Shown: positions 1-64,000 of the stretch, piece after piece
How the letters are laid out: the number at the start of each line of letters is the position of its first letter
Numbering within the stretch: the first letter of the stretch is position 1
Assembly: GCA_900016875.1 (NCBI GenBank)
Contig: FCNR01000063.1
Location: 124,001-188,000, forward strand
Length of the DNA: 64,000 nt
Source of the DNA: Eubacteriaceae bacterium CHKCI004
Lineage (GTDB): Bacteria > Bacillota > Clostridia > Lachnospirales > Lachnospiraceae
Direction of reading: 5' to 3'
Notes under the pieces: generated by a model
Database searches by the model: none
What the model was told of the DNA's origin: nothing
What the model saw: only the letters and a program-made list of their open reading frames with translations
Position numbers and translations under genes: made by a program

Positions 1-1
1 G

Positions 2-979
2 ACAAGAAAGTTTGACCATTACGGACAGCTTTCCAACAAGAATCTTGACGATATGATGGCGGGCATCCGTATCGCTGTCAGCGATGAGAAAGACGATGCC
101 ATGGATTTTGTGCTCTGGAAGCCGAAAAAAGAGGGTGAGCCGTCCTGGCCGTCACCGTGGGGCGAGGGCCGTCCTGGCTGGCATATCGAGTGTTCTGTGA
201 TGTCCAGAAAATATATCGGAGATACCATTGATATTCACGCCGGCGGAGAGGATCTGATCTTCCCGCATCATGAGAATGAGATCGCCCAGAGCGAGGCATG
301 CAACGGCGAGAAGTTTGCCAACTACTGGATGCACAATGGATTTTTAAATATCGATAATAAGAAAATGTCCAAATCTGCCGGTAATTTCTTCACAGTCCGG
401 GAGATTGGCGAGAAATATCCGCTGCAGGTGATCCGTTTCTTCATGCTGAGCGCTCACTACAGAAGTCCGCTGAACTTCAGCGATACTTTGGTAGAAGCGG
501 CAAAACACGGACTGGAGCGTATTCTCACCGCTGTGGATAACCTGAGAGATGTGCTGGCTGCTAAACAGTCTGGCGGAGCAAATGGAGTTCTCACAGAGGC
601 AGATCAGAAGAATATGGAAGAGGCAAAGGCTTTGGTAGCTAAGTTTGAAGCGTCCATGGAGGATGACTTCAACACGGCGGACGCCATTGCGGCGATCTTT
701 GAGCTGGTGAAGCTGGCAAACGTGACTGCGGCCGACGGTTCTGCGGAGTACGTGCAGTATCTTCTTGACACCATCGTAAAACTCTGCGATATCCTCGGAA
801 TCATCACAGATAAGAAAGAAGAAATGCTCGATGCGGATATTGAAGCGCTCATTGAAGAACGGCAGGCGGCCAGAAAGGCGAAGAACTTTGCAAGAGCTGA
901 TGAAATCCGTGATATGCTGGCGGACAAAGGCATTATCCTGGAAGATACAAGAGCTGGTGTGAAATGGAAGAGAGCCTGA
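2..979 (+). CDS. cysS: Cysteinyl-tRNA synthetase, C-terminal part (5' end outside window)
   Basis: Charges tRNA-Cys with cysteine in the cytoplasm (class I synthetase). The reading frame is open from the first bases, so the start codon and the HIGH motif lie upstream of the window. What is visible includes the conserved block GRPGWHIECSVM, the zinc and active-site region GGEDLIFPHHENEIAQSEA, and the KMSKS signature in NKKMSKSAGN, followed by the helical DALR-type anticodon-binding region and the C-terminal end. The stop codon overlaps the start of the next gene, so translation is probably coupled to mrnC. The cysS-mrnC-rlmB order is common in Firmicutes. Confidence 0.97.
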   Translation, partial: TRKFDHYGQLSNKNLDDMMAGIRIAVSDEKDDAMDFVLWKPKKEGEPSWPSPWGEGRPGWHIECSVMSRKYIGDTIDIHAGGEDLIFPHHENEIAQSEACNGEKFANYWMHNGFLNIDNKKMSKSAGNFFTVREIGEKYPLQVIRFFMLSAHYRSPLNFSDTLVEAAKHGLERILTAVDNLRDVLAAKQSGGANGVLTEADQKNMEEAKALVAKFEASMEDDFNTADAIAAIFELVKLANVTAADGSAEYVQYLLDTIVKLCDILGIITDKKEEMLDADIEALIEERQAARKAKNFARADEIRDMLADKGIILEDTRAGVKWKRA

Positions 980-1503
980 GAATGGAAGAAAACTTTGAAA
1001 AAGAAAAAAGTCTGAAAAAGGAAACTACGGCGGGGATGGAAGACAGCCTGCGGATGATTGCAGATTCCTTTCCGCTGGATGCGCAGAAGGTGCGGACCTA
1101 TTCTGCGCTTTCCTTTGCGTATATCGGGGATTCGGTCTATGACCTGATTATCCGCACGATGATTACCACAAGGGGCAATACAAAACCCAACAAATATCAC
1201 AGACAGGTTATTGAATATGTCAACGCAGGGGCGCAGACGCAGATGATGGAGCGCATCAAACCGTATTTGAATGATGAGGAAAAGGTGATGTTCCGGCGCG
1301 GCAAAAATGCCAAGCCGGCCAGCTGCGCCAAGAATCAGAGCCTTCACGATTACAGAATTGCCACGGGATTTGAGACTCTCATTGGTTATCTGTATCTGAC
1401 GGGACAGATGGAGAGAATCATGGAACTTGTGGCCATCGGGCTTTCCGAAGAGCCGGCGGCGCATATAGAGGAGGAAACATGTCTTACGAAGAGAACACTA
1501 TAA
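964..1503 (+). CDS. mrnC: Mini-ribonuclease III
   Basis: RNase III-like endonuclease that lacks the double-stranded RNA binding domain and, in Bacillus, matures 23S rRNA ends. The catalytic domain is seen in LSFAYIGDSVYDLIIR, which carries the acidic signature of the family, and in FETLIGYLYLTGQ near the C-terminus. The first 35 or so residues are rich in Glu and Lys and are not part of the fold. A second in-frame ATG at 982 is an alternative start. The gene overlaps cysS by 16 bases and the next gene by 25, which indicates a tightly coupled operon. Confidence 0.93.
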   Translation: MEESLRMEENFEKEKSLKKETTAGMEDSLRMIADSFPLDAQKVRTYSALSFAYIGDSVYDLIIRTMITTRGNTKPNKYHRQVIEYVNAGAQTQMMERIKPYLNDEEKVMFRRGKNAKPASCAKNQSLHDYRIATGFETLIGYLYLTGQMERIMELVAIGLSEEPAAHIEEETCLTKRTL

Positions 1504-2228
1504 TAGGAAGAAATGCGGTGCTGGAGGCGTTTCGCGCCGGAAAGACCGTGGATAAATTGTTTGTCCTGGACGGCTGTCAGGACGGCCCGGTGAAGTCCAT
1601 ACTCAGGGAGAGCAGAAAGCAGTCCACTCTGGTGAAATACGTTTCCAAGGAGAAGCTGGATTCCCTTTCCGAGCATGGAAAGCATCAGGGTGTGGTTGCC
1701 ATTACGGCGGCCTGCGATTACGCAGAAATGGAAGATTTGTTTGCGGCGGCGCAGGCGAAGGACGAGGATCCGTTTTTTATCCTCTGTGACGAGATTGAGG
1801 ATCCCCACAACCTGGGAGCCATTATCCGGACGGCAAATCTTGCGGGAGCTCACGGTGTGATCATCCCGAAAAGACGGGCTGTGGGATTGACCGGAACAGT
1901 AGCGAAAGTTTCTGCCGGAGCGGTCAATTATACGCCGGTGGTCCGGGTGACTAATATGGCGCGGACCATCGATGAGCTGAAGGAACGGGGTATGTGGTTT
2001 GTCTGTGGCGATATGGACGGCGAACTGATGTATCGCCAGAATCTGACTGGTCCTATAGGACTTGTTATTGGCAACGAGGGAAATGGCGTGAGCCGCCTCG
2101 TCCGGGAAAAATGTGACTATATTGCGTCAATTCCTATGAAAGGGGATATTGATTCTCTCAATGCCTCCGTAGCTGCAGGGGTGCTGGCATTTGAGATTGT
2201 AAGGCAGCGGCTGGAAGCGTCTAAGTGA
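1479..2228 (+). CDS. rlmB: 23S rRNA 2'-O-ribose methyltransferase, TrmH/SpoU family (RlmB-like)
   Basis: SPOUT-class methyltransferase that transfers a methyl group from SAM to a ribose 2'-OH in rRNA. The N-terminal substrate-binding domain begins IIGRNAVLEAFRAGKTVDKL. The SPOUT knot domain shows the three family motifs: ILCDEIEDPHNLGAIIRTA, IGLVIGNEGNGVSRLV and IPMKGDIDSLNASVAAGVLA. At 249 residues it has the usual length. It is preceded by GAGGAAAC, which serves as ribosome site inside mrnC. The RlmB assignment rests on family and on the cysS-mrnC context; the exact nucleotide target cannot be seen from sequence. Confidence 0.93.
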   Translation: MSYEENTIIGRNAVLEAFRAGKTVDKLFVLDGCQDGPVKSILRESRKQSTLVKYVSKEKLDSLSEHGKHQGVVAITAACDYAEMEDLFAAAQAKDEDPFFILCDEIEDPHNLGAIIRTANLAGAHGVIIPKRRAVGLTGTVAKVSAGAVNYTPVVRVTNMARTIDELKERGMWFVCGDMDGELMYRQNLTGPIGLVIGNEGNGVSRLVREKCDYIASIPMKGDIDSLNASVAAGVLAFEIVRQRLEASK

Positions 2229-2266
2229 TAAGGCGGCGGTACTTGCAAATTTTAGGTAAAAAATAC

Positions 2267-2308
2267 GGGGCGGCATGTTCATCCTTCTTTAAATGAACAT
2301 GCCGCCCC
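2267..2308. terminator. Bidirectional terminator between convergent genes
   Basis: A perfect 16-bp inverted repeat (arms 2267-2282 and 2293-2308, GC-rich at the base, 10-nt loop) lies between the end of the methyltransferase gene and the end of the minus-strand gene. The A-rich run before it gives a U-tract for the minus strand; the plus-strand tract is weak. Confidence 0.8.
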
Positions 2309-2323
2309 TGTTAAATCATCTCA

Positions 2324-3076
2324 TTAAAATTCCTTTTTGCGAAATTCGTTGATATCTTTCTGGGACCATGCATCTTTTTGTCTTACCATTTCCATAATCA
2401 TCGGCTGATACTTTCTGACACAGATGATGGCTTTATAGTTTCTCAGTATATTCTTCCGGTAATACCAGTCGATGCTGTTGTACGATGGAAAGCTCTTGAG
2501 CACTTTTTTGTTCAAAGTATGGTGTTCATCGAAATATTTTTTGGCTGCCTCGGAAAAAGCCTGGTACATTTCTTTTTCTTCATCAGTAGGCAGCGCCTCT
2601 TCGATCATGCGGTTCTTTACATCGGCGGCATAACCCTGCAGTTTCTTCAGGGAGACCTTGTGACGGTATCTTGTCAGCTTAAGATAACGATACCAGGTGT
2701 GACGGAACTTGATATAATAATCGCCGACTCCTCCGTCATATACGTCCAGACCTTTGCAGAAATTAAAATTACGCCACATATATATGTAATCAAAAAGTAT
2801 GTTCTGGATGAAATAACTGATCAGGTAACCGGCGCGGTAGAGCAGAGAAGTATATTTTTCATAATATACATACCCTTCCGGCTCCACATGCAGACGTTCC
2901 AGATGCCGGCGTCTGGCCGTATGATGAATCTTATAAAGAACATAGATGATTATGATGACGGCGAGCAGACCAAGACGATAATAATTTCTGTGCGGGCCGT
3001 TCATAAAAACAGATTGAGATATCCCATAAATGGCGGCAATAAGCGCAGCCATTATTGTTAAAAACATTTCAAACAT
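2324..3076 (-). CDS. Uncharacterised two-TM membrane protein
   Basis: I do not recognise the family. The 250-residue protein has two predicted membrane helices near the N-terminus (about residues 4-24 and 34-50), then a long soluble part that is rich in Tyr, Arg and Lys and has no metal or nucleotide motif that I can see. The C-terminal part is probably helical and cytoplasmic. It stands alone on the minus strand between rlmB and aroK, with its own promoter and a terminator. Nothing in the context points to a function. Confidence 0.75.
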   Translation of the reverse strand: MFEMFLTIMAALIAAIYGISQSVFMNGPHRNYYRLGLLAVIIIIYVLYKIHHTARRRHLERLHVEPEGYVYYEKYTSLLYRAGYLISYFIQNILFDYIYMWRNFNFCKGLDVYDGGVGDYYIKFRHTWYRYLKLTRYRHKVSLKKLQGYAADVKNRMIEEALPTDEEKEMYQAFSEAAKKYFDEHHTLNKKVLKSFPSYNSIDWYYRKNILRNYKAIICVRKYQPMIMEMVRQKDAWSQKDINEFRKKEF

Positions 3077-3104
3077 AGTACTTTTTCCTTTCTCACTATT
3101 TTAT

Positions 3105-3133
3105 ATCATATCCTATTTTCTGATTGAAAACAA
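3105..3133 (-). promoter_or_regulatory. Promoter of the two-TM protein gene
   Basis: On the minus strand the sequence reads TTGTTT, 17 bases, TATGAT, placed about 30 bases before the start codon of the membrane protein gene. Confidence 0.55.
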
Positions 3134-3188
3134 CCACTTTATATGGTCTTTTAGGGGAAAAAATATGCATTTACAGGCACTGCTTTTC

Positions 3189-3217
3189 TTGTTCTTGATG
3201 AAATGTCATGATATAAT
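3189..3217 (+). promoter_or_regulatory. Promoter of shikimate kinase gene
   Basis: TTGTTC, 17-base spacer, TATAAT. It lies about 80 bases upstream of the start chosen for the kinase and supports that start, since a longer reading frame would begin before this promoter. Confidence 0.6.
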
Positions 3218-3296
3218 AATTGCGTTTGCGCACAATCAGAGACGGTTGTTTGGTTTTGATGCGCTGCGCGGAATAATTATTGAAGAAGGAGCAGAT

Positions 3297-3800
3297 ATGA
3301 GAAATATTATATTAACAGGAATGCCGGGAGTGGGAAAGAGTACGATCGGCGTTATTCTTGCCAAGGAACTGGGATATCAGTTTGTGGATTCGGATTTGCT
3401 GATTCAGCAGCAGGAACAGAAGCTGCTCAAAGATATCATTGCTGAAAAAGGCGTGGAAGGATTCCTTGCTGTAGAGAATCGGGTGAATGCATCCATTCGG
3501 GCAGAACGTTCCGTCATTGCCACCGGAGGAAGCGCGGTGTATGGAAGAGAAGCCATGGATAATTTTAAAAATACGGGAATCGTTGTATATTTAAAATGTT
3601 CTTATGACGCTCTTGCCAAACGTCTGGGTGATCTGAAGGGCCGCGGCGTTGTGCTGAAAGATGGACAAACCCTCAGGGATATTTACGAAGAGAGAAGCGT
3701 CCTCTATGAAAAATATGCGGATATTGTCGTTGTGGAGGATGGAAGAGATATTGAGGGAACTCTGGCTCTGGTACTGGAAGCGCTGAAAGAGAAGCGGTGA
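3297..3800 (+). CDS. aroK: Shikimate kinase
   Basis: Phosphorylates shikimate to shikimate 3-phosphate with ATP, the fifth step of chorismate synthesis. The Walker A motif GMPGVGKST spans residues 8-16; the shikimate-binding aspartate lies in FVDSD, and the glycine-rich motif ATGGSAV follows. At 167 residues it has the normal family length. I chose the ATG that follows AGGAG by 5 bases; the frame is open further upstream, but that part would precede the promoter and reads as hydrophobic noise. It is a single-gene unit, not grouped with other aro genes here. The LID arginine region is KGRGVVL. Confidence 0.92.
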   Translation: MRNIILTGMPGVGKSTIGVILAKELGYQFVDSDLLIQQQEQKLLKDIIAEKGVEGFLAVENRVNASIRAERSVIATGGSAVYGREAMDNFKNTGIVVYLKCSYDALAKRLGDLKGRGVVLKDGQTLRDIYEERSVLYEKYADIVVVEDGRDIEGTLALVLEALKEKR

Positions 3801-3864
3801 GAAAGTATCCGAAAAATAAATTGTATTAATTTTTTGAATTTTTGAATTTTTTAAAAAAATGTTG

Positions 3865-3893
3865 TTGACAAGAATGTCAAGTCATGGTAGAAT
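3865..3893 (+). promoter_or_regulatory. Promoter of tRNA-Thr
   Basis: TTGACA, 17 bases, TAGAAT: a near-consensus vegetative promoter ending 25 bases before the tRNA. Confidence 0.8.
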
Positions 3894-3918
3894 CTTTTTT
3901 GTTGAGATGATTCTCAGT

Positions 3919-3991
3919 GCTGCCTTGGCTCAGTTGGTAGAGCGTCGCCTTGGTAAGGCGGAGGTCGGCGGTTCAAATCCGCTAGGCAGCT
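3919..3991 (+). tRNA. tRNA-Thr (anticodon GGT)
   Basis: The 73-base sequence folds into a full cloverleaf. The acceptor stem pairs GCTGCCT with AGGCAGC, the D arm is GCTC/GAGC with loop AGTTGGTA, the anticodon loop is TTGGTAA (anticodon GGT), and the T loop is TTCAAAT. The CCA end is not encoded. It has its own strong promoter and a terminator 10 bases downstream, so it is a single-tRNA transcription unit. Confidence 0.95.
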
Positions 3992-4000
3992 CTTCTAAGA

Positions 4001-4038
4001 ACCGGAATACTTTTCAGTACTCCGGTTTTTTCTTTTTT
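4001..4038 (+). terminator. Terminator of tRNA-Thr
   Basis: A 10-bp stem with one mismatch (4001-4010 with 4017-4026), 6-base loop, followed by a long T-rich run. Confidence 0.85.
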
Positions 4039-4235
4039 CAGTCTGGTCTTATCAGTACATTTATTTGTACGAATCTTTTTTTATCAGTTTATATGTTCTC
4101 ACGAATCTATTTTTCGGAAACCATTTCTGCTTTGAAAATAATAAAAATTTGAATCTGTGTATAAATCTGGATGGATGGGAAATACTTTTGAATATCCGCC
4201 AGTAAATTTTTTTGTGAACCTTTTTTACAAAAAAA

Positions 4236-4263
4236 TGTAAATAGTTATTAATAAACTATTACA
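4236..4263. promoter_or_regulatory. AT-rich dyad upstream of the SleB-like gene
   Basis: The gap between the tRNA terminator and the hydrolase gene is AT-rich and has no gene. It contains an imperfect dyad: TGTAAATAGTT (4236-4246) faces AACTATTACA (4254-4263) with one bulged base and a 7-base centre. It could be an operator or the base of a leader hairpin. No clear -35/-10 pair was found, so the hydrolase may use a sporulation sigma factor whose consensus I could not place. Confidence 0.35.
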
Positions 4264-4332
4264 AAAATGCATATACTTTATTAACCCCAAACCAGTTTTA
4301 TTAATCAGTTATAAAATAAAAGGGAGAGGTGC

Positions 4333-4995
4333 ATGAATTTGAAGAAGAAGCACAGATATCAAATGAGAACATATGCGATCATTGCTGCCATCGGCTGTCT
4401 GGTATGTTTCCAGTCATTGAACGCGCAGACGTTATCCCCGTTTTCTATGGAGGAAGGAACGAAAAAAAATATCGCGTTTTCCCTGATGGGAACGGAGACG
4501 GTAAAAGGGGTTGTGAAGAAGGATACGGAAAACAAAGGAAGCGCGGGAAGGACCAGCGGCAGCGAGACCATGGAGAATCTTAAAATGTATACAAAGACAC
4601 TGACGGAAGAAGAGAAAAATATACTTTATAAAGTGGTTTCTATGGAGTGTGACACCGGTTATGAAGGTTCCCTGGCAGTGATAAGTTGTATGATGAACAG
4701 AACCCGTTCTGATAAATATTCTGATGATCTGATGGATGTGGTGACAGAAGATTCTCAGTTTACTGCTTATTATGATAAGGAAACGGGAACTTATCCTTAT
4801 CTGGACCGGGAGCCGTCCGAGGAGTGTATTGCTGCTGTGGATGATGCTTTATATAAAGGAAAGAGAAATATTCCTTCTTATATCTTGTATTTTCGATCTT
4901 CTGATTATGATAGTCTGAGTGGTTACGAGACATACGGGCAGATTGGCGACAACACTTATTTTTATCTGACAGAAGACAGATATGAGATGCAGTAG
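4333..4995 (+). CDS. Cell-wall hydrolase, SleB/CwlJ (Hydrolase_2) family
   Basis: Probably cleaves peptidoglycan outside the membrane, as spore-cortex lytic enzymes do. The N-terminus carries a basic stretch and a hydrophobic segment (about residues 14-31) that ends in LNAQ, consistent with a signal peptide. The catalytic domain starts near residue 95 (TEEEKNILYKVVSMECD) and contains the family pattern of a glutamate after YKVVSME, then AVISCMMNRTRS. At 220 residues it is a single-domain member without a peptidoglycan-binding repeat. GGGAGAGG precedes the ATG. Whether it acts in germination or vegetative growth cannot be told. Confidence 0.82.
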   Translation: MNLKKKHRYQMRTYAIIAAIGCLVCFQSLNAQTLSPFSMEEGTKKNIAFSLMGTETVKGVVKKDTENKGSAGRTSGSETMENLKMYTKTLTEEEKNILYKVVSMECDTGYEGSLAVISCMMNRTRSDKYSDDLMDVVTEDSQFTAYYDKETGTYPYLDREPSEECIAAVDDALYKGKRNIPSYILYFRSSDYDSLSGYETYGQIGDNTYFYLTEDRYEMQ

Positions 4996-5028
4996 GATGA
5001 ATAAAAATAGAAAAATGACATGAAAAAA

Positions 5029-5064
5029 ATGACGGCGAGCGTATGAGTATGCCGTCATTTTTTT
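5029..5064 (+). terminator. Terminator after the SleB-like gene
   Basis: Stem ATGACGGC (5029-5036) with GCCGTCAT (5051-5058), 14-base loop, then seven Ts. Confidence 0.85.
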
Positions 5065-5092
5065 ACTTTATATAGATGCGGCTGATTTTTTC

Positions 5093-5121
5093 TTGTGCCG
5101 ATTTTGTAATTATGATATGAT
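5093..5121 (+). promoter_or_regulatory. Promoter of glnS, followed by a short leader hairpin
   Basis: TTGTGC, 17 bases, TATGAT. A 6-bp GC-rich hairpin (5134-5139 with 5145-5150) lies in the leader just before the ribosome site. No T-box sequence was found here. Confidence 0.55.
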
Positions 5122-5175
5122 AGAACGCAGTTAGCAGGCCGGGAGCCTGCACATTCGTTTACCAGGAGGATGACA

Positions 5176-6837
5176 ATGGAAGGAAATGTATCGAAAAATT
5201 TTATTGAACTGGCAATTGATAAGGATTTGGAAGAGGGCGTATACGATCATGTGATGACTCGTTTCCCTCCGGAGCCTAACGGATATCTTCATATCGGCCA
5301 TGCAAAGGCGATTCTGTTAAATTACGGGCTGGCGCAGGAATATCACGGAAAGTTTAATTTAAGATTTGATGATACGAATCCAACGAAAGAAAAAGTGGAA
5401 TTTGTGGAATCAATCAAGGAGGACGTGCAGTGGCTTGGCGCGGATTTTGAGGATCGCCTGTATTTTGCTTCGGATTATTTTGATCAGATGTACGATGCGG
5501 CGGTAACCCTTATCAAAAAAGGAAAAGCCTATGTGTGTGATTTGTCGGCGGAGGAGATCCGTGAATATAGAGGAACATTAAAAGAGCCTGGCAAGGAGAG
5601 TCCGTACCGGAACCGTTCCGTGGAAGAGAATCTTGATCTGTTTGAGAGGATGAAAAACGGAGAGTTCAAGGATGGCGAGAAAGTGCTCCGCGCCAAGATC
5701 GACATGGCCAGCGGCAACATGAACATGCGCGACCCTGTCATTTACCGCGTTGCCCACATGCACCATCACAACACCGGAGATAAGTGGTGCATTTATCCGA
5801 TGTACGATTTTGCCCATCCGATCGAGGATGCCATCGAGGGTGTGACCCACTCTATCTGTACCCTGGAGTTCGAGGATCATCGTCCGCTTTACGACTGGGT
5901 AGTACAGGAGGTGGGATTTGAGCAGCCGCCGAGACAGATCGAGTTTGCGAAAATGTATCTGACCAACGTGATCACCGGAAAGCGTTATATCAAGAAGCTG
6001 GTGGAGGACGGCATTGTGGACGGCTGGGATGATCCGCGGCTTGTATCTATCGCGGCGCTCCGGAGAAGGGGATTCACGCCGGAATCCATCCGGAATTTCA
6101 TCGAGCTGGCCGGCATTTCCAAAGCGCAGAGTTCTGTGGATTACGCCATGCTGGAGTTCTGTATCCGTGACGACTTAAAGCTTAAGAAGTCCCGTATGAT
6201 GGCTGTGCTCGATCCGGTGAAGGTGATCATTACTAATTATCCGGAAGACCAGATTGAGTATCTGGATGTGGAGAATAATAAAGAAAATGAGGAACTGGGC
6301 GTCCGGAAGGTAGCTTTCGGCAGAGAACTGTATATAGAGAGAGAGGATTTCATGATTGATCCTCCGAAGAAATATTTCCGTCTCTATCCGGGCAATGAGG
6401 TACGTCTCATGAATGCATATTTTGTCACCTGTACCGATTACAAGACCGATGCGGAAGGAAATGTAACGGAAGTTTACTGTACCTATGATCCGGAGACAAA
6501 GAGCGGCAGCGGATTTACAGGCCGCAAGGTAAAAGGAACCATTCACTGGGTATGCGCATCCGAGTGTGTGGACGCGGAAGTTCGTCTCTACGAGAACATC
6601 GTTGATGAGGAGAAGGGTGTCTATAATGAGGACGGAAGTCTGAATCTCAATCCGAATTCTCTGACGGTACTGCCTCACTGTAAGCTGGAGGCAGCGCTGA
6701 AAGACAGCAAGGCCTACGACAGCTATCAGTTTGTGCGTAACGGCTATTTCTGCTGTGATTCCAGGGACAGCAGTGAGGATCATCTGGTATTTAACCGGAT
6801 TGTATCACTGAAGAGCTCCTACAAACCAAAGAAATAA
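5176..6837 (+). CDS. glnS: Glutaminyl-tRNA synthetase
   Basis: Class I synthetase that charges tRNA-Gln directly. The HIGH motif is at residues 39-42 within [14 protein letters not shown], and RFDDTNP and the GWDDPR block of the GlnRS family are clear. The C-terminal half forms the two beta-barrel anticodon-binding domains; total length is 553 residues as expected. The KMSKS-like loop, MSKRK in E. coli, reads ITGKR here. I took the second ATG because AGGAGG abuts the first one and lies 6 bases before the second. Many Firmicutes lack GlnRS and use GatCAB, so this is a GlnS-bearing lineage. Confidence 0.95.
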
Positions 6838-6872
6838 GTATGCCGTTTCTATCGATTTAGTAAAAAATAATA

Positions 6873-6913
6873 GAGAATATCTCATGTTTTTTGGTGATTT
6901 TCTCAGCTTTTTT
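6873..6913 (+). terminator. Likely terminator of glnS
   Basis: A 9-bp stem with one mismatch (6873-6881 with 6896-6904) followed by AG and seven Ts. Weaker than the other terminators in the window. Confidence 0.5.
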
Positions 6914-6924
6914 GTTGAATATAC

Positions 6925-6953
6925 TTGTTTTTTTTGCTTATTCATGGGATAAT
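6925..6953 (+). promoter_or_regulatory. Promoter of nfnAB
   Basis: TTGTTT, 17 bases, GATAAT. The predicted transcript start falls just before a large perfect inverted repeat. Confidence 0.55.
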
Positions 6954-6963
6954 ATTGACAGCG

Positions 6964-6995
6964 CACACAATGATGATTTTTCTCATCATTGTGTG
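6964..6995. promoter_or_regulatory. Perfect 13-bp inverted repeat at the 5' end of the nfnAB transcript
   Basis: Arms CACACAATGATGA (6964-6976) and TCATCATTGTGTG (6983-6995) with a TTTTTC loop. There is no T-run after it, so it is not a classical terminator. It may be an operator downstream of the promoter or a 5' hairpin that stabilises the mRNA. Confidence 0.6.
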
Positions 6996-7023
6996 TGATA
7001 TTTTAAGTGAGGTGGAAAGACGC

Positions 7024-7851
7024 ATGTACAAAATTGTAAAAAAACAGACATTGAATAATGCGGTGGAACTGATGGAGATTCATGCTCCTTTCGTCGCAAG
7101 AAAATGCGAACCGGGACAGTTCATCATTATTCGTGTGGATGAGGATGGAGAGAGGGTGCCTCTCACCATTGCCGACTATGACCGTGAAAAAGAGACGGTT
7201 ACAATTATTTATCAGGTAGTCGGCTACAGCACAGAGCTCTTGAGCAAGAAGCAGGAAGGCGATTACGTGCAGGATTTCGTGGGACCGCTTGGGGTTCCTG
7301 CTGTTCTCGAAAAGAAGGAGAACAAGGTGATTGGCGTGGCCGGCGGTGTCGGTGCAGCGCCGCTTTATCCGCAGCTTCGCAAGCTGGCGGCTATGGGTAC
7401 AAAGGTTGACGTGATCATCGGCGGAAAGAGCGCCGAGTACGTTCTGCTTGCCGACCAGTTCAGAGAGTTCTGCGAGAATGTATACATTGCCACAGACGAT
7501 GGAAGTCTTGGCACCAAAGGATTTGTTACGACGGTTCTTCAGGACCTTCTCGACAAGGGGGAGGTATATGATGAGTGTATCGCCATCGGTCCGCTGATCA
7601 TGATGAAGAATGTTGTAAATGTAACCCGTCCATTGAATCTTCATACCATGGTTTCCCTGAACCCGATCATGATCGACGGTACAGGAATGTGCGGCGGATG
7701 CCGTGTTACGGTTGGCGGAGAGACGAAGTTTGCCTGTGTGGATGGTCCTGACTTTGACGGATTCAAGGTTGACTTTGATGAGTGCATGAAGAGACAGGGC
7801 ATCTTCAAAGAGGAAGAACATCAGTGCAAAATTGGAAGGGGAGCAAAATAA
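7024..7851 (+). CDS. nfnA: NfnA-type FAD/NAD-binding subunit (ferredoxin-NADP+ reductase family)
   Basis: Small subunit of the NADH-dependent ferredoxin:NADP+ oxidoreductase family (also called sulfide dehydrogenase beta subunit). It has an FAD-binding barrel (about residues 1-95), an NAD-binding fold starting at GVAGGVGAAPLYPQL, and a C-terminal cysteine cluster DGTGMCGGCRVTVGGETKFACVDGPDFD that holds a [2Fe-2S] centre. I chose the ATG after GAGGTGG; the frame is open upstream, but that stretch contains the promoter and a palindrome. The stop codon lies 1 base before the nfnB start codon. The pair couples NADH and ferredoxin to NADPH supply in anaerobes. Confidence 0.9.
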   Translation: MYKIVKKQTLNNAVELMEIHAPFVARKCEPGQFIIIRVDEDGERVPLTIADYDREKETVTIIYQVVGYSTELLSKKQEGDYVQDFVGPLGVPAVLEKKENKVIGVAGGVGAAPLYPQLRKLAAMGTKVDVIIGGKSAEYVLLADQFREFCENVYIATDDGSLGTKGFVTTVLQDLLDKGEVYDECIAIGPLIMMKNVVNVTRPLNLHTMVSLNPIMIDGTGMCGGCRVTVGGETKFACVDGPDFDGFKVDFDECMKRQGIFKEEEHQCKIGRGAK

Positions 7852-7852
7852 A

Positions 7853-9250
7853 ATGGCAAAAAAGAATATGAGTCTGACTAAGGTTCCGATGCCGGAACAG
7901 GACCCGAATGTAAGAAATAAAAACTTCAGCGAGGTGGCTCTTGGCTATACGGCAGAGATGGCCATGGAAGAGGCGACCCGCTGCTTAAACTGTAAGAATA
8001 AACCGTGCGTGGGCGGATGCCCGGTCAACGTGCCGATTCCGGAATTCATTGAGAAGGTGGCAGCCGGCGATTTCGAGGGCGCTTATGAGGTCATTACCAG
8101 TGAGAATGCTCTGCCGGCTATCTGCGGACGAGTATGTCCACAGGAGAACCAGTGTGAAGGAAAGTGTGTCCGCGGTATCAAAGGCGAGCCGGTGGGTATC
8201 GGACGTATGGAACGTTTTGTAGCTGACTATCATATGGCTCACGCAAAACCGGTGGAAGCGGACATTGAGAAAAACGGTCATAAAGTAGCTGTCGTAGGTT
8301 CCGGCCCTGCCGGTCTCACTTGTGCGGGCGAGCTGATCAAGAAAGGCTACGACGTAACTATTTTTGAAGCTTTACATAAGGCCGGCGGCGTGTTGAGCTA
8401 TGGTATTCCTGAGTTCCGTCTGCCAAAGGATCTGGTAGCTAAAGAGATCAAGAGTGTGGAAGATCTGGGTGTTAAGATCGACACCAACGTGATCGTTGGC
8501 CGTTCCATCACCATCGACGAGCTGATGGAAGACGGTTATGAGGCAGTGTTCGTCGGAAGCGGCGCGGGACTTCCTCGTTTCCTGAATATTCCGGGTGAGA
8601 ACCTTCTTGGCGTATACTCCGCCAACGAGTTCCTGACCCGTGTCAATCTGATGAAAGGATACAAGTTCCCTGAAGCTCCGACTCCTGTGAAGGTTGGCAG
8701 AAGAGTAGCAGTTGTGGGCGCCGGCAATGTTGCCATGGACGCTGCCAGAACAGCCAAACGTCTTGGAGCAGAAGAAGTATATATTGTATACAGAAGAAGC
8801 GAAGAGGAGGCGCCTGCCCGTCTCGAAGAGCTTCATCACGCCAAAGAAGAGGGAATCATCTTCCGTTTCCTGAATAATCCGGCAGCTATTCTCGGCGATG
8901 AAAACGGCTGGGTAAAAGGCATGGAAGTAGTAAAACAGCAGCTGGGCGAGCCGGACGCATCCGGAAGAAGACGTCCGGAACCGATCGAAGGCTCCAACTA
9001 CGTCATGGACGTGGAGACCGTCATCATCGCCATCGGCCAGAGTCCGAACCCTCTGATCCGTCAGACAACACCAGGTCTTGACTGCCAGAAATGGGGCGGC
9101 ATCATCGTCAACGAGGAGACCATGGAATCCTCCAAAGAGAATGTCTATGCCGGCGGAGATACTGTGACAGGAGCAGCCACCGTTATCCTTGCCATGGGTG
9201 CGGGCAAACGCGCGGCAGCAGCTATTGATGAGAAGCTGTCCGCCAAATAA
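7853..9250 (+). CDS. nfnB: NfnB-type NADPH-binding subunit (glutamate synthase small-subunit family)
   Basis: Large subunit partner of NfnA; related to the GltD beta subunit. The N-terminal part carries two cysteine clusters for [4Fe-4S] centres: CLNCKNKPCVGGCP and CGRVCPQENQCEGKC. An FAD-binding Rossmann fold follows (VVGSGPAGLTCAGEL), then an NADPH-binding fold (VVGAGNVAMDAARTAKRLG), and a C-terminal FAD motif ending in YAGGDTVTGAATVILAMGAG. At 465 residues it has the family length. In other anaerobes without a large GltA partner this protein works with NfnA, which is directly upstream here; a role in glutamate synthesis is the alternative. Ribosome site GGGGAG, 9 bases before ATG. Confidence 0.9.
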   Translation: MAKKNMSLTKVPMPEQDPNVRNKNFSEVALGYTAEMAMEEATRCLNCKNKPCVGGCPVNVPIPEFIEKVAAGDFEGAYEVITSENALPAICGRVCPQENQCEGKCVRGIKGEPVGIGRMERFVADYHMAHAKPVEADIEKNGHKVAVVGSGPAGLTCAGELIKKGYDVTIFEALHKAGGVLSYGIPEFRLPKDLVAKEIKSVEDLGVKIDTNVIVGRSITIDELMEDGYEAVFVGSGAGLPRFLNIPGENLLGVYSANEFLTRVNLMKGYKFPEAPTPVKVGRRVAVVGAGNVAMDAARTAKRLGAEEVYIVYRRSEEEAPARLEELHHAKEEGIIFRFLNNPAAILGDENGWVKGMEVVKQQLGEPDASGRRRPEPIEGSNYVMDVETVIIAIGQSPNPLIRQTTPGLDCQKWGGIIVNEETMESSKENVYAGGDTVTGAATVILAMGAGKRAAAAIDEKLSAK

Positions 9251-9295
9251 ATAGAGACCGGCAGGAAGCTGTCTCTGAAATATAATCGAATTATG

Positions 9296-9339
9296 AAAGG
9301 ATGTTTTCCGTATCTGCGGTGCGGACGACATCCTTTTTT
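9296..9339 (+). terminator. Terminator of nfnAB
   Basis: Stem AAAGGATGT (9296-9304) with ACATCCTTT (9328-9336), an inner CCG/CGG pair, and a run of Ts. The rest of the roughly 310-base gap before guaB holds a small 8-bp hairpin at 9350-9368 and the guaB promoter; I see no gene and no purine riboswitch. Confidence 0.8.
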
Positions 9340-9433
9340 ATTCCCGCAGGAAATTCCTTTGGAATTTCTAATATACTGTGAATTTCACTAATAATTTCTG
9401 AGATTTCAGATAAAAAAACGTACGATTAACTTG

Positions 9434-9461
9434 TTGACAAAATCTGAATTTCTGTGATAAC
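9434..9461 (+). promoter_or_regulatory. Promoter of guaB
   Basis: Consensus TTGACA, 16 bases, GATAAC preceded by an extended TG. The leader is about 95 bases and shows no recognisable riboswitch core. Confidence 0.55.
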
Positions 9462-9504
9462 ATAACTTACTAATATCACAAGGCAGTCATGCTTTTCCTG
9501 ATAG

Positions 9505-11022
<1,518 letters not shown>

Positions 11023-11105
11023 TCGGTGAAAAACCGTCGTGAAATGACTGACGGCAACATATATGGAATACAGAGCCGCTTGGCAGGGTATTCCGGATAG
11101 AGGGG

Positions 11106-11168
11106 AACAGGCTGCTGCAGATGGAAGAAGACGACAGGAACCAATCTGCACAGCCTGTTTTCTTTTTA
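11106..11168 (+). terminator. Terminator of guaB
   Basis: Long stem (11106-11122 with 11144-11159, one bulged base) followed by a T-rich run. Confidence 0.9.
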
Positions 11169-11262
11169 TTATGCAGGATAATAATGAATAATAAACAATA
11201 TGCTGAGCATAAAGAGGAGATAGTCCCGGGGAGAGGAAATTTGCAGGAAAGGACCGTTTGTT

Positions 11263-12102
11263 TTGTCTCAGATTAAATTTCCAAAAAGGAAGAGTGGCAG
11301 AAAGAGAAAAATTCAGGCATATCAGAAGCTTCTATATAAGAAGGTTTTGTTTTATAAGAAGAAGAGAAAAAAGAGAACGTTTTATAAAAAGGGTTCAAAT
11401 AGAAAAATGGGGAGAGGTATTTTTTCCCGGAAAAATTTTGAGATTTTTGGAACAATATGTTTGTTGTCACTGGCAGTGGTGGTTTTTGGACATGTCGTTC
11501 GATGGAATCCCACTGCCCGGAAAGAACCCAATGTGGTACAGCAAAAGCTTTCCACCAGCGAGGACTATCAGATTCTTCCGGCGGAAAGCGGGCCGTGCGG
11601 GAGACCGGAGATCATTCAGGATTTTATTGTGGAGAACCCTTACAGCCGCAGCGGTATTCCACTCGACGCGGTAAACGGAATTGTAGTACATTATGTGGCT
11701 AATGCCGGTTCTACTGCAGAGGAAAACAGGAATTATTTTGAGAATCTGAAGGATACGCATCTGACAAAAGCAAGCAGTCATTTTATCATTGGGCTGGACG
11801 GAGAGATCATACAGTGTATCCCTCTGGATGAGATTTCTTATGCATCCAATGAACGTAATTCGGATACGATTTCTATTGAATGCTGTCACAGAAAAGAAAA
11901 TGGAAAGTTTACAAAAAAAACTTATAAGTCGCTGGTGAAACTCACTGCCTGGCTGTGTGCTTCTTACGGAATTCCGTCATCGGATGTAATCCGGCATTAT
12001 AATGTGACCGGTAAGCTCTGTCCATTGTATTTTGTCCGTCACGAGGATGCCTGGACGGAATTTCTTTCAGATATTCAGAAAAAATTAGAAAAAAACGGGT
12101 AA
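11263..12102 (+). CDS. Membrane-anchored N-acetylmuramoyl-L-alanine amidase (Amidase_2 family)
   Basis: Probably cuts the amide bond between MurNAc and L-Ala in peptidoglycan outside the cell. Residues 1-59 are extremely basic (25 Lys/Arg). One membrane helix spans about residues 60-79, and the amidase domain covers roughly 115-275. Zinc ligands of the family can be placed at His143 (VVHYVAN), His245 (IRHYNVTG) and Cys253 (KLCP); SSHFIIG is also conserved. The start is TTG, 9 bases after AGGAAAGGA; a shorter form starting at ATG 11407 would lose the basic tail but keep the helix. It stands alone between guaB and leuB. Confidence 0.82.
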   Translation: MSQIKFPKRKSGRKRKIQAYQKLLYKKVLFYKKKRKKRTFYKKGSNRKMGRGIFSRKNFEIFGTICLLSLAVVVFGHVVRWNPTARKEPNVVQQKLSTSEDYQILPAESGPCGRPEIIQDFIVENPYSRSGIPLDAVNGIVVHYVANAGSTAEENRNYFENLKDTHLTKASSHFIIGLDGEIIQCIPLDEISYASNERNSDTISIECCHRKENGKFTKKTYKSLVKLTAWLCASYGIPSSDVIRHYNVTGKLCPLYFVRHEDAWTEFLSDIQKKLEKNG

Positions 12103-12149
12103 AATCCGCATAAAATGAATGAAGTGACATGAAAAACCTGCAAAAATGA

Positions 12150-12178
12150 TTGATTATGGCGGGAAAATGAGATATGAT
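12150..12178 (+). promoter_or_regulatory. Promoter of the leuB-ilvD-ilvB-serA-asd-mscS unit
   Basis: TTGATT, 17 bases, TATGAT. The leader is about 140 bases long; I found neither a T-box nor a leader peptide rich in Leu, Ile or Val in it. Confidence 0.6.
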
Positions 12179-12325
12179 TAATAATTGTGAGTATCTGTGT
12201 ATCGGCACTTTTACATAAATATGAACGCAGCGCATCAGCCGGGATATTTTTCATAGCGGATGTGAGAGAAAAAGATAACAAAAGCTGCCGGCAGAAAAAC
12301 GTAAAAAGGGAAAGGGATGAAGCAG

Positions 12326-13408
12326 ATGAGCTATAAGATTGGTGTCATTCGGGGCGACGGCATTGGCCCGGAGATTGTTGCCGAGGCACTCAAGGTAATG
12401 AATAAGGTTGCAGATAAATATGCAAAAGAATTGGAATATACGGAGATTCTCCTGGGGGGAGCATCCATTGATGTACATGGAAAGCCCCTGACGGATGAGG
12501 CCCTTGAGACAGCAAAAAATTGTGACGCAGTGCTGATGGGTTCCATTGGAGGAGATACCAACACTTCGCCATGGTACAAGCTCCCGGCAGAGTTGAGACC
12601 GGAAGCAGGTTTACTTGCCATCCGGAAAGGGCTTGGATTATTTGCCAATATGCGTCCGGCATATTTGTATGAGGAACTGAAGGATGCCTGCCCTCTGCGG
12701 GAGGATATCATCGGAGACGGGTTTGATCTGGTGGTGATGCGTGAACTGACCGGAGGACTTTATTTCGGGGACAGAGAGACTGTGGAAGAGAACGGAGTAT
12801 TAAAAGCGACGGATACCCTCTGCTATAATGAAAACGAGATACGCCGCATTGCTGTCCGTGCCTTTGAGATTGCCATGAAGAGACAGAAGAAGGTTACCAG
12901 CGTTGATAAAGCGAATGTTTTGGACAGCTCCAGATTATGGAGAAAGGTGGTCAATGAAGTGGCGGCCGATTATCCGGAAGTCACCCTGGAACACATGCTG
13001 GTTGATAACTGTGCCATGCAGCTGGTGAGAGATCCGAAACAGTTTGATGTGATCCTGACGGAAAATATGTTTGGCGATATTTTGTCTGACGAAGCAAGTA
13101 TGGTAACCGGATCTATCGGCATGTTATCGTCAGCGAGTCTTAAAGAAGGTTCTTTTGGATTATATGAGCCAAGCCACGGTTCTGCGCCGGATATTGCGGG
13201 AAAGAACCTGGCAAACCCTATCGCTACGATCTTGTCGGCAGCTATGCTCCTTCGTTATTCCCTGAATATGGACGAGGCGGCTGATGATGTGGAACGGGCA
13301 GTAAAACAGGTGTTGAAAGATGGTTACCGTACCGTAGATATCATGTCAGAGGGCATGAAAGAGGTGGGAACCAAAGAGATGGGAGACCTGATCGCTGAGA
13401 GAATATAA
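12326..13408 (+). CDS. leuB: 3-isopropylmalate dehydrogenase
   Basis: Oxidative decarboxylation of 3-isopropylmalate with NAD+ in leucine synthesis. Family motifs include GDGIGPEIV near the N-terminus, LLAIRKGLGLFANMRP, RELTGGLYFG, and the metal and substrate region DNCAMQLVRDPKQFDV. The C-terminal NAD motif is EPSHGSAPDIAGKNLANP. The 360-residue length is normal. The ATG used lies 9 bases after AAAGGGA; another ATG overlapping the ribosome site is less likely. leuA, leuC and leuD are not in the window, so leucine genes are split in this genome. Confidence 0.96.
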   Translation: MSYKIGVIRGDGIGPEIVAEALKVMNKVADKYAKELEYTEILLGGASIDVHGKPLTDEALETAKNCDAVLMGSIGGDTNTSPWYKLPAELRPEAGLLAIRKGLGLFANMRPAYLYEELKDACPLREDIIGDGFDLVVMRELTGGLYFGDRETVEENGVLKATDTLCYNENEIRRIAVRAFEIAMKRQKKVTSVDKANVLDSSRLWRKVVNEVAADYPEVTLEHMLVDNCAMQLVRDPKQFDVILTENMFGDILSDEASMVTGSIGMLSSASLKEGSFGLYEPSHGSAPDIAGKNLANPIATILSAAMLLRYSLNMDEAADDVERAVKQVLKDGYRTVDIMSEGMKEVGTKEMGDLIAERI

Positions 13409-13452
13409 AAATGGCATATGCAATATATATTGGAAACTGGAGGTAATAGACA

Positions 13453-15126
13453 ATGAAAAGTGATAATGTAAAAAAGGGGATGCAGCAGGCGCCGCATCGT
13501 TCTTTATTCAATGCGCTGGGTTTTACGAAGGAAGAACTGGATCGCCCGCTGGTTGGCGTTGTAAGTTCTTACAGTGAGATTGTACCGGGTCATATGAATC
13601 TGGATAAGATCACAGAAGCTGTGAAAATGGGCGTCGCCATGGCGGGAGGAACACCGATCGTGGTTCCGGCTATCGCAGTCTGCGACGGTATCGCCATGGG
13701 ACATGTGGGTATGAAATACTCTCTGGTCACAAGAGAGCTCATTGCTGATTCCACAGAATGTCTGGCAAAGGCGCACCAGTTTGATGCTCTGGTCATGATT
13801 CCGAACTGTGATAAAAATGTACCGGGCCTTTTGATGGCAGCGGCAAGAATCAATGTGCCGACTATTTTTGTGAGCGGCGGCCCGATGCTCGCCGGACGGG
13901 TGGACGGCTGCAAGAGAAGTCTGTCCTCCATGTTTGAGGCGGTGGGTGCTTACGAGGCAGGAAAGATGACGGAAGAAAAAGTAGAGGAATACGTCAGCAA
14001 CGTCTGCCCGACCTGCGGTTCCTGCTCCGGTATGTATACAGCCAATTCCATGAACTGTATGACAGAAGTCATCGGTCTGGGATTACAGGGAAATGGAACA
14101 ATCCCTGCTGTTTATTCCGAGAGAATCCGTCTGGCAAAGCATGCCGGTATGAGAGTTATGGATCTGTACCGAAATAATATCCGTCCAAGCGACATCATGA
14201 CAAAGGAAGCCTTCCTGAACTGCCTGACAGTGGATATGGCTTTGGGCTGTTCTACGAACACTATGCTGCATCTTCCGGCTATCGCCCATGAGGCGGGTAT
14301 CGAACTGAATATGGATATTGCCAACGAGATCAGCGAGAAGACGCCTAATCTTTGTCATCTGGCGCCTGCAGGCCCGACGTATATGGAAGACTTAAATGCA
14401 GCGGGCGGCGTATATGCAGTCATGAATGAGCTGAGTAAGAAAGGGCTTCTCTATGAAGATGCCATCACAGTGACCGGAAAGACTGTCGGTGAGAATATCG
14501 CTCATGTCTATAACAAGAATCCGGAAGTGATCCGCCCGATCGACAATCCATATATGGAACATGGCGGAATTGCGGTTCTCCGGGGTAATCTTGCTCCGGA
14601 TACGGGCATTGTCAAACAGTCCGCTGTGGTTCCTGAGATGATGGTTCATGAAGGACCGGCTCGTGTCTTTGACTGTGAGGAAGACGCCATCGCAGCTATC
14701 AAGGGCGGCAAGATCGTGCCAGGCGACGTGGTTGTCATCCGTTACGAGGGACCAAAAGGCGGCCCGGGAATGAGAGAGATGCTTAATCCGACTTCCGCCA
14801 TTGCGGGTATGGGACTTGGAGATTCTGTGGCACTTATCACAGACGGACGGTTCTCCGGGGCATCCAGAGGCGCTTCCATCGGACATGTATCTCCGGAAGC
14901 AGCCGTGGGTGGACCGATCGCTCTTGTGGAAGAGGGAGATATCATCAAGATTGATATTCCGAACAATAGTCTGAACGTGGATATCTCTGATGAGGAGATG
15001 GCGGCAAGAAAGGCAAAATGGCAGCCGAGAGAGCCGAAGATAAAAGACGGTTACCTGCTTCGCTATGCAGCGCTTGTGACTTCCGGAAACAGAGGCGCGG
15101 TGCTGGATGTGAATCAGTTAAAATAA
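13453..15126 (+). CDS. ilvD: Dihydroxy-acid dehydratase
   Basis: Dehydrates 2,3-dihydroxy acids to the 2-keto acid precursors of valine and isoleucine. Iron-sulfur ligands are visible as Cys119 in PNCDKNVPG and the cysteines of [18 protein letters not shown]. The C-terminal swivel domain carries the conserved [19 protein letters not shown]. The 557-residue length is typical. It lies 44 bases after leuB and 19 before ilvB, which fits a common transcript. Confidence 0.97.
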
Positions 15127-15145
15127 TAGAAAGGGTTGAAACCAG

Positions 15146-16834
15146 ATGAGACAGATTCTGAACGGCTCAGAAATCGTGATCGAATGTTTGAAGGAGCAGG
15201 GAGTAGATACGGTCTTCGGTTATCCGGGCGGTGCGATTTTGAACATTTATGATGAATTATATAAACACAGTGGTGAGATTCGCCATATTTTGACTTCCCA
15301 TGAGCAGGGCGCTTCCCATGCGGCGGATGGTTATGCCCGGGCAACGGGAAAAGTCGGTGTGTGTATGGCGACATCCGGTCCGGGCGCAACCAATCTTGTG
15401 ACCGGGCTTGCCACCGCGTACATGGATTCGATTCCGGTGGTGGCTATTACAGCGAATGTGGGCGTCAGTCTTCTTGGAAAGGATTCTTTCCAGGAAATAG
15501 ATATCAAGGGCGTCACCATGCCGATTACAAAACATAATTATATTGTAAAGGACATAGAAAAACTGGCAGATACGATCCGGGATGCTTTCCGTATCGCACA
15601 ATCAGGAAGGAAAGGCCCGGTCCTCATTGATGTGACCAAGGACGTGACGGCTGCAAAAACCTATTTTGAATCCGTGAAACCGGTAAAGATCCACCCTGTC
15701 TGCGATACCATACGGGAAAGAAGTATGAAGGAGGCCTCGGAGATTATCCGCAGCGCAAAGCGTCCGTACATTTTGCTGGGCGGCGGATGTGTGCTCTCCG
15801 ATGCCAGCGAACAGGTGAGAGAATTTGTGAGAAAGATGGATGCGCCGGTTTGTGATACTCTGATGGGAAAAGGTGTTTTCCCGGGAGATGATCCGCGGTA
15901 TACGGGAATGCTTGGAATGCATGGAACAAAAGCATCCAATATCGGCGTATCGGAGGCTGATGTTCTGATCGCAGTCGGCTGCCGTTTCAGCGACCGGGTA
16001 TATGGCAATGCCAAAACCTTTGCGAAGAATGCCAGGATTATCCAGATAGATATCGATCCGGCCGAGATCAATAAAAATATCATGGTGGATATTTCCATTG
16101 TGGGAGATATCAAGGCGGTGCTGACAATCTTCAATAAGAGAATTAAAGAGCAGAAACATGAGGAATGGATCTGCCATGTACAGGAATTGAAGGAAAAATA
16201 TCCGCTGACTTACCATCAGGAAAAGCTTTCGGGACCAGGTGTCATAGAGAAAATCTATGAGATGACAGGAGGAGAAGCTGTTATCACCACAGAAGTGGGA
16301 CAGCATCAGATGTGGGCGGCGCAGTTCTATAAATACTCGAAGCCGAGACAGTTCCTGACTTCGGGAGGACTGGGAACCATGGGATATGGCCTGGGAGCGG
16401 CCATCGGAGCAAAGGTCGGCTGTCCTGATAAAGTGGTTGTCAACATTGCGGGAGACGGATGTTTCCGTATGAATATGAATGAGATTGCAACAGCCACCCG
16501 TTCCGATATTCCGGTTATTCAGGTTGTCATCAATAACCATGTGCTGGGAATGGTGCGCCAGTGGCAGAATCTTTTCTATGGAGAGCGCTATTCTGCGACA
16601 ACATTAAATGACAAAGTGGATTTCGTAAAACTGGCAGAGGCTATGGGAGCAAAGGCGTCCCGCGCCACAAATATAGAAGAATTTGAGAAAGCTTTTGCAG
16701 AGGCTTTATCCTGTGGCGAGCCGTACCTGATTGACTGTATTATTGACAGCGATGATAAAGTATGGCCAATGGTAGCCCCGGGCGCTTCCATCGACGAGGC
16801 GTTTACCGATGAGGACCTGGCAGCGAAGGAATAG
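15146..16834 (+). CDS. ilvB: Acetolactate synthase, large (catalytic) subunit
   Basis: Thiamine diphosphate enzyme that joins pyruvate with pyruvate or 2-ketobutyrate at the start of branched-chain amino acid synthesis. The activating glutamate is Glu53 in TSHEQGASHAADGYAR; the FAD-binding middle domain and the thiamine diphosphate/Mg motif GDGCFRMNMNEIATA are present. At 562 residues it is full length. No small regulatory subunit (ilvN/ilvH) follows; serA comes next instead. A biosynthetic role is likely from its operon neighbours. Confidence 0.95.
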   Translation: MRQILNGSEIVIECLKEQGVDTVFGYPGGAILNIYDELYKHSGEIRHILTSHEQGASHAADGYARATGKVGVCMATSGPGATNLVTGLATAYMDSIPVVAITANVGVSLLGKDSFQEIDIKGVTMPITKHNYIVKDIEKLADTIRDAFRIAQSGRKGPVLIDVTKDVTAAKTYFESVKPVKIHPVCDTIRERSMKEASEIIRSAKRPYILLGGGCVLSDASEQVREFVRKMDAPVCDTLMGKGVFPGDDPRYTGMLGMHGTKASNIGVSEADVLIAVGCRFSDRVYGNAKTFAKNARIIQIDIDPAEINKNIMVDISIVGDIKAVLTIFNKRIKEQKHEEWICHVQELKEKYPLTYHQEKLSGPGVIEKIYEMTGGEAVITTEVGQHQMWAAQFYKYSKPRQFLTSGGLGTMGYGLGAAIGAKVGCPDKVVVNIAGDGCFRMNMNEIATATRSDIPVIQVVINNHVLGMVRQWQNLFYGERYSATTLNDKVDFVKLAEAMGAKASRATNIEEFEKAFAEALSCGEPYLIDCIIDSDDKVWPMVAPGASIDEAFTDEDLAAKE

Positions 16835-16884
16835 CAGATAGTATCTGCCTTACCTATATATTTATTAAAAAAGGAGACTCAATT

Positions 16885-18048
16885 ATGTTTCAGTACAAAT
16901 GCTTAAATCCGATTTCAGAGGTTGGATTATCAATTTTTGATGAGAATTATAAAGAGGTAGACGAACTGAATGACGCAGATGCCGTGCTGGTAAGAAGCGC
17001 GGCTATGCACGATATGCAGGATGTGCCGAATCTTCTGGCTGTTGCCCGCGCCGGCGCCGGCGTGAATAATATTCCGGTCAATGATTACGCGGAAAAAGGC
17101 ATTGTTGTCTTTAATACGCCGGGAGCCAACGCCAACGGCGTAAAGGAAATGGTTATAGCCGGAATGCTGTTGTCTTCCAGGGATCTGATCGGAGGCAATC
17201 GCTGGGTAGAGGAAAATAAAAATAATCCGGATATCACAAAAGCGATGGAAAAGGCAAAGAAAGCTTTTGCCGGCACAGAGATCCAGAAAAAGAAAATCGG
17301 CGTTATCGGTCTCGGAGCCATCGGGGTGCTTGTAGCCAATGTGGCAAGAAATCTGGGCATGGACGTCTATGGTTACGACCCGTATCTGTCATTAAAGAGC
17401 GCATGGAATCTGTCCCGCTCAGTGCATCATGTAAATTCTGTAGATGAAATCTTTGAGCATTGTGATTTTATCTCTGTACATGTACCTCTGATGGATACCA
17501 CAAGGAACATGGTGGGAAGAGAAGGTATTGCAAAGATGAAACCAACGGCAACAATCCTGAACTTTGCCAGAAATGGTCTTGTAGATGAAGATGCTGTGGC
17601 AGAAGCGCTGCAGGAAGGAAGACTTCGCCATTATGTAACAGACTTCCCGACACCGAAAGTTGCTGCTGTTGACGGTGTGATCGCGTTCCCTCACCTGGGT
17701 GCGTCCACGGAGGAATCAGAGGAAAACTGTGCAGTAATGGCTGTGGAACAGGTGATGGATTATCTGGAAAATGGCAATATCCGCAATTCTGTGAATTTCC
17801 CGAACATTGACATGGGAGTATGTCAGACACAGGGACGTATTGCTATTTTGCACAGAAATATCCCGAATATGCTGACACGTTTTACCGGAATGTTCTCTAA
17901 AGACGGCATTAACATTACAGAGATGAGTAATAAGACAAAGGACAATTATTCTTATGCAATTTTTGACCTGGATTCTCCGATAGAGGAAGAAGCAGTCAAT
18001 GAGCTGAAAGCTATTGACGGTGTACTGAAGGTAAGAGTGATTAAATAA
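16885..18048 (+). CDS. serA: D-3-phosphoglycerate dehydrogenase with ACT domain
   Basis: First step of serine synthesis from 3-phosphoglycerate. The 387-residue protein has the substrate-binding parts flanking an NAD fold with GVIGLGAIGVLVANVARNLG. Catalytic residues fit NFARNGLVDEDA (Arg) and HLGASTEESEENCA (His). The last 75 or so residues form an ACT domain, the usual serine-binding regulatory module. It is shorter than the long ASB-domain type. It is placed in a branched-chain amino acid operon, 50 bases after ilvB. Confidence 0.93.
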   Translation: MFQYKCLNPISEVGLSIFDENYKEVDELNDADAVLVRSAAMHDMQDVPNLLAVARAGAGVNNIPVNDYAEKGIVVFNTPGANANGVKEMVIAGMLLSSRDLIGGNRWVEENKNNPDITKAMEKAKKAFAGTEIQKKKIGVIGLGAIGVLVANVARNLGMDVYGYDPYLSLKSAWNLSRSVHHVNSVDEIFEHCDFISVHVPLMDTTRNMVGREGIAKMKPTATILNFARNGLVDEDAVAEALQEGRLRHYVTDFPTPKVAAVDGVIAFPHLGASTEESEENCAVMAVEQVMDYLENGNIRNSVNFPNIDMGVCQTQGRIAILHRNIPNMLTRFTGMFSKDGINITEMSNKTKDNYSYAIFDLDSPIEEEAVNELKAIDGVLKVRVIK

Positions 18049-18097
18049 AAATCAGAAACAGATGATTATAATAAATACAACAGGGAGATAATAAAAA

Positions 18098-19183
18098 ATG
18101 GATCAGAAGTTAAAAGTCGGTATTCTTGGTGGAACAGGTATGGTGGGACAGAGATTTATTTCTCTGCTGGAAAACCATCCATGGTATGAGGTAACAACAA
18201 TCGCTGCGAGTCCGCGTTCCGCAGGCAAGACCTATGAGGAAGCTGTGGGCGGACGCTGGAAAATGCAGACGCCAATGCCGGAAGCCGTAAAAAATATCGT
18301 CGTGATGAACGTCAATGAAGTGGAGAAAGTGGCGTCCCAGGTGGACTTTGTATTTAGTGCAGTGGACATGTCCAAAGAAGAAATCCGTGCCATAGAGGAT
18401 GAATATGCCAAAACAGAGACGCCGGTTGTTTCCAATAACAGCGCGCACAGATGGACGCCGGATGTGCCGATGGTCGTGCCGGAGATCAATCCGGAGCATT
18501 TCGAAGTCATCGAGGCGCAGAAGAAACGTCTCGGTACAAAAAAAGGTTTTGTGGCCGTAAAGCCTAACTGCTCTATCCAAAGCTATGCGCCGGCGCTCTT
18601 CGCCTTAAAAGAGTTTGGTCCGAAAGAGGTAGTGGCTACAACATACCAGGCAATTTCCGGAGCGGGAAAAACATTTAAAGACTGGCCGGAAATGGTAGAA
18701 AATGTAATTCCTTATATCGGCGGAGAGGAAGAAAAATCCGAGCAGGAGCCTCTGAAGCTTTTTGGAAAAGTAGTGGGCGATCATATTGAGAAGGCTGAAC
18801 TGCCTGTCATCACAACTCAGTGTGTCCGCGTACCGGTCCTTGACGGTCATACAGCCGCTGTTTTCGTAAACTTCGAGAAAAAACCGACCAAAGAACAGAT
18901 CATCGAGTGCTGGAGAAACTATAAAGGATTGCCGCAGGAACTGAATCTGCCGAGCGCGCCGAAACAGTTTATCCAGTATATGGAGGAAGATAATCGTCCG
19001 CAGGTAAAAGAAGATGTGAATTTTGAAAACGGAATGGGAATCTCCATGGGCCGTTTAAGAGAAGACAAAATTTACGATTACAAATTTATCGGTTTATCTC
19101 ACAATACCGTCCGTGGCGCGGCCGGCGGTGCAATTCTTTGTGCTGAACTTCTGACAGCGCAGGGATATATCAGCGCAAAATAA
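18098..19183 (+). CDS. asd: Aspartate-semialdehyde dehydrogenase (archaeal/fungal-type subfamily)
   Basis: NADPH-dependent reduction of aspartyl phosphate to aspartate semialdehyde, the branch point to lysine, threonine, methionine and isoleucine. NADP motif GILGGTGMVGQRF is at the N-terminus and the catalytic cysteine is Cys158 in VKPNCSIQSYAP. QAISGAGK follows as expected. The length and the pattern GAAGGAILCAELL at the C-terminus fit the long subfamily first seen in archaea and yeast, rather than the short E. coli type. It supplies threonine-derived carbon for isoleucine, which explains its place beside ilv genes. Confidence 0.93.
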   Translation: MDQKLKVGILGGTGMVGQRFISLLENHPWYEVTTIAASPRSAGKTYEEAVGGRWKMQTPMPEAVKNIVVMNVNEVEKVASQVDFVFSAVDMSKEEIRAIEDEYAKTETPVVSNNSAHRWTPDVPMVVPEINPEHFEVIEAQKKRLGTKKGFVAVKPNCSIQSYAPALFALKEFGPKEVVATTYQAISGAGKTFKDWPEMVENVIPYIGGEEEKSEQEPLKLFGKVVGDHIEKAELPVITTQCVRVPVLDGHTAAVFVNFEKKPTKEQIIECWRNYKGLPQELNLPSAPKQFIQYMEEDNRPQVKEDVNFENGMGISMGRLREDKIYDYKFIGLSHNTVRGAAGGAILCAELLTAQGYISAK

Positions 19184-19198
19184 TAAAGGGGAAAAAGA

Positions 19199-20059
19199 AT
19201 GGCATTAGACCTGGACTCTGTAAGAAAATCGATATTGTCAGTGGTTTATGAATATCTTGGACGGACGGGCGTCCTGTTCATGGAATTTTTGGGAAACTGC
19301 GTCATAGCTTTGCTGATTCTCATTATTGGCCTGAAACTGTCCAACTACGTGGTGAAACTTTGTAAACGTGTCTTTGAACGCTCAAAAATGGATCTGATGA
19401 TTCAGACTTTTCTGCTTTCCTGCATGAGAATCGGACTGAAAATCCTTGTCGTTTTTATCGCAGTCCAACAGGTGGGAGTGCAGGCGTCTTCCATAATCGC
19501 GGTGATTGGTTCGGCCGGTCTGGCTGTAGGACTTTCTCTGCAGGGTTCTCTGTCCAATATTGCCGGAGGAGTGATTCTCCTGGTAGTAAAACCATTTCAA
19601 GTGGGAGATTACATTTTAGAGGAGAGCTCCGGAAAAGAAGGGACCGTACAGTCCATCGGTATTATGTATACCAAACTCAGCAGCATGGATAATAAAGCCA
19701 TCCTTATTCCAAACGGCAATTTGTCCAACGCCAGCATCACAAATGTGACCAATCAGGACAAGAGACGGGTGGATTTGCTGGTTGGCATTGAGTACAGCGA
19801 AGATATAAAAAAAGTAAAAGAGATTTTGTCGGAAGTCATTGAGAGCGAGCCGGTTCTATTGAAAGAGGATCCGGTAAAAGTATATGTCAGCGACTTCCGT
19901 GAGAGCTGCATCGATATTGGCATCCGTTATTGGGTGCGGACAGAAGACTACTGGGAATCCCGCTGGCGGGTATTAGAAAAAATTAAATATGCCTTTGATG
20001 AGGCAGGTGTGACCATACCGTTTAACCAGATTGATGTGAATGTGATCTCACATCAGTGA
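19199..20059 (+). CDS. mscS: Small-conductance mechanosensitive channel (MscS family)
   Basis: Opens under membrane tension to release solutes. There are three membrane helices in the first 125 residues; the pore helix is rich in Gly and Ala (IGSAGLAVGLSLQGSLSNIAGG), as in MscS. The beta domain PFQVGDYILEESSGKEGTVQSIGIMYT and the C-terminal alpha/beta domain complete a 286-residue channel. It lies only 15 bases after asd and before the shared terminator, so it seems to be the last gene of an amino acid operon. MscCG-like amino acid export is possible but is only inferred from that position. Confidence 0.92.
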   Translation: MALDLDSVRKSILSVVYEYLGRTGVLFMEFLGNCVIALLILIIGLKLSNYVVKLCKRVFERSKMDLMIQTFLLSCMRIGLKILVVFIAVQQVGVQASSIIAVIGSAGLAVGLSLQGSLSNIAGGVILLVVKPFQVGDYILEESSGKEGTVQSIGIMYTKLSSMDNKAILIPNGNLSNASITNVTNQDKRRVDLLVGIEYSEDIKKVKEILSEVIESEPVLLKEDPVKVYVSDFRESCIDIGIRYWVRTEDYWESRWRVLEKIKYAFDEAGVTIPFNQIDVNVISHQ

Positions 20060-20070
20060 ACGGCAAATAT

Positions 20071-20114
20071 AAACCCTCTGCAATCCGGAAAATATCGGAT
20101 AGCAGAGGGTTTTA
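20071..20114 (+). terminator. Terminator of the leuB...mscS operon
   Basis: Strong stem AAACCCTCTGC (20071-20081) with GCAGAGGGTTT (20102-20112), an inner ATCCG/CGGAT stem, then Ts. Confidence 0.9.
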
Positions 20115-20187
20115 CTGTGTATAGACGCAAAATATAACCGGCGGTTAAAACCATATTTTTATCGGAATAGCAAAGTGATAAGAGTGC

Positions 20188-21573
20188 TTATTTCGCTTTA
20201 TCAGCGATCCACTGATCGTTGATGGCGATGACTTTCTCTATGGCTTCCGGTCCCGGCGCGCCGATGGTGTTGCGCTTCTCAATACAGGTTTTTAAGGAGA
20301 TGGCGTCGTAGATGTCCTCCTCAAAGACAGGGCTGATGGCCTTGTATTCTTCCAGGCTCATGTCGTCTAAGGAGATGCCCTTGTCGATGCAGTAAAGCAC
20401 CAGTCTGCCGACGATGCCGTGAGCGTCACGGAACGGTACGCCGTGGTTTACCAGATAATCAGCGGCGTCGGTGGCGTTTGTAAAGCCGTTTTTAGCGCTT
20501 TTTTCCATTACTTCCGGGTGGAATGTGATGGTCTTTAACATGCCGTTGAACAGAGCAAGACAGCCTTTTACGGTGTCGTAGGCGTCAAAGGTCAGCTCCT
20601 TGTCCTCCTGCATATCTTTGTTGTAGGCAAGCGGCAGTCCCTTCATGGTAGTGAGCATGGACATCAATGCGCCGTACACCCGACCGGTCTTGCCGCGCAC
20701 CAGTTCGGCGATGTCCGGGTTTTTCTTCTGCGGCATGATGCTGCTGCCGGTGCTGTAGGCGTCGTCAATCTCAATGAACTGATATTCGTTGGAGTTCCAC
20801 ACGATGATCTCCTCACAGAAACGGCTCAGATGCATCATGATGATGGACAGTGCATTTAAAAGTTCGATGACATAATCCCGGTCGGAGACGGAATCCATGC
20901 TGTTCAGGGTCGGCCCGTAGAATCCCAGCAGCTCTGCGGTCATCTCCCGGTCCAGAGGGTAGGTTGTGCCTGCCAGAGCCCCCGCGCCCAGCGGACAGTA
21001 ATTCATCCGTTCATAAATATCGCAGAGACGGTCATAGTCACGTTTGAACATTTCCATATAAGCGCCGATGTGATGAGCGAGAGTCAGAGGCTGCGCTTTC
21101 TGCAGATGAGTGAAGCCTGGCATGGCGGTGTGGATGTGTTCTTTCATGAGAGAGTGACATGTCTTTGTCAGAGCAAACACTTCGTCCCGGATGGCAAGAA
21201 GCTCGTCTCTCGTGTAGAGCTTCATGTCGAGAGCCACCTGGTCGTTGCGGCTTCTGCCGGTATGCAGCTTCTTGCCGGTGTCTCCGATTCGGTCGATGAG
21301 GGTGGCTTCCACGAAACTGTGGATGTCTTCATATTCGTCGGAAATATCGAGCGCACCGCTCTCCACGTCGGACAGAATTCCTTCAATACCGCGGAGAATG
21401 TCGTCTCTCTCTTCCTCGGTGAGAATACCGGCTGCGGCCAGCATCTTCACATGGGCCATACTGCCCTCCATATCCTGTCTGTAAAACTTTTTATCAAAAC
21501 TGATGGACGCATTGAAATTATAGACCAGCTTGTCAGTCTCTTTTGTAAAGCGTCCGCCCCATAATTGAGCCAT
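20188..21573 (-). CDS. argH: Argininosuccinate lyase
   Basis: Last step of arginine synthesis: splits argininosuccinate into arginine and fumarate. The N-terminus [11 protein letters not shown], the conserved [13 protein letters not shown] and [13 protein letters not shown]-like ([18 protein letters not shown]) regions, and the superfamily signature [12 protein letters not shown] are all present. The length is 461 residues. I use the ATG with AAAGGAGGA just before it; the open frame extends 129 bases further but without a ribosome site. It is separated from the other arg genes by several transporter genes and has its own promoter. Confidence 0.96.
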
Positions 21574-21659
21574 AATGCTCCTCCTTTGCATAATGAATAT
21601 AAGATAACTGTTCGGCGGCCGTGAGAAGGCACGGCATATCGCCAGATTGTAAACGGGCC

Positions 21660-21685
21660 GGCGTCCGGAAATATCCGGAGACGCC
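21660..21685. repeat. GC-rich inverted repeat in the argH leader
   Basis: GGCGTCCGGA (21660-21669) pairs with TCCGGA-G-ACGCC (21674-21685) around a 4-base loop. It lies in the predicted 130-base leader of argH on the minus strand. No T-run follows in either direction. Confidence 0.4.
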
Positions 21686-21704
21686 CGCCAAATGGCTGTC
21701 ATTT

Positions 21705-21733
21705 ATTTTACATGAAAATTAATGGTCTGACAA
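21705..21733 (-). promoter_or_regulatory. Promoter of argH
   Basis: On the minus strand: TTGTCA, 17 bases, TAAAAT. The spacer holds an AT-rich imperfect palindrome (CATTAATTTTCATG) that might be an ArgR site. Confidence 0.6.
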
Positions 21734-21756
21734 GGTTCGCATGGAAAAAACATTTC

Positions 21757-21785
21757 TTGTGTTCTTAGAAGAAAAAGAGTATAAT
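21757..21785 (+). promoter_or_regulatory. Promoter of the EamA transporter gene at 21.8 kb
   Basis: TTGTGT, 17 bases, TATAAT. Because it sits inside the longest open frame, it favours the later start codon of the transporter. Confidence 0.7.
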
Positions 21786-21833
21786 CAATCTGTTTGTTTA
21801 CCGCATAAAAAGACTTTGAGAGAGGACATAAGT

Positions 21834-22826
21834 ATGGAAACACAAATAAGAACACATAAGGTCAGGAATACCTTTTTCCTGCTTCTGACATCCCTCATAT
21901 GGGGAGCGGCTTTTGTAGCGCAGAGCGTAAGTATGGATTACATAGAACCGCTCACTTTTATTTGTCTGCGTTCATTGATTGGAGGATTATTTCTTCTTCC
22001 CTGCATCTGGATCATGGACAGACTGGGAGAAAAACACAAACCGATGCGTGCAGAAGGGACAGTAAAAGAAGACGGAAAAGATAATCCGGTTAATATGGCA
22101 GCCGGAATAACAGGGAAAGAACGTCCGTACCGCTGGTGGACGGACCGGAAGCTTCTGTTTGGGGGCATGGTCTGCGGCCTTTTTCTGTTTGCCGCCAACT
22201 GTTTTCAGCAGACGGGAATCCAGTACACGACGGTGGGAAAGGCAGGATTTATTACTTCTTTCTATATTATAATTGTGCCGCTGCTGGGGATATTTTTCAA
22301 ACGCTTCTGCGGGGTGCTCACATGGATTTCTGTGGTCATCGCGCTGGTGGGGCTGTATTTTTTATGTATGAATGAGGCGTTTCAGATTCAGCCGGGAGAC
22401 TTCCTCATTCTGATTTCCGCTTTTTTGTTTGCAGGTCAGATCATGGCCATTGATTATTTCAATACATTTCTTGACGGTGTGAAAATGTCCTGCATCCAGT
22501 TTTTCACCGGAGCGGTGTGTGCATGCGCAGGTATGCTGCTTTTCGAAAATCCACAGATATCGCTGATCATTCAGGCGGCGGGCCCGGTTTTATATACCGG
22601 AATCATGTCCACCGGGGTGGCCTACACTTTGCAGATCATAGGACAAAAAGGAATGAATCCGACCATGGCAGCGTTGATATTAAGCCTTGAATCTGTATTT
22701 TCGGCGCTGAGCGGATTTGTGATTCTTGGGCAGATTATGAGTGGAAGAGAACTTTTGGGCTGTATTTTAATGTTTGTGGCAATTATTCTTGCGCAATTAC
22801 CGGATTTTCGTCGAATCAGCCATTGA
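21834..22826 (+). CDS. EamA/DMT-family membrane transporter
   Basis: Ten predicted membrane helices in two EamA repeats, the layout of drug/metabolite exporters. The first helix carries LIWGAAFVAQS and the second repeat shows GVAYTLQIIGQKGMNPTMAALILSLESVFSALSG, both usual for the family. A hydrophilic insert of about 40 residues lies between helices 2 and 3 (about residues 63-103). The start is the ATG 7 bases after AGAGGA and downstream of the promoter. Substrate is unknown; amino acids or other metabolites are typical. It stands between argH and an amino acid ABC importer. Confidence 0.85.
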   Translation: METQIRTHKVRNTFFLLLTSLIWGAAFVAQSVSMDYIEPLTFICLRSLIGGLFLLPCIWIMDRLGEKHKPMRAEGTVKEDGKDNPVNMAAGITGKERPYRWWTDRKLLFGGMVCGLFLFAANCFQQTGIQYTTVGKAGFITSFYIIIVPLLGIFFKRFCGVLTWISVVIALVGLYFLCMNEAFQIQPGDFLILISAFLFAGQIMAIDYFNTFLDGVKMSCIQFFTGAVCACAGMLLFENPQISLIIQAAGPVLYTGIMSTGVAYTLQIIGQKGMNPTMAALILSLESVFSALSGFVILGQIMSGRELLGCILMFVAIILAQLPDFRRISH

Positions 22827-22851
22827 TTTTATGCATGAATATGTGTATAAT
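22823..22851 (+). promoter_or_regulatory. Promoter of the amino acid ABC importer
   Basis: TTGATT, 17 bases, TATAAT, overlapping the end of the preceding transporter gene. Confidence 0.7.
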
Positions 22852-22883
22852 GTTAAATATTATTCAATAAAGGAGAGATTATA

Positions 22884-23699
22884 ATGAAGTTTAGAAAAGT
22901 AGTGACATTAGCTATGGCGGCTGTTCTGGGTGCAGCACTTTTAACAGGCTGCGGCAGCAGCACACAGGATACACAGGATAACGCGGCGGAAGGAAATACT
23001 ACTGCGTCCGCAGAGTCCACAGTTCCTACTGTAACAGAGGGTAAATTAATCATGGCGACCAACGCTTACTTCCCTCCATATGAATATTATGAAGGAAGCC
23101 AGATTGTGGGTATCGACGTTGAGATCGCAGAAGCCATTGGCGAGAAGCTGGGACTTGAAGTAGAAGTACAGGATATGGAATTTGATTCCATTATCACTGC
23201 TGTTGCCACAGGTAAGGCGGATTTAGGGCTTGCCGGTATGACTGTCACACCGGAGCGTCGGCAGAATGTTAACTTCAGCGATACTTACGCCACAGGTATC
23301 CAGTCCGTTATAGTAAAAGAGGATTCCGATATCCAGACCATTGATGATCTGCAGGGTAAGAAGATCGGCGTGCAGTTATCCACCACCGGCGATATTAAAG
23401 CCAGTGAAGATTTTGGTGAGGAGAACGTTGAGAAGTTCAACAAAGGTAACGACGCAGTTCTGGCTCTGACCCAGGACAGAGTGGACGCGGTTATCATCGA
23501 CAACCAGCCGGCTCTTTCTTTTGTGGCAAGCAATGACGGTCTGAAGATTCTTGACACCCAGTATGTGGAAGAAGAGTACGCTGCTTGTATCGCAAAAGAT
23601 AACGAAGAGCTTCTCGACGCTGTCAACGGCGCTCTGGCTGAGTTAAAAGAGGATGGAACCATCCAGTCTATCCTTGATAAATATCTTGTAGCAGAATAA
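22884..23699 (+). CDS. Amino acid ABC transporter, substrate-binding lipoprotein
   Basis: Extracellular receptor of an importer for polar amino acids (family 3 solute-binding protein). The signal sequence ends in the lipobox LLTGC, so the mature protein is lipid-anchored by that cysteine, then has a Ser/Thr/Ala-rich linker. The binding domains show ATNAYFPPYEYYEG, IDVEIAEAIGEKLGLEVEVQD and GKADLGLAGMTVTPERR, all typical. At 271 residues it is full length. Substrate class could be arginine, cystine or glutamine; the arg genes on both sides are only a hint. Confidence 0.92.
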   Translation: MKFRKVVTLAMAAVLGAALLTGCGSSTQDTQDNAAEGNTTASAESTVPTVTEGKLIMATNAYFPPYEYYEGSQIVGIDVEIAEAIGEKLGLEVEVQDMEFDSIITAVATGKADLGLAGMTVTPERRQNVNFSDTYATGIQSVIVKEDSDIQTIDDLQGKKIGVQLSTTGDIKASEDFGEENVEKFNKGNDAVLALTQDRVDAVIIDNQPALSFVASNDGLKILDTQYVEEEYAACIAKDNEELLDAVNGALAELKEDGTIQSILDKYLVAE

Positions 23700-23789
23700 T
23701 TCATAAGGCGGTACAGCCGGCAGCATGTGAAGCCGATGTTTCATGGAAGAACCGATGAAACAGAAAGCGATGCAGACTGACAGCCTGTG

Positions 23790-23835
23790 ATGCAGGGAAT
23801 TGGATGCGCGGACAGCGTCCATCCCCTGCATTTTG
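23790..23835 (+). terminator. Intercistronic hairpin between binding protein and permease
   Basis: ATGCAGGG (23790-23797) pairs with CCCTGCAT (23824-23831) with an inner GGATGC/GCGTCC stem, followed by TTTGTTTGT. It probably acts as a partial terminator or 3' stabiliser, so that the binding protein is made in excess over the permease. Confidence 0.65.
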
Positions 23836-23868
23836 TTTGTCACCTTTGTGAACACACATTGAAAGAAA

Positions 23869-24618
23869 GTGAAGGATGAGATTTTGAGCGAATGGTTTGC
23901 CGAATTGCAGAGTAAGTTTGTTTTGGACTTTATTGAAGACCAGAGATATATGTATATTATAGACGGTCTGAAAACAACATTGATTGTTACATTTTTGGCG
24001 CTGATTCTCGGTCTGATCATCGGCGCTCTGGTGGCCGTGGTCCGTACCAGTTACAGCTCCATGCGGGAAGAGAACAAAAGAGGTCTGGGTGGTCTGTTGT
24101 TAAAGATTGCGGATATCATCTGCCGGGTGTATCTGACGATCATACGTGGAACTCCGGCCCTGGTACAGCTTTTGATCATGTACTTTATTATCCTGAATTC
24201 CCCGGAATTCACAAAGACGGTGGTTGCCGTTGTGACCTTTGGTATCAACTCCGGCGCCTATGTGGCGGAGATATTCCGTTCCGGTATTCTGTCTGTTGAT
24301 GTCGGTCAGATGGAGGCAGGACGCTCCCTGGGGCTTGGCTATGTGGATACCATGACGCAGATTGTCATGCCGCAGGCCATGAAAAACTGTCTGCCGGCCT
24401 TGGTCAATGAGATGATCGCTCTTCTGAAAGAGACGTCCATCTGTGGTTATATCGGATTAAACGAGCTGACAAGAGGCGGCGATATTATCCGGGGCGTTAC
24501 CTTTGACGCGCTGCTTCCGCTTTTTGTGGTAGCTCTTATTTACCTGGTTATCGTCATGTTCTTTACATGGATCATGGGTCTGCTGGAAAGGAGGCTGAGA
24601 GAAAGTGATATACGTTAA
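23869..24618 (+). CDS. Amino acid ABC transporter, permease
   Basis: Membrane subunit of the importer (HisM/GlnP family). There are five or so membrane helices; the cytoplasmic loop that docks to the ATPase is [28 protein letters not shown]... with the usual EAA motif. [14 protein letters not shown] is the family signature. The start is uncertain: GTG at 23869 has a poor ribosome site, while TTG at 23884 has AGGATGAG 7 bases ahead. The end overlaps the ATPase start by 14 bases. Confidence 0.92.
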
Positions 24619-25327
24619 GAATTTGTGTAAATCTTTTGGCAGCCATCAGGTGCTGAAAAATATCAACGAACATATTGCTCCGGGCGAAAAGGTCGTGATC
24701 ATCGGGCCTTCCGGTTCCGGTAAGTCTACCTTCCTGCGCTGTATGAATCTGCTTGAGCGTCCGACTTCCGGACAGGTGATCTTTGACGGCGTTGATATCA
24801 CGGACCCGAAGACCGATATCAATAAGATTCGTCAGCATATGGGAATGGTATTCCAGCACTTTAATCTGTTCCCGCACAAGACTATCATGGAAAATATTAC
24901 GCTGGCGCCGACCAGACTGAAATTAATGAAGCCGGACGAGGCCAAAGAGGAGGCGCTCCGCCTGCTCCGTCTGGTCAATCTGGAAGAGAAGGCAGACGCT
25001 TATCCGGGACAGCTTTCCGGCGGACAGAAGCAGAGAATCGCCATTGTTCGTTCTCTGGCGTTAAAGCCTAAAATGATGCTCTTTGACGAGCCGACCAGCG
25101 CCCTTGACCCTGAGATGGTCGGAGAGGTTCTGGAGGTTATGAAGAACCTGGCCGATGAAGGTATGACCATGGCCGTTGTTACCCACGAGATGGGCTTTGC
25201 CAGAGAGGTGGGAACCCGTGTCATGTTCATGGATGACGGTATTATTCTGGAGCAGGGTACGCCGGAAGAGATCTTTGGTAATCCGAAGGAAGCCAGAACA
25301 CAGGAATTTTTATCAAAGGTTCTGTAA
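24605..25327 (+). CDS. Amino acid ABC transporter, ATP-binding protein
   Basis: ATPase that powers the importer (GlnQ/HisP family). Walker [10 protein letters not shown] is at about residues 38-46, the Q-loop is in [13 protein letters not shown], the ABC signature is LSGGQKQR, Walker B is [14 protein letters not shown] and the H-loop is VVTHEMGFA. At 240 residues it is normal. GTG start, with AGGAGG about 10 bases upstream inside the permease gene. Overlap indicates translational coupling. Confidence 0.95.
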
Positions 25328-25333
25328 TCAATA

Positions 25334-25804
25334 TTATCTGGCAGAACGTTTTGTTCCCGGTTCGCTTTGTTTAAAAAGAGAATAGGAAGGTTTTTCTCCC
25401 TGAAACAGTGCATAGCGGATGACGTCATCTGCTACGATACACACAGGCGTGAGAAAGAACCATACAAACATAAAGGGCAGGCACACCTGCCCTTTTAGAT
25501 TAAACGGCATGTTGGAATAATCCCATACGTGGAGATGAAGAATCAGATTGACAACCATGCCGGTCAGAAACTCATAAGCCGTGATGATAAAAGTTCCGAG
25601 AATCATTTGGGTGAGAAAGGAGGGCTGGATCTTCGGGTTCTCATTGAGAATGCCGATAGTATAAAAGCTCAGTCCTCCGCAGAAAAACATGGAGATATGA
25701 GAATATCCCCGGAAAAGAATTTCAATATTGTAATAGACCATTCCTCCGGTGCAGATGATAAACGCTGTCCGGAGGATTTTTATTATGAAACGGTTGGTAT
25801 CCAT
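25334..25804 (-). CDS. Membrane protein of the putative ABC_trans_CmpB family
   Basis: A 156-residue protein with four or five predicted membrane helices. The stretch YEFLTGMVVNLIL followed by VWDYSNMPFNLKGQVCLPF fits the CmpB-type family (PF06541 as I recall it), which is described as ABC-transporter-like but has no shown function. I chose the ATG that follows AGGAGA by about 9 bases. It converges on the ABC ATPase gene with only 6 bases between stops, so no intrinsic terminator fits between them. Function unknown. Confidence 0.7.
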   Translation of the reverse strand: MDTNRFIIKILRTAFIICTGGMVYYNIEILFRGYSHISMFFCGGLSFYTIGILNENPKIQPSFLTQMILGTFIITAYEFLTGMVVNLILHLHVWDYSNMPFNLKGQVCLPFMFVWFFLTPVCIVADDVIRYALFQGEKPSYSLFKQSEPGTKRSAR

Positions 25805-25828
25805 CTTGGTTTGTCTCCTGTGCATCAT

Positions 25829-25850
25829 ACAGGATGGTCAGTCATCCTGT
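25829..25850. repeat. Hairpin in the leader of the CmpB-family gene
   Basis: Perfect 8-bp arms ACAGGATG (25829-25836) and CATCCTGT (25843-25850). On the minus strand it lies directly before the ribosome site, and its ATCCTGT arm can also pair with part of that site. Confidence 0.4.
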
Positions 25851-25902
25851 GTATTCAATCCTATTATGAATCGCCAGGGAAAAGATTATGCGAGACGGAT
25901 GC

Positions 25903-25938
25903 AAAAAACGCCGGCCCAAATATACTGCGCCGGCGTTT
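25903..25938 (-). terminator. Terminator of argG
   Basis: Stem AAACGCCGGC (25906-25915) with GCCGGCGTTT (25929-25938); on the minus strand the stem runs into six Ts. Confidence 0.85.
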
Positions 25939-25981
25939 GTGTAATGATTACATGAAATTGTATTTACTGCTTCAGAAACAT

Positions 25982-27208
25982 TTATTTATTATTTTTTTCC
26001 ACTTCCTGCATTTTCATAGCGCGAACCTTGCTTGGCAGACCAAATAAAGTGATGAAACCTTCCGCATCATGGTGGTCATACAGATCGCCGGTGGTGAAGG
26101 ATGCGAGAGATTCACTGTACAGGCTGTATGGGGATGTTGTTCCCGCCTTGATGATGTTTCCTTTGTAAAGTTTGAACTTCACTTCTCCGGTCACATATTT
26201 CTGAGTGGATTCAACAAATGCCTGCACAGCCTCGCGAAGAGGAGTAAACCATTTACCTTCATAGACAATCTGTGCCATACGGTTGCCCATGTCTTTTTTT
26301 ACATCCATTGTGTCACGGTCAAGAACCAGCTCTTCTAACTGTTTCTGTGCTTCCATGAGGATAGTTCCGCCAGGAGTCTCGTAGATTCCTCTGGATTTCA
26401 TGCCCACAACACGGTTCTCTACGATGTCCACGATACCGATACCGTGTTTGCCGCCCAGCTCGTTTAATTTACGGATAATATCGGAAACCTTCATCTCCAC
26501 ACCGTTTACGGACTTCGGAACGCCGGCCTCAAAGGTCATGGATACATATTCCGGTTCGTCCGGTGCTTTTTCAGGAGTAACGCTGAGCATGAGAAGATGA
26601 TCATAATTTGGCTCTACTGCCGGATCTTCCAGTTCCAGTCCTTCGTGGCTGATGTGCCATAAATTCCGGTCACGGCTGTAACTGCTGTCCGCAGAGAACG
26701 GAAGGTCAATGCCGTGCGCTTTACAGTAGGCGATCTCCTCTTCACGGGAATTCAGTGTCCATTTGTCATCTCTCCATGCGGCGATGATCTTTAAGTCCGG
26801 AGCCAGTGCCTTGATGCCCAGTTCAAAACGAATCTGGTCGTTTCCTTTGCCGGTCGCACCGTGACAGATGGCGGTAGCGCCTTCTTTTCTGGCAATCTCC
26901 ACCAGTTTGGCTGCAATGCCCGGACGTGCCATGGAAGTGCCGAGAAGATATTTATTCTCATAAACGGCGCCTGCCTGTACACATGGAATGATGTAATTAT
27001 CACAGAAATCATCAGTAATATCTTCAATATATAATTTGGATGCGCCGGAATAAAGGGCTCTTTCCTCGAGACCGTCCAGCTCTTCTCCCTGTCCGCAGTC
27101 TACGCAGCAGCAGATAACTTCATAATCATAATTTTCTTTTAACCATGGGATGATTGCAGTGGTATCAAGACCACCGGAATACGCTAATACAACTTTTTCT
27201 TTGCTCAT
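25982..27208 (-). CDS. argG: Argininosuccinate synthase
   Basis: Joins citrulline and aspartate with ATP to make argininosuccinate. The N-terminal ATP loop AYSGGLDTTAIIPWL, the citrulline/aspartate region GATGKGNDQIRFE and SADSSYSRDRNLWHISHEG are all family signatures. At 408 residues it is the common bacterial type. GAAGGAGG precedes the ATG. It is transcribed away from argCJBD and has its own promoter and terminator; argH is not next to it. Confidence 0.97.
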   Translation of the reverse strand: MSKEKVVLAYSGGLDTTAIIPWLKENYDYEVICCCVDCGQGEELDGLEERALYSGASKLYIEDITDDFCDNYIIPCVQAGAVYENKYLLGTSMARPGIAAKLVEIARKEGATAICHGATGKGNDQIRFELGIKALAPDLKIIAAWRDDKWTLNSREEEIAYCKAHGIDLPFSADSSYSRDRNLWHISHEGLELEDPAVEPNYDHLLMLSVTPEKAPDEPEYVSMTFEAGVPKSVNGVEMKVSDIIRKLNELGGKHGIGIVDIVENRVVGMKSRGIYETPGGTILMEAQKQLEELVLDRDTMDVKKDMGNRMAQIVYEGKWFTPLREAVQAFVESTQKYVTGEVKFKLYKGNIIKAGTTSPYSLYSESLASFTTGDLYDHHDAEGFITLFGLPSKVRAMKMQEVEKNNK

Positions 27209-27253
27209 TCTATGTATCCTCCTTCAAGTACTTTCTAAAAATCGCGTAGCTAT

Positions 27254-27282
27254 ACTATACGGCATTGCGTGAAAATTTGCAA
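27254..27282 (-). promoter_or_regulatory. Promoter of argG
   Basis: On the minus strand: TTGCAA, 17 bases, TATAGT, about 45 bases before the argG start. Confidence 0.7.
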
Positions 27283-27300
27283 GTGTTTTTTAAAAAAAGA

Positions 27301-27314
27301 TGAATAATTATTAA
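27301..27314. promoter_or_regulatory. Candidate ArgR operator (ARG box) between divergent arg promoters
   Basis: TGAATAATTATTAA matches the ARG box pattern TGAAT-N4-ATTCA at all but one position of the two half-sites. It lies 18 bases upstream of the argG -35 box and 7 upstream of the argC -35 box. A weaker related sequence is at 27373-27390, just after the argC transcript start. ArgR binding is inferred; the arginine repressor gene is not in the window. Confidence 0.55.
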
Positions 27315-27321
27315 TTTGTGC

Positions 27322-27350
27322 TTGCATAAAAATGGGAATTATCGTATAAT
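27322..27350 (+). promoter_or_regulatory. Promoter of argCJBD
   Basis: TTGCAT, 17 bases, TATAAT, with a leader of about 115 bases. Confidence 0.75.
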
Positions 27351-27472
27351 TATGGTCGTTTAGTAAATAAATATGCATAAAAAATTAACAGACAGGGAAG
27401 ATTCTCCTTGTCACGGCAGAAAAAATGTGGGATAATACACAATTGCATATGACAAAAGAAAGGAAGAGATAG

Positions 27473-28513
27473 ATGATAAAAGTGGGAATCATCGGTTCCA
27501 CCGGTTATGCCGGACAGGAGCTGGTGCGTATTTTACTTGGACATAAGGAAGCGGAGATAAAATGGTATGGTTCAAGAACCTACGCCGGAAAGGCTTATGC
27601 CGATGTGTTCCAGAACATGTTTACACTGGTTCCGGACATCTGCAAAGGAGAGGATCTGGAGAAGCTCTGCGAGGAAGTGGACGTTATTTTTACCGCGACA
27701 CCGCAGGGGCTGTGCAGTACTCTTGTAAATGAAGAAATTTTGTCTAAAGTTAAGATCATTGATCTGAGTGCGGATTTCCGTATTAAGGATGTGGAAACTT
27801 ACGAAAAATGGTACGGTATCAAACATGGAAGTCCGGAATTCATAAAGGAAGCAGTGTATGGGCTCTGCGAAGTGAACAGGGAGAAAATAAAGAAGGCAAG
27901 GCTTGTGGCTAACCCGGGCTGTTATCCGACATGTTCGTTTTTGTCGATTTATCCGCTGGCGAAGGCAGGCTGGATCGATATGAAGTCTGTTATCATCGAC
28001 GCTAAATCAGGAACTTCAGGCGCAGGACGCGGCGCTAAAGTGGCAAACCTTTACTGTGAAGTCAATGAGAGCATCAAGGCATATGGTGTGACGAACCACA
28101 GGCATACGCCGGAGATAGAAGAACAGCTCTCCTATGCATCGGGACAGGAGGCGCTCATCAACTTTACACCGCATCTGGTGCCAATGAACCGGGGAATCCT
28201 GGTGACTGCCTATGCCAATCTGGTAAAGGACGTCACGGAAGAAGAGATTCGCGCGCTTTATGAGGAGACCTACAAAGAAGAGTCGTTCGTCCGTGTACTC
28301 CCGGCTGGCGTCTGTCCGGAGACGCGCTGGGTGGAAGGCAGCAATTATACCGATGTAAATGTAAAGAAAGACGAGCGTACGGGACGGATCCTCATGTTGG
28401 GAGCTATGGATAATCTGGTAAAGGGAGCGGCCGGCCAGGCAGTGCAGAATATGAACCTGATGTTTGGCCTCCCGGAAAATACCGGACTTTTGATGCCGCC
28501 GGTGTTCCCGTAA
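27473..28513 (+). CDS. argC: N-acetyl-gamma-glutamyl-phosphate reductase
   Basis: NADPH-dependent reduction of N-acetylglutamyl phosphate to the semialdehyde. The NADP motif GIIGSTGYAGQELVRIL is at the N-terminus; the catalytic cysteine is Cys150 in ANPGCYPTCSFL; SGTSGAGRGAK and HRHTPEIEEQL follow. The 346-residue length is normal. AAGGAAGAG precedes the ATG. It is the first gene of argC-argJ-argB-argD. Confidence 0.97.
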   Translation: MIKVGIIGSTGYAGQELVRILLGHKEAEIKWYGSRTYAGKAYADVFQNMFTLVPDICKGEDLEKLCEEVDVIFTATPQGLCSTLVNEEILSKVKIIDLSADFRIKDVETYEKWYGIKHGSPEFIKEAVYGLCEVNREKIKKARLVANPGCYPTCSFLSIYPLAKAGWIDMKSVIIDAKSGTSGAGRGAKVANLYCEVNESIKAYGVTNHRHTPEIEEQLSYASGQEALINFTPHLVPMNRGILVTAYANLVKDVTEEEIRALYEETYKEESFVRVLPAGVCPETRWVEGSNYTDVNVKKDERTGRILMLGAMDNLVKGAAGQAVQNMNLMFGLPENTGLLMPPVFP

Positions 28514-28553
28514 TATATAATATAGATAAAAAGGAAATGGATGTGAAAAAGTA

Positions 28554-29780
28554 ATGAAAGAAATATCATCAGGCGTGTCGGCTGCAAAAGGATTTCGCGC
28601 AGCAGGACTGCGGGCGGGAATCAAGGCCGGAAAGACTAATAAAGATATGGCGATGATTTATTCAGAAGCTCCTGCGGTCTGCGCCGGTACATTTACAAAA
28701 AATATTGTAAAAGCGGCTCCAGTGTTGTGGGATCAGAAGGTGGTCAGCGAGGAAGGCCATGCTCAGGCAGTTGTGATCAACAGCGGCATTGCCAACGCAT
28801 GTACGGGCGAAGAAGGATATGCTAATTGTGAGAAGGAAGCGGAGAAGGCGGCAGAACTTCTTGGCATCGGCAAAAAAGACGTGCTCATCTGTTCCACCGG
28901 AGTTATCGGCGTACAGCTTGACATGGATGTGGTGGAAAAAGGAATCGGGATGCTGGCGCCGGCCATGAAGGCAGATGAGGAGTCAGCGTCTGACGCGGCA
29001 GAAGCGATTCTGACCACGGATACTCACAAAAAGGAGATTGCCGTTCAGTGTGAGATCGACGGGCAGACGGTGGTTGTGGGAGGCATGAGCAAAGGTTCCG
29101 GAATGATTCACCCGAACATGGGAACGATGCTTGCGTTTATCACCAGCGATGCGGCCATTGAACAGCCGCTTCTGCAGGAGATTCTCCGGGAGGAAGTGGA
29201 GGATACCTTCAATATGATCTCCGTGGACGGAGACACCTCCACCAACGATACCTGCCTGGTGCTGTGCAACGGTATGGCGGGCAACGATATCCTGACAAAA
29301 GAAAGTGAAGAACTTGCCGTTTTCCGGGAAGCGCTTCACACTGTGCTTGAGTATCTGGCGAAACAGATTGCCGGGGACGGAGAGGGGTGCACCCGTTTGT
29401 TTGAGGTGGTCTGCCGGGGTGCGGCCACAAAAGAAGAGGCAAAGAAGATCAGCAAGGCGGTGGTCTGCTCAAGCCTGACCAAGGCGGCAGTATTTGGAAA
29501 AGACGCCAACTGGGGAAGAATTTTATGTGCCATGGGATACAGCGGCGCATCTTTTGACCCGGAAACAGTGGATATTGTGCTGGAAAGTGATAAGGGAAGC
29601 CTCGTCATTGTTAAGGATGGCATTGCTGCCGATTACAGTGAAGAAACAGCCACAGAGATTTTGTCAGGTAATCCGGTCCGTGCGCTTCTCGACGTGCATG
29701 CGGGAGAAGCGGAAGCGACAGCCTGGGGCTGTGATCTGACCTATGAATATGTAAAAATAAACGCGGATTATCGTTCCTGA
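28554..29780 (+). CDS. argJ: Bifunctional ornithine acetyltransferase / N-acetylglutamate synthase
   Basis: Recycles the acetyl group between N-acetylornithine and glutamate. The precursor self-cleaves before Thr191 in HPNMGTMLAF to give alpha and beta chains; Thr191 is then the nucleophile. SKGSGMIHPN and GKDANWGRILCAMGYSG are family signatures. Whether it also accepts acetyl-CoA (full bifunctional) cannot be told from sequence; the window has no separate argA or argE. 40 bases after argC. Confidence 0.96.
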   Translation: MKEISSGVSAAKGFRAAGLRAGIKAGKTNKDMAMIYSEAPAVCAGTFTKNIVKAAPVLWDQKVVSEEGHAQAVVINSGIANACTGEEGYANCEKEAEKAAELLGIGKKDVLICSTGVIGVQLDMDVVEKGIGMLAPAMKADEESASDAAEAILTTDTHKKEIAVQCEIDGQTVVVGGMSKGSGMIHPNMGTMLAFITSDAAIEQPLLQEILREEVEDTFNMISVDGDTSTNDTCLVLCNGMAGNDILTKESEELAVFREALHTVLEYLAKQIAGDGEGCTRLFEVVCRGAATKEEAKKISKAVVCSSLTKAAVFGKDANWGRILCAMGYSGASFDPETVDIVLESDKGSLVIVKDGIAADYSEETATEILSGNPVRALLDVHAGEAEATAWGCDLTYEYVKINADYRS

Positions 29781-29852
29781 AAAGGAAGTTTTCCAAGAAG
29801 ACTGTCAGTACAATGCTGCCCGGAATGATTGCCGGGAACGGAAGGAGTAATC

Positions 29853-30740
29853 ATGTTGGAGACAAATGAGATGAACAGCGAGATGATGAAAGCCAGCGTC
29901 CTCATTGAAGCGCTGCCGTACATCCGCCGCTTTTATGGAAAGATTGTTGTGGTAAAGTATGGCGGAAGCGCCATGCTGGACGAAGATTTAAAATATAACG
30001 TCATCAAAGACGTAGCACTTTTGAAACTCATTGGTATGAAACCGATCATTGTCCATGGAGGCGGGAAAGAGATCAGCAAATGGGTGAAACTGTCAGGCAA
30101 GGAGGCGGAGTTTTATAACGGCCTCCGCGTCACCGACAAGGAGACCATGGAGATTGCTGAGATGGTGTTAAATAAAGTCAACAAGGAACTGGTTGGCCTT
30201 ATGCAGAAGATGGGTCTCAACGCCGTAGGTATCTGCGGAAAGGACGCTAATCTTATCCAGGTGGAAAAGAAGATGCCGGACGGCAAAGATATCGGTTATG
30301 TGGGAAATGTAAAGTCCGTCAATACGGAGCTGCTCACAACCCTCATGGATGCGGAGTTCATTCCTGTTGTGGCGCCGATCGGCATGGATGAGAATTTCGA
30401 TTCTTATAATATCAATGCCGATGACGCCGCCTGCGGCGTGGCAAAGGCAATGGAAGCGGAGAAACTGGTATTCCTGACAGATATCGAAGGCGTTTTTGTG
30501 GATCCGTCCAACAAAAAGACACTGATCTCCGAGATGGATGTCAACACAGCGAAAGAATTTATCGCCAACGGCGTGGTGGGCGGAGGTATGCTTCCGAAGC
30601 TTAATAACTGTATTGAAGCCATTGAGCAGGGGGTTTCCCGGGTGCATATCCTGGACGGACGGGTAGCGCATTGTCTGTTGCTTGAGTTCTTTACAGAAAA
30701 GGGTATCGGAACGGCTATTTTAAAAGAACCGTTATTCTGA
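29853..30740 (+). CDS. argB: Acetylglutamate kinase
   Basis: Phosphorylates N-acetylglutamate. It shows VVKYGGSAM and [12 protein letters not shown] at the nucleotide and phosphate sites, and [15 protein letters not shown] and [10 protein letters not shown] in the C-terminal half. The N-terminal helix ([15 protein letters not shown]) is the type found in hexameric, arginine-inhibited kinases, so feedback inhibition is likely. 295 residues from the ATG that follows AAGGAG. The 72-base gap after argJ has a short CCCGG/CCGGG hairpin. Confidence 0.95.
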
Positions 30741-30771
30741 TGAGAAGTTTTTTTAGCGGGAGGAAGAGCCG

Positions 30772-31962
30772 ATGAGCAAAACACAAGAATATATCAATAA
30801 AGGTGAACAATATCTCTTAAAAACCTACAACCGTTATCCGGTGGTGCTGGACAGAGGCGAGGGCGTATATCTCTATGATGTGGACGGCAGAAAATATCTG
30901 GATTTCGGAGCAGGGATCGCAGTTTTTGCCCTGGGATACGGTAATCAGAAATATAACGATGCGCTGAAGGGGCAGATTGACAAAATTCTTCATACTTCCA
31001 ATCTGTTTTATAATGTGCCGGCGGTGGACGCGGCGGAGAAGATCGTGAAGACTTCCGGTATGGATAAGGTGTTTTTTACCAACAGCGGCGCGGAGGCTAT
31101 TGAGGGCGCGCTGAAGGTTGCCAGAAAATACGCCTATCTGAAAGATCCGTCCAAAGAATATGAATTCATCGCCATGCACCATTCTTTCCATGGACGAAGT
31201 CAGGGAGCGCTCTCCGTTACGGGAAACACTCATTATCAGGAAGGTTTTGTGCCGGAGAAACTGCGGGCGGTATTTGCCGAGTTCAATGATCTGGAGGATG
31301 TGAAGTCGAAGGTCACAGATAAAACCTGCGGCATCATCTGTGAGGTGGTGCAGGGTGAAGGCGGCGTCTATCCGGCGGACAAAGAGTTTCTTGCCGGGCT
31401 GCGCGCTCTCTGTGACGAGAAAGATATTCTGCTTATTTTTGACGAAGTGCAGTGCGGCATGGGAAGATGCGGTTCGCTCTACGCCCATGATCTGTACGGG
31501 GTGAAACCGGACGTGATGACTCTGGCGAAAGCCCTTGGATGCGGCGTCCCGGTGGGAGCCTTTGTGACGGCTGAGAAAGCTTCCCATGCGCTGGTTCCGG
31601 GAGACCACGGCACCACCTACGGCGGCAATCCGTTTGCCACGGCGGCTGTCAGCGCGGTCTATGATATTTTCGAGGAAGAACATATCACAGACCACGTAAA
31701 AGAAGTGGGCGCTTATCTTTATGAGAAGCTGGAGGAGCTGAAAGCAGAGTACAGTCAGATCACCGATCACCGGGGGCTGGGTCTCATGCAGGGACTGGAA
31801 TTCTCCGGCCCGGTTGGAGATATCATCGTGCGGGCCATGGACAAAGGGCTTATCCTTATGTCTGCCGGCACCAATGTACTGCGTTTTGTGCCTCCGCTGG
31901 TCATCACAAAGGAACATGTTGATGAAATGTGCGGCATTCTCCGGAGTGTGCTGACAGCGTAA
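30772..31962 (+). CDS. argD: Acetylornithine aminotransferase
   Basis: PLP enzyme that converts N-acetylglutamate semialdehyde to N-acetylornithine (class III aminotransferase). The PLP-lysine is Lys253 in MTLAKALGCGVPVGAF. The cofactor phosphate region NSGAEAIEGALKVARKY and the aspartate motif LLIFDEVQCGMGR are clear. It has 396 residues and is the last gene of the arg operon. The hairpin that follows may end the operon or control the next gene. Confidence 0.96.
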   Translation: MSKTQEYINKGEQYLLKTYNRYPVVLDRGEGVYLYDVDGRKYLDFGAGIAVFALGYGNQKYNDALKGQIDKILHTSNLFYNVPAVDAAEKIVKTSGMDKVFFTNSGAEAIEGALKVARKYAYLKDPSKEYEFIAMHHSFHGRSQGALSVTGNTHYQEGFVPEKLRAVFAEFNDLEDVKSKVTDKTCGIICEVVQGEGGVYPADKEFLAGLRALCDEKDILLIFDEVQCGMGRCGSLYAHDLYGVKPDVMTLAKALGCGVPVGAFVTAEKASHALVPGDHGTTYGGNPFATAAVSAVYDIFEEEHITDHVKEVGAYLYEKLEELKAEYSQITDHRGLGLMQGLEFSGPVGDIIVRAMDKGLILMSAGTNVLRFVPPLVITKEHVDEMCGILRSVLTA

Positions 31963-31989
31963 AATACCATGGTATAAAATAGAAAAAGT

Positions 31990-32029
31990 CCTCCATACTA
32001 GGAATAAAATATAGTATGGAGGTTTTCTT
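31990..32029 (+). promoter_or_regulatory. Terminator-like hairpin that holds the ribosome site of the next gene
   Basis: Perfect 11-bp stem CCTCCATACTA (31990-32000) with TAGTATGGAGG (32012-32022), followed by TTTTCTT and the ATG of the YdcZ-like gene. The GGAGG of the 3' arm is the only good ribosome site for that gene. The element can therefore end the arg transcript and also block translation of what reads through. Confidence 0.75.
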
Positions 32030-32470
32030 ATGTTTGGATGGATTGCCGCGCTCCTGTCAGGAGCGCTCATGAGTATTCAGGGAGTATTTAATACGGAAGT
32101 CACCGATAAGACCGGACCGTGGATCACCAATGGATTTGTGCAGCTGACAGGCTTTTTTGTCTGTCTGATTCTGTGGTTTATCAGGGAAAGAAAAACTACA
32201 TCGGTGTCGCAGATTCTGGCTGTGGAGCCAAAATATCTGCTTCTTGGCGGCGTCATCGGGGCGTTCATTACATTTACTGTGATTGCGGGTATGTCTGCTC
32301 TGGGGCCGGCGCGGGCGGTGATGCTCATCGTCTCTTCGCAGGTGATTGTCGCCTATATCATAGAAGTGTTTGGTATCTTTGGTGTGGAGAAAGCGGGATT
32401 TGACTGGACAAAGCTTCTGGGTACCGCATTATTTGTGGCAGGAATTGTAATCTTTAAGATGAAAGGTTGA
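32030..32470 (+). CDS. DMT-superfamily transporter, YdcZ family
   Basis: Small membrane protein of 146 residues with five predicted helices. The N-terminus GWIAALLSGALMSIQGVFNTEV and the sequence SSQVIVAYIIEVFGIFGVEK fit the YdcZ/DUF606 group of single-domain DMT transporters, which work as dimers. Substrate unknown. No separate promoter is evident, so expression probably depends on read-through from argD and on opening of the upstream hairpin. Confidence 0.82.
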   Translation: MFGWIAALLSGALMSIQGVFNTEVTDKTGPWITNGFVQLTGFFVCLILWFIRERKTTSVSQILAVEPKYLLLGGVIGAFITFTVIAGMSALGPARAVMLIVSSQVIVAYIIEVFGIFGVEKAGFDWTKLLGTALFVAGIVIFKMKG

Positions 32471-32516
32471 CTTTTTTAGGTACAGTTAAAGTAAAATAAA
32501 TCTTCCCCTCTTGTAT

Positions 32517-32544
32517 TTGAAACAAAATTTAGGTATTATATACT
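32517..32544 (+). promoter_or_regulatory. Promoter of the comEA gene cluster
   Basis: TTGAAA, 16 bases, TATACT. Confidence 0.5.
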
Positions 32545-32594
32545 AGATTACGGATTTTTACGTCTGCTTCAGGTTGGGAAGGAGTGTTCTTGAT

Positions 32595-33305
32595 TTGAGG
32601 TATGGTGTACGATGGAAGCAGCGGAGTGCTTTGGCAGCTCTCTTCTTTCTGATGTTTCTTAGCGGCGGCTGCGGCGGATTTTCCGGTTTTGCGGATCACG
32701 GACAGCTGATGATGACAGAGGAAGCGGCGCCGAAGACTTCTGCTTCTGTGGAAGATGCAGCGGACCAGAGGGATGCGGCATCAGGAACTGGTACAAATGA
32801 CGGCGAATCTTATGATACAAATGAGGAAAGAATATATGTGCATATCTGCGGCTGTGTGAGGAATCCGGGACTTTATGTGTTTGCTGCAGGAACCCGGGCG
32901 GGAGACGCCCTGGAGAGTGCCGGGGGATTTACCAAAAAGGCGGATGAGTCGGCGGTGAATCTTGCCGCTGTGCTCCAGGATGGCATGCAGCTTTATGTGC
33001 CGTCTGTGGAAGATACAGTCCAAAACGGCGCAGGAAGCGCGTCTTCCGGGGCTGTGGGCAATGCAGCTTCTGCCGGTGCGGGAAATGTAACATCCGGCAG
33101 CGGAAAGGAAAGCGCACTTGTCAATATCAATACGGCGGGAGCGCAGGAACTGATGACTTTGTCCGGGATTGGGGAGTCCAGGGCGGAAGCAATTCTTTTT
33201 TACCGGGAAGAGAACGGAATGTTTTCTTCTATAGAGGACATCAAAAATGTCTCCGGTATCGGCGAGGGCATTTTTGAGAGGATTAAAAATATGATTACAG
33301 TATAA
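32595..33305 (+). CDS. comEA: ComEA-like DNA-binding protein (SLBB plus helix-hairpin-helix)
   Basis: Surface DNA receptor for transformation. A basic N-terminus and a hydrophobic segment ending in FLSGGCGG anchor it; the cysteine could be lipidated, although the lipobox is not ideal. A SLBB domain (YVHICGCVRNPGLYVFAAGTR) comes first, a Gly/Ser/Ala-rich linker follows, and the C-terminus has two helix-hairpin-helix motifs: LVNINTAGAQELMTLSGIGESRAEAIL and IKNVSGIGEGIFERIKN in parts. I use the TTG that follows GGAAGGAG by 10 bases; a TTG 21 bases earlier is also possible. Confidence 0.88.
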   Translation: MRYGVRWKQRSALAALFFLMFLSGGCGGFSGFADHGQLMMTEEAAPKTSASVEDAADQRDAASGTGTNDGESYDTNEERIYVHICGCVRNPGLYVFAAGTRAGDALESAGGFTKKADESAVNLAAVLQDGMQLYVPSVEDTVQNGAGSASSGAVGNAASAGAGNVTSGSGKESALVNINTAGAQELMTLSGIGESRAEAILFYREENGMFSSIEDIKNVSGIGEGIFERIKNMITV

Positions 33306-33318
33306 CTTGAGGTGTATT

Positions 33319-34008
33319 ATGGGAAAAAAAGTGCTGGTTGTCGATGATGAACGTTTGATAGTAAAGGGAATTAAATTTTCCCTTGTACAGGATGATATGG
33401 AGGTGGACTGCGCCTATGACGGCGAGGAAGCTCTGGAGATGGCAAAAAAGACAGAGTATGATATCGTTCTTCTGGATGTGATGCTTCCGAAGCTTAATGG
33501 ATTTGAGGTGTGCCAGATGATCCGGGAGTTTTCCAACATGCCTATTATCATGCTGACTGCCAAAGGAGAGGACATGGATAAGATCCTGGGACTTGAGTAC
33601 GGCGCGGATGATTATATTACCAAACCGTTTAATATTCTGGAGGTGAAGGCGAGAATCAAGGCAATTATGCGCAGAAGCACCAGAAAGACAACTGAGGATG
33701 ACAAGAAAAAGATTCTTGAGAAAAACGGTCTTAAGATTGACTGTGACAGCAGACGTGTTTTTACCGATGGAAAGGAAGTACGGCTGACGGCCAAGGAGTA
33801 TGACCTGCTGGAGCTTCTGGCCTTTCATCCGAATAAGGTATACAGCAGAGAAAATCTTCTGAACATCGTCTGGGGCTATGATTACCCGGGGGATGTACGG
33901 ACTGTGGATGTACATATCAGGCGACTGAGGGAAAAGATTGAAAAGAACCCCGGAGAGCCGGTTTATATCCATACAAAGTGGGGTGTAGGATATTATTTCC
34001 AGGATTAG
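33319..34008 (+). CDS. OmpR/PhoB-family response regulator
   Basis: Receiver domain with phosphoacceptor Asp53 (LLDVMLPKLNGFEV), the acidic pair VDDE near the N-terminus, and Lys in ITKPF. A winged-helix DNA-binding domain takes the last 100 residues (ENLLNIVWGYDYPGDVRTVDVHIRRLREKI in parts). 229 residues from the ATG after GAGGTG. It sits 13 bases after comEA and immediately before a kinase, so it is the partner of that kinase. Confidence 0.95.
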   Translation: MGKKVLVVDDERLIVKGIKFSLVQDDMEVDCAYDGEEALEMAKKTEYDIVLLDVMLPKLNGFEVCQMIREFSNMPIIMLTAKGEDMDKILGLEYGADDYITKPFNILEVKARIKAIMRRSTRKTTEDDKKKILEKNGLKIDCDSRRVFTDGKEVRLTAKEYDLLELLAFHPNKVYSRENLLNIVWGYDYPGDVRTVDVHIRRLREKIEKNPGEPVYIHTKWGVGYYFQD

Positions 34009-34036
34009 TCAAAGAAAAATCTTCCGATATATTCCC

Positions 34037-35443
34037 ATGACCTATGTGGTAGGCCTTATCTGCATGATCGTGTTCAACTGTTTTTTAGCCATCGCCACAG
34101 ATCATATGGTTCGCTCCTACCAGAAGAAGGCGGAGGAGCAAAAGGCGTCTTATGTGGAAAAACAGTGCGGTATTTTGGCCAATCAGCTTGTGCTGAACGG
34201 AATAAGCGCCTACGATATGACGAAGACATCGGATGACAGAGGATCAAATTTTTTTGAGATGGAGCAGCTCGCCAATGATATTGACGGCCGCATCCTGATC
34301 ATTGATAACCATTTTGAAATACTTGCCGATACGTACAATAAGAATAATGGACAGTATTATGTGACGGACGATCTGATTCGCGCTTTTGAAGGGGAAGATG
34401 TGAGCTATACTTTCGCCGGCACATATATTCAGGTGATTTCCGGTGTCTATAATCAGGACACCGGAGAGATTGAAGCGGTGGTCATGGCGCTTTCTTCAAT
34501 GGATAGTATCGAGGAAATGATCGGTTATCTTTATGAACAGCGGGCTACTCTGACGGGGCTGTTTTTCCTGATCACGCTGATCGTTATGGTGCTTCTTGTG
34601 ATATTCATGAGAAAGTCCTTCAGGAATATGCAGAATGAGCTCGACATTATTGCAGAGGGACATCAGGAAGAGAGCATGTCAGAATCCGGGTTTAAGGAAT
34701 TTAACCGGATGGCGGTGTCCTTTAACAAGATTGTAAACAGGTATAAAGAATTGGAGAATACACGGCAGGAATTTGTGTCCAACGTGTCTCATGAACTGAA
34801 GACGCCGATCACATCCATGAAGATTCTGGCAGACTCGCTGCTCATGCAGGAAAATGTGCCGGTGGAGATTTATGAGGATTTCATGAATGACATTGTCCAT
34901 GAGATCGACAGGGAGAATCAGATCATCAATGATCTGCTGACCCTGGTAAAAATGGACAAGACCCAGGCGGATCTGAACATTTCACCGACCAACATCAATG
35001 AGCTTCTGGAAGTTCTCCTCAAGAGGATTTCCCCGATCGCAGAGCAGCGCAACATCACCATCCGTCTGGAGACCATGCGGCAGGTGGTGGCCGAGGTGGA
35101 CGAGGTGAAGCTTTCTCTGGCCTGCAACAACATCATAGAAAATGCTGTGAAATACAATCATGATGGCGGGAAAGTAGACGTTTCCCTCAATGGAGACCAT
35201 AAGTTCTTCTATATTCGTGTAAAAGATACTGGAGTGGGGATTCCGGAAGATTGTCAGGAGCAGATTTTTGAGAGATTTTACCGGGTGGATAAAGCCCGCT
35301 CCAGAGAGACGGGAGGCACCGGCCTTGGACTGGCCATTTCCAGAAATGTAATTCTTCTTCACAAGGGATCCATCCGCGTACACAGCAAGGAAGGCGAAGG
35401 GACAACCTTTATCATTCGTATTCCTCTGAATTATCTGGGGTAG
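34037..35443 (+). CDS. Membrane sensor histidine kinase
   Basis: Two membrane helices (about residues 3-22 and 168-190 as numbered here) enclose an extracellular sensor domain. A HAMP-like linker follows, then the dimerisation domain with His252 in SNVSHELKTPITS, and the ATPase domain with N, G1 (VKDTGVGIPED) and G2 (TGGTGLGLAISR) boxes. The ATG given has no good ribosome site. The frame is open back to 33989 and would add a basic cytoplasmic segment that a kinase of this type normally has, so translation may start at an ATT near 34004 by coupling to the regulator gene. Confidence 0.92.
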   Translation: MTYVVGLICMIVFNCFLAIATDHMVRSYQKKAEEQKASYVEKQCGILANQLVLNGISAYDMTKTSDDRGSNFFEMEQLANDIDGRILIIDNHFEILADTYNKNNGQYYVTDDLIRAFEGEDVSYTFAGTYIQVISGVYNQDTGEIEAVVMALSSMDSIEEMIGYLYEQRATLTGLFFLITLIVMVLLVIFMRKSFRNMQNELDIIAEGHQEESMSESGFKEFNRMAVSFNKIVNRYKELENTRQEFVSNVSHELKTPITSMKILADSLLMQENVPVEIYEDFMNDIVHEIDRENQIINDLLTLVKMDKTQADLNISPTNINELLEVLLKRISPIAEQRNITIRLETMRQVVAEVDEVKLSLACNNIIENAVKYNHDGGKVDVSLNGDHKFFYIRVKDTGVGIPEDCQEQIFERFYRVDKARSRETGGTGLGLAISRNVILLHKGSIRVHSKEGEGTTFIIRIPLNYLG

Positions 35444-35464
35444 ACAGGAGGAGATGATATTATA

Positions 35465-36457
35465 ATGAAAATATACAAAACCGCATATCTTTTTCTTCTG
35501 ACTCTTCTTCTGGCTGCTTTCTGCGGCGGGTGTGCACCGTCGGCAGAGGAGAGTACCAGTGCGGAGGAGATGAATTCCGCCGATGATAATACCATTCAGC
35601 TTTATTATCTGAACGCTGACGGCGATGGTTTTTATACGGTGGATTATACCCTGGAGAATACAGAAGACGTTCTTCTTGCGTCTTATGAGGTGATGTCCCG
35701 TCTGTCCGATACAGAAAACAGCAGGACAGACAGCTATAAGCCGGCCATTCCTACCGGTGTGACAGTGAATTCCATCACTCTTGACGGAGTGGAGGAGACG
35801 GTGGACATGGGAATCGGATACCGGCAGCTTGATGATTCTGATGAGATTCTCCTCCGGGCGGCAGTGGTAAAGACCCTTGTTCAGATCAAGGGGGTGGATT
35901 CCGTACGTTTGACCATCAATGGAGACAGTCTTCTGGGCAGCGATGATAATCCCATCGGAGCCATGACGAAAGATACTTTTATTTTGGAAGAAGATGCGGA
36001 AGCTCTCTATAATGACGAAGAGATGGTGACGCTCTATTATGCAGACATGGATGGGGACAGCCTGGTGGAGTATAAAACCAGACTGGAAACCTATGACAAT
36101 ATGCCGATGGAAACCAGAGTCCTGCTGGAGTTGATGGATGTTCCGGACAAACTGGATGTCCAGAGTCCGCTGCCATCAGATTTGATTATCAATCAGACGC
36201 AGATTCATAACAGTGTCTGTTATGTTGATTTGAGTAAGGAGATAGAAAATGTACTTCCTGGAGTTGAGGAAAAGGTGATGGTCTATGCCATGGTAAATAC
36301 CATCACTGCTCTGGGAAACGCAACCTCCGTTCAGTTTACCGTGGATGGTGAGAAAATGGAATCCCTTCGCGATTTCGATTCCTTCCACCTTATGATGACC
36401 AACGATTATTCGCTGGTTGACAGTGCCATTAAAGGCAGTGAAAATCTGGAGAAATAA
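35465..36457 (+). CDS. GerMN-domain lipoprotein
   Basis: Secreted protein with a lipobox ending in FCGGC at about residue 23. Two GerMN (sporulation/germination) domains follow, about residues 70-170 and 225-320; the second shows VCYVDLSKEIENVL and VMVYAMVNTITALGNATSVQFTVDG, which is typical. GerM in Bacillus works in spore engulfment and germination. It ends one base before comEC and follows the kinase, so it is part of the comEA unit, where it could serve as an extracytoplasmic component of signalling by the kinase, as lipoproteins in such triplets do. Confidence 0.85.
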   Translation: MKIYKTAYLFLLTLLLAAFCGGCAPSAEESTSAEEMNSADDNTIQLYYLNADGDGFYTVDYTLENTEDVLLASYEVMSRLSDTENSRTDSYKPAIPTGVTVNSITLDGVEETVDMGIGYRQLDDSDEILLRAAVVKTLVQIKGVDSVRLTINGDSLLGSDDNPIGAMTKDTFILEEDAEALYNDEEMVTLYYADMDGDSLVEYKTRLETYDNMPMETRVLLELMDVPDKLDVQSPLPSDLIINQTQIHNSVCYVDLSKEIENVLPGVEEKVMVYAMVNTITALGNATSVQFTVDGEKMESLRDFDSFHLMMTNDYSLVDSAIKGSENLEK

Positions 36458-39043
36458 ATGAAAAGACCTTTATTACCGTGTGTGACAGGGCTTGTGCTTG
36501 GAGAGGCCGCCGCCATATCATCCGGTTTTAAGGGAGCAGTGACTGCGGCTCTGCTTTTTTTGCTGACAGGATTGTGTGTTCTGATATGGCAGAAAAGGCC
36601 GGGCCGCTTTTTTGTGTCCGGCAGGAGAATCATGGTCCGCTGTTTTATGTTTGCCATATTTTTTATGGCGGGAATCTTTTTATATGCTGATGCCTGGGCA
36701 GACAGGGAGCCGATCCCCGGCGTTTCTCTGCCCCTTGATGGAACTATCCGCGGCAAGATTACATTTTTACAGGTGGACGATGCGGGAGAGTATGATATCA
36801 CGCTGGAAAATGTACAGTTTTCACCGGAAAAGAAAGTCTGGCGGAGTATCCGGGGAAAGTGCCGCGTGCTGCATTTAAAGACAGATGCTGTGACTGTCTG
36901 GCCAGGGGAATGGATCACATGTGAAGGCAGCCTGACAGCGTTGTCAGTACCTACAAATCCCGGGGAGTTTAACAGCGAGGTATATTATCAGTCCCGCGGT
37001 ATTTCCTGTCAGTTTTTTGCCGATAGCGGGCACCTATATGCCAGAGGACGGTTCTCTCTGGCTGGCGTCGCCTGTAAAATCAAACGGCGCATCGACAGCG
37101 TCTATGACAGAATGATGGGGGAGAATCATGCGGCTCTGCTGAATGCCATGGTGCTGGGAGATAAATCTTCGCTCTCGGAGGAACAGAAGCGAAAATATGA
37201 GGATAACGGCGTGGCGCATCTTCTGTCGGTATCAGGACTGCATGTATCGATCCTGGCCGGAAGCTGGTTTCGTTTTCTGCGAAAGAGAAAAATTGGTTAC
37301 GCTCCGGCTTGTCTGGGCGGCATGTTCTTTCTGGGATTTTATGGATGCATGACCGGATTTGGCAGCTCCATTGTACGGGCGATTATCATGTATGCGGTAT
37401 ATCTGGGGGCAGAATACTTTGGAGCACAGTACGACATGGTATCTTCCACAGGGCTGGCCGGTATCCTGATGCTTTTGGATTCTCCGTGGAGGCTTCGGGA
37501 AGGAGGGTGTCAGATGTCTTTTGCCGCTGTCATCTCCATTGCGCTGGTACTGCCCTGGATAAAGGAACTGGCAGAAAAACGAAGGGACGGGAACGATGGA
37601 AGAATTTATCGCTTTCCCCGTCTACGAAAGAAGTTTAACGAAGCGCTCTTGTCCAGTGTGGTCATCAGTGCCGTGACGCTGCCTGTCGTTCTTCGGGTAT
37701 TTTTTACCTTTTCCCCGTACAGTGTTTTTATCAATCTTCTGGTCATACCATCTATGACTCCGATGATGGTCAGCGCTATCGCAGCCGGGATTGCCGGGGT
37801 TTTTCTGCTGCCTGCGGGGACGGCGGGGACCGCGTGCAGCAGTGTGGTGGAAAGATGTGCAGCTTTCGCCGGAGACGTTTTTATAAAACTGTTGATATTG
37901 CCGGCGGAGGCAGTGCTCACTTTTTTTGATTTTTTTCTGGAACAGATGCGGCAGCTGCCCGGGGCGGTCCTGACGCCCGGCTGCCCCGCTCTCATGGAGA
38001 TGGCGGCGATTTATGCGCTGGAAGGTATGATTCTTTACATTTGGTACCGCCGCCGCTGGAAACTGGGAGTGCGGGCGGCTCTTCTGCTCGGTCTCTGGTT
38101 TCTTCTGGTGCCCTCTGACGGGCGGCTTAAAATTACTATGCTCGATGTGGGACAGGGAGACAGCATTCTGCTTCAGCTGCCCGGGGGAGAGTCGGTGCTG
38201 ATCGACGGAGGAAGCACTTCGCGTTCCGGCGTGGGTCAGTATGTGATTACGCCGGCATTGCAGTATTACGGAATAGCGGAGATTGATTATGTGGTCGCCA
38301 CCCATATGGACGCCGATCATGTGTCGGGTATCGAAGAATTGATTGAGACAGGATATCCTGTCCGGTATCTGCTTCTTTCTGCCGGAGAATACGGGAAGCC
38401 GCCGGACGGACAGACCGGAGAAAGTTCCGGCGGACAAAAAAGAGAAGAAACGGAGCTCGCCGCTTTTGCGCGAAAAGCGGAGCGTGCCGGAATCAAGGCC
38501 GTGTATTTTCAGAGGGGAGACGGGATACAGTTTCAAAAAGGGGCGGCTCTCCGCTGTCTGCATCCCTTTGCAGGTTTTGAGGCGGATGATAAGAACGCAG
38601 CTTCACTGGTCTTTCATCTGAGTTACGGGAGATTTGACGCACTGTTTACCGGAGATCTGGAATCTTCCGGAGAGGAGGCGCTCTGCAGCTTTCTGGAAAC
38701 CGGCGCTGAGCCGGAAGAGGGCAGGGGAGAAGGAACCGGCGCATCGCAAAAAGAAAGCGGCCAGGAGAAGGAGATAATCTGGGAACTGCTGAAGGTCGCC
38801 CATCACGGCTCCAGATATTCCACGGGCCGTACATTTCTTGAGACAGTTTCGCCGCAGGCTGCGCTCGTCTCTGCCGGAAAGAAAAACAGGTATGGGCATC
38901 CCCATGAAGAGACGCTGGAAAGACTGGCGGACTGCGGCGCAAAGATTTATATGACCATGGAAGCCGGGGCTATTTTTGTGGAGACAGACGGAATACATTG
39001 GGGAGTGGACACATTTTCTTTGTCTGAAAGACAGGTTTTTTAA
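36458..39043 (+). CDS. comEC: ComEC/Rec2 DNA uptake channel
   Basis: Carries single-stranded DNA across the membrane during transformation. The N-terminal part has the OB-like domain typical of the family (about residues 70-190). A competence membrane domain with about ten helices follows, beginning near NAMVLGDKSSLSEEQKRKYEDNGVAHLLSVSGLHVSIL (in parts). The C-terminal metallo-beta-lactamase-like domain starts LDVGQGDSILLQLPGGESVLIDGG and contains THMDADHVSG and KVAHHGSRYSTG. At 861 residues it is complete and no frame break is seen, so uptake could be functional. Confidence 0.95.
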   Translation: MKRPLLPCVTGLVLGEAAAISSGFKGAVTAALLFLLTGLCVLIWQKRPGRFFVSGRRIMVRCFMFAIFFMAGIFLYADAWADREPIPGVSLPLDGTIRGKITFLQVDDAGEYDITLENVQFSPEKKVWRSIRGKCRVLHLKTDAVTVWPGEWITCEGSLTALSVPTNPGEFNSEVYYQSRGISCQFFADSGHLYARGRFSLAGVACKIKRRIDSVYDRMMGENHAALLNAMVLGDKSSLSEEQKRKYEDNGVAHLLSVSGLHVSILAGSWFRFLRKRKIGYAPACLGGMFFLGFYGCMTGFGSSIVRAIIMYAVYLGAEYFGAQYDMVSSTGLAGILMLLDSPWRLREGGCQMSFAAVISIALVLPWIKELAEKRRDGNDGRIYRFPRLRKKFNEALLSSVVISAVTLPVVLRVFFTFSPYSVFINLLVIPSMTPMMVSAIAAGIAGVFLLPAGTAGTACSSVVERCAAFAGDVFIKLLILPAEAVLTFFDFFLEQMRQLPGAVLTPGCPALMEMAAIYALEGMILYIWYRRRWKLGVRAALLLGLWFLLVPSDGRLKITMLDVGQGDSILLQLPGGESVLIDGGSTSRSGVGQYVITPALQYYGIAEIDYVVATHMDADHVSGIEELIETGYPVRYLLLSAGEYGKPPDGQTGESSGGQKREETELAAFARKAERAGIKAVYFQRGDGIQFQKGAALRCLHPFAGFEADDKNAASLVFHLSYGRFDALFTGDLESSGEEALCSFLETGAEPEEGRGEGTGASQKESGQEKEIIWELLKVAHHGSRYSTGRTFLETVSPQAALVSAGKKNRYGHPHEETLERLADCGAKIYMTMEAGAIFVETDGIHWGVDTFSLSERQVF

Positions 39044-39048
39044 TAAAG

Positions 39049-39077
39049 TTGCTATTTTAGCTAAAATAACATATAAT
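39049..39077 (+). promoter_or_regulatory. Promoter of the toxin-antitoxin operon
   Basis: TTGCTA, 17 bases, TATAAT. Two copies of one palindrome surround the -10 box, as listed separately. Confidence 0.75.
39053..39068. promoter_or_regulatory. Operator 1 of the toxin-antitoxin operon
   Basis: Perfect 16-bp palindrome TATTTTAGCTAAAATA inside the promoter spacer. Confidence 0.75.
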
Positions 39078-39079
39078 AT

Positions 39080-39091
39080 TTTTAGCTAAAA
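39080..39091. promoter_or_regulatory. Operator 2 of the toxin-antitoxin operon
   Basis: Perfect 12-bp copy TTTTAGCTAAAA just after the -10 box and touching the ribosome site. Centres of the two palindromes are 25 bp apart. Antitoxins of the Phd/YefM family bind such paired sites for autorepression. Confidence 0.75.
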
Positions 39092-39104
39092 GGAGGTGCT
39101 TTTT

Positions 39105-39338
39105 ATGATGACAGCGACAACGACAGAGGTGCAGAACAATTTTGGAAAGTATTTGCAGAAAGTGCAGGAGGGGGAGGAAGTGATCGTATTGAAAAATGGA
39201 AAAGCAGTTGCCCGGATTATGTCTTACGCGCAGAGTCTTTCTTTCCTGACAGATTCTCTGACGGGAGTTCTGGAGGGGGATTATGATGATAAAAAGACCC
39301 GGGAAGAGAGGATGAGCCGCCATGAAGCTGCTGATTGA
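39105..39338 (+). CDS. Phd/YefM-family antitoxin
   Basis: A 77-residue antitoxin. The N-terminal DNA-binding fold is seen in TATTTEVQNNFGKYLQKVQEG and VIVLKNGKAVARIMS, which match the Phd/YefM pattern. The charged tail (about residues 50-77) should wrap the toxin. I use the first ATG, 8 bases after AGGAGG. The end overlaps the toxin gene by 17 bases, so both are made in a coupled way. Confidence 0.88.
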   Translation: MMTATTTEVQNNFGKYLQKVQEGEEVIVLKNGKAVARIMSYAQSLSFLTDSLTGVLEGDYDDKKTREERMSRHEAAD

Positions 39339-39747
39339 TACCAATATCATTCTTGATGTTTTGTGCAAAAGAAAAGGTTTGTATGAAGGTTCCGCAAAAA
39401 TATTCAAACTGTGCGAGCTCAGACAAATGGAGGGAATCATCAGCGCCTTATCAATCCCTAATATTGTATACATTATGCGAAAAGAACTGGATGGAGACAG
39501 GATTCGCGACATTCTGGAAATTTTGTCAATTATTTTCAGGATATCTGATTTGAAAGCGGATGATCTGAAAAAGGCGGCGGAAATGAATTTCAGGGATTAT
39601 GAAGATGCCCTGCAGAATGTCTGTGCGGAAAGAATGAAAGCGGACTATATCATAACAAGAAATAAAAGAGACTTTGCAGGGAGTAAGGTGCCGGCCTTCT
39701 CGCCGGAAGAATTTCTGGAAATTGACGCACCTGTCAATACATGTTAA
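39322..39747 (+). CDS. PIN-domain toxin (VapC-like ribonuclease)
   Basis: A 141-residue PIN-domain protein, probably an RNase held in check by the antitoxin upstream. The first catalytic aspartate is in LLIDTNIILDVLC; further acidic residues lie in NFRDYEDALQN and ADYIITRNKRDF, the usual three-to-four acid set. PIN toxins with Phd-type antitoxins are well known. The target RNA cannot be told. Confidence 0.87.
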   Translation: MKLLIDTNIILDVLCKRKGLYEGSAKIFKLCELRQMEGIISALSIPNIVYIMRKELDGDRIRDILEILSIIFRISDLKADDLKKAAEMNFRDYEDALQNVCAERMKADYIITRNKRDFAGSKVPAFSPEEFLEIDAPVNTC

Positions 39748-39782
39748 AATGACGGGGAAAATAAATTGACGGAAAAGGTAAA

Positions 39783-40778
39783 ATGAAGGAAATCAGAAGA
39801 CAGATCAAAGAAAAAGAATTTCATAAAGTATATCTGCTGACGGGAGATGAAAGCTATCTCATTCTCCAGGCGAAGGAGCTTCTGACTCATGCTCTGGTGG
39901 CGGAGGGGGATGAGATGAATTACGCGGTTTTTGAGGAGAGTAAGATTGATCTGCAGCAGCTTCGTGAACTGGCCATGACGTTCCCGCTTTTTGCGGAGAA
40001 GAGGGTGCTGGTGCTTGACCGGACAGGTATTTTGAAAACCGGAAAGGATACGCTGATTGATATTTTTCAGACATTACCGGAGACCACCTGTATGATTATA
40101 TGCGAGCCGGAGATAGACAAGCGTTCCAAAGCATATAAATGGATCAAGAAGAACGGCTATGTGGGAGAGTTCTTAAAGAAAGACCAGACAGAAAAAGTGC
40201 TCATGCGCTGGGTGGCGGCCCTTCTCGGTCGGGAGAAAAAACAGATTCGGGAGAGTGATGTGCGTTTCTTCCTGGAACGGGTGGGCGACGACATGTTTCA
40301 GATTAAAAATGAGACGGACAAGCTCATTTCCTATGTGGGAGAGCGCCCGGAGATCACCAGAGAGGATATTGAGGCGATCACTTCCGGCGAGGTGCAGAAT
40401 AAGATCTTTGATCTGGTGGCGGCCATCGCCGAGGGCAATAAGCGGCAGGCGCTCGCCTATTACGACGATCTGATTCTTCTGAAAGAACCGCCTATGCGGA
40501 TTCTGTTCCTTATCGTGCGGCAGTACCGGATTCTGCTGCTCATCGCCAATATGCGCGGTCTCCACAAACCGGACAAGGATATCGCCCAGGCAGCGGGGAT
40601 TCCCGTCTTTGCCATCCGTAAAAATGCGGCGCAGCTCCGGGGCTACACCATGTCCTCGCTGGAGCACTGCATTGCCTCCTGTATGCAGATCGAAGAGGAG
40701 GTAAAGACCGGACGCATCGGCGACCAGATCGGACTGGAGACGCTTATCGTGGGCCTGTCGGAGCGGATTGGAATTTGA
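39783..40778 (+). CDS. holA: DNA polymerase III, delta subunit
   Basis: Clamp-loader subunit that opens the beta sliding clamp. The 331-residue protein has the AAA+-like fold of the family without a working P-loop: YLLTGDESYLILQAKELL at the N-terminus, MTFPLFAEKRVLVLDRTG, and the C-terminal collar domain with GRIGDQIGLETLIVGLS. GGAAAAGG precedes the ATG. It normally follows comEC in Firmicutes; here the toxin-antitoxin pair lies between them. Confidence 0.92.
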   Translation: MKEIRRQIKEKEFHKVYLLTGDESYLILQAKELLTHALVAEGDEMNYAVFEESKIDLQQLRELAMTFPLFAEKRVLVLDRTGILKTGKDTLIDIFQTLPETTCMIICEPEIDKRSKAYKWIKKNGYVGEFLKKDQTEKVLMRWVAALLGREKKQIRESDVRFFLERVGDDMFQIKNETDKLISYVGERPEITREDIEAITSGEVQNKIFDLVAAIAEGNKRQALAYYDDLILLKEPPMRILFLIVRQYRILLLIANMRGLHKPDKDIAQAAGIPVFAIRKNAAQLRGYTMSSLEHCIASCMQIEEEVKTGRIGDQIGLETLIVGLSERIGI

Positions 40779-40801
40779 ATTTTTCGCGGAAGCAAAAAAA
40801 G

Positions 40802-40838
40802 ACCCGGAAAGCAGCCGCTCTTTCCGGGTTATATTTTT
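40802..40838. terminator. Bidirectional terminator between holA and rpsT
   Basis: Perfect 10-bp stem ACCCGGAAAG (40802-40811) with CTTTCCGGGT (40820-40829). T-rich on the plus-strand side and seven As before it, giving a U-tract for rpsT on the minus strand. Confidence 0.9.
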
Positions 40839-40861
40839 GAATGTTCTCTCGTCGGTAAAAA

Positions 40862-41125
40862 CTAAGCAATCTTGTTGACAGCTTTTGTCAGACGGGAAAT
40901 CTTTCTTGCAGATGTGTTCTTGTGGTAGATTCCCTTGGATGTTGCTTTGCTGATCTCAGAAATAGCAACCTGTAAAGCTGCGTTAGCTGCTTCTTTATCG
41001 TTCTGTGCGATGGCAGCTTCCACTTTCTTTACACAAGTTTTTACTTTAGATTTAATCATCTTATTTCTTAATGTTTTTTTCTCGATTACAGAAATTCTTT
41101 TTTTCGCAGATTTGATGTTAGCCAA
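40862..41125 (-). CDS. rpsT: 30S ribosomal protein S20
   Basis: Primary 16S rRNA-binding protein of the small subunit. The 87-residue product starts (M)ANIKSAKKRISVIEKK and ends with a helical tail (KNTSARKISRLTKAVNK), the normal size for S20. The start codon is TTG, 5 bases after GGAGGTGT; a UUG start is also used for rpsT in E. coli, where S20 represses its own translation. The longer open frame upstream is not coding. Confidence 0.97.
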   Translation of the reverse strand: MANIKSAKKRISVIEKKTLRNKMIKSKVKTCVKKVEAAIAQNDKEAANAALQVAISEISKATSKGIYHKNTSARKISRLTKAVNKIA

Positions 41126-41206
41126 TCTGTACACCTCCAAAATATATTCACTTCTATGTTTTGCCTTACATTCATACTGGACACGGTAATGTAAACATAC
41201 CACTAT

Positions 41207-41235
41207 ATTTTAGTGATTCCGCTTTCGTTTGTCAA
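41207..41235 (-). promoter_or_regulatory. Promoter of rpsT
   Basis: On the minus strand: TTGACA, 17 bases, TAAAAT, about 75 bases before the TTG start. Confidence 0.8.
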
Positions 41236-41366
41236 TACTAAAAATGAAAAAAAGTCACATTTTTTTCGGCTTTTTGTATAAAAAATTCTGTCGTGAGTCC
41301 GCGGTGAAGGAAAAGGTAATATTTCAAAGACTTTTGGGGACGATAGTAACAGAAAGGATTGTGCTT

Positions 41367-42377
41367 ATGAGACAGAAAAAGAATTTTATGCATACGGATC
41401 TGGCGCTGGAGCTGCAGGAAGAGCTGGAGACGGCGCAGATACAGGTTGGAAAAAAGCAGCCGGAAGACGGGCATGGCAGCAGTGGAAAGAAAGGCGAAGC
41501 GGAGGATGACACCCGCTCTTTTGGCAGCGGCATCGATGTCGAGAAAAGAAAGCGGGATGGCGGTCGTCTGAAGGAGGTCGTCATCACGGTAAAAAATGAG
41601 GAGGGAGAGAGGATTCTCGGGAAGCCTAAGGGAATCTATATTACGCTGGAGGGTGTGGATCTGGCGGACAATGACGGGGAGTTTCATGAGGAAATGAGCG
41701 CCCTTTTGGCGGAACATCTGGAAAAGCTGCTGGGCAGCCGGAAGAATATTCTCGTGGCGGGGCTGGGCAACCGGGAGGTGACGCCGGATGCGGTGGGGCC
41801 GCTGGTGGTTAAGAATCTTTTTGTTACCAGACATCTTAAGGAATATCCGTTTACCCGGAAGATGCGCGCATCCATGGCAATCGCGCCGGGAGTCATGGCG
41901 CAGACCGGCATGGAGACCGGGGAGATTCTCCGGGGCATCATCGGGAAAACCGCGCCGGAGGTGCTGGTGGTCGTTGACGCCCTGGCGGCGAAGACTTCGG
42001 GGCGGCTCAATAAAACCATTCAGATCTGCGATACGGGCATCGCACCCGGCGCCGGAGTGGGCAACGAGCGCCAGGAGATTTCTGAAAAGACCATGGGGAT
42101 TCCGGTCATCGCCGTGGGCGTTCCCACAGTCATCTCTGTCCCGGCCATGGCGGGAGACATCATGCAGTCGTTTCTGGAATCTCTGGGAGATGAGAAGATG
42201 CTTAATATTTATGAGTCCTGGTCAGATCAGGAGAAGTATCGCTTCATGGCGGAGTCTCTCAACGAAGAGTTGTTTGGACTTTTTGTGACGCCGAAAGAGA
42301 TTGACGAGGCGGTGAAAAGAATCAGCTATACCATATCGGAGGGCATCAACCGGGTGATCGCCCGGAAACCGGCGTGA
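41367..42377 (+). CDS. gpr: Spore germination protease GPR
   Basis: Aspartic-type endopeptidase that degrades small acid-soluble spore proteins at germination. The N-terminal FMHTDLALELQEEL fits the zymogen processing region (TDLA.E) of GPR. The core shows ILVAGLGNREVTPDAVGPLVV, MAIAPGVMAQTGMETGEIL, VVDALAAKTSGRLNKTIQICDTGI (in parts) and PGAGVGNERQEIS, all conserved. 336 residues from the ATG that follows AGAAAGGA. A Lys/Glu-rich insert lies at about residues 26-55. The longer frame upstream has no ribosome site. It marks a spore former. Confidence 0.94.
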   Translation: MRQKKNFMHTDLALELQEELETAQIQVGKKQPEDGHGSSGKKGEAEDDTRSFGSGIDVEKRKRDGGRLKEVVITVKNEEGERILGKPKGIYITLEGVDLADNDGEFHEEMSALLAEHLEKLLGSRKNILVAGLGNREVTPDAVGPLVVKNLFVTRHLKEYPFTRKMRASMAIAPGVMAQTGMETGEILRGIIGKTAPEVLVVVDALAAKTSGRLNKTIQICDTGIAPGAGVGNERQEISEKTMGIPVIAVGVPTVISVPAMAGDIMQSFLESLGDEKMLNIYESWSDQEKYRFMAESLNEELFGLFVTPKEIDEAVKRISYTISEGINRVIARKPA

Positions 42378-42498
42378 TAAAGCACAAGAAAACTCCCGGC
42401 ATATCATCCGGCGGACAGGCATACATTAAAATAATGGAAGTGTACGGTCGCCGGGACGGGCGAGACAGATGATATACATGGAAAGGAGCCGGGAGGAT

Positions 42499-43731
42499 AT
42501 GGAGCAGAGCTTTAGCCGCATGGGGCGCATGGTGGAAATCCTGCTGATTTGTGTGTTTGTTGTTCTCTGGATTACGATGGTGTCCGGCAGTAAGCCGGGG
42601 CAGGGCAGTTTGTGGCGGGAGCTGAAAGAAAAAATTCCGCTGCAGGCGGAGATGATAAAAGACGCCGGGATCAATCTGATACGCAATGCGAGAAATGAAT
42701 TGGTTCCGGTGCTTTCCTATGAGAATTATCTGGAGGAAGACAGCCTGTTTCTTCCTCTGTTTCGTTATGCGCTGCAGCAGGAAATGTTTCCCGTGCAGCA
42801 GTACAGTGTGGATTACTGGGAAGGCGTCGATAATTTTTCTTCTCTCTACAGCGACGCGGTACCGGATTATTTTACCGAATCCGATGATGAATCAGTGGAA
42901 AAGAAGAAAAAAGATGCGGGAACCATGGAAACTACCGGAGTGGGAACCAGCTACACTATCAGGGAACTGTCAGATTATGATTTCCTGCTCAATCATTTTT
43001 ATATCGTGGACAGTACTACCACCATGACCAGAGAAGATCTCAACGGAGAGAAACTGGTTACTCAGGATTTATCTGTGGATATGGGAGAGAGCGGCGGGAA
43101 GGAACCGCTGGTGCTCATCTATCACACCCACGGCAGCGAGACCTACAAAGAAGAAAAGGGAAAGAGCGGCAGCGTTCTGGACGTGGGGAAGACGCTTAAA
43201 AAAGAACTGGCGTCCTACGGCATCACCGCAATCCACGATACGTCCATTTACGACCGGGTCAACGGAGAACTGGACAGGAATGCCGCCTATGACTATGCCG
43301 GAGACAGCGTGGAGACGACGATCAAAAAGAATCCCTCCATTCAGGTGGTGCTCGACCTGCACAGGGATTCTGTGGAAGATTCCATCCATCTGGTGACGGA
43401 GGTGGACGGAAAAGATACCGCACAGATCATGTTTTTTAACGGAGTGAGCCGTTTGAAGAGCGGACCGCTCACCTATCTGGAGAATCCCAATAAGTCGTCA
43501 AATCTGGCGTTCAGCCTGCAGATGCAGCTGCTGGCGGCAAAATATTATCCGGACTTTACGCGGAAGATATACATAAAAGGGTATCGGTACAATCTTCATC
43601 TGGCAAAGAGAGCGGTTCTCATCGAGGTGGGAGCGCAGAATAATACGGTTACTGAAGCTAAAAATGCCATGAAACCTCTGGCGGAGATGCTGTATCGGCT
43701 GCTGAGCGGAGAAAAGGCATATGAGGAATAA
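42499..43731 (+). CDS. spoIIP: Stage II sporulation protein P
   Basis: Membrane-anchored amidase/endopeptidase that works with SpoIID to thin septal peptidoglycan during engulfment. One membrane helix is near residues 10-30; a variable linker follows. The catalytic domain has LIYHTHGSETYK with zinc ligands, DLHRDSVED with the second histidine, and IEVGAQNNT with the catalytic glutamate. Length about 410 residues. The start is uncertain; the ATG with AAGGAG 10 bases ahead is taken, with two earlier ATGs possible. Adjacent to gpr, as in related genomes. Confidence 0.93.
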   Translation: MEQSFSRMGRMVEILLICVFVVLWITMVSGSKPGQGSLWRELKEKIPLQAEMIKDAGINLIRNARNELVPVLSYENYLEEDSLFLPLFRYALQQEMFPVQQYSVDYWEGVDNFSSLYSDAVPDYFTESDDESVEKKKKDAGTMETTGVGTSYTIRELSDYDFLLNHFYIVDSTTTMTREDLNGEKLVTQDLSVDMGESGGKEPLVLIYHTHGSETYKEEKGKSGSVLDVGKTLKKELASYGITAIHDTSIYDRVNGELDRNAAYDYAGDSVETTIKKNPSIQVVLDLHRDSVEDSIHLVTEVDGKDTAQIMFFNGVSRLKSGPLTYLENPNKSSNLAFSLQMQLLAAKYYPDFTRKIYIKGYRYNLHLAKRAVLIEVGAQNNTVTEAKNAMKPLAEMLYRLLSGEKAYEE

Positions 43732-43736
43732 AAGAA

Positions 43737-43765
43737 TTGACAAAGGATGGATTCTGTGTTCTAAT
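43737..43765 (+). promoter_or_regulatory. Promoter of the T-box/trpD unit
   Basis: Consensus TTGACA, 17 bases, TCTAAT. Confidence 0.75.
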
Positions 43766-43829
43766 TATTTTTGATGAAAACATCATATGATTTGTTCTTA
43801 AACCGTTGACGCGGGAGTAAAAATAGTTG

Positions 43830-44146
43830 TGCGCGCACAGAGAGTCCGGGGTGGTGAGAGCCGGGCCGAACGCAGATTATTAAATGGGCCGCAGAGGGCG
43901 CAGTCAAAGACCGGAAGCAGAGAGGTTGAGTATACTGCGACGTAAGACATACGTTAGTTGTCAGAGATATGTTGGTATCTCGTAAAGAGCACAAGATATT
44001 GTGAATCAAGGTGGCACCGCGGATGTAGTGCCGGAGCCGTATTTTGGAAACTGTTTTTGAGACAGAGTCCGGAGTACATTTTCTGGATTAGTATACACCC
44101 GTCCTTGGCAAAGTAACTGTTACATTGTCATGGACAGGTGTTTTTT
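43830..44146 (+). promoter_or_regulatory. T-box riboswitch (probably tryptophan) with terminator
   Basis: The nearly 500-base stretch before trpD holds a T-box leader. Stem I is closed by TGCGC (43830-43834) with GCGCA (43898-43902) and has the GGTGGTGAGAGCC distal motif. The specifier is best placed at TGG (43885-43887), which codes for Trp. The T-box core AGGTGGCACCGCGG is at 44009-44022. Its AAGG can pair with CCTT at 44103-44106 to form the antiterminator. That segment is also in the left arm of the terminator (44095-44111 with 44125-44141, then six Ts). Uncharged tRNA-Trp should thus switch on trpD. Confidence 0.9.
44095..44146 (+). terminator. T-box-controlled terminator before trpD
   Basis: A 17-bp stem with two mismatches and a 13-base loop, followed by TTTTTT; the left arm overlaps the antiterminator strand. 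Confidence 0.9.
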
Positions 44147-44223
44147 CGCGCATAAGAGATTTTTCAGCTTCTGCAGATTATACATTTTTCCATGACAAAA
44201 CAAAGCGAATGGAGGAATGCAAA

Positions 44224-45234
44224 ATGATTCGAGAAGCAATTATGACCCTGAGCCAGAAAAAAGATTTAAGCTACGATGTGGCAGAGACTGTCATGAACGA
44301 GATTATGTCGGGGGAGGCCAGCGATATCCAGATGAGCGCTTACCTGACGGCCCTTGCCATGAAGGGGGAAACTATCGATGAAATCACTGCGTCTGCGGCA
44401 GGCATGAGATCGCATTGCGTACGCCTTTTAAATGATATGGATGTGCTGGAAATCGTAGGGACCGGCGGCGACCAGTCCAACTCCTTTAATATTTCCACCA
44501 CATCGGCCATCGTTATTGCGGCCGGAGGCGTTCCGGTGGCAAAACACGGAAACCGGGCGGCGTCAAGCAAGAGCGGAGCCGCCGACGTGCTGGAAGCGCT
44601 GGGAGTGAATATCATGGTGTCGCCGGCAAAAAGCGCGCAGATGCTGAAAGATATCAATATCTGTTTCCTTTTTGCCCAGAAATACCATACTGCCATGAGG
44701 TATGTGGCTCATGTGCGTAAAGAATTGGGAATCCGTACGGTGTTCAATATTCTGGGACCGCTGTCCAATCCGGCGGGAGCCAGCATGCAGGTGATGGGCG
44801 TTTACGAGGAAGAACTGGTGGAGCCGCTGGCAAGAGTGCTCGCTAATCTGGGCGTAAAAAATGCCCTGGTGGTGTATGGCCAGGATCGTCTGGATGAGAT
44901 ATCCATGAGCGCGAAAACATCTGTGTGCGAGATCAGAGACGGAAATTTCTGTTCTTATGAGATTGAGCCGGAGCAGTTCGGTTTTGAAAAATGTAAAAAA
45001 GAAGAGCTGGCCGGAGGAACTCCGGAGGAAAACGCACAGATTACTCTGGCGATCCTGAATGGAGAGAAAGGCCCGAAAAGAAACGCAGTATTAATGAATG
45101 CAGGTGCAGGACTCTATGTGGCCGGGAAGGCGGAGACTTTGAAAGAAGGAATTCGTATGGCGGAGGAATTGATCGACAGCGGCGCTGCAAAGGCGAGACT
45201 GGAAGCATTTATCCGTCTGTCCAACGAAGAATGA
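44224..45234 (+). CDS. trpD: Anthranilate phosphoribosyltransferase
   Basis: Joins anthranilate and PRPP in tryptophan synthesis. The PRPP-binding signature [20 protein letters not shown] is followed by [21 protein letters not shown] and [10 protein letters not shown], all diagnostic; these rule out the related pyrimidine nucleoside phosphorylases. 336 residues from the ATG after GGAGG. None of the other trp genes is near. The T-box ahead fits the enzyme. Confidence 0.96.
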
Positions 45235-45269
45235 TCAAAGACAAACTCTGACGTTTAATGTGGAGAAAG

Positions 45270-45321
45270 CTCCCTTTTTGTCACATGTAGATTCTGCAGA
45301 TGACAGGAAGGGAGATTTTTT
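45270..45321 (+). promoter_or_regulatory. Terminator-like hairpin that holds the ribosome site of the MATE gene
   Basis: CTCCCTT (45270-45276) and TGTCA (45279-45283) pair with TGACA (45301-45305) and AAGGGAG (45308-45314); six Ts follow, then the ATG. The AGGGAG in the 3' arm is the ribosome site of the next gene, the same design as before the YdcZ-like gene. Confidence 0.75.
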
Positions 45322-46692
45322 ATGACAAAAGATATGACAGAGGGCAATCCCCTCCTTTTGATTCTGAAGTTTGCTCTGCCGCTGCTGGCTGGAAATCTGC
45401 TGCAGCAGGGATATAATGTGGCGGATGCCGCCATTGTGGGGCGGTTTCTGGGAACAGATGCACTGGCGGGTGTCGGCGCTTCCAGCAGTGTGCAGTTTCT
45501 TATCCTTGGTTTTTGTATCGGGACATGCACTGGCTTTTGCGTGCCGGTGGCTCAGAGATTTGGGGCAGGAGACTACAGCGCCATGCGCCGTTTTGTTTTC
45601 AACAGTTTTATTCTGACAGCGATTCTGGCGGTAGTGCTGACCATTCTGTGCGCGCTGTTTTGTACACAGATCGTAGAGCTTCTTGCTACACCGCAGGATA
45701 TTTTTGCCGATGCCTATATTTATCTGCTGGTGATTTTGCTGGGAATTCCATTTACGCTGCTTTACAATCTGACATCCAGCATTATGCGGGCGGTGGGGGA
45801 CAGTCGGACTCCGTTTCTGTTTCTGGCATTTGCCTGCGTCGCTAATATTTTTCTGGATATTTTCTGTATCACTACCCTGAAATGGGGAGTTGCCGGAGCG
45901 GCCATTGCGACTATCACTTCACAGCTGATGAGCGGCGTTCTTTGCCTTATTTACATGATGAAAAAATATCCGGTGCTGAAGATGAAGAAAGAAGAGCTGG
46001 AGATGAGAGGAGATTTCATGAGGACGCTGGTGATCATGGGATTTCCCATGGGACTGCAGTTTTCTATCACGGCCATCGGAAGCATGGTCATGCAGGCAGC
46101 CACCAACAATCTGGGAAGCGTTTACGTTTCCGCCAATACGGCGGCATCCCGTCTCAAATCCTTTGCCATGTGTCCGTTTGACGCCATCGCGGCGGCTGTA
46201 TCCACGTTCTGCAGCCAGAATTACGGAGCAAAGAAGGTGAACCGCATCAAAAAAGGACTGCGTCAGGGGACGGTGGCCGGAATCCTGTATGGAATCATTA
46301 TCGGTACCGTGCTGATATTCTTTGGAAGACAGCTTTCCATGATCTTTGTGGACGGAAAAGAGACGCTTGTTCTGGATGCTTCCCATGACATGCTGTTCTA
46401 CTCCGGATTCTTCTACTGGATTCTCGGTATCCTGATCATCGTCCGTCTCTGCGTGCAGGGACTGGGATACTCCGGACGCGCCGTTTTCTCAGGCGTAGTG
46501 GAAATGATCGCCCGGAGCGTGGTCAGCATCGGTTTTGTCCCGATGTGGGGCTTTACCGCCATCTGTTTTGCGGACCAGGCCGCATGGGTGACGGCGGCCA
46601 TGTATGTGGTGCCGACCTGCATCTACTGCCTGAAAAAAGTGGAAAAAGAACTTGGCGAGAAAACAGATGTGGAAGTTCTGGAAAATTCGTGA
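45322..46692 (+). CDS. MATE-family efflux transporter
   Basis: Twelve predicted membrane helices over 456 residues, in two halves, the layout of Na+ or H+ coupled multidrug and toxin exporters. The N-terminus EGNPLLLILKFALPLLAGNLLQQGYNVADAAIVGRFLG (in parts) and ASSSVQFLI are typical of the DinF/NorM-like Firmicute group. Substrate unknown. It follows trpD with no obvious promoter, so it may be co-transcribed and gated by the hairpin at its start. Confidence 0.92.
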   Translation: MTKDMTEGNPLLLILKFALPLLAGNLLQQGYNVADAAIVGRFLGTDALAGVGASSSVQFLILGFCIGTCTGFCVPVAQRFGAGDYSAMRRFVFNSFILTAILAVVLTILCALFCTQIVELLATPQDIFADAYIYLLVILLGIPFTLLYNLTSSIMRAVGDSRTPFLFLAFACVANIFLDIFCITTLKWGVAGAAIATITSQLMSGVLCLIYMMKKYPVLKMKKEELEMRGDFMRTLVIMGFPMGLQFSITAIGSMVMQAATNNLGSVYVSANTAASRLKSFAMCPFDAIAAAVSTFCSQNYGAKKVNRIKKGLRQGTVAGILYGIIIGTVLIFFGRQLSMIFVDGKETLVLDASHDMLFYSGFFYWILGILIIVRLCVQGLGYSGRAVFSGVVEMIARSVVSIGFVPMWGFTAICFADQAAWVTAAMYVVPTCIYCLKKVEKELGEKTDVEVLENS

Positions 46693-46820
46693 TATAGTAA
46701 ACTAATGTGCTGTTTTCGGTATCAAGACGCAGCACAGAATGCAGTTTATCAGACAGAATATATATAGAAGATTCCCGCTCATAAGGGCGGTGAGAGTGGA
46801 AATAACAGGAGGAAATCATC

Positions 46821-48635
46821 TTGGCTGGAATTGATCAGAGTAAGATTCGGAATTTTTGTATTATTGCCCATATTGACCATGGTAAGTCCACCCTTGCGGA
46901 CCGGATTATCGAGAAAACCGGCCTGCTCACAGACAGGGAGATGCAGGATCAGATTCTGGACAATATGGATCTGGAGAGAGAGCGCGGCATTACTATCAAG
47001 TCTCAGGCGGTGCGTACCATATATAAAGCAGAAGACGGTGAGGAATATATTTTCAATTTAATCGATACACCGGGACATGTGGATTTTAACTATGAAGTGA
47101 GCCGCAGTCTGGCAGCCTGTGAGGGCGCCATCCTCGTGGTGGACGCCGCCCAGGGTATCGAGGCGCAGACTCTGGCAAACGTATATCTTGCCATAGACCA
47201 TGATCTGGAGATCATGCCTGTCATCAACAAGATCGATCTGCCGAGCGCCGAGCCGGACCGGGTGGTGGCGGAGATAGAGGATGTCATCGGCATTGAAGCG
47301 GAGGATGCTCCGCAGATTTCCGCCAAAAACGGCATTAATATCGATCAGGTGCTGGAGCAGATCGTAAAGAAGATTCCTGCTCCGGGAGGCAGTCCGGATA
47401 ATCCGCTGCAGGCTTTGATTTTCGACAGCGTGTACGATTCCTATAAAGGAGTTATCGTTTTTGCCCGTATTATGGAAGGAACCATCAAAAAAGGCACCAA
47501 CATGCTTATGATGGCTACTGGAGCCAAGGCGGACGTGGTGGAGGTGGGAACCTTCGGTGCAGGTCAGTTCATCCCATGCGATGAACTTTCCGCCGGCATG
47601 GTAGGTTACATCACTGCCAGTCTCAAAAATGTGAAGGATACCCGGGTGGGCGATACGGTTACCGATGCGGACAACCCGTGCGCAGAACCTCTGCCTGGTT
47701 ATAAAAAAGTAAATCCGATGGTGTTCTGCGGCGTTTATCCGGCCGACGGCGCCAAGTATCCGGATCTGCGGGACGCTCTGGAGAAGCTGCAGCTTAACGA
47801 TGCGGCGCTTCAGTACGAGCCGGAGACCTCCGTGGCGCTGGGATTCGGCTTCCGCTGCGGTTTCCTGGGACTTCTCCATCTGGAGATCGTTCAGGAGCGT
47901 TTGGAAAGAGAATATAATCTTGATCTTGTGACAACTGCGCCGAGTGTTATCTACAAGGTACACCTGACCGATGGCACGGTATTTGATCTGACTAACCCGA
48001 CCAACCTGCCGGATCCGTCCACCATTGATTATATGGAGGAGCCAATCGTTTCCGCAGAGATCATGGTGACCAAGGAGTATGTGGGTTCCATCATGAAGCT
48101 TTGCCAGGAACGGCGCGGCGTCTACGTCTCTATGGAGTACATGGAAGAGACAAGAGCGCTCTTAAAATATGAGCTTCCGCTCAACGAGATCATCTACGAT
48201 TTCTTTGATGCTTTGAAATCACGTTCCAGAGGTTATGCTTCTTTCGATTATGAGATGAAAGGCTATGTTCAGTCAGATCTTGTGAAGCTTGACATACTCA
48301 TTAACAGAGAAAATGTGGACGCCCTTTCCTTCATTGTCCATGCTTCCTCTGCCTATGAGCGCGGCAGAAAGATGTGCGAGAAGCTCAAAGAGGAGATTCC
48401 AAGACATCTGTTTGAGATTCCGATTCAGGCGGCCATCGGAAGCAAGATCATCGCCAGAGAGACCGTGAAAGCTGTCCGCAAGGACGTTCTTGCCAAATGT
48501 TACGGCGGCGATATCAGCCGGAAGAAGAAGCTTCTGGAGAAACAGAAAGAGGGAAAGAAACGTATGCGCCAGATCGGCAATGTGGAGATTCCACAGAAGG
48601 CGTTCATGAGCGTGCTGAAGCTGGATGAGGATTAG
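46821..48635 (+). CDS. lepA: Elongation factor 4 (back-translocating GTPase)
   Basis: Ribosome-bound translational GTPase. G1 is [15 protein letters not shown]2 and switch [16 protein letters not shown]3 [12 protein letters not shown] and G4 [12 protein letters not shown]. The EF-G-like domains and the LepA-specific C-terminal domain ([30 protein letters not shown] in parts) complete 604 residues. The start is TTG with AGGAGGA 9 bases ahead. Usually lepA sits near holA and rpsT in Firmicutes, and it does here. Confidence 0.97.
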
Positions 48636-48683
48636 AATGTGATTAAATAGTATTGGGGAACATCTTTATAGTAATCAGAATTT

Positions 48684-48727
48684 AGGGAACATTGTTTTAT
48701 GATCAATGTTCCCTTTCTTTTTTTCTT
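48684..48727 (+). terminator. Terminator of lepA
   Basis: Perfect 11-bp stem AGGGAACATTG (48684-48694) with CAATGTTCCCT (48704-48714), then a T-rich tract. The rest of the 300-base gap to the nitroreductase gene is AT-rich and holds only a promoter. Confidence 0.92.
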
Positions 48728-48795
48728 TCTCTCTCGTTTATGTAGATTTCTTCTGTTATTTATTATTTCCTATCGGAAAAAAATAAAAATTCATG

Positions 48796-48826
48796 TTGAC
48801 TCTCCGACAGCAGGATGCCGTATTGT
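48796..48826 (+). promoter_or_regulatory. Candidate promoter with 19-base spacer, before the nitroreductase gene
   Basis: TTGACT, 19 bases, TATTGT. The long spacer is of the kind activated by MerR-family regulators; one such gene lies at the end of this cluster. Confidence 0.4.
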
Positions 48827-48936
48827 TATGTTACAGAAAATCTTTACCGGTGAAAAAACGGAAATCTGTGGGTAAAAGCAAAACAAAAAAATATAAACAT
48901 CTGATACGCAGATGCTGTACGGAAAGGAGGACAAAC

Positions 48937-49452
48937 ATGGATTTTTTGGAATTGGCGAAATCCAGATGGTCTGTGCGCAAGTTTAAGCCGCAGCAGATTA
49001 GCAGCGAGGAGCTTGAGCAGATTCTGCTGGCAGGGAAATACGCGCCTACGGCAGTAAATTACCAGCCGCAGAAGATTTACATTTTAAAAAGTAAAGAGGC
49101 AATGGAAAAAATCAACAGCGTGTGCAAATGTGTGTTTGGCGCGCCAATGGCGATTCTTGTGGCCTATGACAAGGAGAGAGCGTGGAGATGTCCGTTTGAC
49201 GGACATTTGTCCGGCGATGTGGACGTCGGCATCGTGGCGACGCATATGGTCATGAAAGCCTGGGAGATGGGAATCGGCACCTGCTTTGTGGAACATTTTG
49301 ATCCGGAAGATGTGAAAAAAATTTTCAATCTTCCAGAGAATGAGAAGGTGGTATTGTTGCTGCCAATTGGTTATCCTGCCAATGATGCGGAGCCGCTCAT
49401 GAAACTGCATGGAACATTCCGGGAGAAAGAGGATGTGGTAAAAACATTGTAG
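48937..49452 (+). CDS. Nitroreductase-family flavoprotein
   Basis: FMN-dependent reductase fold of 171 residues. The N-terminus has the family pattern SRWSVRKFKPQQIS, followed by LLAGKYAPTAVNYQPQKIYIL for FMN contacts and GDVDVGIVATHMVMKAWEMGIGTC (in parts) for the dimer core. It is a short member. I chose the ATG after AAAGGAGG; the open frame upstream is Lys-rich noise. Its substrate is unknown. It is the first gene of a long run on the plus strand that includes acyl-CoA dehydrogenases and ETF, so a redox role in that pathway is possible. Confidence 0.87.
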   Translation: MDFLELAKSRWSVRKFKPQQISSEELEQILLAGKYAPTAVNYQPQKIYILKSKEAMEKINSVCKCVFGAPMAILVAYDKERAWRCPFDGHLSGDVDVGIVATHMVMKAWEMGIGTCFVEHFDPEDVKKIFNLPENEKVVLLLPIGYPANDAEPLMKLHGTFREKEDVVKTL

Positions 49453-49544
49453 AAATGTTTGGCTGATGCAAAGCGTTTATAGCATATATAAAAAGAACGG
49501 CATTGGCAAAAATGATGTGACATGTATTGAAAGGGGAATATACG

Positions 49545-50687
49545 ATGATGAATTTTGCATTGACAGAAGAACAGAAAAAAATACAGGAAAAAGCAAGAGC
49601 CTTTGCGGAGAGAGAACTGGCTTCCGGCGCGCAGGAAAGAGATCTGTCAGAAGAATTTCCGATGTATTTGATTAAAAAGCTGGGAGAGGAAGGGTTGATC
49701 GGTCTGCAATTTCCAAAAGAATATGGAGGACAGGGGAAAGATTATCTTTCTTTTATTCTGGTGGTAGAAGAACTGTCCAAAGTAGATTCTGCTTTTGGTA
49801 TTGCTTATGCGATATCTTCCACATTTACGACAGGGATTTATTTGTTTGGAAATGATGCGCAGAAAAAACATTGTATGCCTAGATTGTTTAGAGGAGACGC
49901 ATTAGGATGTTTTGCGCTGACTGAGCCGGATGCCGGTTCCGATGCCGGTTCGGCCAAGACGACGGCCGTCCGGGAGGGAGATCATTATATTATAAATGGA
50001 ACAAAATGTTTTATCACCAACAGTGCAGTGGCAGATTATTGTATGCTTATTGTCAATACAGATTTGTCTAAAGGTTCCAAAGGTCTCACAGCGTTTCTGG
50101 TAGATTTGAAGACGACGCCGGGCGTTCGTATTGGACATATTGAAAATAAATGCGGCATCAAATCTGCCAAAGTGGCTGAAGTTATTTTTGAAAATGCGGT
50201 AATTCCGGCGGATCGTATGCTGGGACAGGAAGGGAAAGGATTCCGATATGCCTTGACAGCATTGGATGCGGGGCGTCTCGGTGTGGCAGCGCAGGGACTT
50301 GGTCTGGCACAGGCAGCGTTTGATATTACAAAAGAATATATGAAACAGAGAAAACAATTTGGAAAGCCTATTTGTGCCAACCAATATCCGGCATTTAAGA
50401 TGGCGGATTTGGAGACGGAGATTGATATGGCGCGGCTTTTGTTGTACAAAGGCGTGTGGAAACAACAGGAAGGGATGAATTTCTCCGTGGACGCTTCCAA
50501 GGCGAAGCTGGCCTGTACCAATGTTGCGATGAAAGTGACGACAGAATGTATCCAGAATATGGGCGGCGCAGGTTATATGAGAGAACAAAATGTGGAGCGT
50601 ATGTTCCGTGATGCGAAAATCACGCAGATTTATGAGGGAACCAACGAAATTCAGAGACTGATTATCAGTGGAAATATTTTTAAATAA
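49545..50687 (+). CDS. Acyl-CoA dehydrogenase 1 (short-chain/Bcd type)
   Basis: FAD enzyme that interconverts acyl-CoA and 2-enoyl-CoA. Domain order is the usual helical N-domain, beta middle domain with FALTEPDAGSDAGSA at the FAD site, and helical C-domain. The catalytic base is Glu364 in IYEGTNEIQRL; QNMGGAGYMRE precedes it. 380 residues. Two adjacent ATGs follow AAAGGGGAA; either may be used. In anaerobes such enzymes run as enoyl-CoA reductases with ETF. It is followed by a terminator and then by a lone EtfA FAD domain. Confidence 0.92.
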   Translation: MMNFALTEEQKKIQEKARAFAERELASGAQERDLSEEFPMYLIKKLGEEGLIGLQFPKEYGGQGKDYLSFILVVEELSKVDSAFGIAYAISSTFTTGIYLFGNDAQKKHCMPRLFRGDALGCFALTEPDAGSDAGSAKTTAVREGDHYIINGTKCFITNSAVADYCMLIVNTDLSKGSKGLTAFLVDLKTTPGVRIGHIENKCGIKSAKVAEVIFENAVIPADRMLGQEGKGFRYALTALDAGRLGVAAQGLGLAQAAFDITKEYMKQRKQFGKPICANQYPAFKMADLETEIDMARLLLYKGVWKQQEGMNFSVDASKAKLACTNVAMKVTTECIQNMGGAGYMREQNVERMFRDAKITQIYEGTNEIQRLIISGNIFK

Positions 50688-50734
50688 GAGTCTTAACGAC
50701 AGAAAGCATGTATGATAAGTAAAATGTGAAAAAG

Positions 50735-50787
50735 AGAGGCTGCCAATTCTTCCCGATGAGCAGGAAGAGTTTGCGCCTCTTTTTTCT
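50735..50787 (+). terminator. Terminator after acyl-CoA dehydrogenase 1
   Basis: AGAGGC (50735-50740) with GCCTCT (50775-50780) and an inner 8-bp stem, then six Ts. The T-run can itself pair with GAAGAAAAAAG at 50800-50810, an 11-bp alternative hairpin that could weaken termination. Confidence 0.75.
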
Positions 50788-50851
50788 TCCTGAAAAATAG
50801 AAGAAAAAAGCTCTGATAATGAACAGGCAGAATAAAGGGAGGCTGAAAAAG

Positions 50852-51394
50852 ATGAATAATATGAAAAAAATAGCAGAGAAAGAATTGTACGCTGTCAAAA
50901 CAGAAAATGGAATCTGGAGAGAGGAATTATGTTTGAAAAAGGCTGTGCATATGCTGCTTTTGTATCTGAAGACGATAGAGATTCCGGCGGAAAAAGAGAT
51001 TATCGTGGCAGGTGGGAGGGGAATAAAAGAAAAGAAAGACTTCAGAACTCTCCAGTCGCTGGCGGATGTGTTAGGAGGTACTATGGGTGTTTCACGTCCT
51101 TTGGTTGATGAGGGATGGTTTCCCAGAGAATTGCAGATTGGAATAAATGGAAAGAGAGTGGAACCGGGACTGTATGTGGCTGTCGGAATATCCGGCGCTT
51201 TTCAGCATATGGCTGCGGTAAAAGAGGCGGATTATATCATTGTGATGAATACAGACAGGAATGCTCCTTTTTTTGAGAGGGCGGATTTCGGGATTGTGGG
51301 AGATTACAAAAAAATTCTCCCATTTTTACTGTGGGAGATGGAAAAGAAGACTCCACGCACTGGAGGGTTTTTGGAATATATAAAGAAAAAATAA
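50852..51394 (+). CDS. Free-standing C-terminal FAD domain of ETF alpha
   Basis: A 180-residue protein that aligns only with the C-terminal FAD-binding domain of EtfA. It shows AGGRGIKEKKDF (GRG loop), GVSRPLVDEGWFP (SRxxVDxGW), QIGINGKRVEPGLYVAVGISGAFQH and NTDRNAPFFERADFGIVGD, in the same order as in the complete EtfA at 53.5 kb. The N-terminal alpha/beta domain of about 190 residues is absent; only a 50-residue lead segment comes first. The usual T of QTGKT is N here, and the G after QH is replaced by Ala, so FAD contacts may differ. AAAGGGAGG lies 9 bases before ATG, so it is a designed small gene, not a frameshift remnant. Role unknown. Confidence 0.85.
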   Translation: MNNMKKIAEKELYAVKTENGIWREELCLKKAVHMLLLYLKTIEIPAEKEIIVAGGRGIKEKKDFRTLQSLADVLGGTMGVSRPLVDEGWFPRELQIGINGKRVEPGLYVAVGISGAFQHMAAVKEADYIIVMNTDRNAPFFERADFGIVGDYKKILPFLLWEMEKKTPRTGGFLEYIKKK

Positions 51395-51416
51395 ACAAAA
51401 AAAGAGAAAAATCACA

Positions 51417-51447
51417 TTGACTATCTCGGCACTGTATCCAATAGGAT
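51417..51447 (+). promoter_or_regulatory. Candidate promoter with 19-base spacer, before acyl-CoA dehydrogenase 2
   Basis: TTGACT, 19 bases, TAGGAT; the -10 end holds the dyad TATCC-AATA-GGATA (51435-51448). Same -35 and spacer as before the nitroreductase gene. Confidence 0.4.
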
Positions 51448-51529
51448 AAAGACAAGTAAAGATAAAATAAAAAAATATATACAAATTTTTGTTTTGTTTG
51501 AACTGAATCTTGCAGAAAGGAAGAAACAC

Positions 51530-52672
51530 ATGGATTTTTCATTGACAAAGAAACAGGAAATGCTGAAAAAGCTTTCGGAACAGTTTGCGGTAAATGAACT
51601 GGAACCTGTGGCAGCAGAGGTGGATGAAAGTCATACATTTCCGGAAGAAAACTTTAAAAAGATGGCAGAGCTTGGCTTTACAGGTATTGGAGTGTCAAGA
51701 CAGTACGGTGGTTCGGAGGGAGGCACGCTGGAAAAGGTGATTGCCGTTTCAGAGTTTGCAAAAGTGTGTATGTCTTCAGCGGCAATTCTCTCCATTCATC
51801 TGATCGCGCCGCAGGCAATTAGCAGATATGGAACAGAGGAGCAAAAAAAGAAATATTTGCCTAGACTGACCAGAGGCGGAGAATTGGGGGCTTTCGCACT
51901 GACAGAGCCGGATGCCGGTTCCGATGCCGGTTCGGCCAGAACCACAGCGATTTTCGACAGAGAAACAAATGAGTATGTATTGAACGGAACCAAATGTTTT
52001 ATTTCTGGCGGAAGCCGGGCGGGCGTAGTCATCGTATTTGCGCTCACCGATCCGTCCAAAGGAACAAGAGGAATGTCTGCCATCATAGTAGAAAAAGGAA
52101 CGCCAGGTTTTACCGTGGGGAAAGTGGAAAATAAAATGGGGCTTGGAGGTTCCGAAACCGCAGAGCTGATTTTTGAGGACTGCCGCGTGCCGGCGGCAAA
52201 TTTTCTGGGAAAAGAAGGACAGGGATTTAAGATTGCCATGCAGGCGCTGGACGGCGCAAGAATCGGTGTGGGAGCCCAGGCTATGGGCGTGGCCGAAGCA
52301 GCCGTAGACCTATCTGTTAAATACGCGAATGAGAGGGTACAATTTGGAAAGCCGATTGCTGCTTTGCAGGGAATCCAATGGTATATCGCAGATATGGCAA
52401 CCAAAACGGAGGCAGCTAAGGCCCTTGTATATCATGCGGCTTATCTGGCGGACAGTGGGCAGCCGTTTACCAAAATGGCGGCGATGTGTAAATTAAACGC
52501 GTCTGAAAATGCCCGGTTTGTAACGAACCTTGCATTACAGATACATGGAGGATATGGATACATGAAAGAATATCCTTTGGAAAGAATGTACAGGGATGCG
52601 AAGATTACGGAGATTTATGAAGGAACCTCAGAAATCCATAAAGTAGTCATAGCAAGGGAGGTAATGAGATAA
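51530..52672 (+). CDS. Acyl-CoA dehydrogenase 2 (Bcd type, paired with EtfBA)
   Basis: FAD enzyme of 380 residues, exactly as long as dehydrogenase 1 and with its catalytic Glu364 at the same position (IYEGTSEIHKV). FALTEPDAGSDAGSA marks the FAD site and LQIHGGYGYMKEYPLERMYRDAKI (in parts) the C-domain. It lies 2 bases before etfB, so this is the gene whose product most likely forms a complex with EtfBA, as in butyryl-CoA, acryloyl-CoA or isocaprenoyl-CoA reductases of Clostridia. Acyl chain preference cannot be read from the sequence. Confidence 0.93.
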   Translation: MDFSLTKKQEMLKKLSEQFAVNELEPVAAEVDESHTFPEENFKKMAELGFTGIGVSRQYGGSEGGTLEKVIAVSEFAKVCMSSAAILSIHLIAPQAISRYGTEEQKKKYLPRLTRGGELGAFALTEPDAGSDAGSARTTAIFDRETNEYVLNGTKCFISGGSRAGVVIVFALTDPSKGTRGMSAIIVEKGTPGFTVGKVENKMGLGGSETAELIFEDCRVPAANFLGKEGQGFKIAMQALDGARIGVGAQAMGVAEAAVDLSVKYANERVQFGKPIAALQGIQWYIADMATKTEAAKALVYHAAYLADSGQPFTKMAAMCKLNASENARFVTNLALQIHGGYGYMKEYPLERMYRDAKITEIYEGTSEIHKVVIAREVMR

Positions 52673-52674
52673 CG

Positions 52675-53478
52675 ATGAGAATATATGTATGTGTAAAACA
52701 GGTTCCGGATACATCGGGGAAAGTGGCAGTCAATCCGGACGGAACCCTCAACCGGGCTTCCATGGAGACAATTACCAATCCTGATGATTTGATGGCTATG
52801 GAACAGGCGTTATTGATAAAAGACAAGAATGATTGTCAGGTCACTGTAGTGACAATGGGGCCTCCGCAGGCCGAAGGAATGCTTCGGGAGCTTTTGGCAA
52901 TGGGAGCAGATGATGCTGTTTTAATTTCCAGCAGAGAATTTGGCGGTTCAGATACATTTGCCACCTCACAGATCATTGCAGGAGCGATTCAACATTTGGG
53001 ACTTGAAAAAGAAGATATCATTTTTTGCGGAAGGCAGGCCATTGATGGAGATACCGCACAGGTAGGGCCTCAGATCGCTGAGAAATTAGATATTCCACAG
53101 ATTACTTATGCGGCGGATATTGAAAAAGAGGGAGACTGTGTGACAGTGAAACGGATGCTGGAAGACGGATATATGAAGATTAAGACCAGCACGCCATGTC
53201 TGATCACCTGTATAAAAGAGCAGGAGAGCGGATCAAGGTATATGACATTAAATGGAATCAACGACTGCTATGAAAAACCGCTGCAGATTCTTGACTATGA
53301 AGCGTTAAAGGATGAACCCCTCATTGAGACAGATACCATAGGATTGAAAGGGTCTCCGACGAATATTTTTAAATCATTTACTCCGCCGTTAAAGGGGGCG
53401 GGCGTTATGCTCACAGGAACAGACAGAGAGATGGCTGCATCGTTGGCGAAAGCGCTCGATGAAAAGCATATGTTATAG
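52675..53478 (+). CDS. etfB: Electron transfer flavoprotein, beta subunit (bifurcating type)
   Basis: Small ETF subunit; 267 residues. The nucleotide-binding region reads GRQAIDGDTAQVGPQIAEKL. The DGDTAQVGP form of this motif is, from literature I recall, characteristic of electron-bifurcating ETFs, which hold FAD here in place of AMP. CVKQVPDTS at the start is also typical. Such an ETF oxidises NADH, sends one electron to the acyl-CoA dehydrogenase and the other to ferredoxin. It is coupled to dehydrogenase 2 upstream and etfA downstream. Confidence 0.95.
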   Translation: MRIYVCVKQVPDTSGKVAVNPDGTLNRASMETITNPDDLMAMEQALLIKDKNDCQVTVVTMGPPQAEGMLRELLAMGADDAVLISSREFGGSDTFATSQIIAGAIQHLGLEKEDIIFCGRQAIDGDTAQVGPQIAEKLDIPQITYAADIEKEGDCVTVKRMLEDGYMKIKTSTPCLITCIKEQESGSRYMTLNGINDCYEKPLQILDYEALKDEPLIETDTIGLKGSPTNIFKSFTPPLKGAGVMLTGTDREMAASLAKALDEKHML

Positions 53479-53495
53479 AAGAGGGGGAAAAGCAC

Positions 53496-54602
53496 ATGGG
53501 ATTTGATAGTGCAAAGATTGAAGAGTTCCGAAATATCTGGGTATTTTGCGAGCAAAGAGATGGAAAACTGATGGAGACGGACTTTGAACTGATATCCGAA
53601 GGCAGAAAACTGGCTGATGAGAGAGGAGCGGAGCTGATCGGTGTTCTTCTGGGGGATCAGGTGGAAGGATTGGCGGGAGAGATTGGAGGATATGGAGCGG
53701 ATAAAGTGATTGTCTGTGATCATCCGATGCTCAAAGTATATACCACGGATGCCTATGCAAAAGTATTGTGCGATGCGGCCATGGAGTATAAACCAGAAAT
53801 TATTCTTATAGGAGCTTCTAATATTGGACGGGATCTGGGACCAAGATGTGCGGCGAGATTACATACAGGATTAACTGCGGACTGCACACACCTTGATATT
53901 GATATGAATGAATATGTTAATTTCTTGACAACATCCTCCACACTGGATATGGACAAGACAAAATTTAAAATGGATGATGTGAATCTTAAAATGACCAGAC
54001 CAGCCTTTGGCGGACACCTCATGGCAACAATCATCTGTCCCAGATTCCGTCCATGTATGTCGACGGTTCGGCCGGGCGTGCTGAAGAAAGCGGAATATTC
54101 CAGAGAAAAAGCAGAGAAAGTACAGGTGGAAATGTATCCGGTTCATTTGAATGCAAAGGATATACATACACAGGTAATAGAAGTAATAAAAGAAGCAAAA
54201 CAAATGGTAGATTTAATCGGCGCTGATATTGTAGTTTCTGTGGGAAGAGGTATCAGTAAAGATGTGGAAAAAGGAAAAGAACTGGCGACACAACTGGCCG
54301 GGGCATTGGGAGGCGGTGTCGTGGGAGGTTCCAGAGCGGTGATTGACGCGGGATGGCTTACCGCAGATCATCAGGTAGGGCAGACGGGAAAAACAGTACA
54401 TCCCAAAATATATGTAGCGCTTGGCATTTCCGGAGCTATCCAGCACAAAGCAGGTATGCAGGATTCCGATTTGATCATCGCTGTCAATAAGGACGAGAAG
54501 GCGCCGATTTTTGACTGCGCTGACTATGGACTTGTCGGAGATCTGTTTAAAATAGTGCCAATGATGGTGGAAGAGATTACGGAAATGAAAGATAAAAAAT
54601 AA
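53496..54602 (+). CDS. etfA: Electron transfer flavoprotein, alpha subunit
   Basis: Large ETF subunit; 368 residues with both domains. The N-terminal domain shows LTADCTHLDID and RPAFGGHLMATI, then MSTVRPGVL. The C-terminal FAD domain has VGRGISKDVEKG, GSRAVIDAGWL, HQVGQTGKTVHPK, GISGAIQHKAGM and NKDEKAPIFDCADYGLVGD. This complete copy gives the reference against which the lone FAD domain at 50.9 kb is clearly partial. 17 bases after etfB. Confidence 0.96.
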   Translation: MGFDSAKIEEFRNIWVFCEQRDGKLMETDFELISEGRKLADERGAELIGVLLGDQVEGLAGEIGGYGADKVIVCDHPMLKVYTTDAYAKVLCDAAMEYKPEIILIGASNIGRDLGPRCAARLHTGLTADCTHLDIDMNEYVNFLTTSSTLDMDKTKFKMDDVNLKMTRPAFGGHLMATIICPRFRPCMSTVRPGVLKKAEYSREKAEKVQVEMYPVHLNAKDIHTQVIEVIKEAKQMVDLIGADIVVSVGRGISKDVEKGKELATQLAGALGGGVVGGSRAVIDAGWLTADHQVGQTGKTVHPKIYVALGISGAIQHKAGMQDSDLIIAVNKDEKAPIFDCADYGLVGDLFKIVPMMVEEITEMKDKK

Positions 54603-54647
54603 ATAAAGGAAGGCTTTTAAACATGTAAAACAGAGAGGAGAAATTGT

Positions 54648-56006
54648 ATGAACAAAAGCTTAAACGCCAATGGCGATTTAAAATTACCCGCCCTTCTGGG
54701 GCTTGGAGGAGCATTGTTTTCCATGCATTTCGGCGCATCCAGCATGGTTTGGCCGATGAACTGGGGAAAAGAGAGCGGAAGTTCTTATTTGATCGCTTTC
54801 GCGGGAGCATTTATCACATCCCTGCTGCTGGTACTGTTTGCCTACATCGCCATGTCCAGGGGAAATGGAACGTACAGCAAGATTACTGTCAAAGCCATTG
54901 GGAAAAAATTCGGTGTCATTTACAGTTGTATCACTATCATTGTATTGGGGCCGTTATATGCCATCCCTCGTATGAGTGCGGCAGCCTGGGATTCTATTGT
55001 ACAGGCCTTCGGCCTGAACCCGGATAACCGGATTTTGCTCATTATCTTTACCGTAGCGTTTTATCTGGTAACCTACTGGTTTTTAATGAATCCGGGAAAA
55101 GCCATGGACAGAATATCCAGCATTCTGTTTCCGGTTTTGATCATCATCGTTATCATTGTGGTCGGAAAAGGAATGATTACGCCAATCGCGGATCCGGTGC
55201 CAAAAAGTTACGATACGTCAGCATTCGCCTATGGATTTACCAATGGATATGCAACGGCAGAGATTCTCTGTGCGCTGGTCTTTGGTACGGTTATCATCAA
55301 CAGTCTCAAGGAGAAGGGCGTCTCCGATACGCATATGAATAAAAATATTATCCGCGTCGGAATCGTGGGCCTGGCAATCCTGACCTGTACGCATTTTTGC
55401 CATATGTGGATCGGCGCGCATACCGGAGGAACGATTGACCTTACTTACACGGCCTTATATACAGAAGTTGCCATAGAGCTTCTCGGAAAGATCGGAGGCG
55501 TGTTCTTCTGCCTGGCGTTGTTCTTTGCGGCGCTGACCACAGCCATCGGAATGGCGTCCGGCTGTGCGGAGTTCTTCATTGATACGATGGAAACGGACAA
55601 GTTTACTTATAAGCAGGTGTCCCTGGCTATCTTGATTCTCAGTACGATCTTCGGATGTCTGGGACTGACCTCTCTTCTTGATATACTGGGACCGATTCTG
55701 GATGGTATTTATCCGGCGGCCATCGTTTTAGTACTTTATTACACATTTGTGCCGAAATGTAATGAGGCGAGAGGACTTAACATGTGTAAATGGGGAATGA
55801 CCGCAGCACTTATTATGGGAATTGTGGATACGATTTACACGTATGGCGCCCGTTTCCACGTTGACCTCGGTATTTATAATACGATTTACGAAGCACTCCC
55901 GTTATCATCCGACAAGCTGGCATGGGTTCCGTTTGCGATTGTAGCTTGCGTGATTGGGTATGTGGTATACAGAGAAAAAGATAAAGGAGGAGTTACAAAT
56001 GAATGA
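54648..56006 (+). CDS. brnQ: BrnQ-type branched-chain amino acid carrier (LIVCS family)
   Basis: Na+/H+-coupled amino acid transporter with about twelve helices over 452 residues. Family features are FSMHFGASSMVWPMNWGKESG near the N-terminus, IIVLGPLYAIPRMSAAAWD, MNPGKAMDRISSILFPVLI and GYATAEILCALVFGTVIINSLKEKGV. Typical substrates are Leu, Ile and Val. It is embedded between ETF and CoA-transferase genes and overlaps the next gene by 8 bases, so its cargo is likely the substrate of this pathway, perhaps a branched or beta amino acid. Confidence 0.85.
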   Translation: MNKSLNANGDLKLPALLGLGGALFSMHFGASSMVWPMNWGKESGSSYLIAFAGAFITSLLLVLFAYIAMSRGNGTYSKITVKAIGKKFGVIYSCITIIVLGPLYAIPRMSAAAWDSIVQAFGLNPDNRILLIIFTVAFYLVTYWFLMNPGKAMDRISSILFPVLIIIVIIVVGKGMITPIADPVPKSYDTSAFAYGFTNGYATAEILCALVFGTVIINSLKEKGVSDTHMNKNIIRVGIVGLAILTCTHFCHMWIGAHTGGTIDLTYTALYTEVAIELLGKIGGVFFCLALFFAALTTAIGMASGCAEFFIDTMETDKFTYKQVSLAILILSTIFGCLGLTSLLDILGPILDGIYPAAIVLVLYYTFVPKCNEARGLNMCKWGMTAALIMGIVDTIYTYGARFHVDLGIYNTIYEALPLSSDKLAWVPFAIVACVIGYVVYREKDKGGVTNE

Positions 56007-57618
56007 GCAGACAGCAACGCTTCGCTATCGGATGTCGGACCGTGATGTGTTCTACGGCGGTGGAGTTGTCAACGGAGCCAGAAGTATTACACTGATGGAA
56101 GATACGGCAAAACGGCTGATGGCAAAAGTATATGGGAACAGCAGCCGGGTGGTGGAAGTAAAGAAGGTTCGTCTTTATGTACCTTGCTTTGCTGGTGATT
56201 ACATGGAGTATATTGCCCGTATTAAAAAGGAAGAAAAAGAAAGAGTGTTGATTGAAGTTCGCTCTTATAAGATTATTGATGTGCCGGAAAATCCGCCATA
56301 TCCAAGCTCCATCGATGTATTGGAAGATCCGCCATTATCCACGGTCGTACAATTTTGGTTTGAGCGTCCGGCGAAAGAGAAGGAAGAAAAAGGCGTTGGC
56401 GATGGCAAGATGCAGGAAGAAAAGCGCCCGGCCAGGAAAAGAAAACCTCTGGAAGGATTAAAGGTTGTGGATTTGACTTCTGCGTTAAATGGTCCATTTT
56501 GTACCATGATTCTGGCAGATTACGGTGCAGAAGTGCTGAAGATCGAACCGGTAGGAGGAGAACAGTGCCGTACCTGGGGGCCTCTCGATGAAAAGAGCGG
56601 TGAGAGTGGTTTTTATAACTATGTGAACAGAAATAAGAAAGGAGCCACTCTGAACCTGAAATCAGAAAAAGGATTACAGATGTTCTACGACCTGGTAAAA
56701 GACGCAGATATTCTTGTGGAAAATTATAAGGGCGGCGTTACAAAGAAGCTGAAAATTGATTATGAGACCATCCGCAAAATTAATCCGGGTATCATCTATG
56801 CTTCCGGTTCCGGTTTTGGTCAAAACAGTCCGATTTCTTATCGGCCATGCTATGACATTGTGGCGCAGGCCATGGGCGGTATGATCAATCTCACAGGTTT
56901 TAAGGATACGGATCCGGTAAAAGTAGGACCATCGGTGGCTGATCATGTAGCTGGTATCTATCTGGCAGTCGGCACGCTCTTAGCTCTCTATCACAAAGAA
57001 AAAACAGGAGAAGGACAGCTTGTTGACGTATCCATGTTTGATACTATTTTCAGTCTGTTGGAAAATGCCATTGTTAACTATACAGTAGGTGGATTTATAC
57101 CTGAGAGAAATGGAAACGTGGATCCGTCCATTGCTCCGTTTGATGTATATAAATGCAAAGATGGTTTTACCGCTCTTGGCGTAGGTAATGATCGTCTGTT
57201 TGAGAAATTCTGCCGCACGATTGGGCATGAAGAACTTCTCGACGACCCGAGATATGAAACTAATGACCTCAGATGTCAGAATTATATTCCGGATTTGCAG
57301 AATCTGATTCGTGACTGGTGTAAAGATTACACGAAAAAAGAACTTGAGGACATTATGGATAAAGCAGGAATCCCTTGCGGACCTGTATTAAATGTAAAGG
57401 AGGCGATTGAGCACCCGCACATTCAGGCAAGAGAGATGATGGTGCATGTGAATCATCCGACAGCAGGTGACCAGTATTTTCAGGGATGTGTCATGAAACT
57501 CTCAGAGACACCGGGAACTGTGGAGACACCGTCACCACTCTTGGGACAGCACAATTGTGAAATCTTTGGAATTACAAAGGAAGAAGAAGCGAAACTCAAA
57601 GAAGAAGGAGTTCTGTAA
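55999..57618 (+). CDS. Hot-dog domain fused to a class III (CaiB/BaiF) CoA-transferase
   Basis: A 539-residue fusion. Residues 1-122 are a hot-dog domain with MSDRDVFYGGGVVNGARSIT and CFAGDYMEYIARIKK, related to beta-aminoacyl-CoA ammonia-lyases and about five-sixths identical to the separate protein at 58.3 kb. A charged linker rich in Lys and Glu follows (about 123-152). Residues 155-539 are a family III CoA-transferase starting LEGLKVVDLTSALNGPFCTMILADYGAEV (in parts); the catalytic aspartate should be Asp315 in GPSVADHVAG. The ATG is 8 bases after AAAGGAGG. The fusion suggests direct hand-over of the new acyl-CoA to the hot-dog partner. The single frame has no break. Confidence 0.88.
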   Translation: MNEQTATLRYRMSDRDVFYGGGVVNGARSITLMEDTAKRLMAKVYGNSSRVVEVKKVRLYVPCFAGDYMEYIARIKKEEKERVLIEVRSYKIIDVPENPPYPSSIDVLEDPPLSTVVQFWFERPAKEKEEKGVGDGKMQEEKRPARKRKPLEGLKVVDLTSALNGPFCTMILADYGAEVLKIEPVGGEQCRTWGPLDEKSGESGFYNYVNRNKKGATLNLKSEKGLQMFYDLVKDADILVENYKGGVTKKLKIDYETIRKINPGIIYASGSGFGQNSPISYRPCYDIVAQAMGGMINLTGFKDTDPVKVGPSVADHVAGIYLAVGTLLALYHKEKTGEGQLVDVSMFDTIFSLLENAIVNYTVGGFIPERNGNVDPSIAPFDVYKCKDGFTALGVGNDRLFEKFCRTIGHEELLDDPRYETNDLRCQNYIPDLQNLIRDWCKDYTKKELEDIMDKAGIPCGPVLNVKEAIEHPHIQAREMMVHVNHPTAGDQYFQGCVMKLSETPGTVETPSPLLGQHNCEIFGITKEEEAKLKEEGVL

Positions 57619-57677
57619 CAATTTTCTTGGCAAAAAAGGCGGATGGAACCGCCAAAATAATAAAGGAGGACAATACG

Positions 57678-58142
57678 ATGAGAAAGGTATCCTATTTAAG
57701 TTACAACATGACCACAGCAGACGCAAATAACCCGGATGGACTGGTCCCAATCGGACGACAGTTTGACTTTATCGGCGACGTGGAAACAGAACAGATGATT
57801 TTAAATGATGGCGATGAATCTCTCTGTCTCGGCTATCACGATGTAAAAGTATATCAGGACGTATATGTGGGCGATATGATGGAATACAAAGCAACACTGA
57901 CCCATGTGGGAAATACATCCAGAGACTGCCGCATTGAAGTCTATAAGCTGGCAACACCTGCTTTCCGTACCGGAAAAGAGAACTGCAAACCGGGAGATAT
58001 GGTTTGGTTTGACGAGCCGGTACTCTGCACAGAAGGAAATGTGCGTCTGGTTGTTAAGAAACATCTTCAGAGAGGTGCGCAGCCGGATGGTATCGTAAAG
58101 GATCCATGGAGAGCGCTGGATGATTTTCCGGAAGATGAGTAA
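57678..58142 (+). CDS. Hot-dog protein related to beta-aminoacyl-CoA ammonia-lyase, variant lacking the YGG motif
   Basis: A 154-residue hot-dog protein. DGDESLCLGYHDVK and VYVGDMMEYKATLTHVGNTSRDCRIEVYKLAT (in parts) resemble, from memory, the beta-alanyl-CoA ammonia-lyase of Anaerotignum (Clostridium) propionicum. The N-terminal HY.GN.VNGAR stretch of that enzyme is not kept; here it reads ANNPDGLVPIGRQF. This subunit may therefore be structural or need the YGG-type partner next door. AAAGGAGG is 8 bases before ATG. Confidence 0.8.
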   Translation: MRKVSYLSYNMTTADANNPDGLVPIGRQFDFIGDVETEQMILNDGDESLCLGYHDVKVYQDVYVGDMMEYKATLTHVGNTSRDCRIEVYKLATPAFRTGKENCKPGDMVWFDEPVLCTEGNVRLVVKKHLQRGAQPDGIVKDPWRALDDFPEDE

Positions 58143-58151
58143 GATTTTTTC

Positions 58152-58171
58152 ATAAATAAAATTTTATTTAT
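58152..58171. repeat. Perfect 20-bp AT palindrome between the two hot-dog genes
   Basis: ATAAATAAAATTTTATTTAT, without a loop, in an AT-rich gap of 131 bases. It could be a weak hairpin or a protein site. Confidence 0.4.
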
Positions 58172-58273
58172 TACATAGCATCTGTAAAATTATAATCAAA
58201 GAAATCATAATCAGAAGTAAGTTTATTTTGGAAAGCAGTCGAATAAAAAATTATAAAAGAGGAGGAAAAAGGT

Positions 58274-58645
58274 ATGTATGATACAGTAACTTTTCGTTAC
58301 AGAATGTCCGACCGTGATGTATTTTATGGCGGCGGCGTGGTAAACGGAGCAAGAAGCATCACATTGATGGGAGATACCGCCAACAGATTAATGGCGAAAA
58401 CCTTTGGGAATACAGGTCATTGTGTGGAAGTAAAAAAGGTTCGTCTCTATGTTCCGTGTTTTGCCGGTGACTACATGGAGTACATCGCAAGAATCAAAAA
58501 AGTAGAAGGTAAAAAAGTACTGATTGAGGTGCGTTCCTTCAAGATCATTGAAGTTCCGGAGAATCCGCCGTACCCAAGTTCCATTGATGTACTGGAAGAT
58601 CCGCCGCTGTCCACAGTAGTGCAGTTTGTATACGAGACATATTAA
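58274..58645 (+). CDS. Hot-dog protein related to beta-aminoacyl-CoA ammonia-lyase (YGG type)
   Basis: A 123-residue single hot-dog domain, very close to residues 1-122 of the fusion protein at 56.0 kb. RMSDRDVFYGGGVVNGARS matches the catalytic N-terminal pattern of Kal/Acl-type lyases, which remove ammonia from 3-aminoacyl-CoA; CFAGDYMEYIARIKK is the CoA-site region. It lacks the C-terminal extension of the protein upstream. Strong AGAGGAGG ribosome site. Could be the free subunit that pairs with the YGG-less protein; a hydratase function is the alternative. Confidence 0.82.
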   Translation: MYDTVTFRYRMSDRDVFYGGGVVNGARSITLMGDTANRLMAKTFGNTGHCVEVKKVRLYVPCFAGDYMEYIARIKKVEGKKVLIEVRSFKIIEVPENPPYPSSIDVLEDPPLSTVVQFVYETY

Positions 58646-58660
58646 TATAATGAAATGACA

Positions 58661-58700
58661 TGGAGCTGCAGACAAAGGAGTCACTTGTTTTGCGGCTCCA
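58661..58700. repeat. Inverted repeat between hot-dog and MoxR genes
   Basis: TGGAGC (58661-58666) with GCTCCA (58695-58700) and partial inner pairing. Only a weak T-rich tail follows, so it is at best a leaky terminator. Confidence 0.4.
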
Positions 58701-58756
58701 GCTTTATTATAAGACAAAGAATACAGAAAATGAAACAAACAGAGAAAGGATCTACT

Positions 58757-59578
58757 ATGGAGAACTTTAGTGGAACCAGTGAGTATATCGCATCAGAGGG
58801 ATTATCCCGAACCGTTGATATTGCATTGGCGTTGAAAAAGCCTTTGCTTATCAAAGGAGAACCGGGGACAGGAAAGACCATGCTGGCGGATGCTGTAAGT
58901 AAAGCGATGGGAAAAAAATTAATTATCTGGAATATTAAATCGACCACAAAGGCACAGGACGGACTGTACATATATGACACGGTACAGCGCCTTTATGACA
59001 GTCAGTTTGGAGAAAACGATGTGAAAGATATTGGCCGTTATATCAAATATGGAAAATTGGGAGAATCATTTTTAAGCAGTGAACGGGTGGTGCTTCTCAT
59101 TGATGAGATTGATAAGGCAGATATTGAGTTTCCCAATGATTTGCTCTGGGAACTTGACAAAATGGAATTTTTTGTGAATGAGACTAAAACACAAATTAGG
59201 GCAAAACATCGCCCGGTCGTCATCATCACCTCCAATGCGGAAAAAGAGCTGCCGGATGCTTTCTTGCGACGCTGCATTTTTTACTATATTGATTTTCCGG
59301 ATAAAAAAATGATGGAAGAAATCGTGCGGGTACATTGTGGAAATGTAGATGAATTTTTGCTGCATCAGGCTCTGGACACATTTTATCATTTGCGGGAGGT
59401 CAAGGACATACAAAAGAAACCGGCAACTTCTGAATTGATTGACTGGATCAGAGCACTGCAGATTGGCGGTATCCGCCCCAAAGAGCTGGATGATGCAATC
59501 CCGTATTCCGGACTGCTGCTGAAGAAAGAAGAAGATTTTCGTTTCATACAGAAGAAGGGGAATTATGGTCTTTTCTGA
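58757..59578 (+). CDS. MoxR-family AAA+ ATPase (CoxD-like)
   Basis: A 273-residue AAA+ ATPase. Walker A is GEPGTGKT at residues 34-41, Walker B is VVLLIDEIDKAD, sensor 1 is in VVIITSNAEKELPDAFLRRC with the arginine finger, and a small helical lid follows. MoxR ATPases act with VWA proteins to insert metals or cofactors or to remodel enzyme complexes. Here the partner follows with a 14-base overlap. ATG after GAAAGGA. The client is probably an enzyme of this cluster, but this is inference. Confidence 0.9.
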   Translation: MENFSGTSEYIASEGLSRTVDIALALKKPLLIKGEPGTGKTMLADAVSKAMGKKLIIWNIKSTTKAQDGLYIYDTVQRLYDSQFGENDVKDIGRYIKYGKLGESFLSSERVVLLIDEIDKADIEFPNDLLWELDKMEFFVNETKTQIRAKHRPVVIITSNAEKELPDAFLRRCIFYYIDFPDKKMMEEIVRVHCGNVDEFLLHQALDTFYHLREVKDIQKKPATSELIDWIRALQIGGIRPKELDDAIPYSGLLLKKEEDFRFIQKKGNYGLF

Positions 59579-60773
59579 TTATTTTTATTATTTAAGAGAA
59601 AACGGATTATCTGTTTCCATGGAAGAATGGCTTCTTTTGATGGAAGCTTTAAAAAAAGATCTGGCAAGGTCTAATCTGCTTGAATTTTATTATCTGAGTC
59701 GTGCTGTACTTGTGAAAAAGGAGTCGGATTATGATTCTTATAACCAGCTTTTTTATCAATACTTTGAAGGAGCTCTGACAGAAAATTCTGTTGATAAAAA
59801 ATTGCCGGAAAAGCTGATGAAATATCTGGAAAAACCCATTGAGCAGCTTGCCTATGATAAAGATGAGGTGGATGAACGCACGGATCTGGAGTATGAAAAA
59901 TTGGAGCAGATGTTCCTTGAGAGGATGAAAGAACAAAACGATATGCACAACGGTGGAAAAAAATGGCTGGGAACCGGAGGGACTTCTCCTTATGGAAATA
60001 CTGGTTACAGCAGGCGGGGAATCCGTATCGGCGGTCACGAGGGCAATCAAAATGCCTACAGGGTGATTACGGAGTCCGCCTATCGGGATTTCAGGGAGGA
60101 TGCCACCATCGGAATCCGCCAGTTTGAGGTTGCTCTCCGCCGCCTGCGGCAATATTCCGGCAAAATAGGAGAAGAGACAGAACTGGATGTGGATGCCACC
60201 ATCGACGCCACCTGTCAAAATGGCGGAAGCTTAAAAATAAAATATCGCCGTCCGAGAAAAAATGCGGTAAAGCTTCTGGTCCTTTTTGATTCCGGAGGTT
60301 CCATGTCGCCTTACGCTTCCCTTTGCAGCGGCCTTTTTCAGGCAGTCAATGCGGCAAATCATTTTCAGTCGCTGAAAATCTATTATTTCCACAACTGCCC
60401 TTATAACCGCCTCTATCAGACGCCGGAATGTATCTTCCAGAAAAGTGAAGACACGGATCGGGTGCTTGCCAATCTGGACAAGAGTTATAAAGCATTGTTT
60501 GTGGGAGATGCTTCTATGGCGGCCTGGGAGCTTCGATATTTCAGTGGAGGGCGGGACGGAAAAGTAACAGATACCGTATCAGGTCTTAAATGGCTGCATA
60601 AAATTATTGTTCGCTGCGGGGGAGCGGTGTGGCTGAATCCCATAGCGGAAGAACATTGGGGCAGTGGAAGAGGGGCGGTAACCATCGAACGTATCAGCTC
60701 GGAGCTTCCGATGTATCATCTGTCGGTGCAGGGACTCACGAAGGCTGTCCGAAGGCTGCTGGGAAATCAATAA
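59565..60773 (+). CDS. VWA-domain protein, CoxE-like partner of the MoxR ATPase
   Basis: A 402-residue protein with a helical N-terminal half and a von Willebrand A domain at about residues 235-400. The metal site is LLVLFDSGGSMSPY (Asp242), the D-x-G-x-S form usual in CoxE-like members. A Gly-rich stretch with GGKKWLGTGGTSPYGNTGYSRRG links the halves. CoxD/CoxE pairs mature CO dehydrogenase in other bacteria; this locus has no molybdenum enzyme, so another client is likely. Confidence 0.88.
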   Translation: MVFSDYFYYLRENGLSVSMEEWLLLMEALKKDLARSNLLEFYYLSRAVLVKKESDYDSYNQLFYQYFEGALTENSVDKKLPEKLMKYLEKPIEQLAYDKDEVDERTDLEYEKLEQMFLERMKEQNDMHNGGKKWLGTGGTSPYGNTGYSRRGIRIGGHEGNQNAYRVITESAYRDFREDATIGIRQFEVALRRLRQYSGKIGEETELDVDATIDATCQNGGSLKIKYRRPRKNAVKLLVLFDSGGSMSPYASLCSGLFQAVNAANHFQSLKIYYFHNCPYNRLYQTPECIFQKSEDTDRVLANLDKSYKALFVGDASMAAWELRYFSGGRDGKVTDTVSGLKWLHKIIVRCGGAVWLNPIAEEHWGSGRGAVTIERISSELPMYHLSVQGLTKAVRRLLGNQ

Positions 60774-60834
60774 CAATTTTATAAGGATTGAAAATGATAA
60801 CGACGGCTATCAATATGGCCGGTGGGAGGAAAAA

Positions 60835-61794
60835 GTGGGATTAACAGAAAATAAAGCAGGAAGAGGGATTGTTCTGGCATTGCTGGGCGGCTGTTCATGG
60901 GGAATTTCTGCTACTTGCGGACAGTATATTTTTGCAAACAGTATGATTGATCCCGGATCACTGGCTTCCATTCGTCTTCTCTGCAGTGGAATGGCGCTGC
61001 TGTTTTTGTGCCTGTTCCGGGACAGGTACAGATTGACTGCTATATGGAAAGAAAGAAATGACAGAGTCCGCTTGTTGCTTTACGCATTGGGCGGATTGGT
61101 ATTTATCCAGTATTCTTATCTGACAGCCATAAAATATACAAATTCCGGAACGGCAACGGTACTTCAATATACGGGAATTATTTTGATCATGTTTCTTTCT
61201 TGCCTGAAAGAGAGAAGAAGACCGGTGGGTAGAGAGATACTGGCAGTTATTTTCGCACTGGCTGGTATCTTTCTGCTTGCTACAGGAGGAAATCCATTTC
61301 ATATGTTTATTTCTTCCGAAGGCCTTTTCTGGGGACTGTTGGCGGCAGTCGCATTGGCGTCCTATACGCTTATTCCGGGAAATCTGATTCAAAAGTGGGG
61401 AAATCTTGTGGTAAATGGTTTCGGTATGACTTTTGGGGGATTGTTTCTCTTTGTATTGTTTGCGGTCTGGAAAGAGGATATGGCGTATGACTGGACTGTA
61501 TGGCTGGCAGTTTTTGGTATTGTTTTTGTGGGAACGCTGCTGGCAACCTGTCTTTATTCGCAGGGAGTAATAGAAGCAGGTCCGGTGAGAGCCAGTCTGG
61601 CAGCATCTGTGGAGCCGCTGGTGGCGGCAATTTCCTCGGCTTTATGGATGAAAACAGTTTTTGGAGTGGTGGAGGTGGTCGGTTTTCTTGTCATTATGTC
61701 CGGAGTGTTGCTGGTTTCGATGCCGGGTATATCTGAAAACAAGCGGATAAAACAGAGGGAGGAAAATAACAATAAAAATATAGATAGTATATAA
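60835..61794 (+). CDS. EamA/DMT-family membrane transporter
   Basis: Ten helices in two EamA repeats, 319 residues. GLLGGCSWGISATCGQYIF-like start (ALLGGCSWGISATCGQYIF), YSYLTAIKYTNSGTATVLQYTG and LYSQGVIEAGPVRASLAASVEPLVAAISS (in parts) are characteristic. GTG start with GGGAGGA 4 bases ahead. It could export the product or a by-product of the pathway encoded upstream, or bring in a precursor; the substrate is unknown. Confidence 0.86.
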   Translation: MGLTENKAGRGIVLALLGGCSWGISATCGQYIFANSMIDPGSLASIRLLCSGMALLFLCLFRDRYRLTAIWKERNDRVRLLLYALGGLVFIQYSYLTAIKYTNSGTATVLQYTGIILIMFLSCLKERRRPVGREILAVIFALAGIFLLATGGNPFHMFISSEGLFWGLLAAVALASYTLIPGNLIQKWGNLVVNGFGMTFGGLFLFVLFAVWKEDMAYDWTVWLAVFGIVFVGTLLATCLYSQGVIEAGPVRASLAASVEPLVAAISSALWMKTVFGVVEVVGFLVIMSGVLLVSMPGISENKRIKQREENNNKNIDSI

Positions 61795-61808
61795 TAAAAC
61801 AATGCATT

Positions 61809-61837
61809 TTGCCATAGACTCTGGTTTGTGATAAAAT
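61809..61837 (+). promoter_or_regulatory. Promoter of the MerR-family gene
   Basis: TTGCCA, 17 bases, TAAAAT. Downstream, in the untranslated leader, ACTAT-N7-ATAGT (61862-61878) is a possible operator. Confidence 0.5.
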
Positions 61838-61985
61838 AGTCAATATATACCGGAGGATATAACTATATAAAAAATAGTAGTGTAGGAAAAGAAATCAGAA
61901 TGGATATTTGAACTTGGACGAACATGAGAAAATGCATACGGAAAATCAAAGGATACGGTGTGACAGAGGAAGGTGACGAATCAAG

Positions 61986-62879
61986 ATGGAGAGAAAGTAT
62001 TCAATTGGAGAAGTGTCAAAAATATGCTCTATCCCAATCAAAACTCTGCGGTATTACGATGAAATTGGATTGATGGTACCAGAGTTTCGGAATCAAGAGA
62101 GTCGGTACCGTTATTACAGCAAACGGCAGATGGTGAATCTTTTTATTATCCGTCAGCTCAGAACATTAGGGTTTTCATTGAAAAATATAAAGGAACTGTT
62201 TTCCGACCTGCATCTGAAAGATTTTGGAGAGAAGATTAATGAGCGACTGGAAGAAATTGATGAGGAGATTAAGGAAATGGAGAGAAAAAAGACTGCAGCT
62301 CTCTATTTGCGTGACCGTATTGTGAAGGGCGGAGAGATTCTCGCCCATAGTGATGAAGATTTTGATAGTGCAAAGGGAGATTCGCTTGGACTCATTAATG
62401 TGGAATATATTGTAAAGGGAACTTTGTATTACCGAAGAAGTATTATGAAAAAATATCAAAATGAGGAAGTGTCTTTGGAACGATGGATTGACATTACAGA
62501 AAATTGTCAGAAAAACCATCTTTCTGTAGTCAGTCCCATTATCGTAACTTACTATGACAACGCTCTGGAACAATTTCTTTGTAAAGATTGCGATGTGGAA
62601 TTTGGCGTGTTGGTAGAAAGAAATGAAAAGAATGATCAAAATCAGGGGAATGTCCAGATTCGTCCTTTTGGAGGTTTTGAGGCAGTGACAAAGGTCCATG
62701 TTGGCAGCTATCGGAATATTATGTTGAGCCATGTACGTATGGTACAGTGGATCAATCAGAATGATTATGAGATAGTCGGCCCGATTTCAGAAGAGTTTAT
62801 TGTTTCCCCGATAGATATCGACAATGAGGATGAACATATTACAAAAATCATTATCCCGATTAAAAAGAAAAAAGTATGA
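61986..62879 (+). CDS. MerR-family regulator with C-terminal effector-binding domain
   Basis: Transcription activator of 297 residues. The winged helix takes residues 1-72 (YSIGEVSKICSIPIKTLRYYDEIGLM and RYRYYSKRQMVNL). A coiled coil follows at about 75-115, and the C-terminal 180 residues look like a GyrI/BmrR-type ligand-binding domain. No metal-binding cysteine pair is seen, so it should sense an organic molecule. It closes the cluster and may act on the two 19-base-spacer promoters upstream. Confidence 0.88.
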   Translation: MERKYSIGEVSKICSIPIKTLRYYDEIGLMVPEFRNQESRYRYYSKRQMVNLFIIRQLRTLGFSLKNIKELFSDLHLKDFGEKINERLEEIDEEIKEMERKKTAALYLRDRIVKGGEILAHSDEDFDSAKGDSLGLINVEYIVKGTLYYRRSIMKKYQNEEVSLERWIDITENCQKNHLSVVSPIIVTYYDNALEQFLCKDCDVEFGVLVERNEKNDQNQGNVQIRPFGGFEAVTKVHVGSYRNIMLSHVRMVQWINQNDYEIVGPISEEFIVSPIDIDNEDEHITKIIIPIKKKKV

Positions 62880-62883
62880 AAAT

Positions 62884-62962
62884 ACCGCACCAAAAGAGAG
62901 GATTTGGAATATCCGGTGAAAACGATTTATTCCGAAATGTATCTCATTGGTGCGGTTTTTTT
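62884..62962 (+). terminator. Terminator of the MerR-family gene
   Basis: ACCGCACCAA (62884-62893) pairs with TTGGTGCGGT (62947-62956), followed by a run of Ts; the loop is long (53 bases). Confidence 0.75.
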
Positions 62963-63032
62963 GTGACTGCCGGACTCTGACGCTTAAAATATCTGTGCCA
63001 GAGAATTTTTTTATTTTGGCCTTATATGGAGT

Positions 63033-64000
63033 TTACGCTTGCTTAATATAATGAATTTCTTTCGGTACAAGGCAGGCTTCCAGTTTTTCTTCAAGATAAG
63101 CCCTAAGCTTCTCCATGTCAGGTTCAGCGGCGCCGGTGATATCCGCGCAGAGGATCAGACGGTGCTCCGGTCCCCAGCATGTGTAGGCGGAAGCAGAGGA
63201 GATTCCGTCGTAACCGGTCAATGTATCTTCCAGCTTCTCAAGGTCAAGGTAATCACGGCCGGTAAGATTTTCCACCATGATGGTTCGTCCGCAGCGTTCC
63301 ATGATATCCAGAGAGCCATCCGGAAGGATTCTGGCATGAAGCCCTGTCTGATAAAGCATTCCACCGCTGTATGGATTGGTGATCCGGTCGCTCCATCCTT
63401 TTGTCGGATGATCCATGATATAGAGGGATCCCCATGCGCCGTATGGCTGTTTGCGGCAGGTCTCGTCAAAGACGTAGGCTTTTACCAGAGTGTCCGGTGT
63501 GACATCGTGAATCAGCGTGGAGCCGGCGGCTTCATTGACATCTCCGGCTTTCACAAAATAATGTTTCGGGAAAAGACGTTCCGGCAGATGCTTTTTCAAG
63601 CGGCGCACAGAAGGTTCTGTGAGCATAGCGTTGACAATGATGTCCATACATTCCATAAAGATCTCAAGCTGCTGTCTGTCAAAACGATTCTCCCAGTACC
63701 GGAGTTCATAGTAGTAGAATCCTTTTTTGTTGGACATGATCTGCAGATGGAACGGCAGAGAATCAAGCTGGATTGGTTCTCTTTCTGCCGGTGCACCGCC
63801 GATGTCATCAAGATTCAGAATATCACCCTGGTATTGAATGAACATTTCATCCGCGTGCAGAGTGGAAGTATGGCAGCGCATGGTCTCCATGATTTCACGG
63901 GCGTGTCTGCGCAGAAGCTGCGGTACAGTCTCATGAGGCACGTTGGTGTAGCGGAAAAGATAAGTGGTAAACAGGCAGCCGGCCAGTCTGGTCCAGCGGC
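63033..64000 (-). CDS. NRPS-like protein: condensation domain plus adenylation C-terminal remnant (5' end outside window)
   Basis: The minus-strand frame is open to the window edge. The first visible part is the C-terminal half of a condensation-type domain: TNVPHETVPQLLRR, LPFHLQIMSNKKGFYYYELRYWENRFD and a long helix that follows. After it, YQTGLHARILPDGSLDIMERCGR resembles the A7-A8 region of adenylation domains, and LRAYLEEKLEACLVPKEIHYI their end. The large N-terminal adenylation subdomain with the A3-A5 motifs is missing between them, and no carrier domain follows. It may be a degenerate or repurposed synthetase. Confidence 0.7.
   Translation of the reverse strand, partial: RWTRLAGCLFTTYLFRYTNVPHETVPQLLRRHAREIMETMRCHTSTLHADEMFIQYQGDILNLDDIGGAPAEREPIQLDSLPFHLQIMSNKKGFYYYELRYWENRFDRQQLEIFMECMDIIVNAMLTEPSVRRLKKHLPERLFPKHYFVKAGDVNEAAGSTLIHDVTPDTLVKAYVFDETCRKQPYGAWGSLYIMDHPTKGWSDRITNPYSGGMLYQTGLHARILPDGSLDIMERCGRTIMVENLTGRDYLDLEKLEDTLTGYDGISSASAYTCWGPEHRLILCADITGAAEPDMEKLRAYLEEKLEACLVPKEIHYIKQA

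Follow-up and report, generated by a model that had tools for sequence, protein, structure and literature searches.

The analysed stretch of DNA (64,000 nucleotides, hereafter the window) carries a 14.4 kb island between lepA and the next gene. The island is absent from the genomes G305 and G327, with same-genus G305 having 134 unaligned bp at this position, and An11/G306 carries a different, pyrimidine-type version of the cluster at the same lepA site. The gene types named in a preliminary description of the locus all lie where it had placed them as intact plus-strand ORFs, while its count of 13 plus-strand genes becomes 14 on recounting:

48638..63046, no strand assigned: whole island, inserted between lepA and the next gene
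48937..49452, plus strand: flavoprotein of the nitroreductase family, opening the island (resembles NCBIfam BluB / malonic semialdehyde reductase, scoring under the cut-off)
49545..50687, plus strand: ACD1, a second short-chain acyl-CoA dehydrogenase (AcrC score 429, under the cut-off of 640)
50819..51394, plus strand: C-terminal FAD domain of EtfA without the N-terminal domain (Pfam ETF_alpha, residues 58-135)
51530..52672, plus strand: ACD2, AcrC-type acryloyl-CoA reductase (NCBIfam NF042972, 674.9 bits, cut-off 640)
52675..53478, plus strand: EtfB of the AcrB type (NCBIfam NF042971, 508, cut-off 475)
53496..54602, plus strand: EtfA of the AcrA type (NCBIfam NF042970, 687, cut-off 600)
54648..56006, plus strand: BrnQ-family carrier, proposed beta-amino-acid importer (Pfam Branch_AA_trans; livcs 232, under the cut-off of 243)
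55999..57618, plus strand: HD1-CaiB, an HD3-type hot-dog domain fused to a class III CoA-transferase (CoA_transf_3, 434 bits; KAL-like N-terminus)
57678..58142, plus strand: HD2 hot-dog subunit (A2 profile against 4mtu, E = 1.2e-22)
58274..58645, plus strand: HD3 hot-dog subunit (A1 profile against 4mtu, E = 1.3e-12)
58751..59578, plus strand: MoxR-type AAA ATPase, accessory (Pfam AAA_5)
59565..60773, plus strand: CoxE-type VWA protein, accessory (VWA_CoxE)
60835..61794, plus strand: EamA transporter, possibly unrelated (Pfam EamA)
61986..62879, plus strand: MerR regulator with a GyrI-like effector domain (Pfam)

No operon boundary stood out in scans for promoters (38 promoter-like sequences, 29 expected) and terminators (20 terminator-like sequences, 12 expected), and positions 48600-63100 hold no inverted repeats of at least 25 bases.

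ACD2, EtfB and EtfA all exceed the NCBIfam equivalog cut-offs for AcrC, AcrB and AcrA and so belong to the AcrCBA acryloyl-CoA reductase family. Among solved structures, EtfA is closest to its counterparts in the caffeyl-CoA reductase complex (CarE) and in an acyl-CoA dehydrogenase/ETF complex (5ol2), both of which are complexes that bifurcate electrons. The ETF had initially been called bifurcating; as a statement of function this is not borne out, since EtfA and EtfB pass the AcrA and AcrB cut-offs and the Acr-Etf of A. propionicum is reported to be non-bifurcating in the accessible part of PMC9205015. Four of the five ACD2-type proteins scanned in other clusters pass the AcrC cut-off; the C. 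tetanomorphum ACD2 scores 570, and the EtfA of the An11-type cluster remains below its own threshold with 430. The ACD2-type reductase of A. neopropionicum is the closest of the three dehydrogenases found there (80% versus 51% and 46%), in agreement with the single complete acr cluster that the accessible part of the same paper describes for this organism (PMC9205015). ACD1 may serve another enoyl-CoA, for example methacrylyl-CoA. No other copy of the free-standing EtfA half was found among 46 matches in 24 genomes of the genus, in which the two other EtfA frames shorter than 190 aa are both cut by contig ends.

The best solved relative of the hot-dog proteins is beta-alanyl-CoA:ammonia lyase (4mtu), a kinship evident from both fold and the profile matches listed above. 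The first account of three ammonia-lyase-like domains is upheld as to family but not as to equivalence, for there are two types: HD1 and HD3 are 84% identical, whereas HD2 and HD3 match at only 27% over residues 7-79. Residues conserved in the homomeric lyases have been lost in a complementary manner, HD2 retaining Thr38/Glu39/Asp45/Asp47/Tyr54 and HD3 Tyr19/Gly21/Asn25/Gly26, each set being one half of the site (4mtu numbering, from a column table), and the full set of the homomeric Acl is present on neither chain. Both chains also lack His18, which all of 14 Acl/Kal sequences share. Forty related loci or genomes were found through HD3 with the patterns RYRMSDRD and FY[GK]GGVVN, so this search in part presupposes the conservation of Tyr19, Gly21 and Asn25 in HD3. 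Because the conserved Acl positions are divided between HD2 and HD3, the pair is classed as working like Acl and not as Acl, and HD2 and HD3 are a single ORF in 13 of the 40 loci. We infer that the two subunits together make a heteromeric lyase whose active site is split between them. The fusion of an HD3-type domain to CaiB, which had looked like an oddity of this locus, recurs in four Lachnoanaerobaculum-type loci.

An AlphaFold run on eight fused HD2-HD3 proteins reached a pLDDT of 57 and was discarded; the addition of unfused HD2 and HD3 rows gave a fused-pair model with pLDDT 82.5 and pTM 0.83. Its nine best structure matches are the tandem hot-dogs ACOT12 and ACOT7 (rmsd 8-11 A), and it aligns with 4mtu at TM 0.79 by target length and rmsd 6.1 A. 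A fold common to acyl-CoA thioesterases allows HD2 and HD3 to be read as hydratases or thioesterases acting on an enoyl-CoA; we consider this highly improbable, as the nearest relative of solved structure is an ammonia lyase and hydratase activity would not explain what becomes of the amine in a beta-amino acid derived from pyrimidines (see below). Still less probable is a deamination of 3-aminobutyryl-CoA of the Kal/Bcd kind known from lysine fermentation, although KAL models are the best NCBIfam matches of HD2, HD3 and the hot-dog part of the fusion. The three score 53-70 against a cut-off of 160 (NF052388), while a control Kal from locus L020 scores 196 and an Acl homologue 119. The L020 Kal adjoins Kce, Kdd and lysine aminomutases, all scoring above their own cut-offs; the L020 Kce found no match in the window's genome at E 0.001, in a search that had no positive control, and the reductase of the window is of the AcrC type.

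The preliminary description had named independence of these genes in conserved neighbourhoods as the case against a common pathway; the opposite was found, the core genes co-occurring across the 40 loci. HD2 and the class III CoA-transferase each occur in 38 of them, 35 encode a dehydrogenase of the AcrC kind (matching ACD2 at no less than 59%), and 31 have MerR, with a 32% match in L045 left out of the count. EtfB is missing from six loci, among them L045 and L047 with about 20 kb in view. Since the core recurs in 40 other loci, it travels as a unit and is not a chance assembly. The outer genes are more sporadic: VWA is found in 5/40 loci, and is therefore no more a lone oddity than the fused transferase, MoxR in one (L034, a 67% relative), distant nitroreductase relatives (26-29%) in nine, leaving out a 23% match in L034, and EamA in none of the 40. 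The role of MoxR and VWA as a chaperone pair is a guess. ACD1 recurs in 4/40 loci; copies with 70% identity occur in E. barkeri and E. aggregans, and one with 78% identity adjoins HD2 in same-genus G308.

A link to pyrimidine degradation had been overlooked. PreA of the reductive pathway is encoded by 32 of the 40 genomes that carry the cluster, the source of the query included, and lacking in eight, and in a family sample it is present in 3/3 cluster-bearing genomes (again including the query's own) versus 16/295 others (p = 2e-4). Clostridium pascui DSM 10365 gives no match to PreA. In L042 and L036 dihydropyrimidinase and carbamoylase flank a permease of the cytosine/uracil type. The window's genome has no orthologue of PreA or dihydropyrimidinase: the best matches, at 28% and a partial 34% for the PreA query and 30% for the dihydropyrimidinase query, are taken as PyrD/PyrC-level. 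In the absence of both enzymes, the BrnQ-type carrier probably imports the substrate. BrnQ-family carriers adjoin the cluster in six of the eight genomes without PreA versus 3/32 with it (Fisher p = 5e-4; a 28% match in L067 left out), a distribution that undercuts the earlier step from BrnQ to a branched amino acid. The adjoining carrier may be seen as a clue to a branched-chain or other beta-amino acid, but it falls just short of the livcs cut-off and has relatives (63-68%) in pyrimidine-gene clusters, L029 with PreA and dihydropyrimidinase and L047 with dihydropyrimidinase and carbamoylase, which makes such a substrate very unlikely. The kinship of the lyase, the AcrCBA scores, the recurrence of the cluster and the co-occurrence with PreA together suggest that the substrate is most likely beta-alanine or 3-aminoisobutyrate, and not a branched alpha-amino acid.

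The transferase part of HD1-CaiB matches CoA_transf_3 over the entire profile (1-366 of 366), which places it in class III (CaiB/BaiF), and it is 49% identical to the CaiB of an Anaerotignum Acl locus. Three Acl homologues (81-96% to 4mtu; L078, L080 and L082) adjoin a CaiB transferase and a MerR of the window's families, the MerR being 41-42% identical to that of the window; the other two of the five Anaerotignum/Chakrabartyella Acl copies with surroundings fetched (L079 and L081) have neither beside them. On this basis CaiB is proposed as a predicted beta-alanine CoA-transferase. A. neopropionicum has Acl copies (96% and 89%) in addition to its HD2/HD3 cluster, and the pair may thus have another substrate. 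It could act mainly on 3-aminoisobutyryl-CoA from thymine, with 3-aminoisobutyrate passing via methacrylyl-CoA to isobutyryl-CoA and isobutyrate as the end product. The pyrimidine neighbourhoods, the separate Acl-CaiB locus of A. neopropionicum, the Peptoniphilus cluster L047 that combines two Acl-like genes (57% to 4mtu) with HD2/HD3 as if for two substrates, the recurrence of ACD1 in other loci and in G308, and the loss of His18 from both subunits are all consistent with this, yet the linked reductase is of the AcrC type and in A. neopropionicum fits the single complete acr cluster, and we regard the thymine-derived substrate as unlikely to be the main one.

The preferred reading, to which we give a probability of roughly two in three, is that the cluster encodes a beta-amino-acid reduction cycle converting beta-alanine to propionate via a heteromeric HD2/HD3-type lyase and AcrCBA. 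BrnQ would import beta-alanine, and the class III CoA-transferase, judging from homology and neighbourhood, would transfer CoA to it from propionyl-CoA. HD2 with an HD3-type partner (HD3 itself, or HD1 tethered to the transferase) would make up the hot-dog lyase, each pair forming a single composite site that removes ammonia and yields acryloyl-CoA, which ACD2-EtfB-EtfA, assigned to their families by cut-offs, would reduce with NADH to propionyl-CoA. The net reaction, beta-alanine + NADH + H+ -> propionate + NH4+ + NAD+, would be an electron sink in which CoA is recycled. Most of the relatives found also encode reductive pyrimidine degradation, which would feed the module; in the window's strain, where that pathway is missing, the substrate would be taken up instead. 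Of the reductive amino-acid fermentation originally envisaged, this reading retains the A. propionicum-like steps of CoA transfer to a beta-amino acid, deamination and reduction of the enoyl-CoA, and drops the branched amino acid.

More broadly, and with the balance evenly poised, the clusters may represent a fermentative way of completing pyrimidine degradation in Clostridia that is widespread and seemingly undescribed. It would lead from uracil (perhaps thymine) via beta-alanine (3-aminoisobutyrate) to propionate (isobutyrate), with a heteromeric lyase that has one site per unequal hot-dog pair and in some strains is tethered to a CoA-transferase, shielding the reactive acryloyl-CoA; the window would be a derived form, with a carrier in place of the pyrimidine pathway. 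Such a route from nucleobase to propionate in anaerobic Clostridia puts the Anaerotignum type of acryloyl-CoA reductase in one cluster with pyrimidine-degrading genes, and offers a testable case of an enzyme in which complementary loss turned two identical active sites into a single split one. No title, abstract opening or text passage among the matches listed links pyrimidine degradation to acryloyl-CoA reduction, in a body of literature that includes few subscription journals. Fluoropyrimidine breakdown by A. hadrus ends at alpha-fluoro-beta-ureidopropionate according to the accessible part of PMC11036815, and strains with carbamoylase plus the module could go beyond this end point.

The closest known system is the beta-alanine fermentation of Anaerotignum (Clostridium) propionicum (Act, Acl, AcrCBA), with which the window shares CoA transfer, hot-dog deamination and Acr reduction. 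This fermentation has reportedly been described for one organism only. In three relatives a class III transferase, presumably Act, and MerR adjoin Acl; unlike the single-subunit Acl, the putative lyase of the window has two complementary subunits, one lyase partner is fused to the transferase, and everything lies in one cluster with a BrnQ-type carrier. PreA, of the reductive pyrimidine pathway (Pyd: PreA/PydA, PydB, PydC), co-occurs with the module, while the window's genome has neither PreA nor PydB. The Pyd cluster extensions named in the accessible part of PMC7332683 are PydD/PydE and MSDH; its reference list cites a route from uracil to acetyl-CoA in Bacillus, and no word starting with 'CoA' or 'propion' occurs in that part of the text. 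The BvaB beta-valinyl-CoA ammonia lyases likewise carry out CoA-dependent deamination of a beta-amino acid but are relatives of enoyl-CoA hydratases, and according to the accessible part of PMC4619459 they do not notably resemble the lyases of C. propionicum. Kal of lysine fermentation belongs to the same hot-dog lyase family as the proteins of the window, which differ from Kal in scoring far under its cut-off and in having no adjoining lysine genes. Finally, the tandem hot-dog thioesterases ACOT7 and ACOT12 have a double hot-dog architecture like that modelled for the natural HD2-HD3 fusion. In ACOT7 two unequal halves form a single composite site. Both differ from the fusion in being hydrolases, with 13-14% identity to it.

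The island comprises 14 intact ORFs, all on the plus strand (positions in the window).

48937-62879, plus strand: in order, nitroreductase-like protein, acyl-CoA dehydrogenase ACD1, EtfA C-terminal half, second dehydrogenase ACD2, EtfB, EtfA, BrnQ-family carrier, hot-dog domain HD1 fused to the class III CoA-transferase CaiB, hot-dog proteins HD2 and HD3, MoxR, VWA, EamA and MerR
50819-51394, plus strand: free-standing EtfA C-terminal FAD domain, an intact ORF flanked by the two dehydrogenases
58751-60773, plus strand: MoxR and CoxE-type VWA pair, immediately 3' of the lyase genes

ACD2, EtfB and EtfA exceed the NCBIfam cut-offs for the acryloyl-CoA reductase subunits AcrC, AcrB and AcrA, respectively, and ACD1 falls below that for AcrC. 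The hot-dog domains score 53-70 on the NCBIfam model of Kal, the lyase of lysine fermentation, far short of its cut-off of 160; a homologue 96% identical to the beta-alanyl-CoA:ammonia lyase Acl (structure 4mtu) also stays under it at 119. The Kal of L020, a lysine locus, reaches 196, and proteins encoded around it clear the cut-offs for Kce, Kdd, lysine 5,6-aminomutase and lysine 2,3-aminomutase. The EtfA half is either a remnant or a genuine small protein, and none of the 24 genus genomes held another free-standing one.

Relatives were sought with the HD3 alignment in the genome_contigs collection, which covers 84,980 species genomes. The scan returned 40 loci, of which L055, L063 and L064 belong to G175, G088 and G071 of the family sample used below; it relies on two HD3 peptide patterns and misses distant relatives. 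HD2 is present in 38 loci (absent from L034 and from L048, which lies at a contig edge), CaiB in 38 (absent from L048 and L059), ACD2 at 59% identity or more in 35 (leaving out L034, L045, L047, L048 and L066), EtfB and EtfA in 34 and MerR in 31. BrnQ occurs in nine, VWA in five, ACD1 in four and MoxR in one. Weak matches were not counted (BrnQ, 28%, L067; MerR, 32%, L045; nitroreductase, 23%, L034), and the HD3 of L040 was detected by the scan without being called as a separate ORF. Four loci from MAGs (L038, L041, L043, L044) carry VWA after a fused HD2-HD3, with no MoxR match. HD2 and HD3 form a single ORF in 13 loci, and the HD2 tree implies that this state changed at least twice; an HD3-CaiB fusion, present in the window as HD1-CaiB, recurs in four Lachnoanaerobaculum-type loci (L058, L061-L063).

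HD2 and HD3 keep different residues of the reference lyases. We compared 43 HD2 and 46 HD3 sequences with 14 references (six Acl, six Kal and two identical Peptoniphilus proteins) over 39 columns, namely the 38 invariant in the references plus Asn/Asp25 (4mtu numbering); conservation inside the two scan patterns is partly built in. HD2 alone keeps ten columns (T38, E39, D45, D47, L50, Y54, G79, S82, Q129, R130), mostly in the central helix or after it, and HD3 alone keeps five (Y19, G21, N25, G26, P62), four of them in the stretch before that helix. Six are kept in both, 18 are mixed or lost, and His18 is lost from both. Acl is homomeric, and such a complementary pattern is what would be expected to remain if one of two composite sites were lost. 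A model of the fused HD2-HD3 of L038 (pLDDT 82.5, pTM 0.83; alignment of 56 rows) finds as its nine best PDB matches, over its full length, the tandem hot-dogs ACOT12 and ACOT7 (TM 0.65-0.67 by query, rmsd 8-11 Å); 4mtu ranks 27th (36% identity, TM 0.79 by target, rmsd 6.1 Å). ACOT7 has one composite active site. Two neighbouring hot-dogs of Clostridium tetanomorphum (L083:9393-10296) resemble this split in that Glu39 is absent from one and Asn25 from the other. In Chakrabartyella piscis (L084:8953-11217), a further unequal Acl-like pair (192 and 129 aa) precedes a CaiB transferase with MerR nearby and may form a further heteromeric lyase that acts on some other substrate.

The substrates are likely to be beta-amino acids derived from pyrimidines and, in this strain, taken up, as suggested by the distribution of PreA, BrnQ and permeases. 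PreA, of reductive pyrimidine degradation, occurs in 32 of the 40 cluster-bearing genomes (one of which supplied the query). Of 299 genomes sampled from the family, 19 show a PreA-like match at E 1e-100. These comprise all three cluster-bearing genomes besides the window's and 16 of the 295 that lack the cluster (Fisher p = 2e-4). Homology search found neither PreA nor dihydropyrimidinase in the window's own genome. BrnQ adjoins the cluster in six of eight PreA-less genomes against three of 32 others (p = 5e-4, an optimistic value, related genomes being counted separately and some being incomplete), and cytosine/uracil-type permeases lie within the pyrimidine part of L042 (Anaerotignum neopropionicum) and L036. 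The genome of Peptoniphilus stercorisuis, in which PreA found no match, has two neighbouring Acl-like genes with identical proteins and different DNA (L047:8459-9363), which adjoin HD2/HD3, dihydropyrimidinase and carbamoylase. A DUF1097 membrane protein (ycdZ family, Pfam) near pyrimidine/beta-amino-acid clusters (L065:7641-8159, L047:11561-12109) is a candidate transport or sensing partner; a passage of PMC11036815 notes one beside preT of A. hadrus.

G305, a genome of the same genus, has an empty site: its alignment to the window ends at 48637 and restarts at 63047, with 134 bp between in G305, and G327 has a gap of 690 bp at the same place, so the window carries an insertion of about 14.4 kb that separates lepA from the gene following it. 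An HD2 match occurs in three of 24 genus genomes, the window's own included. Eubacterium sp. An11 (G306) carries another version at the same site, with HD2, HD3, CaiB and ACD2 67-72% identical to the window's and MerR, PreT, PreA and dihydropyrimidinase downstream. G308 has a pyrimidine-type version elsewhere, with ACD1 (78% identical) beside HD2. GC content is 43.8% in the island, 47.8% in the part of the window before it and 46.9% over the 19 kb that follow. In the CaiB tree the window groups with Anaerotignum and Clostridium rows (top identity 85%, L037); a supported branch (95/100) separates a 29-row set including it from An11 and G308, its position within that set being weakly supported. 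Horizontal acquisition is the natural reading.

A BrnQ-family carrier would import a beta-amino acid, CoA would be transferred from propionyl-CoA, deamination would occur at a split active site and Acr-Etf would reduce the product, with tethering protecting acryloyl-CoA and the whole serving as an electron sink. Among three A. neopropionicum dehydrogenases, the cluster ACD2 is nearest the window's (80% vs 51% and 46%). Passages of PMC9205015 describe one complete acrC-acrB-acrA cluster in this species, with two other dehydrogenases 46 and 54% identical to acrC, and call the A. propionicum enzyme non-bifurcating; these acr genes are probably those of L042, matched by identities and not by locus tag. 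A. propionicum has three identical acr copies (PMC4832176). Elsewhere, four of five ACD2-type proteins scanned pass as AcrC, that of C. tetanomorphum (570) falling below, and An11-type EtfA scores 430 against the AcrA cut-off of 600.

A. neopropionicum, Anaerotignum sp. MB30-C6 and Chakrabartyella each have one Acl homologue (81-96%) adjoining CaiB (48-49% to the window's) and MerR (41-42%), so the hot-dog/CaiB/MerR trio of the window mirrors an Acl locus; two more Acl copies (L079, L081) have neither neighbour. All three genomes hold both the Acl and the HD2/HD3 system, and the two may differ in substrate, Acl acting on beta-alanine and HD2/HD3 on 3-aminoisobutyrate. Every pathway step has a known relative. 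The proposed heteromeric lyase and its repeated pairing with reductive pyrimidine degradation are, as far as our literature searches show, new.
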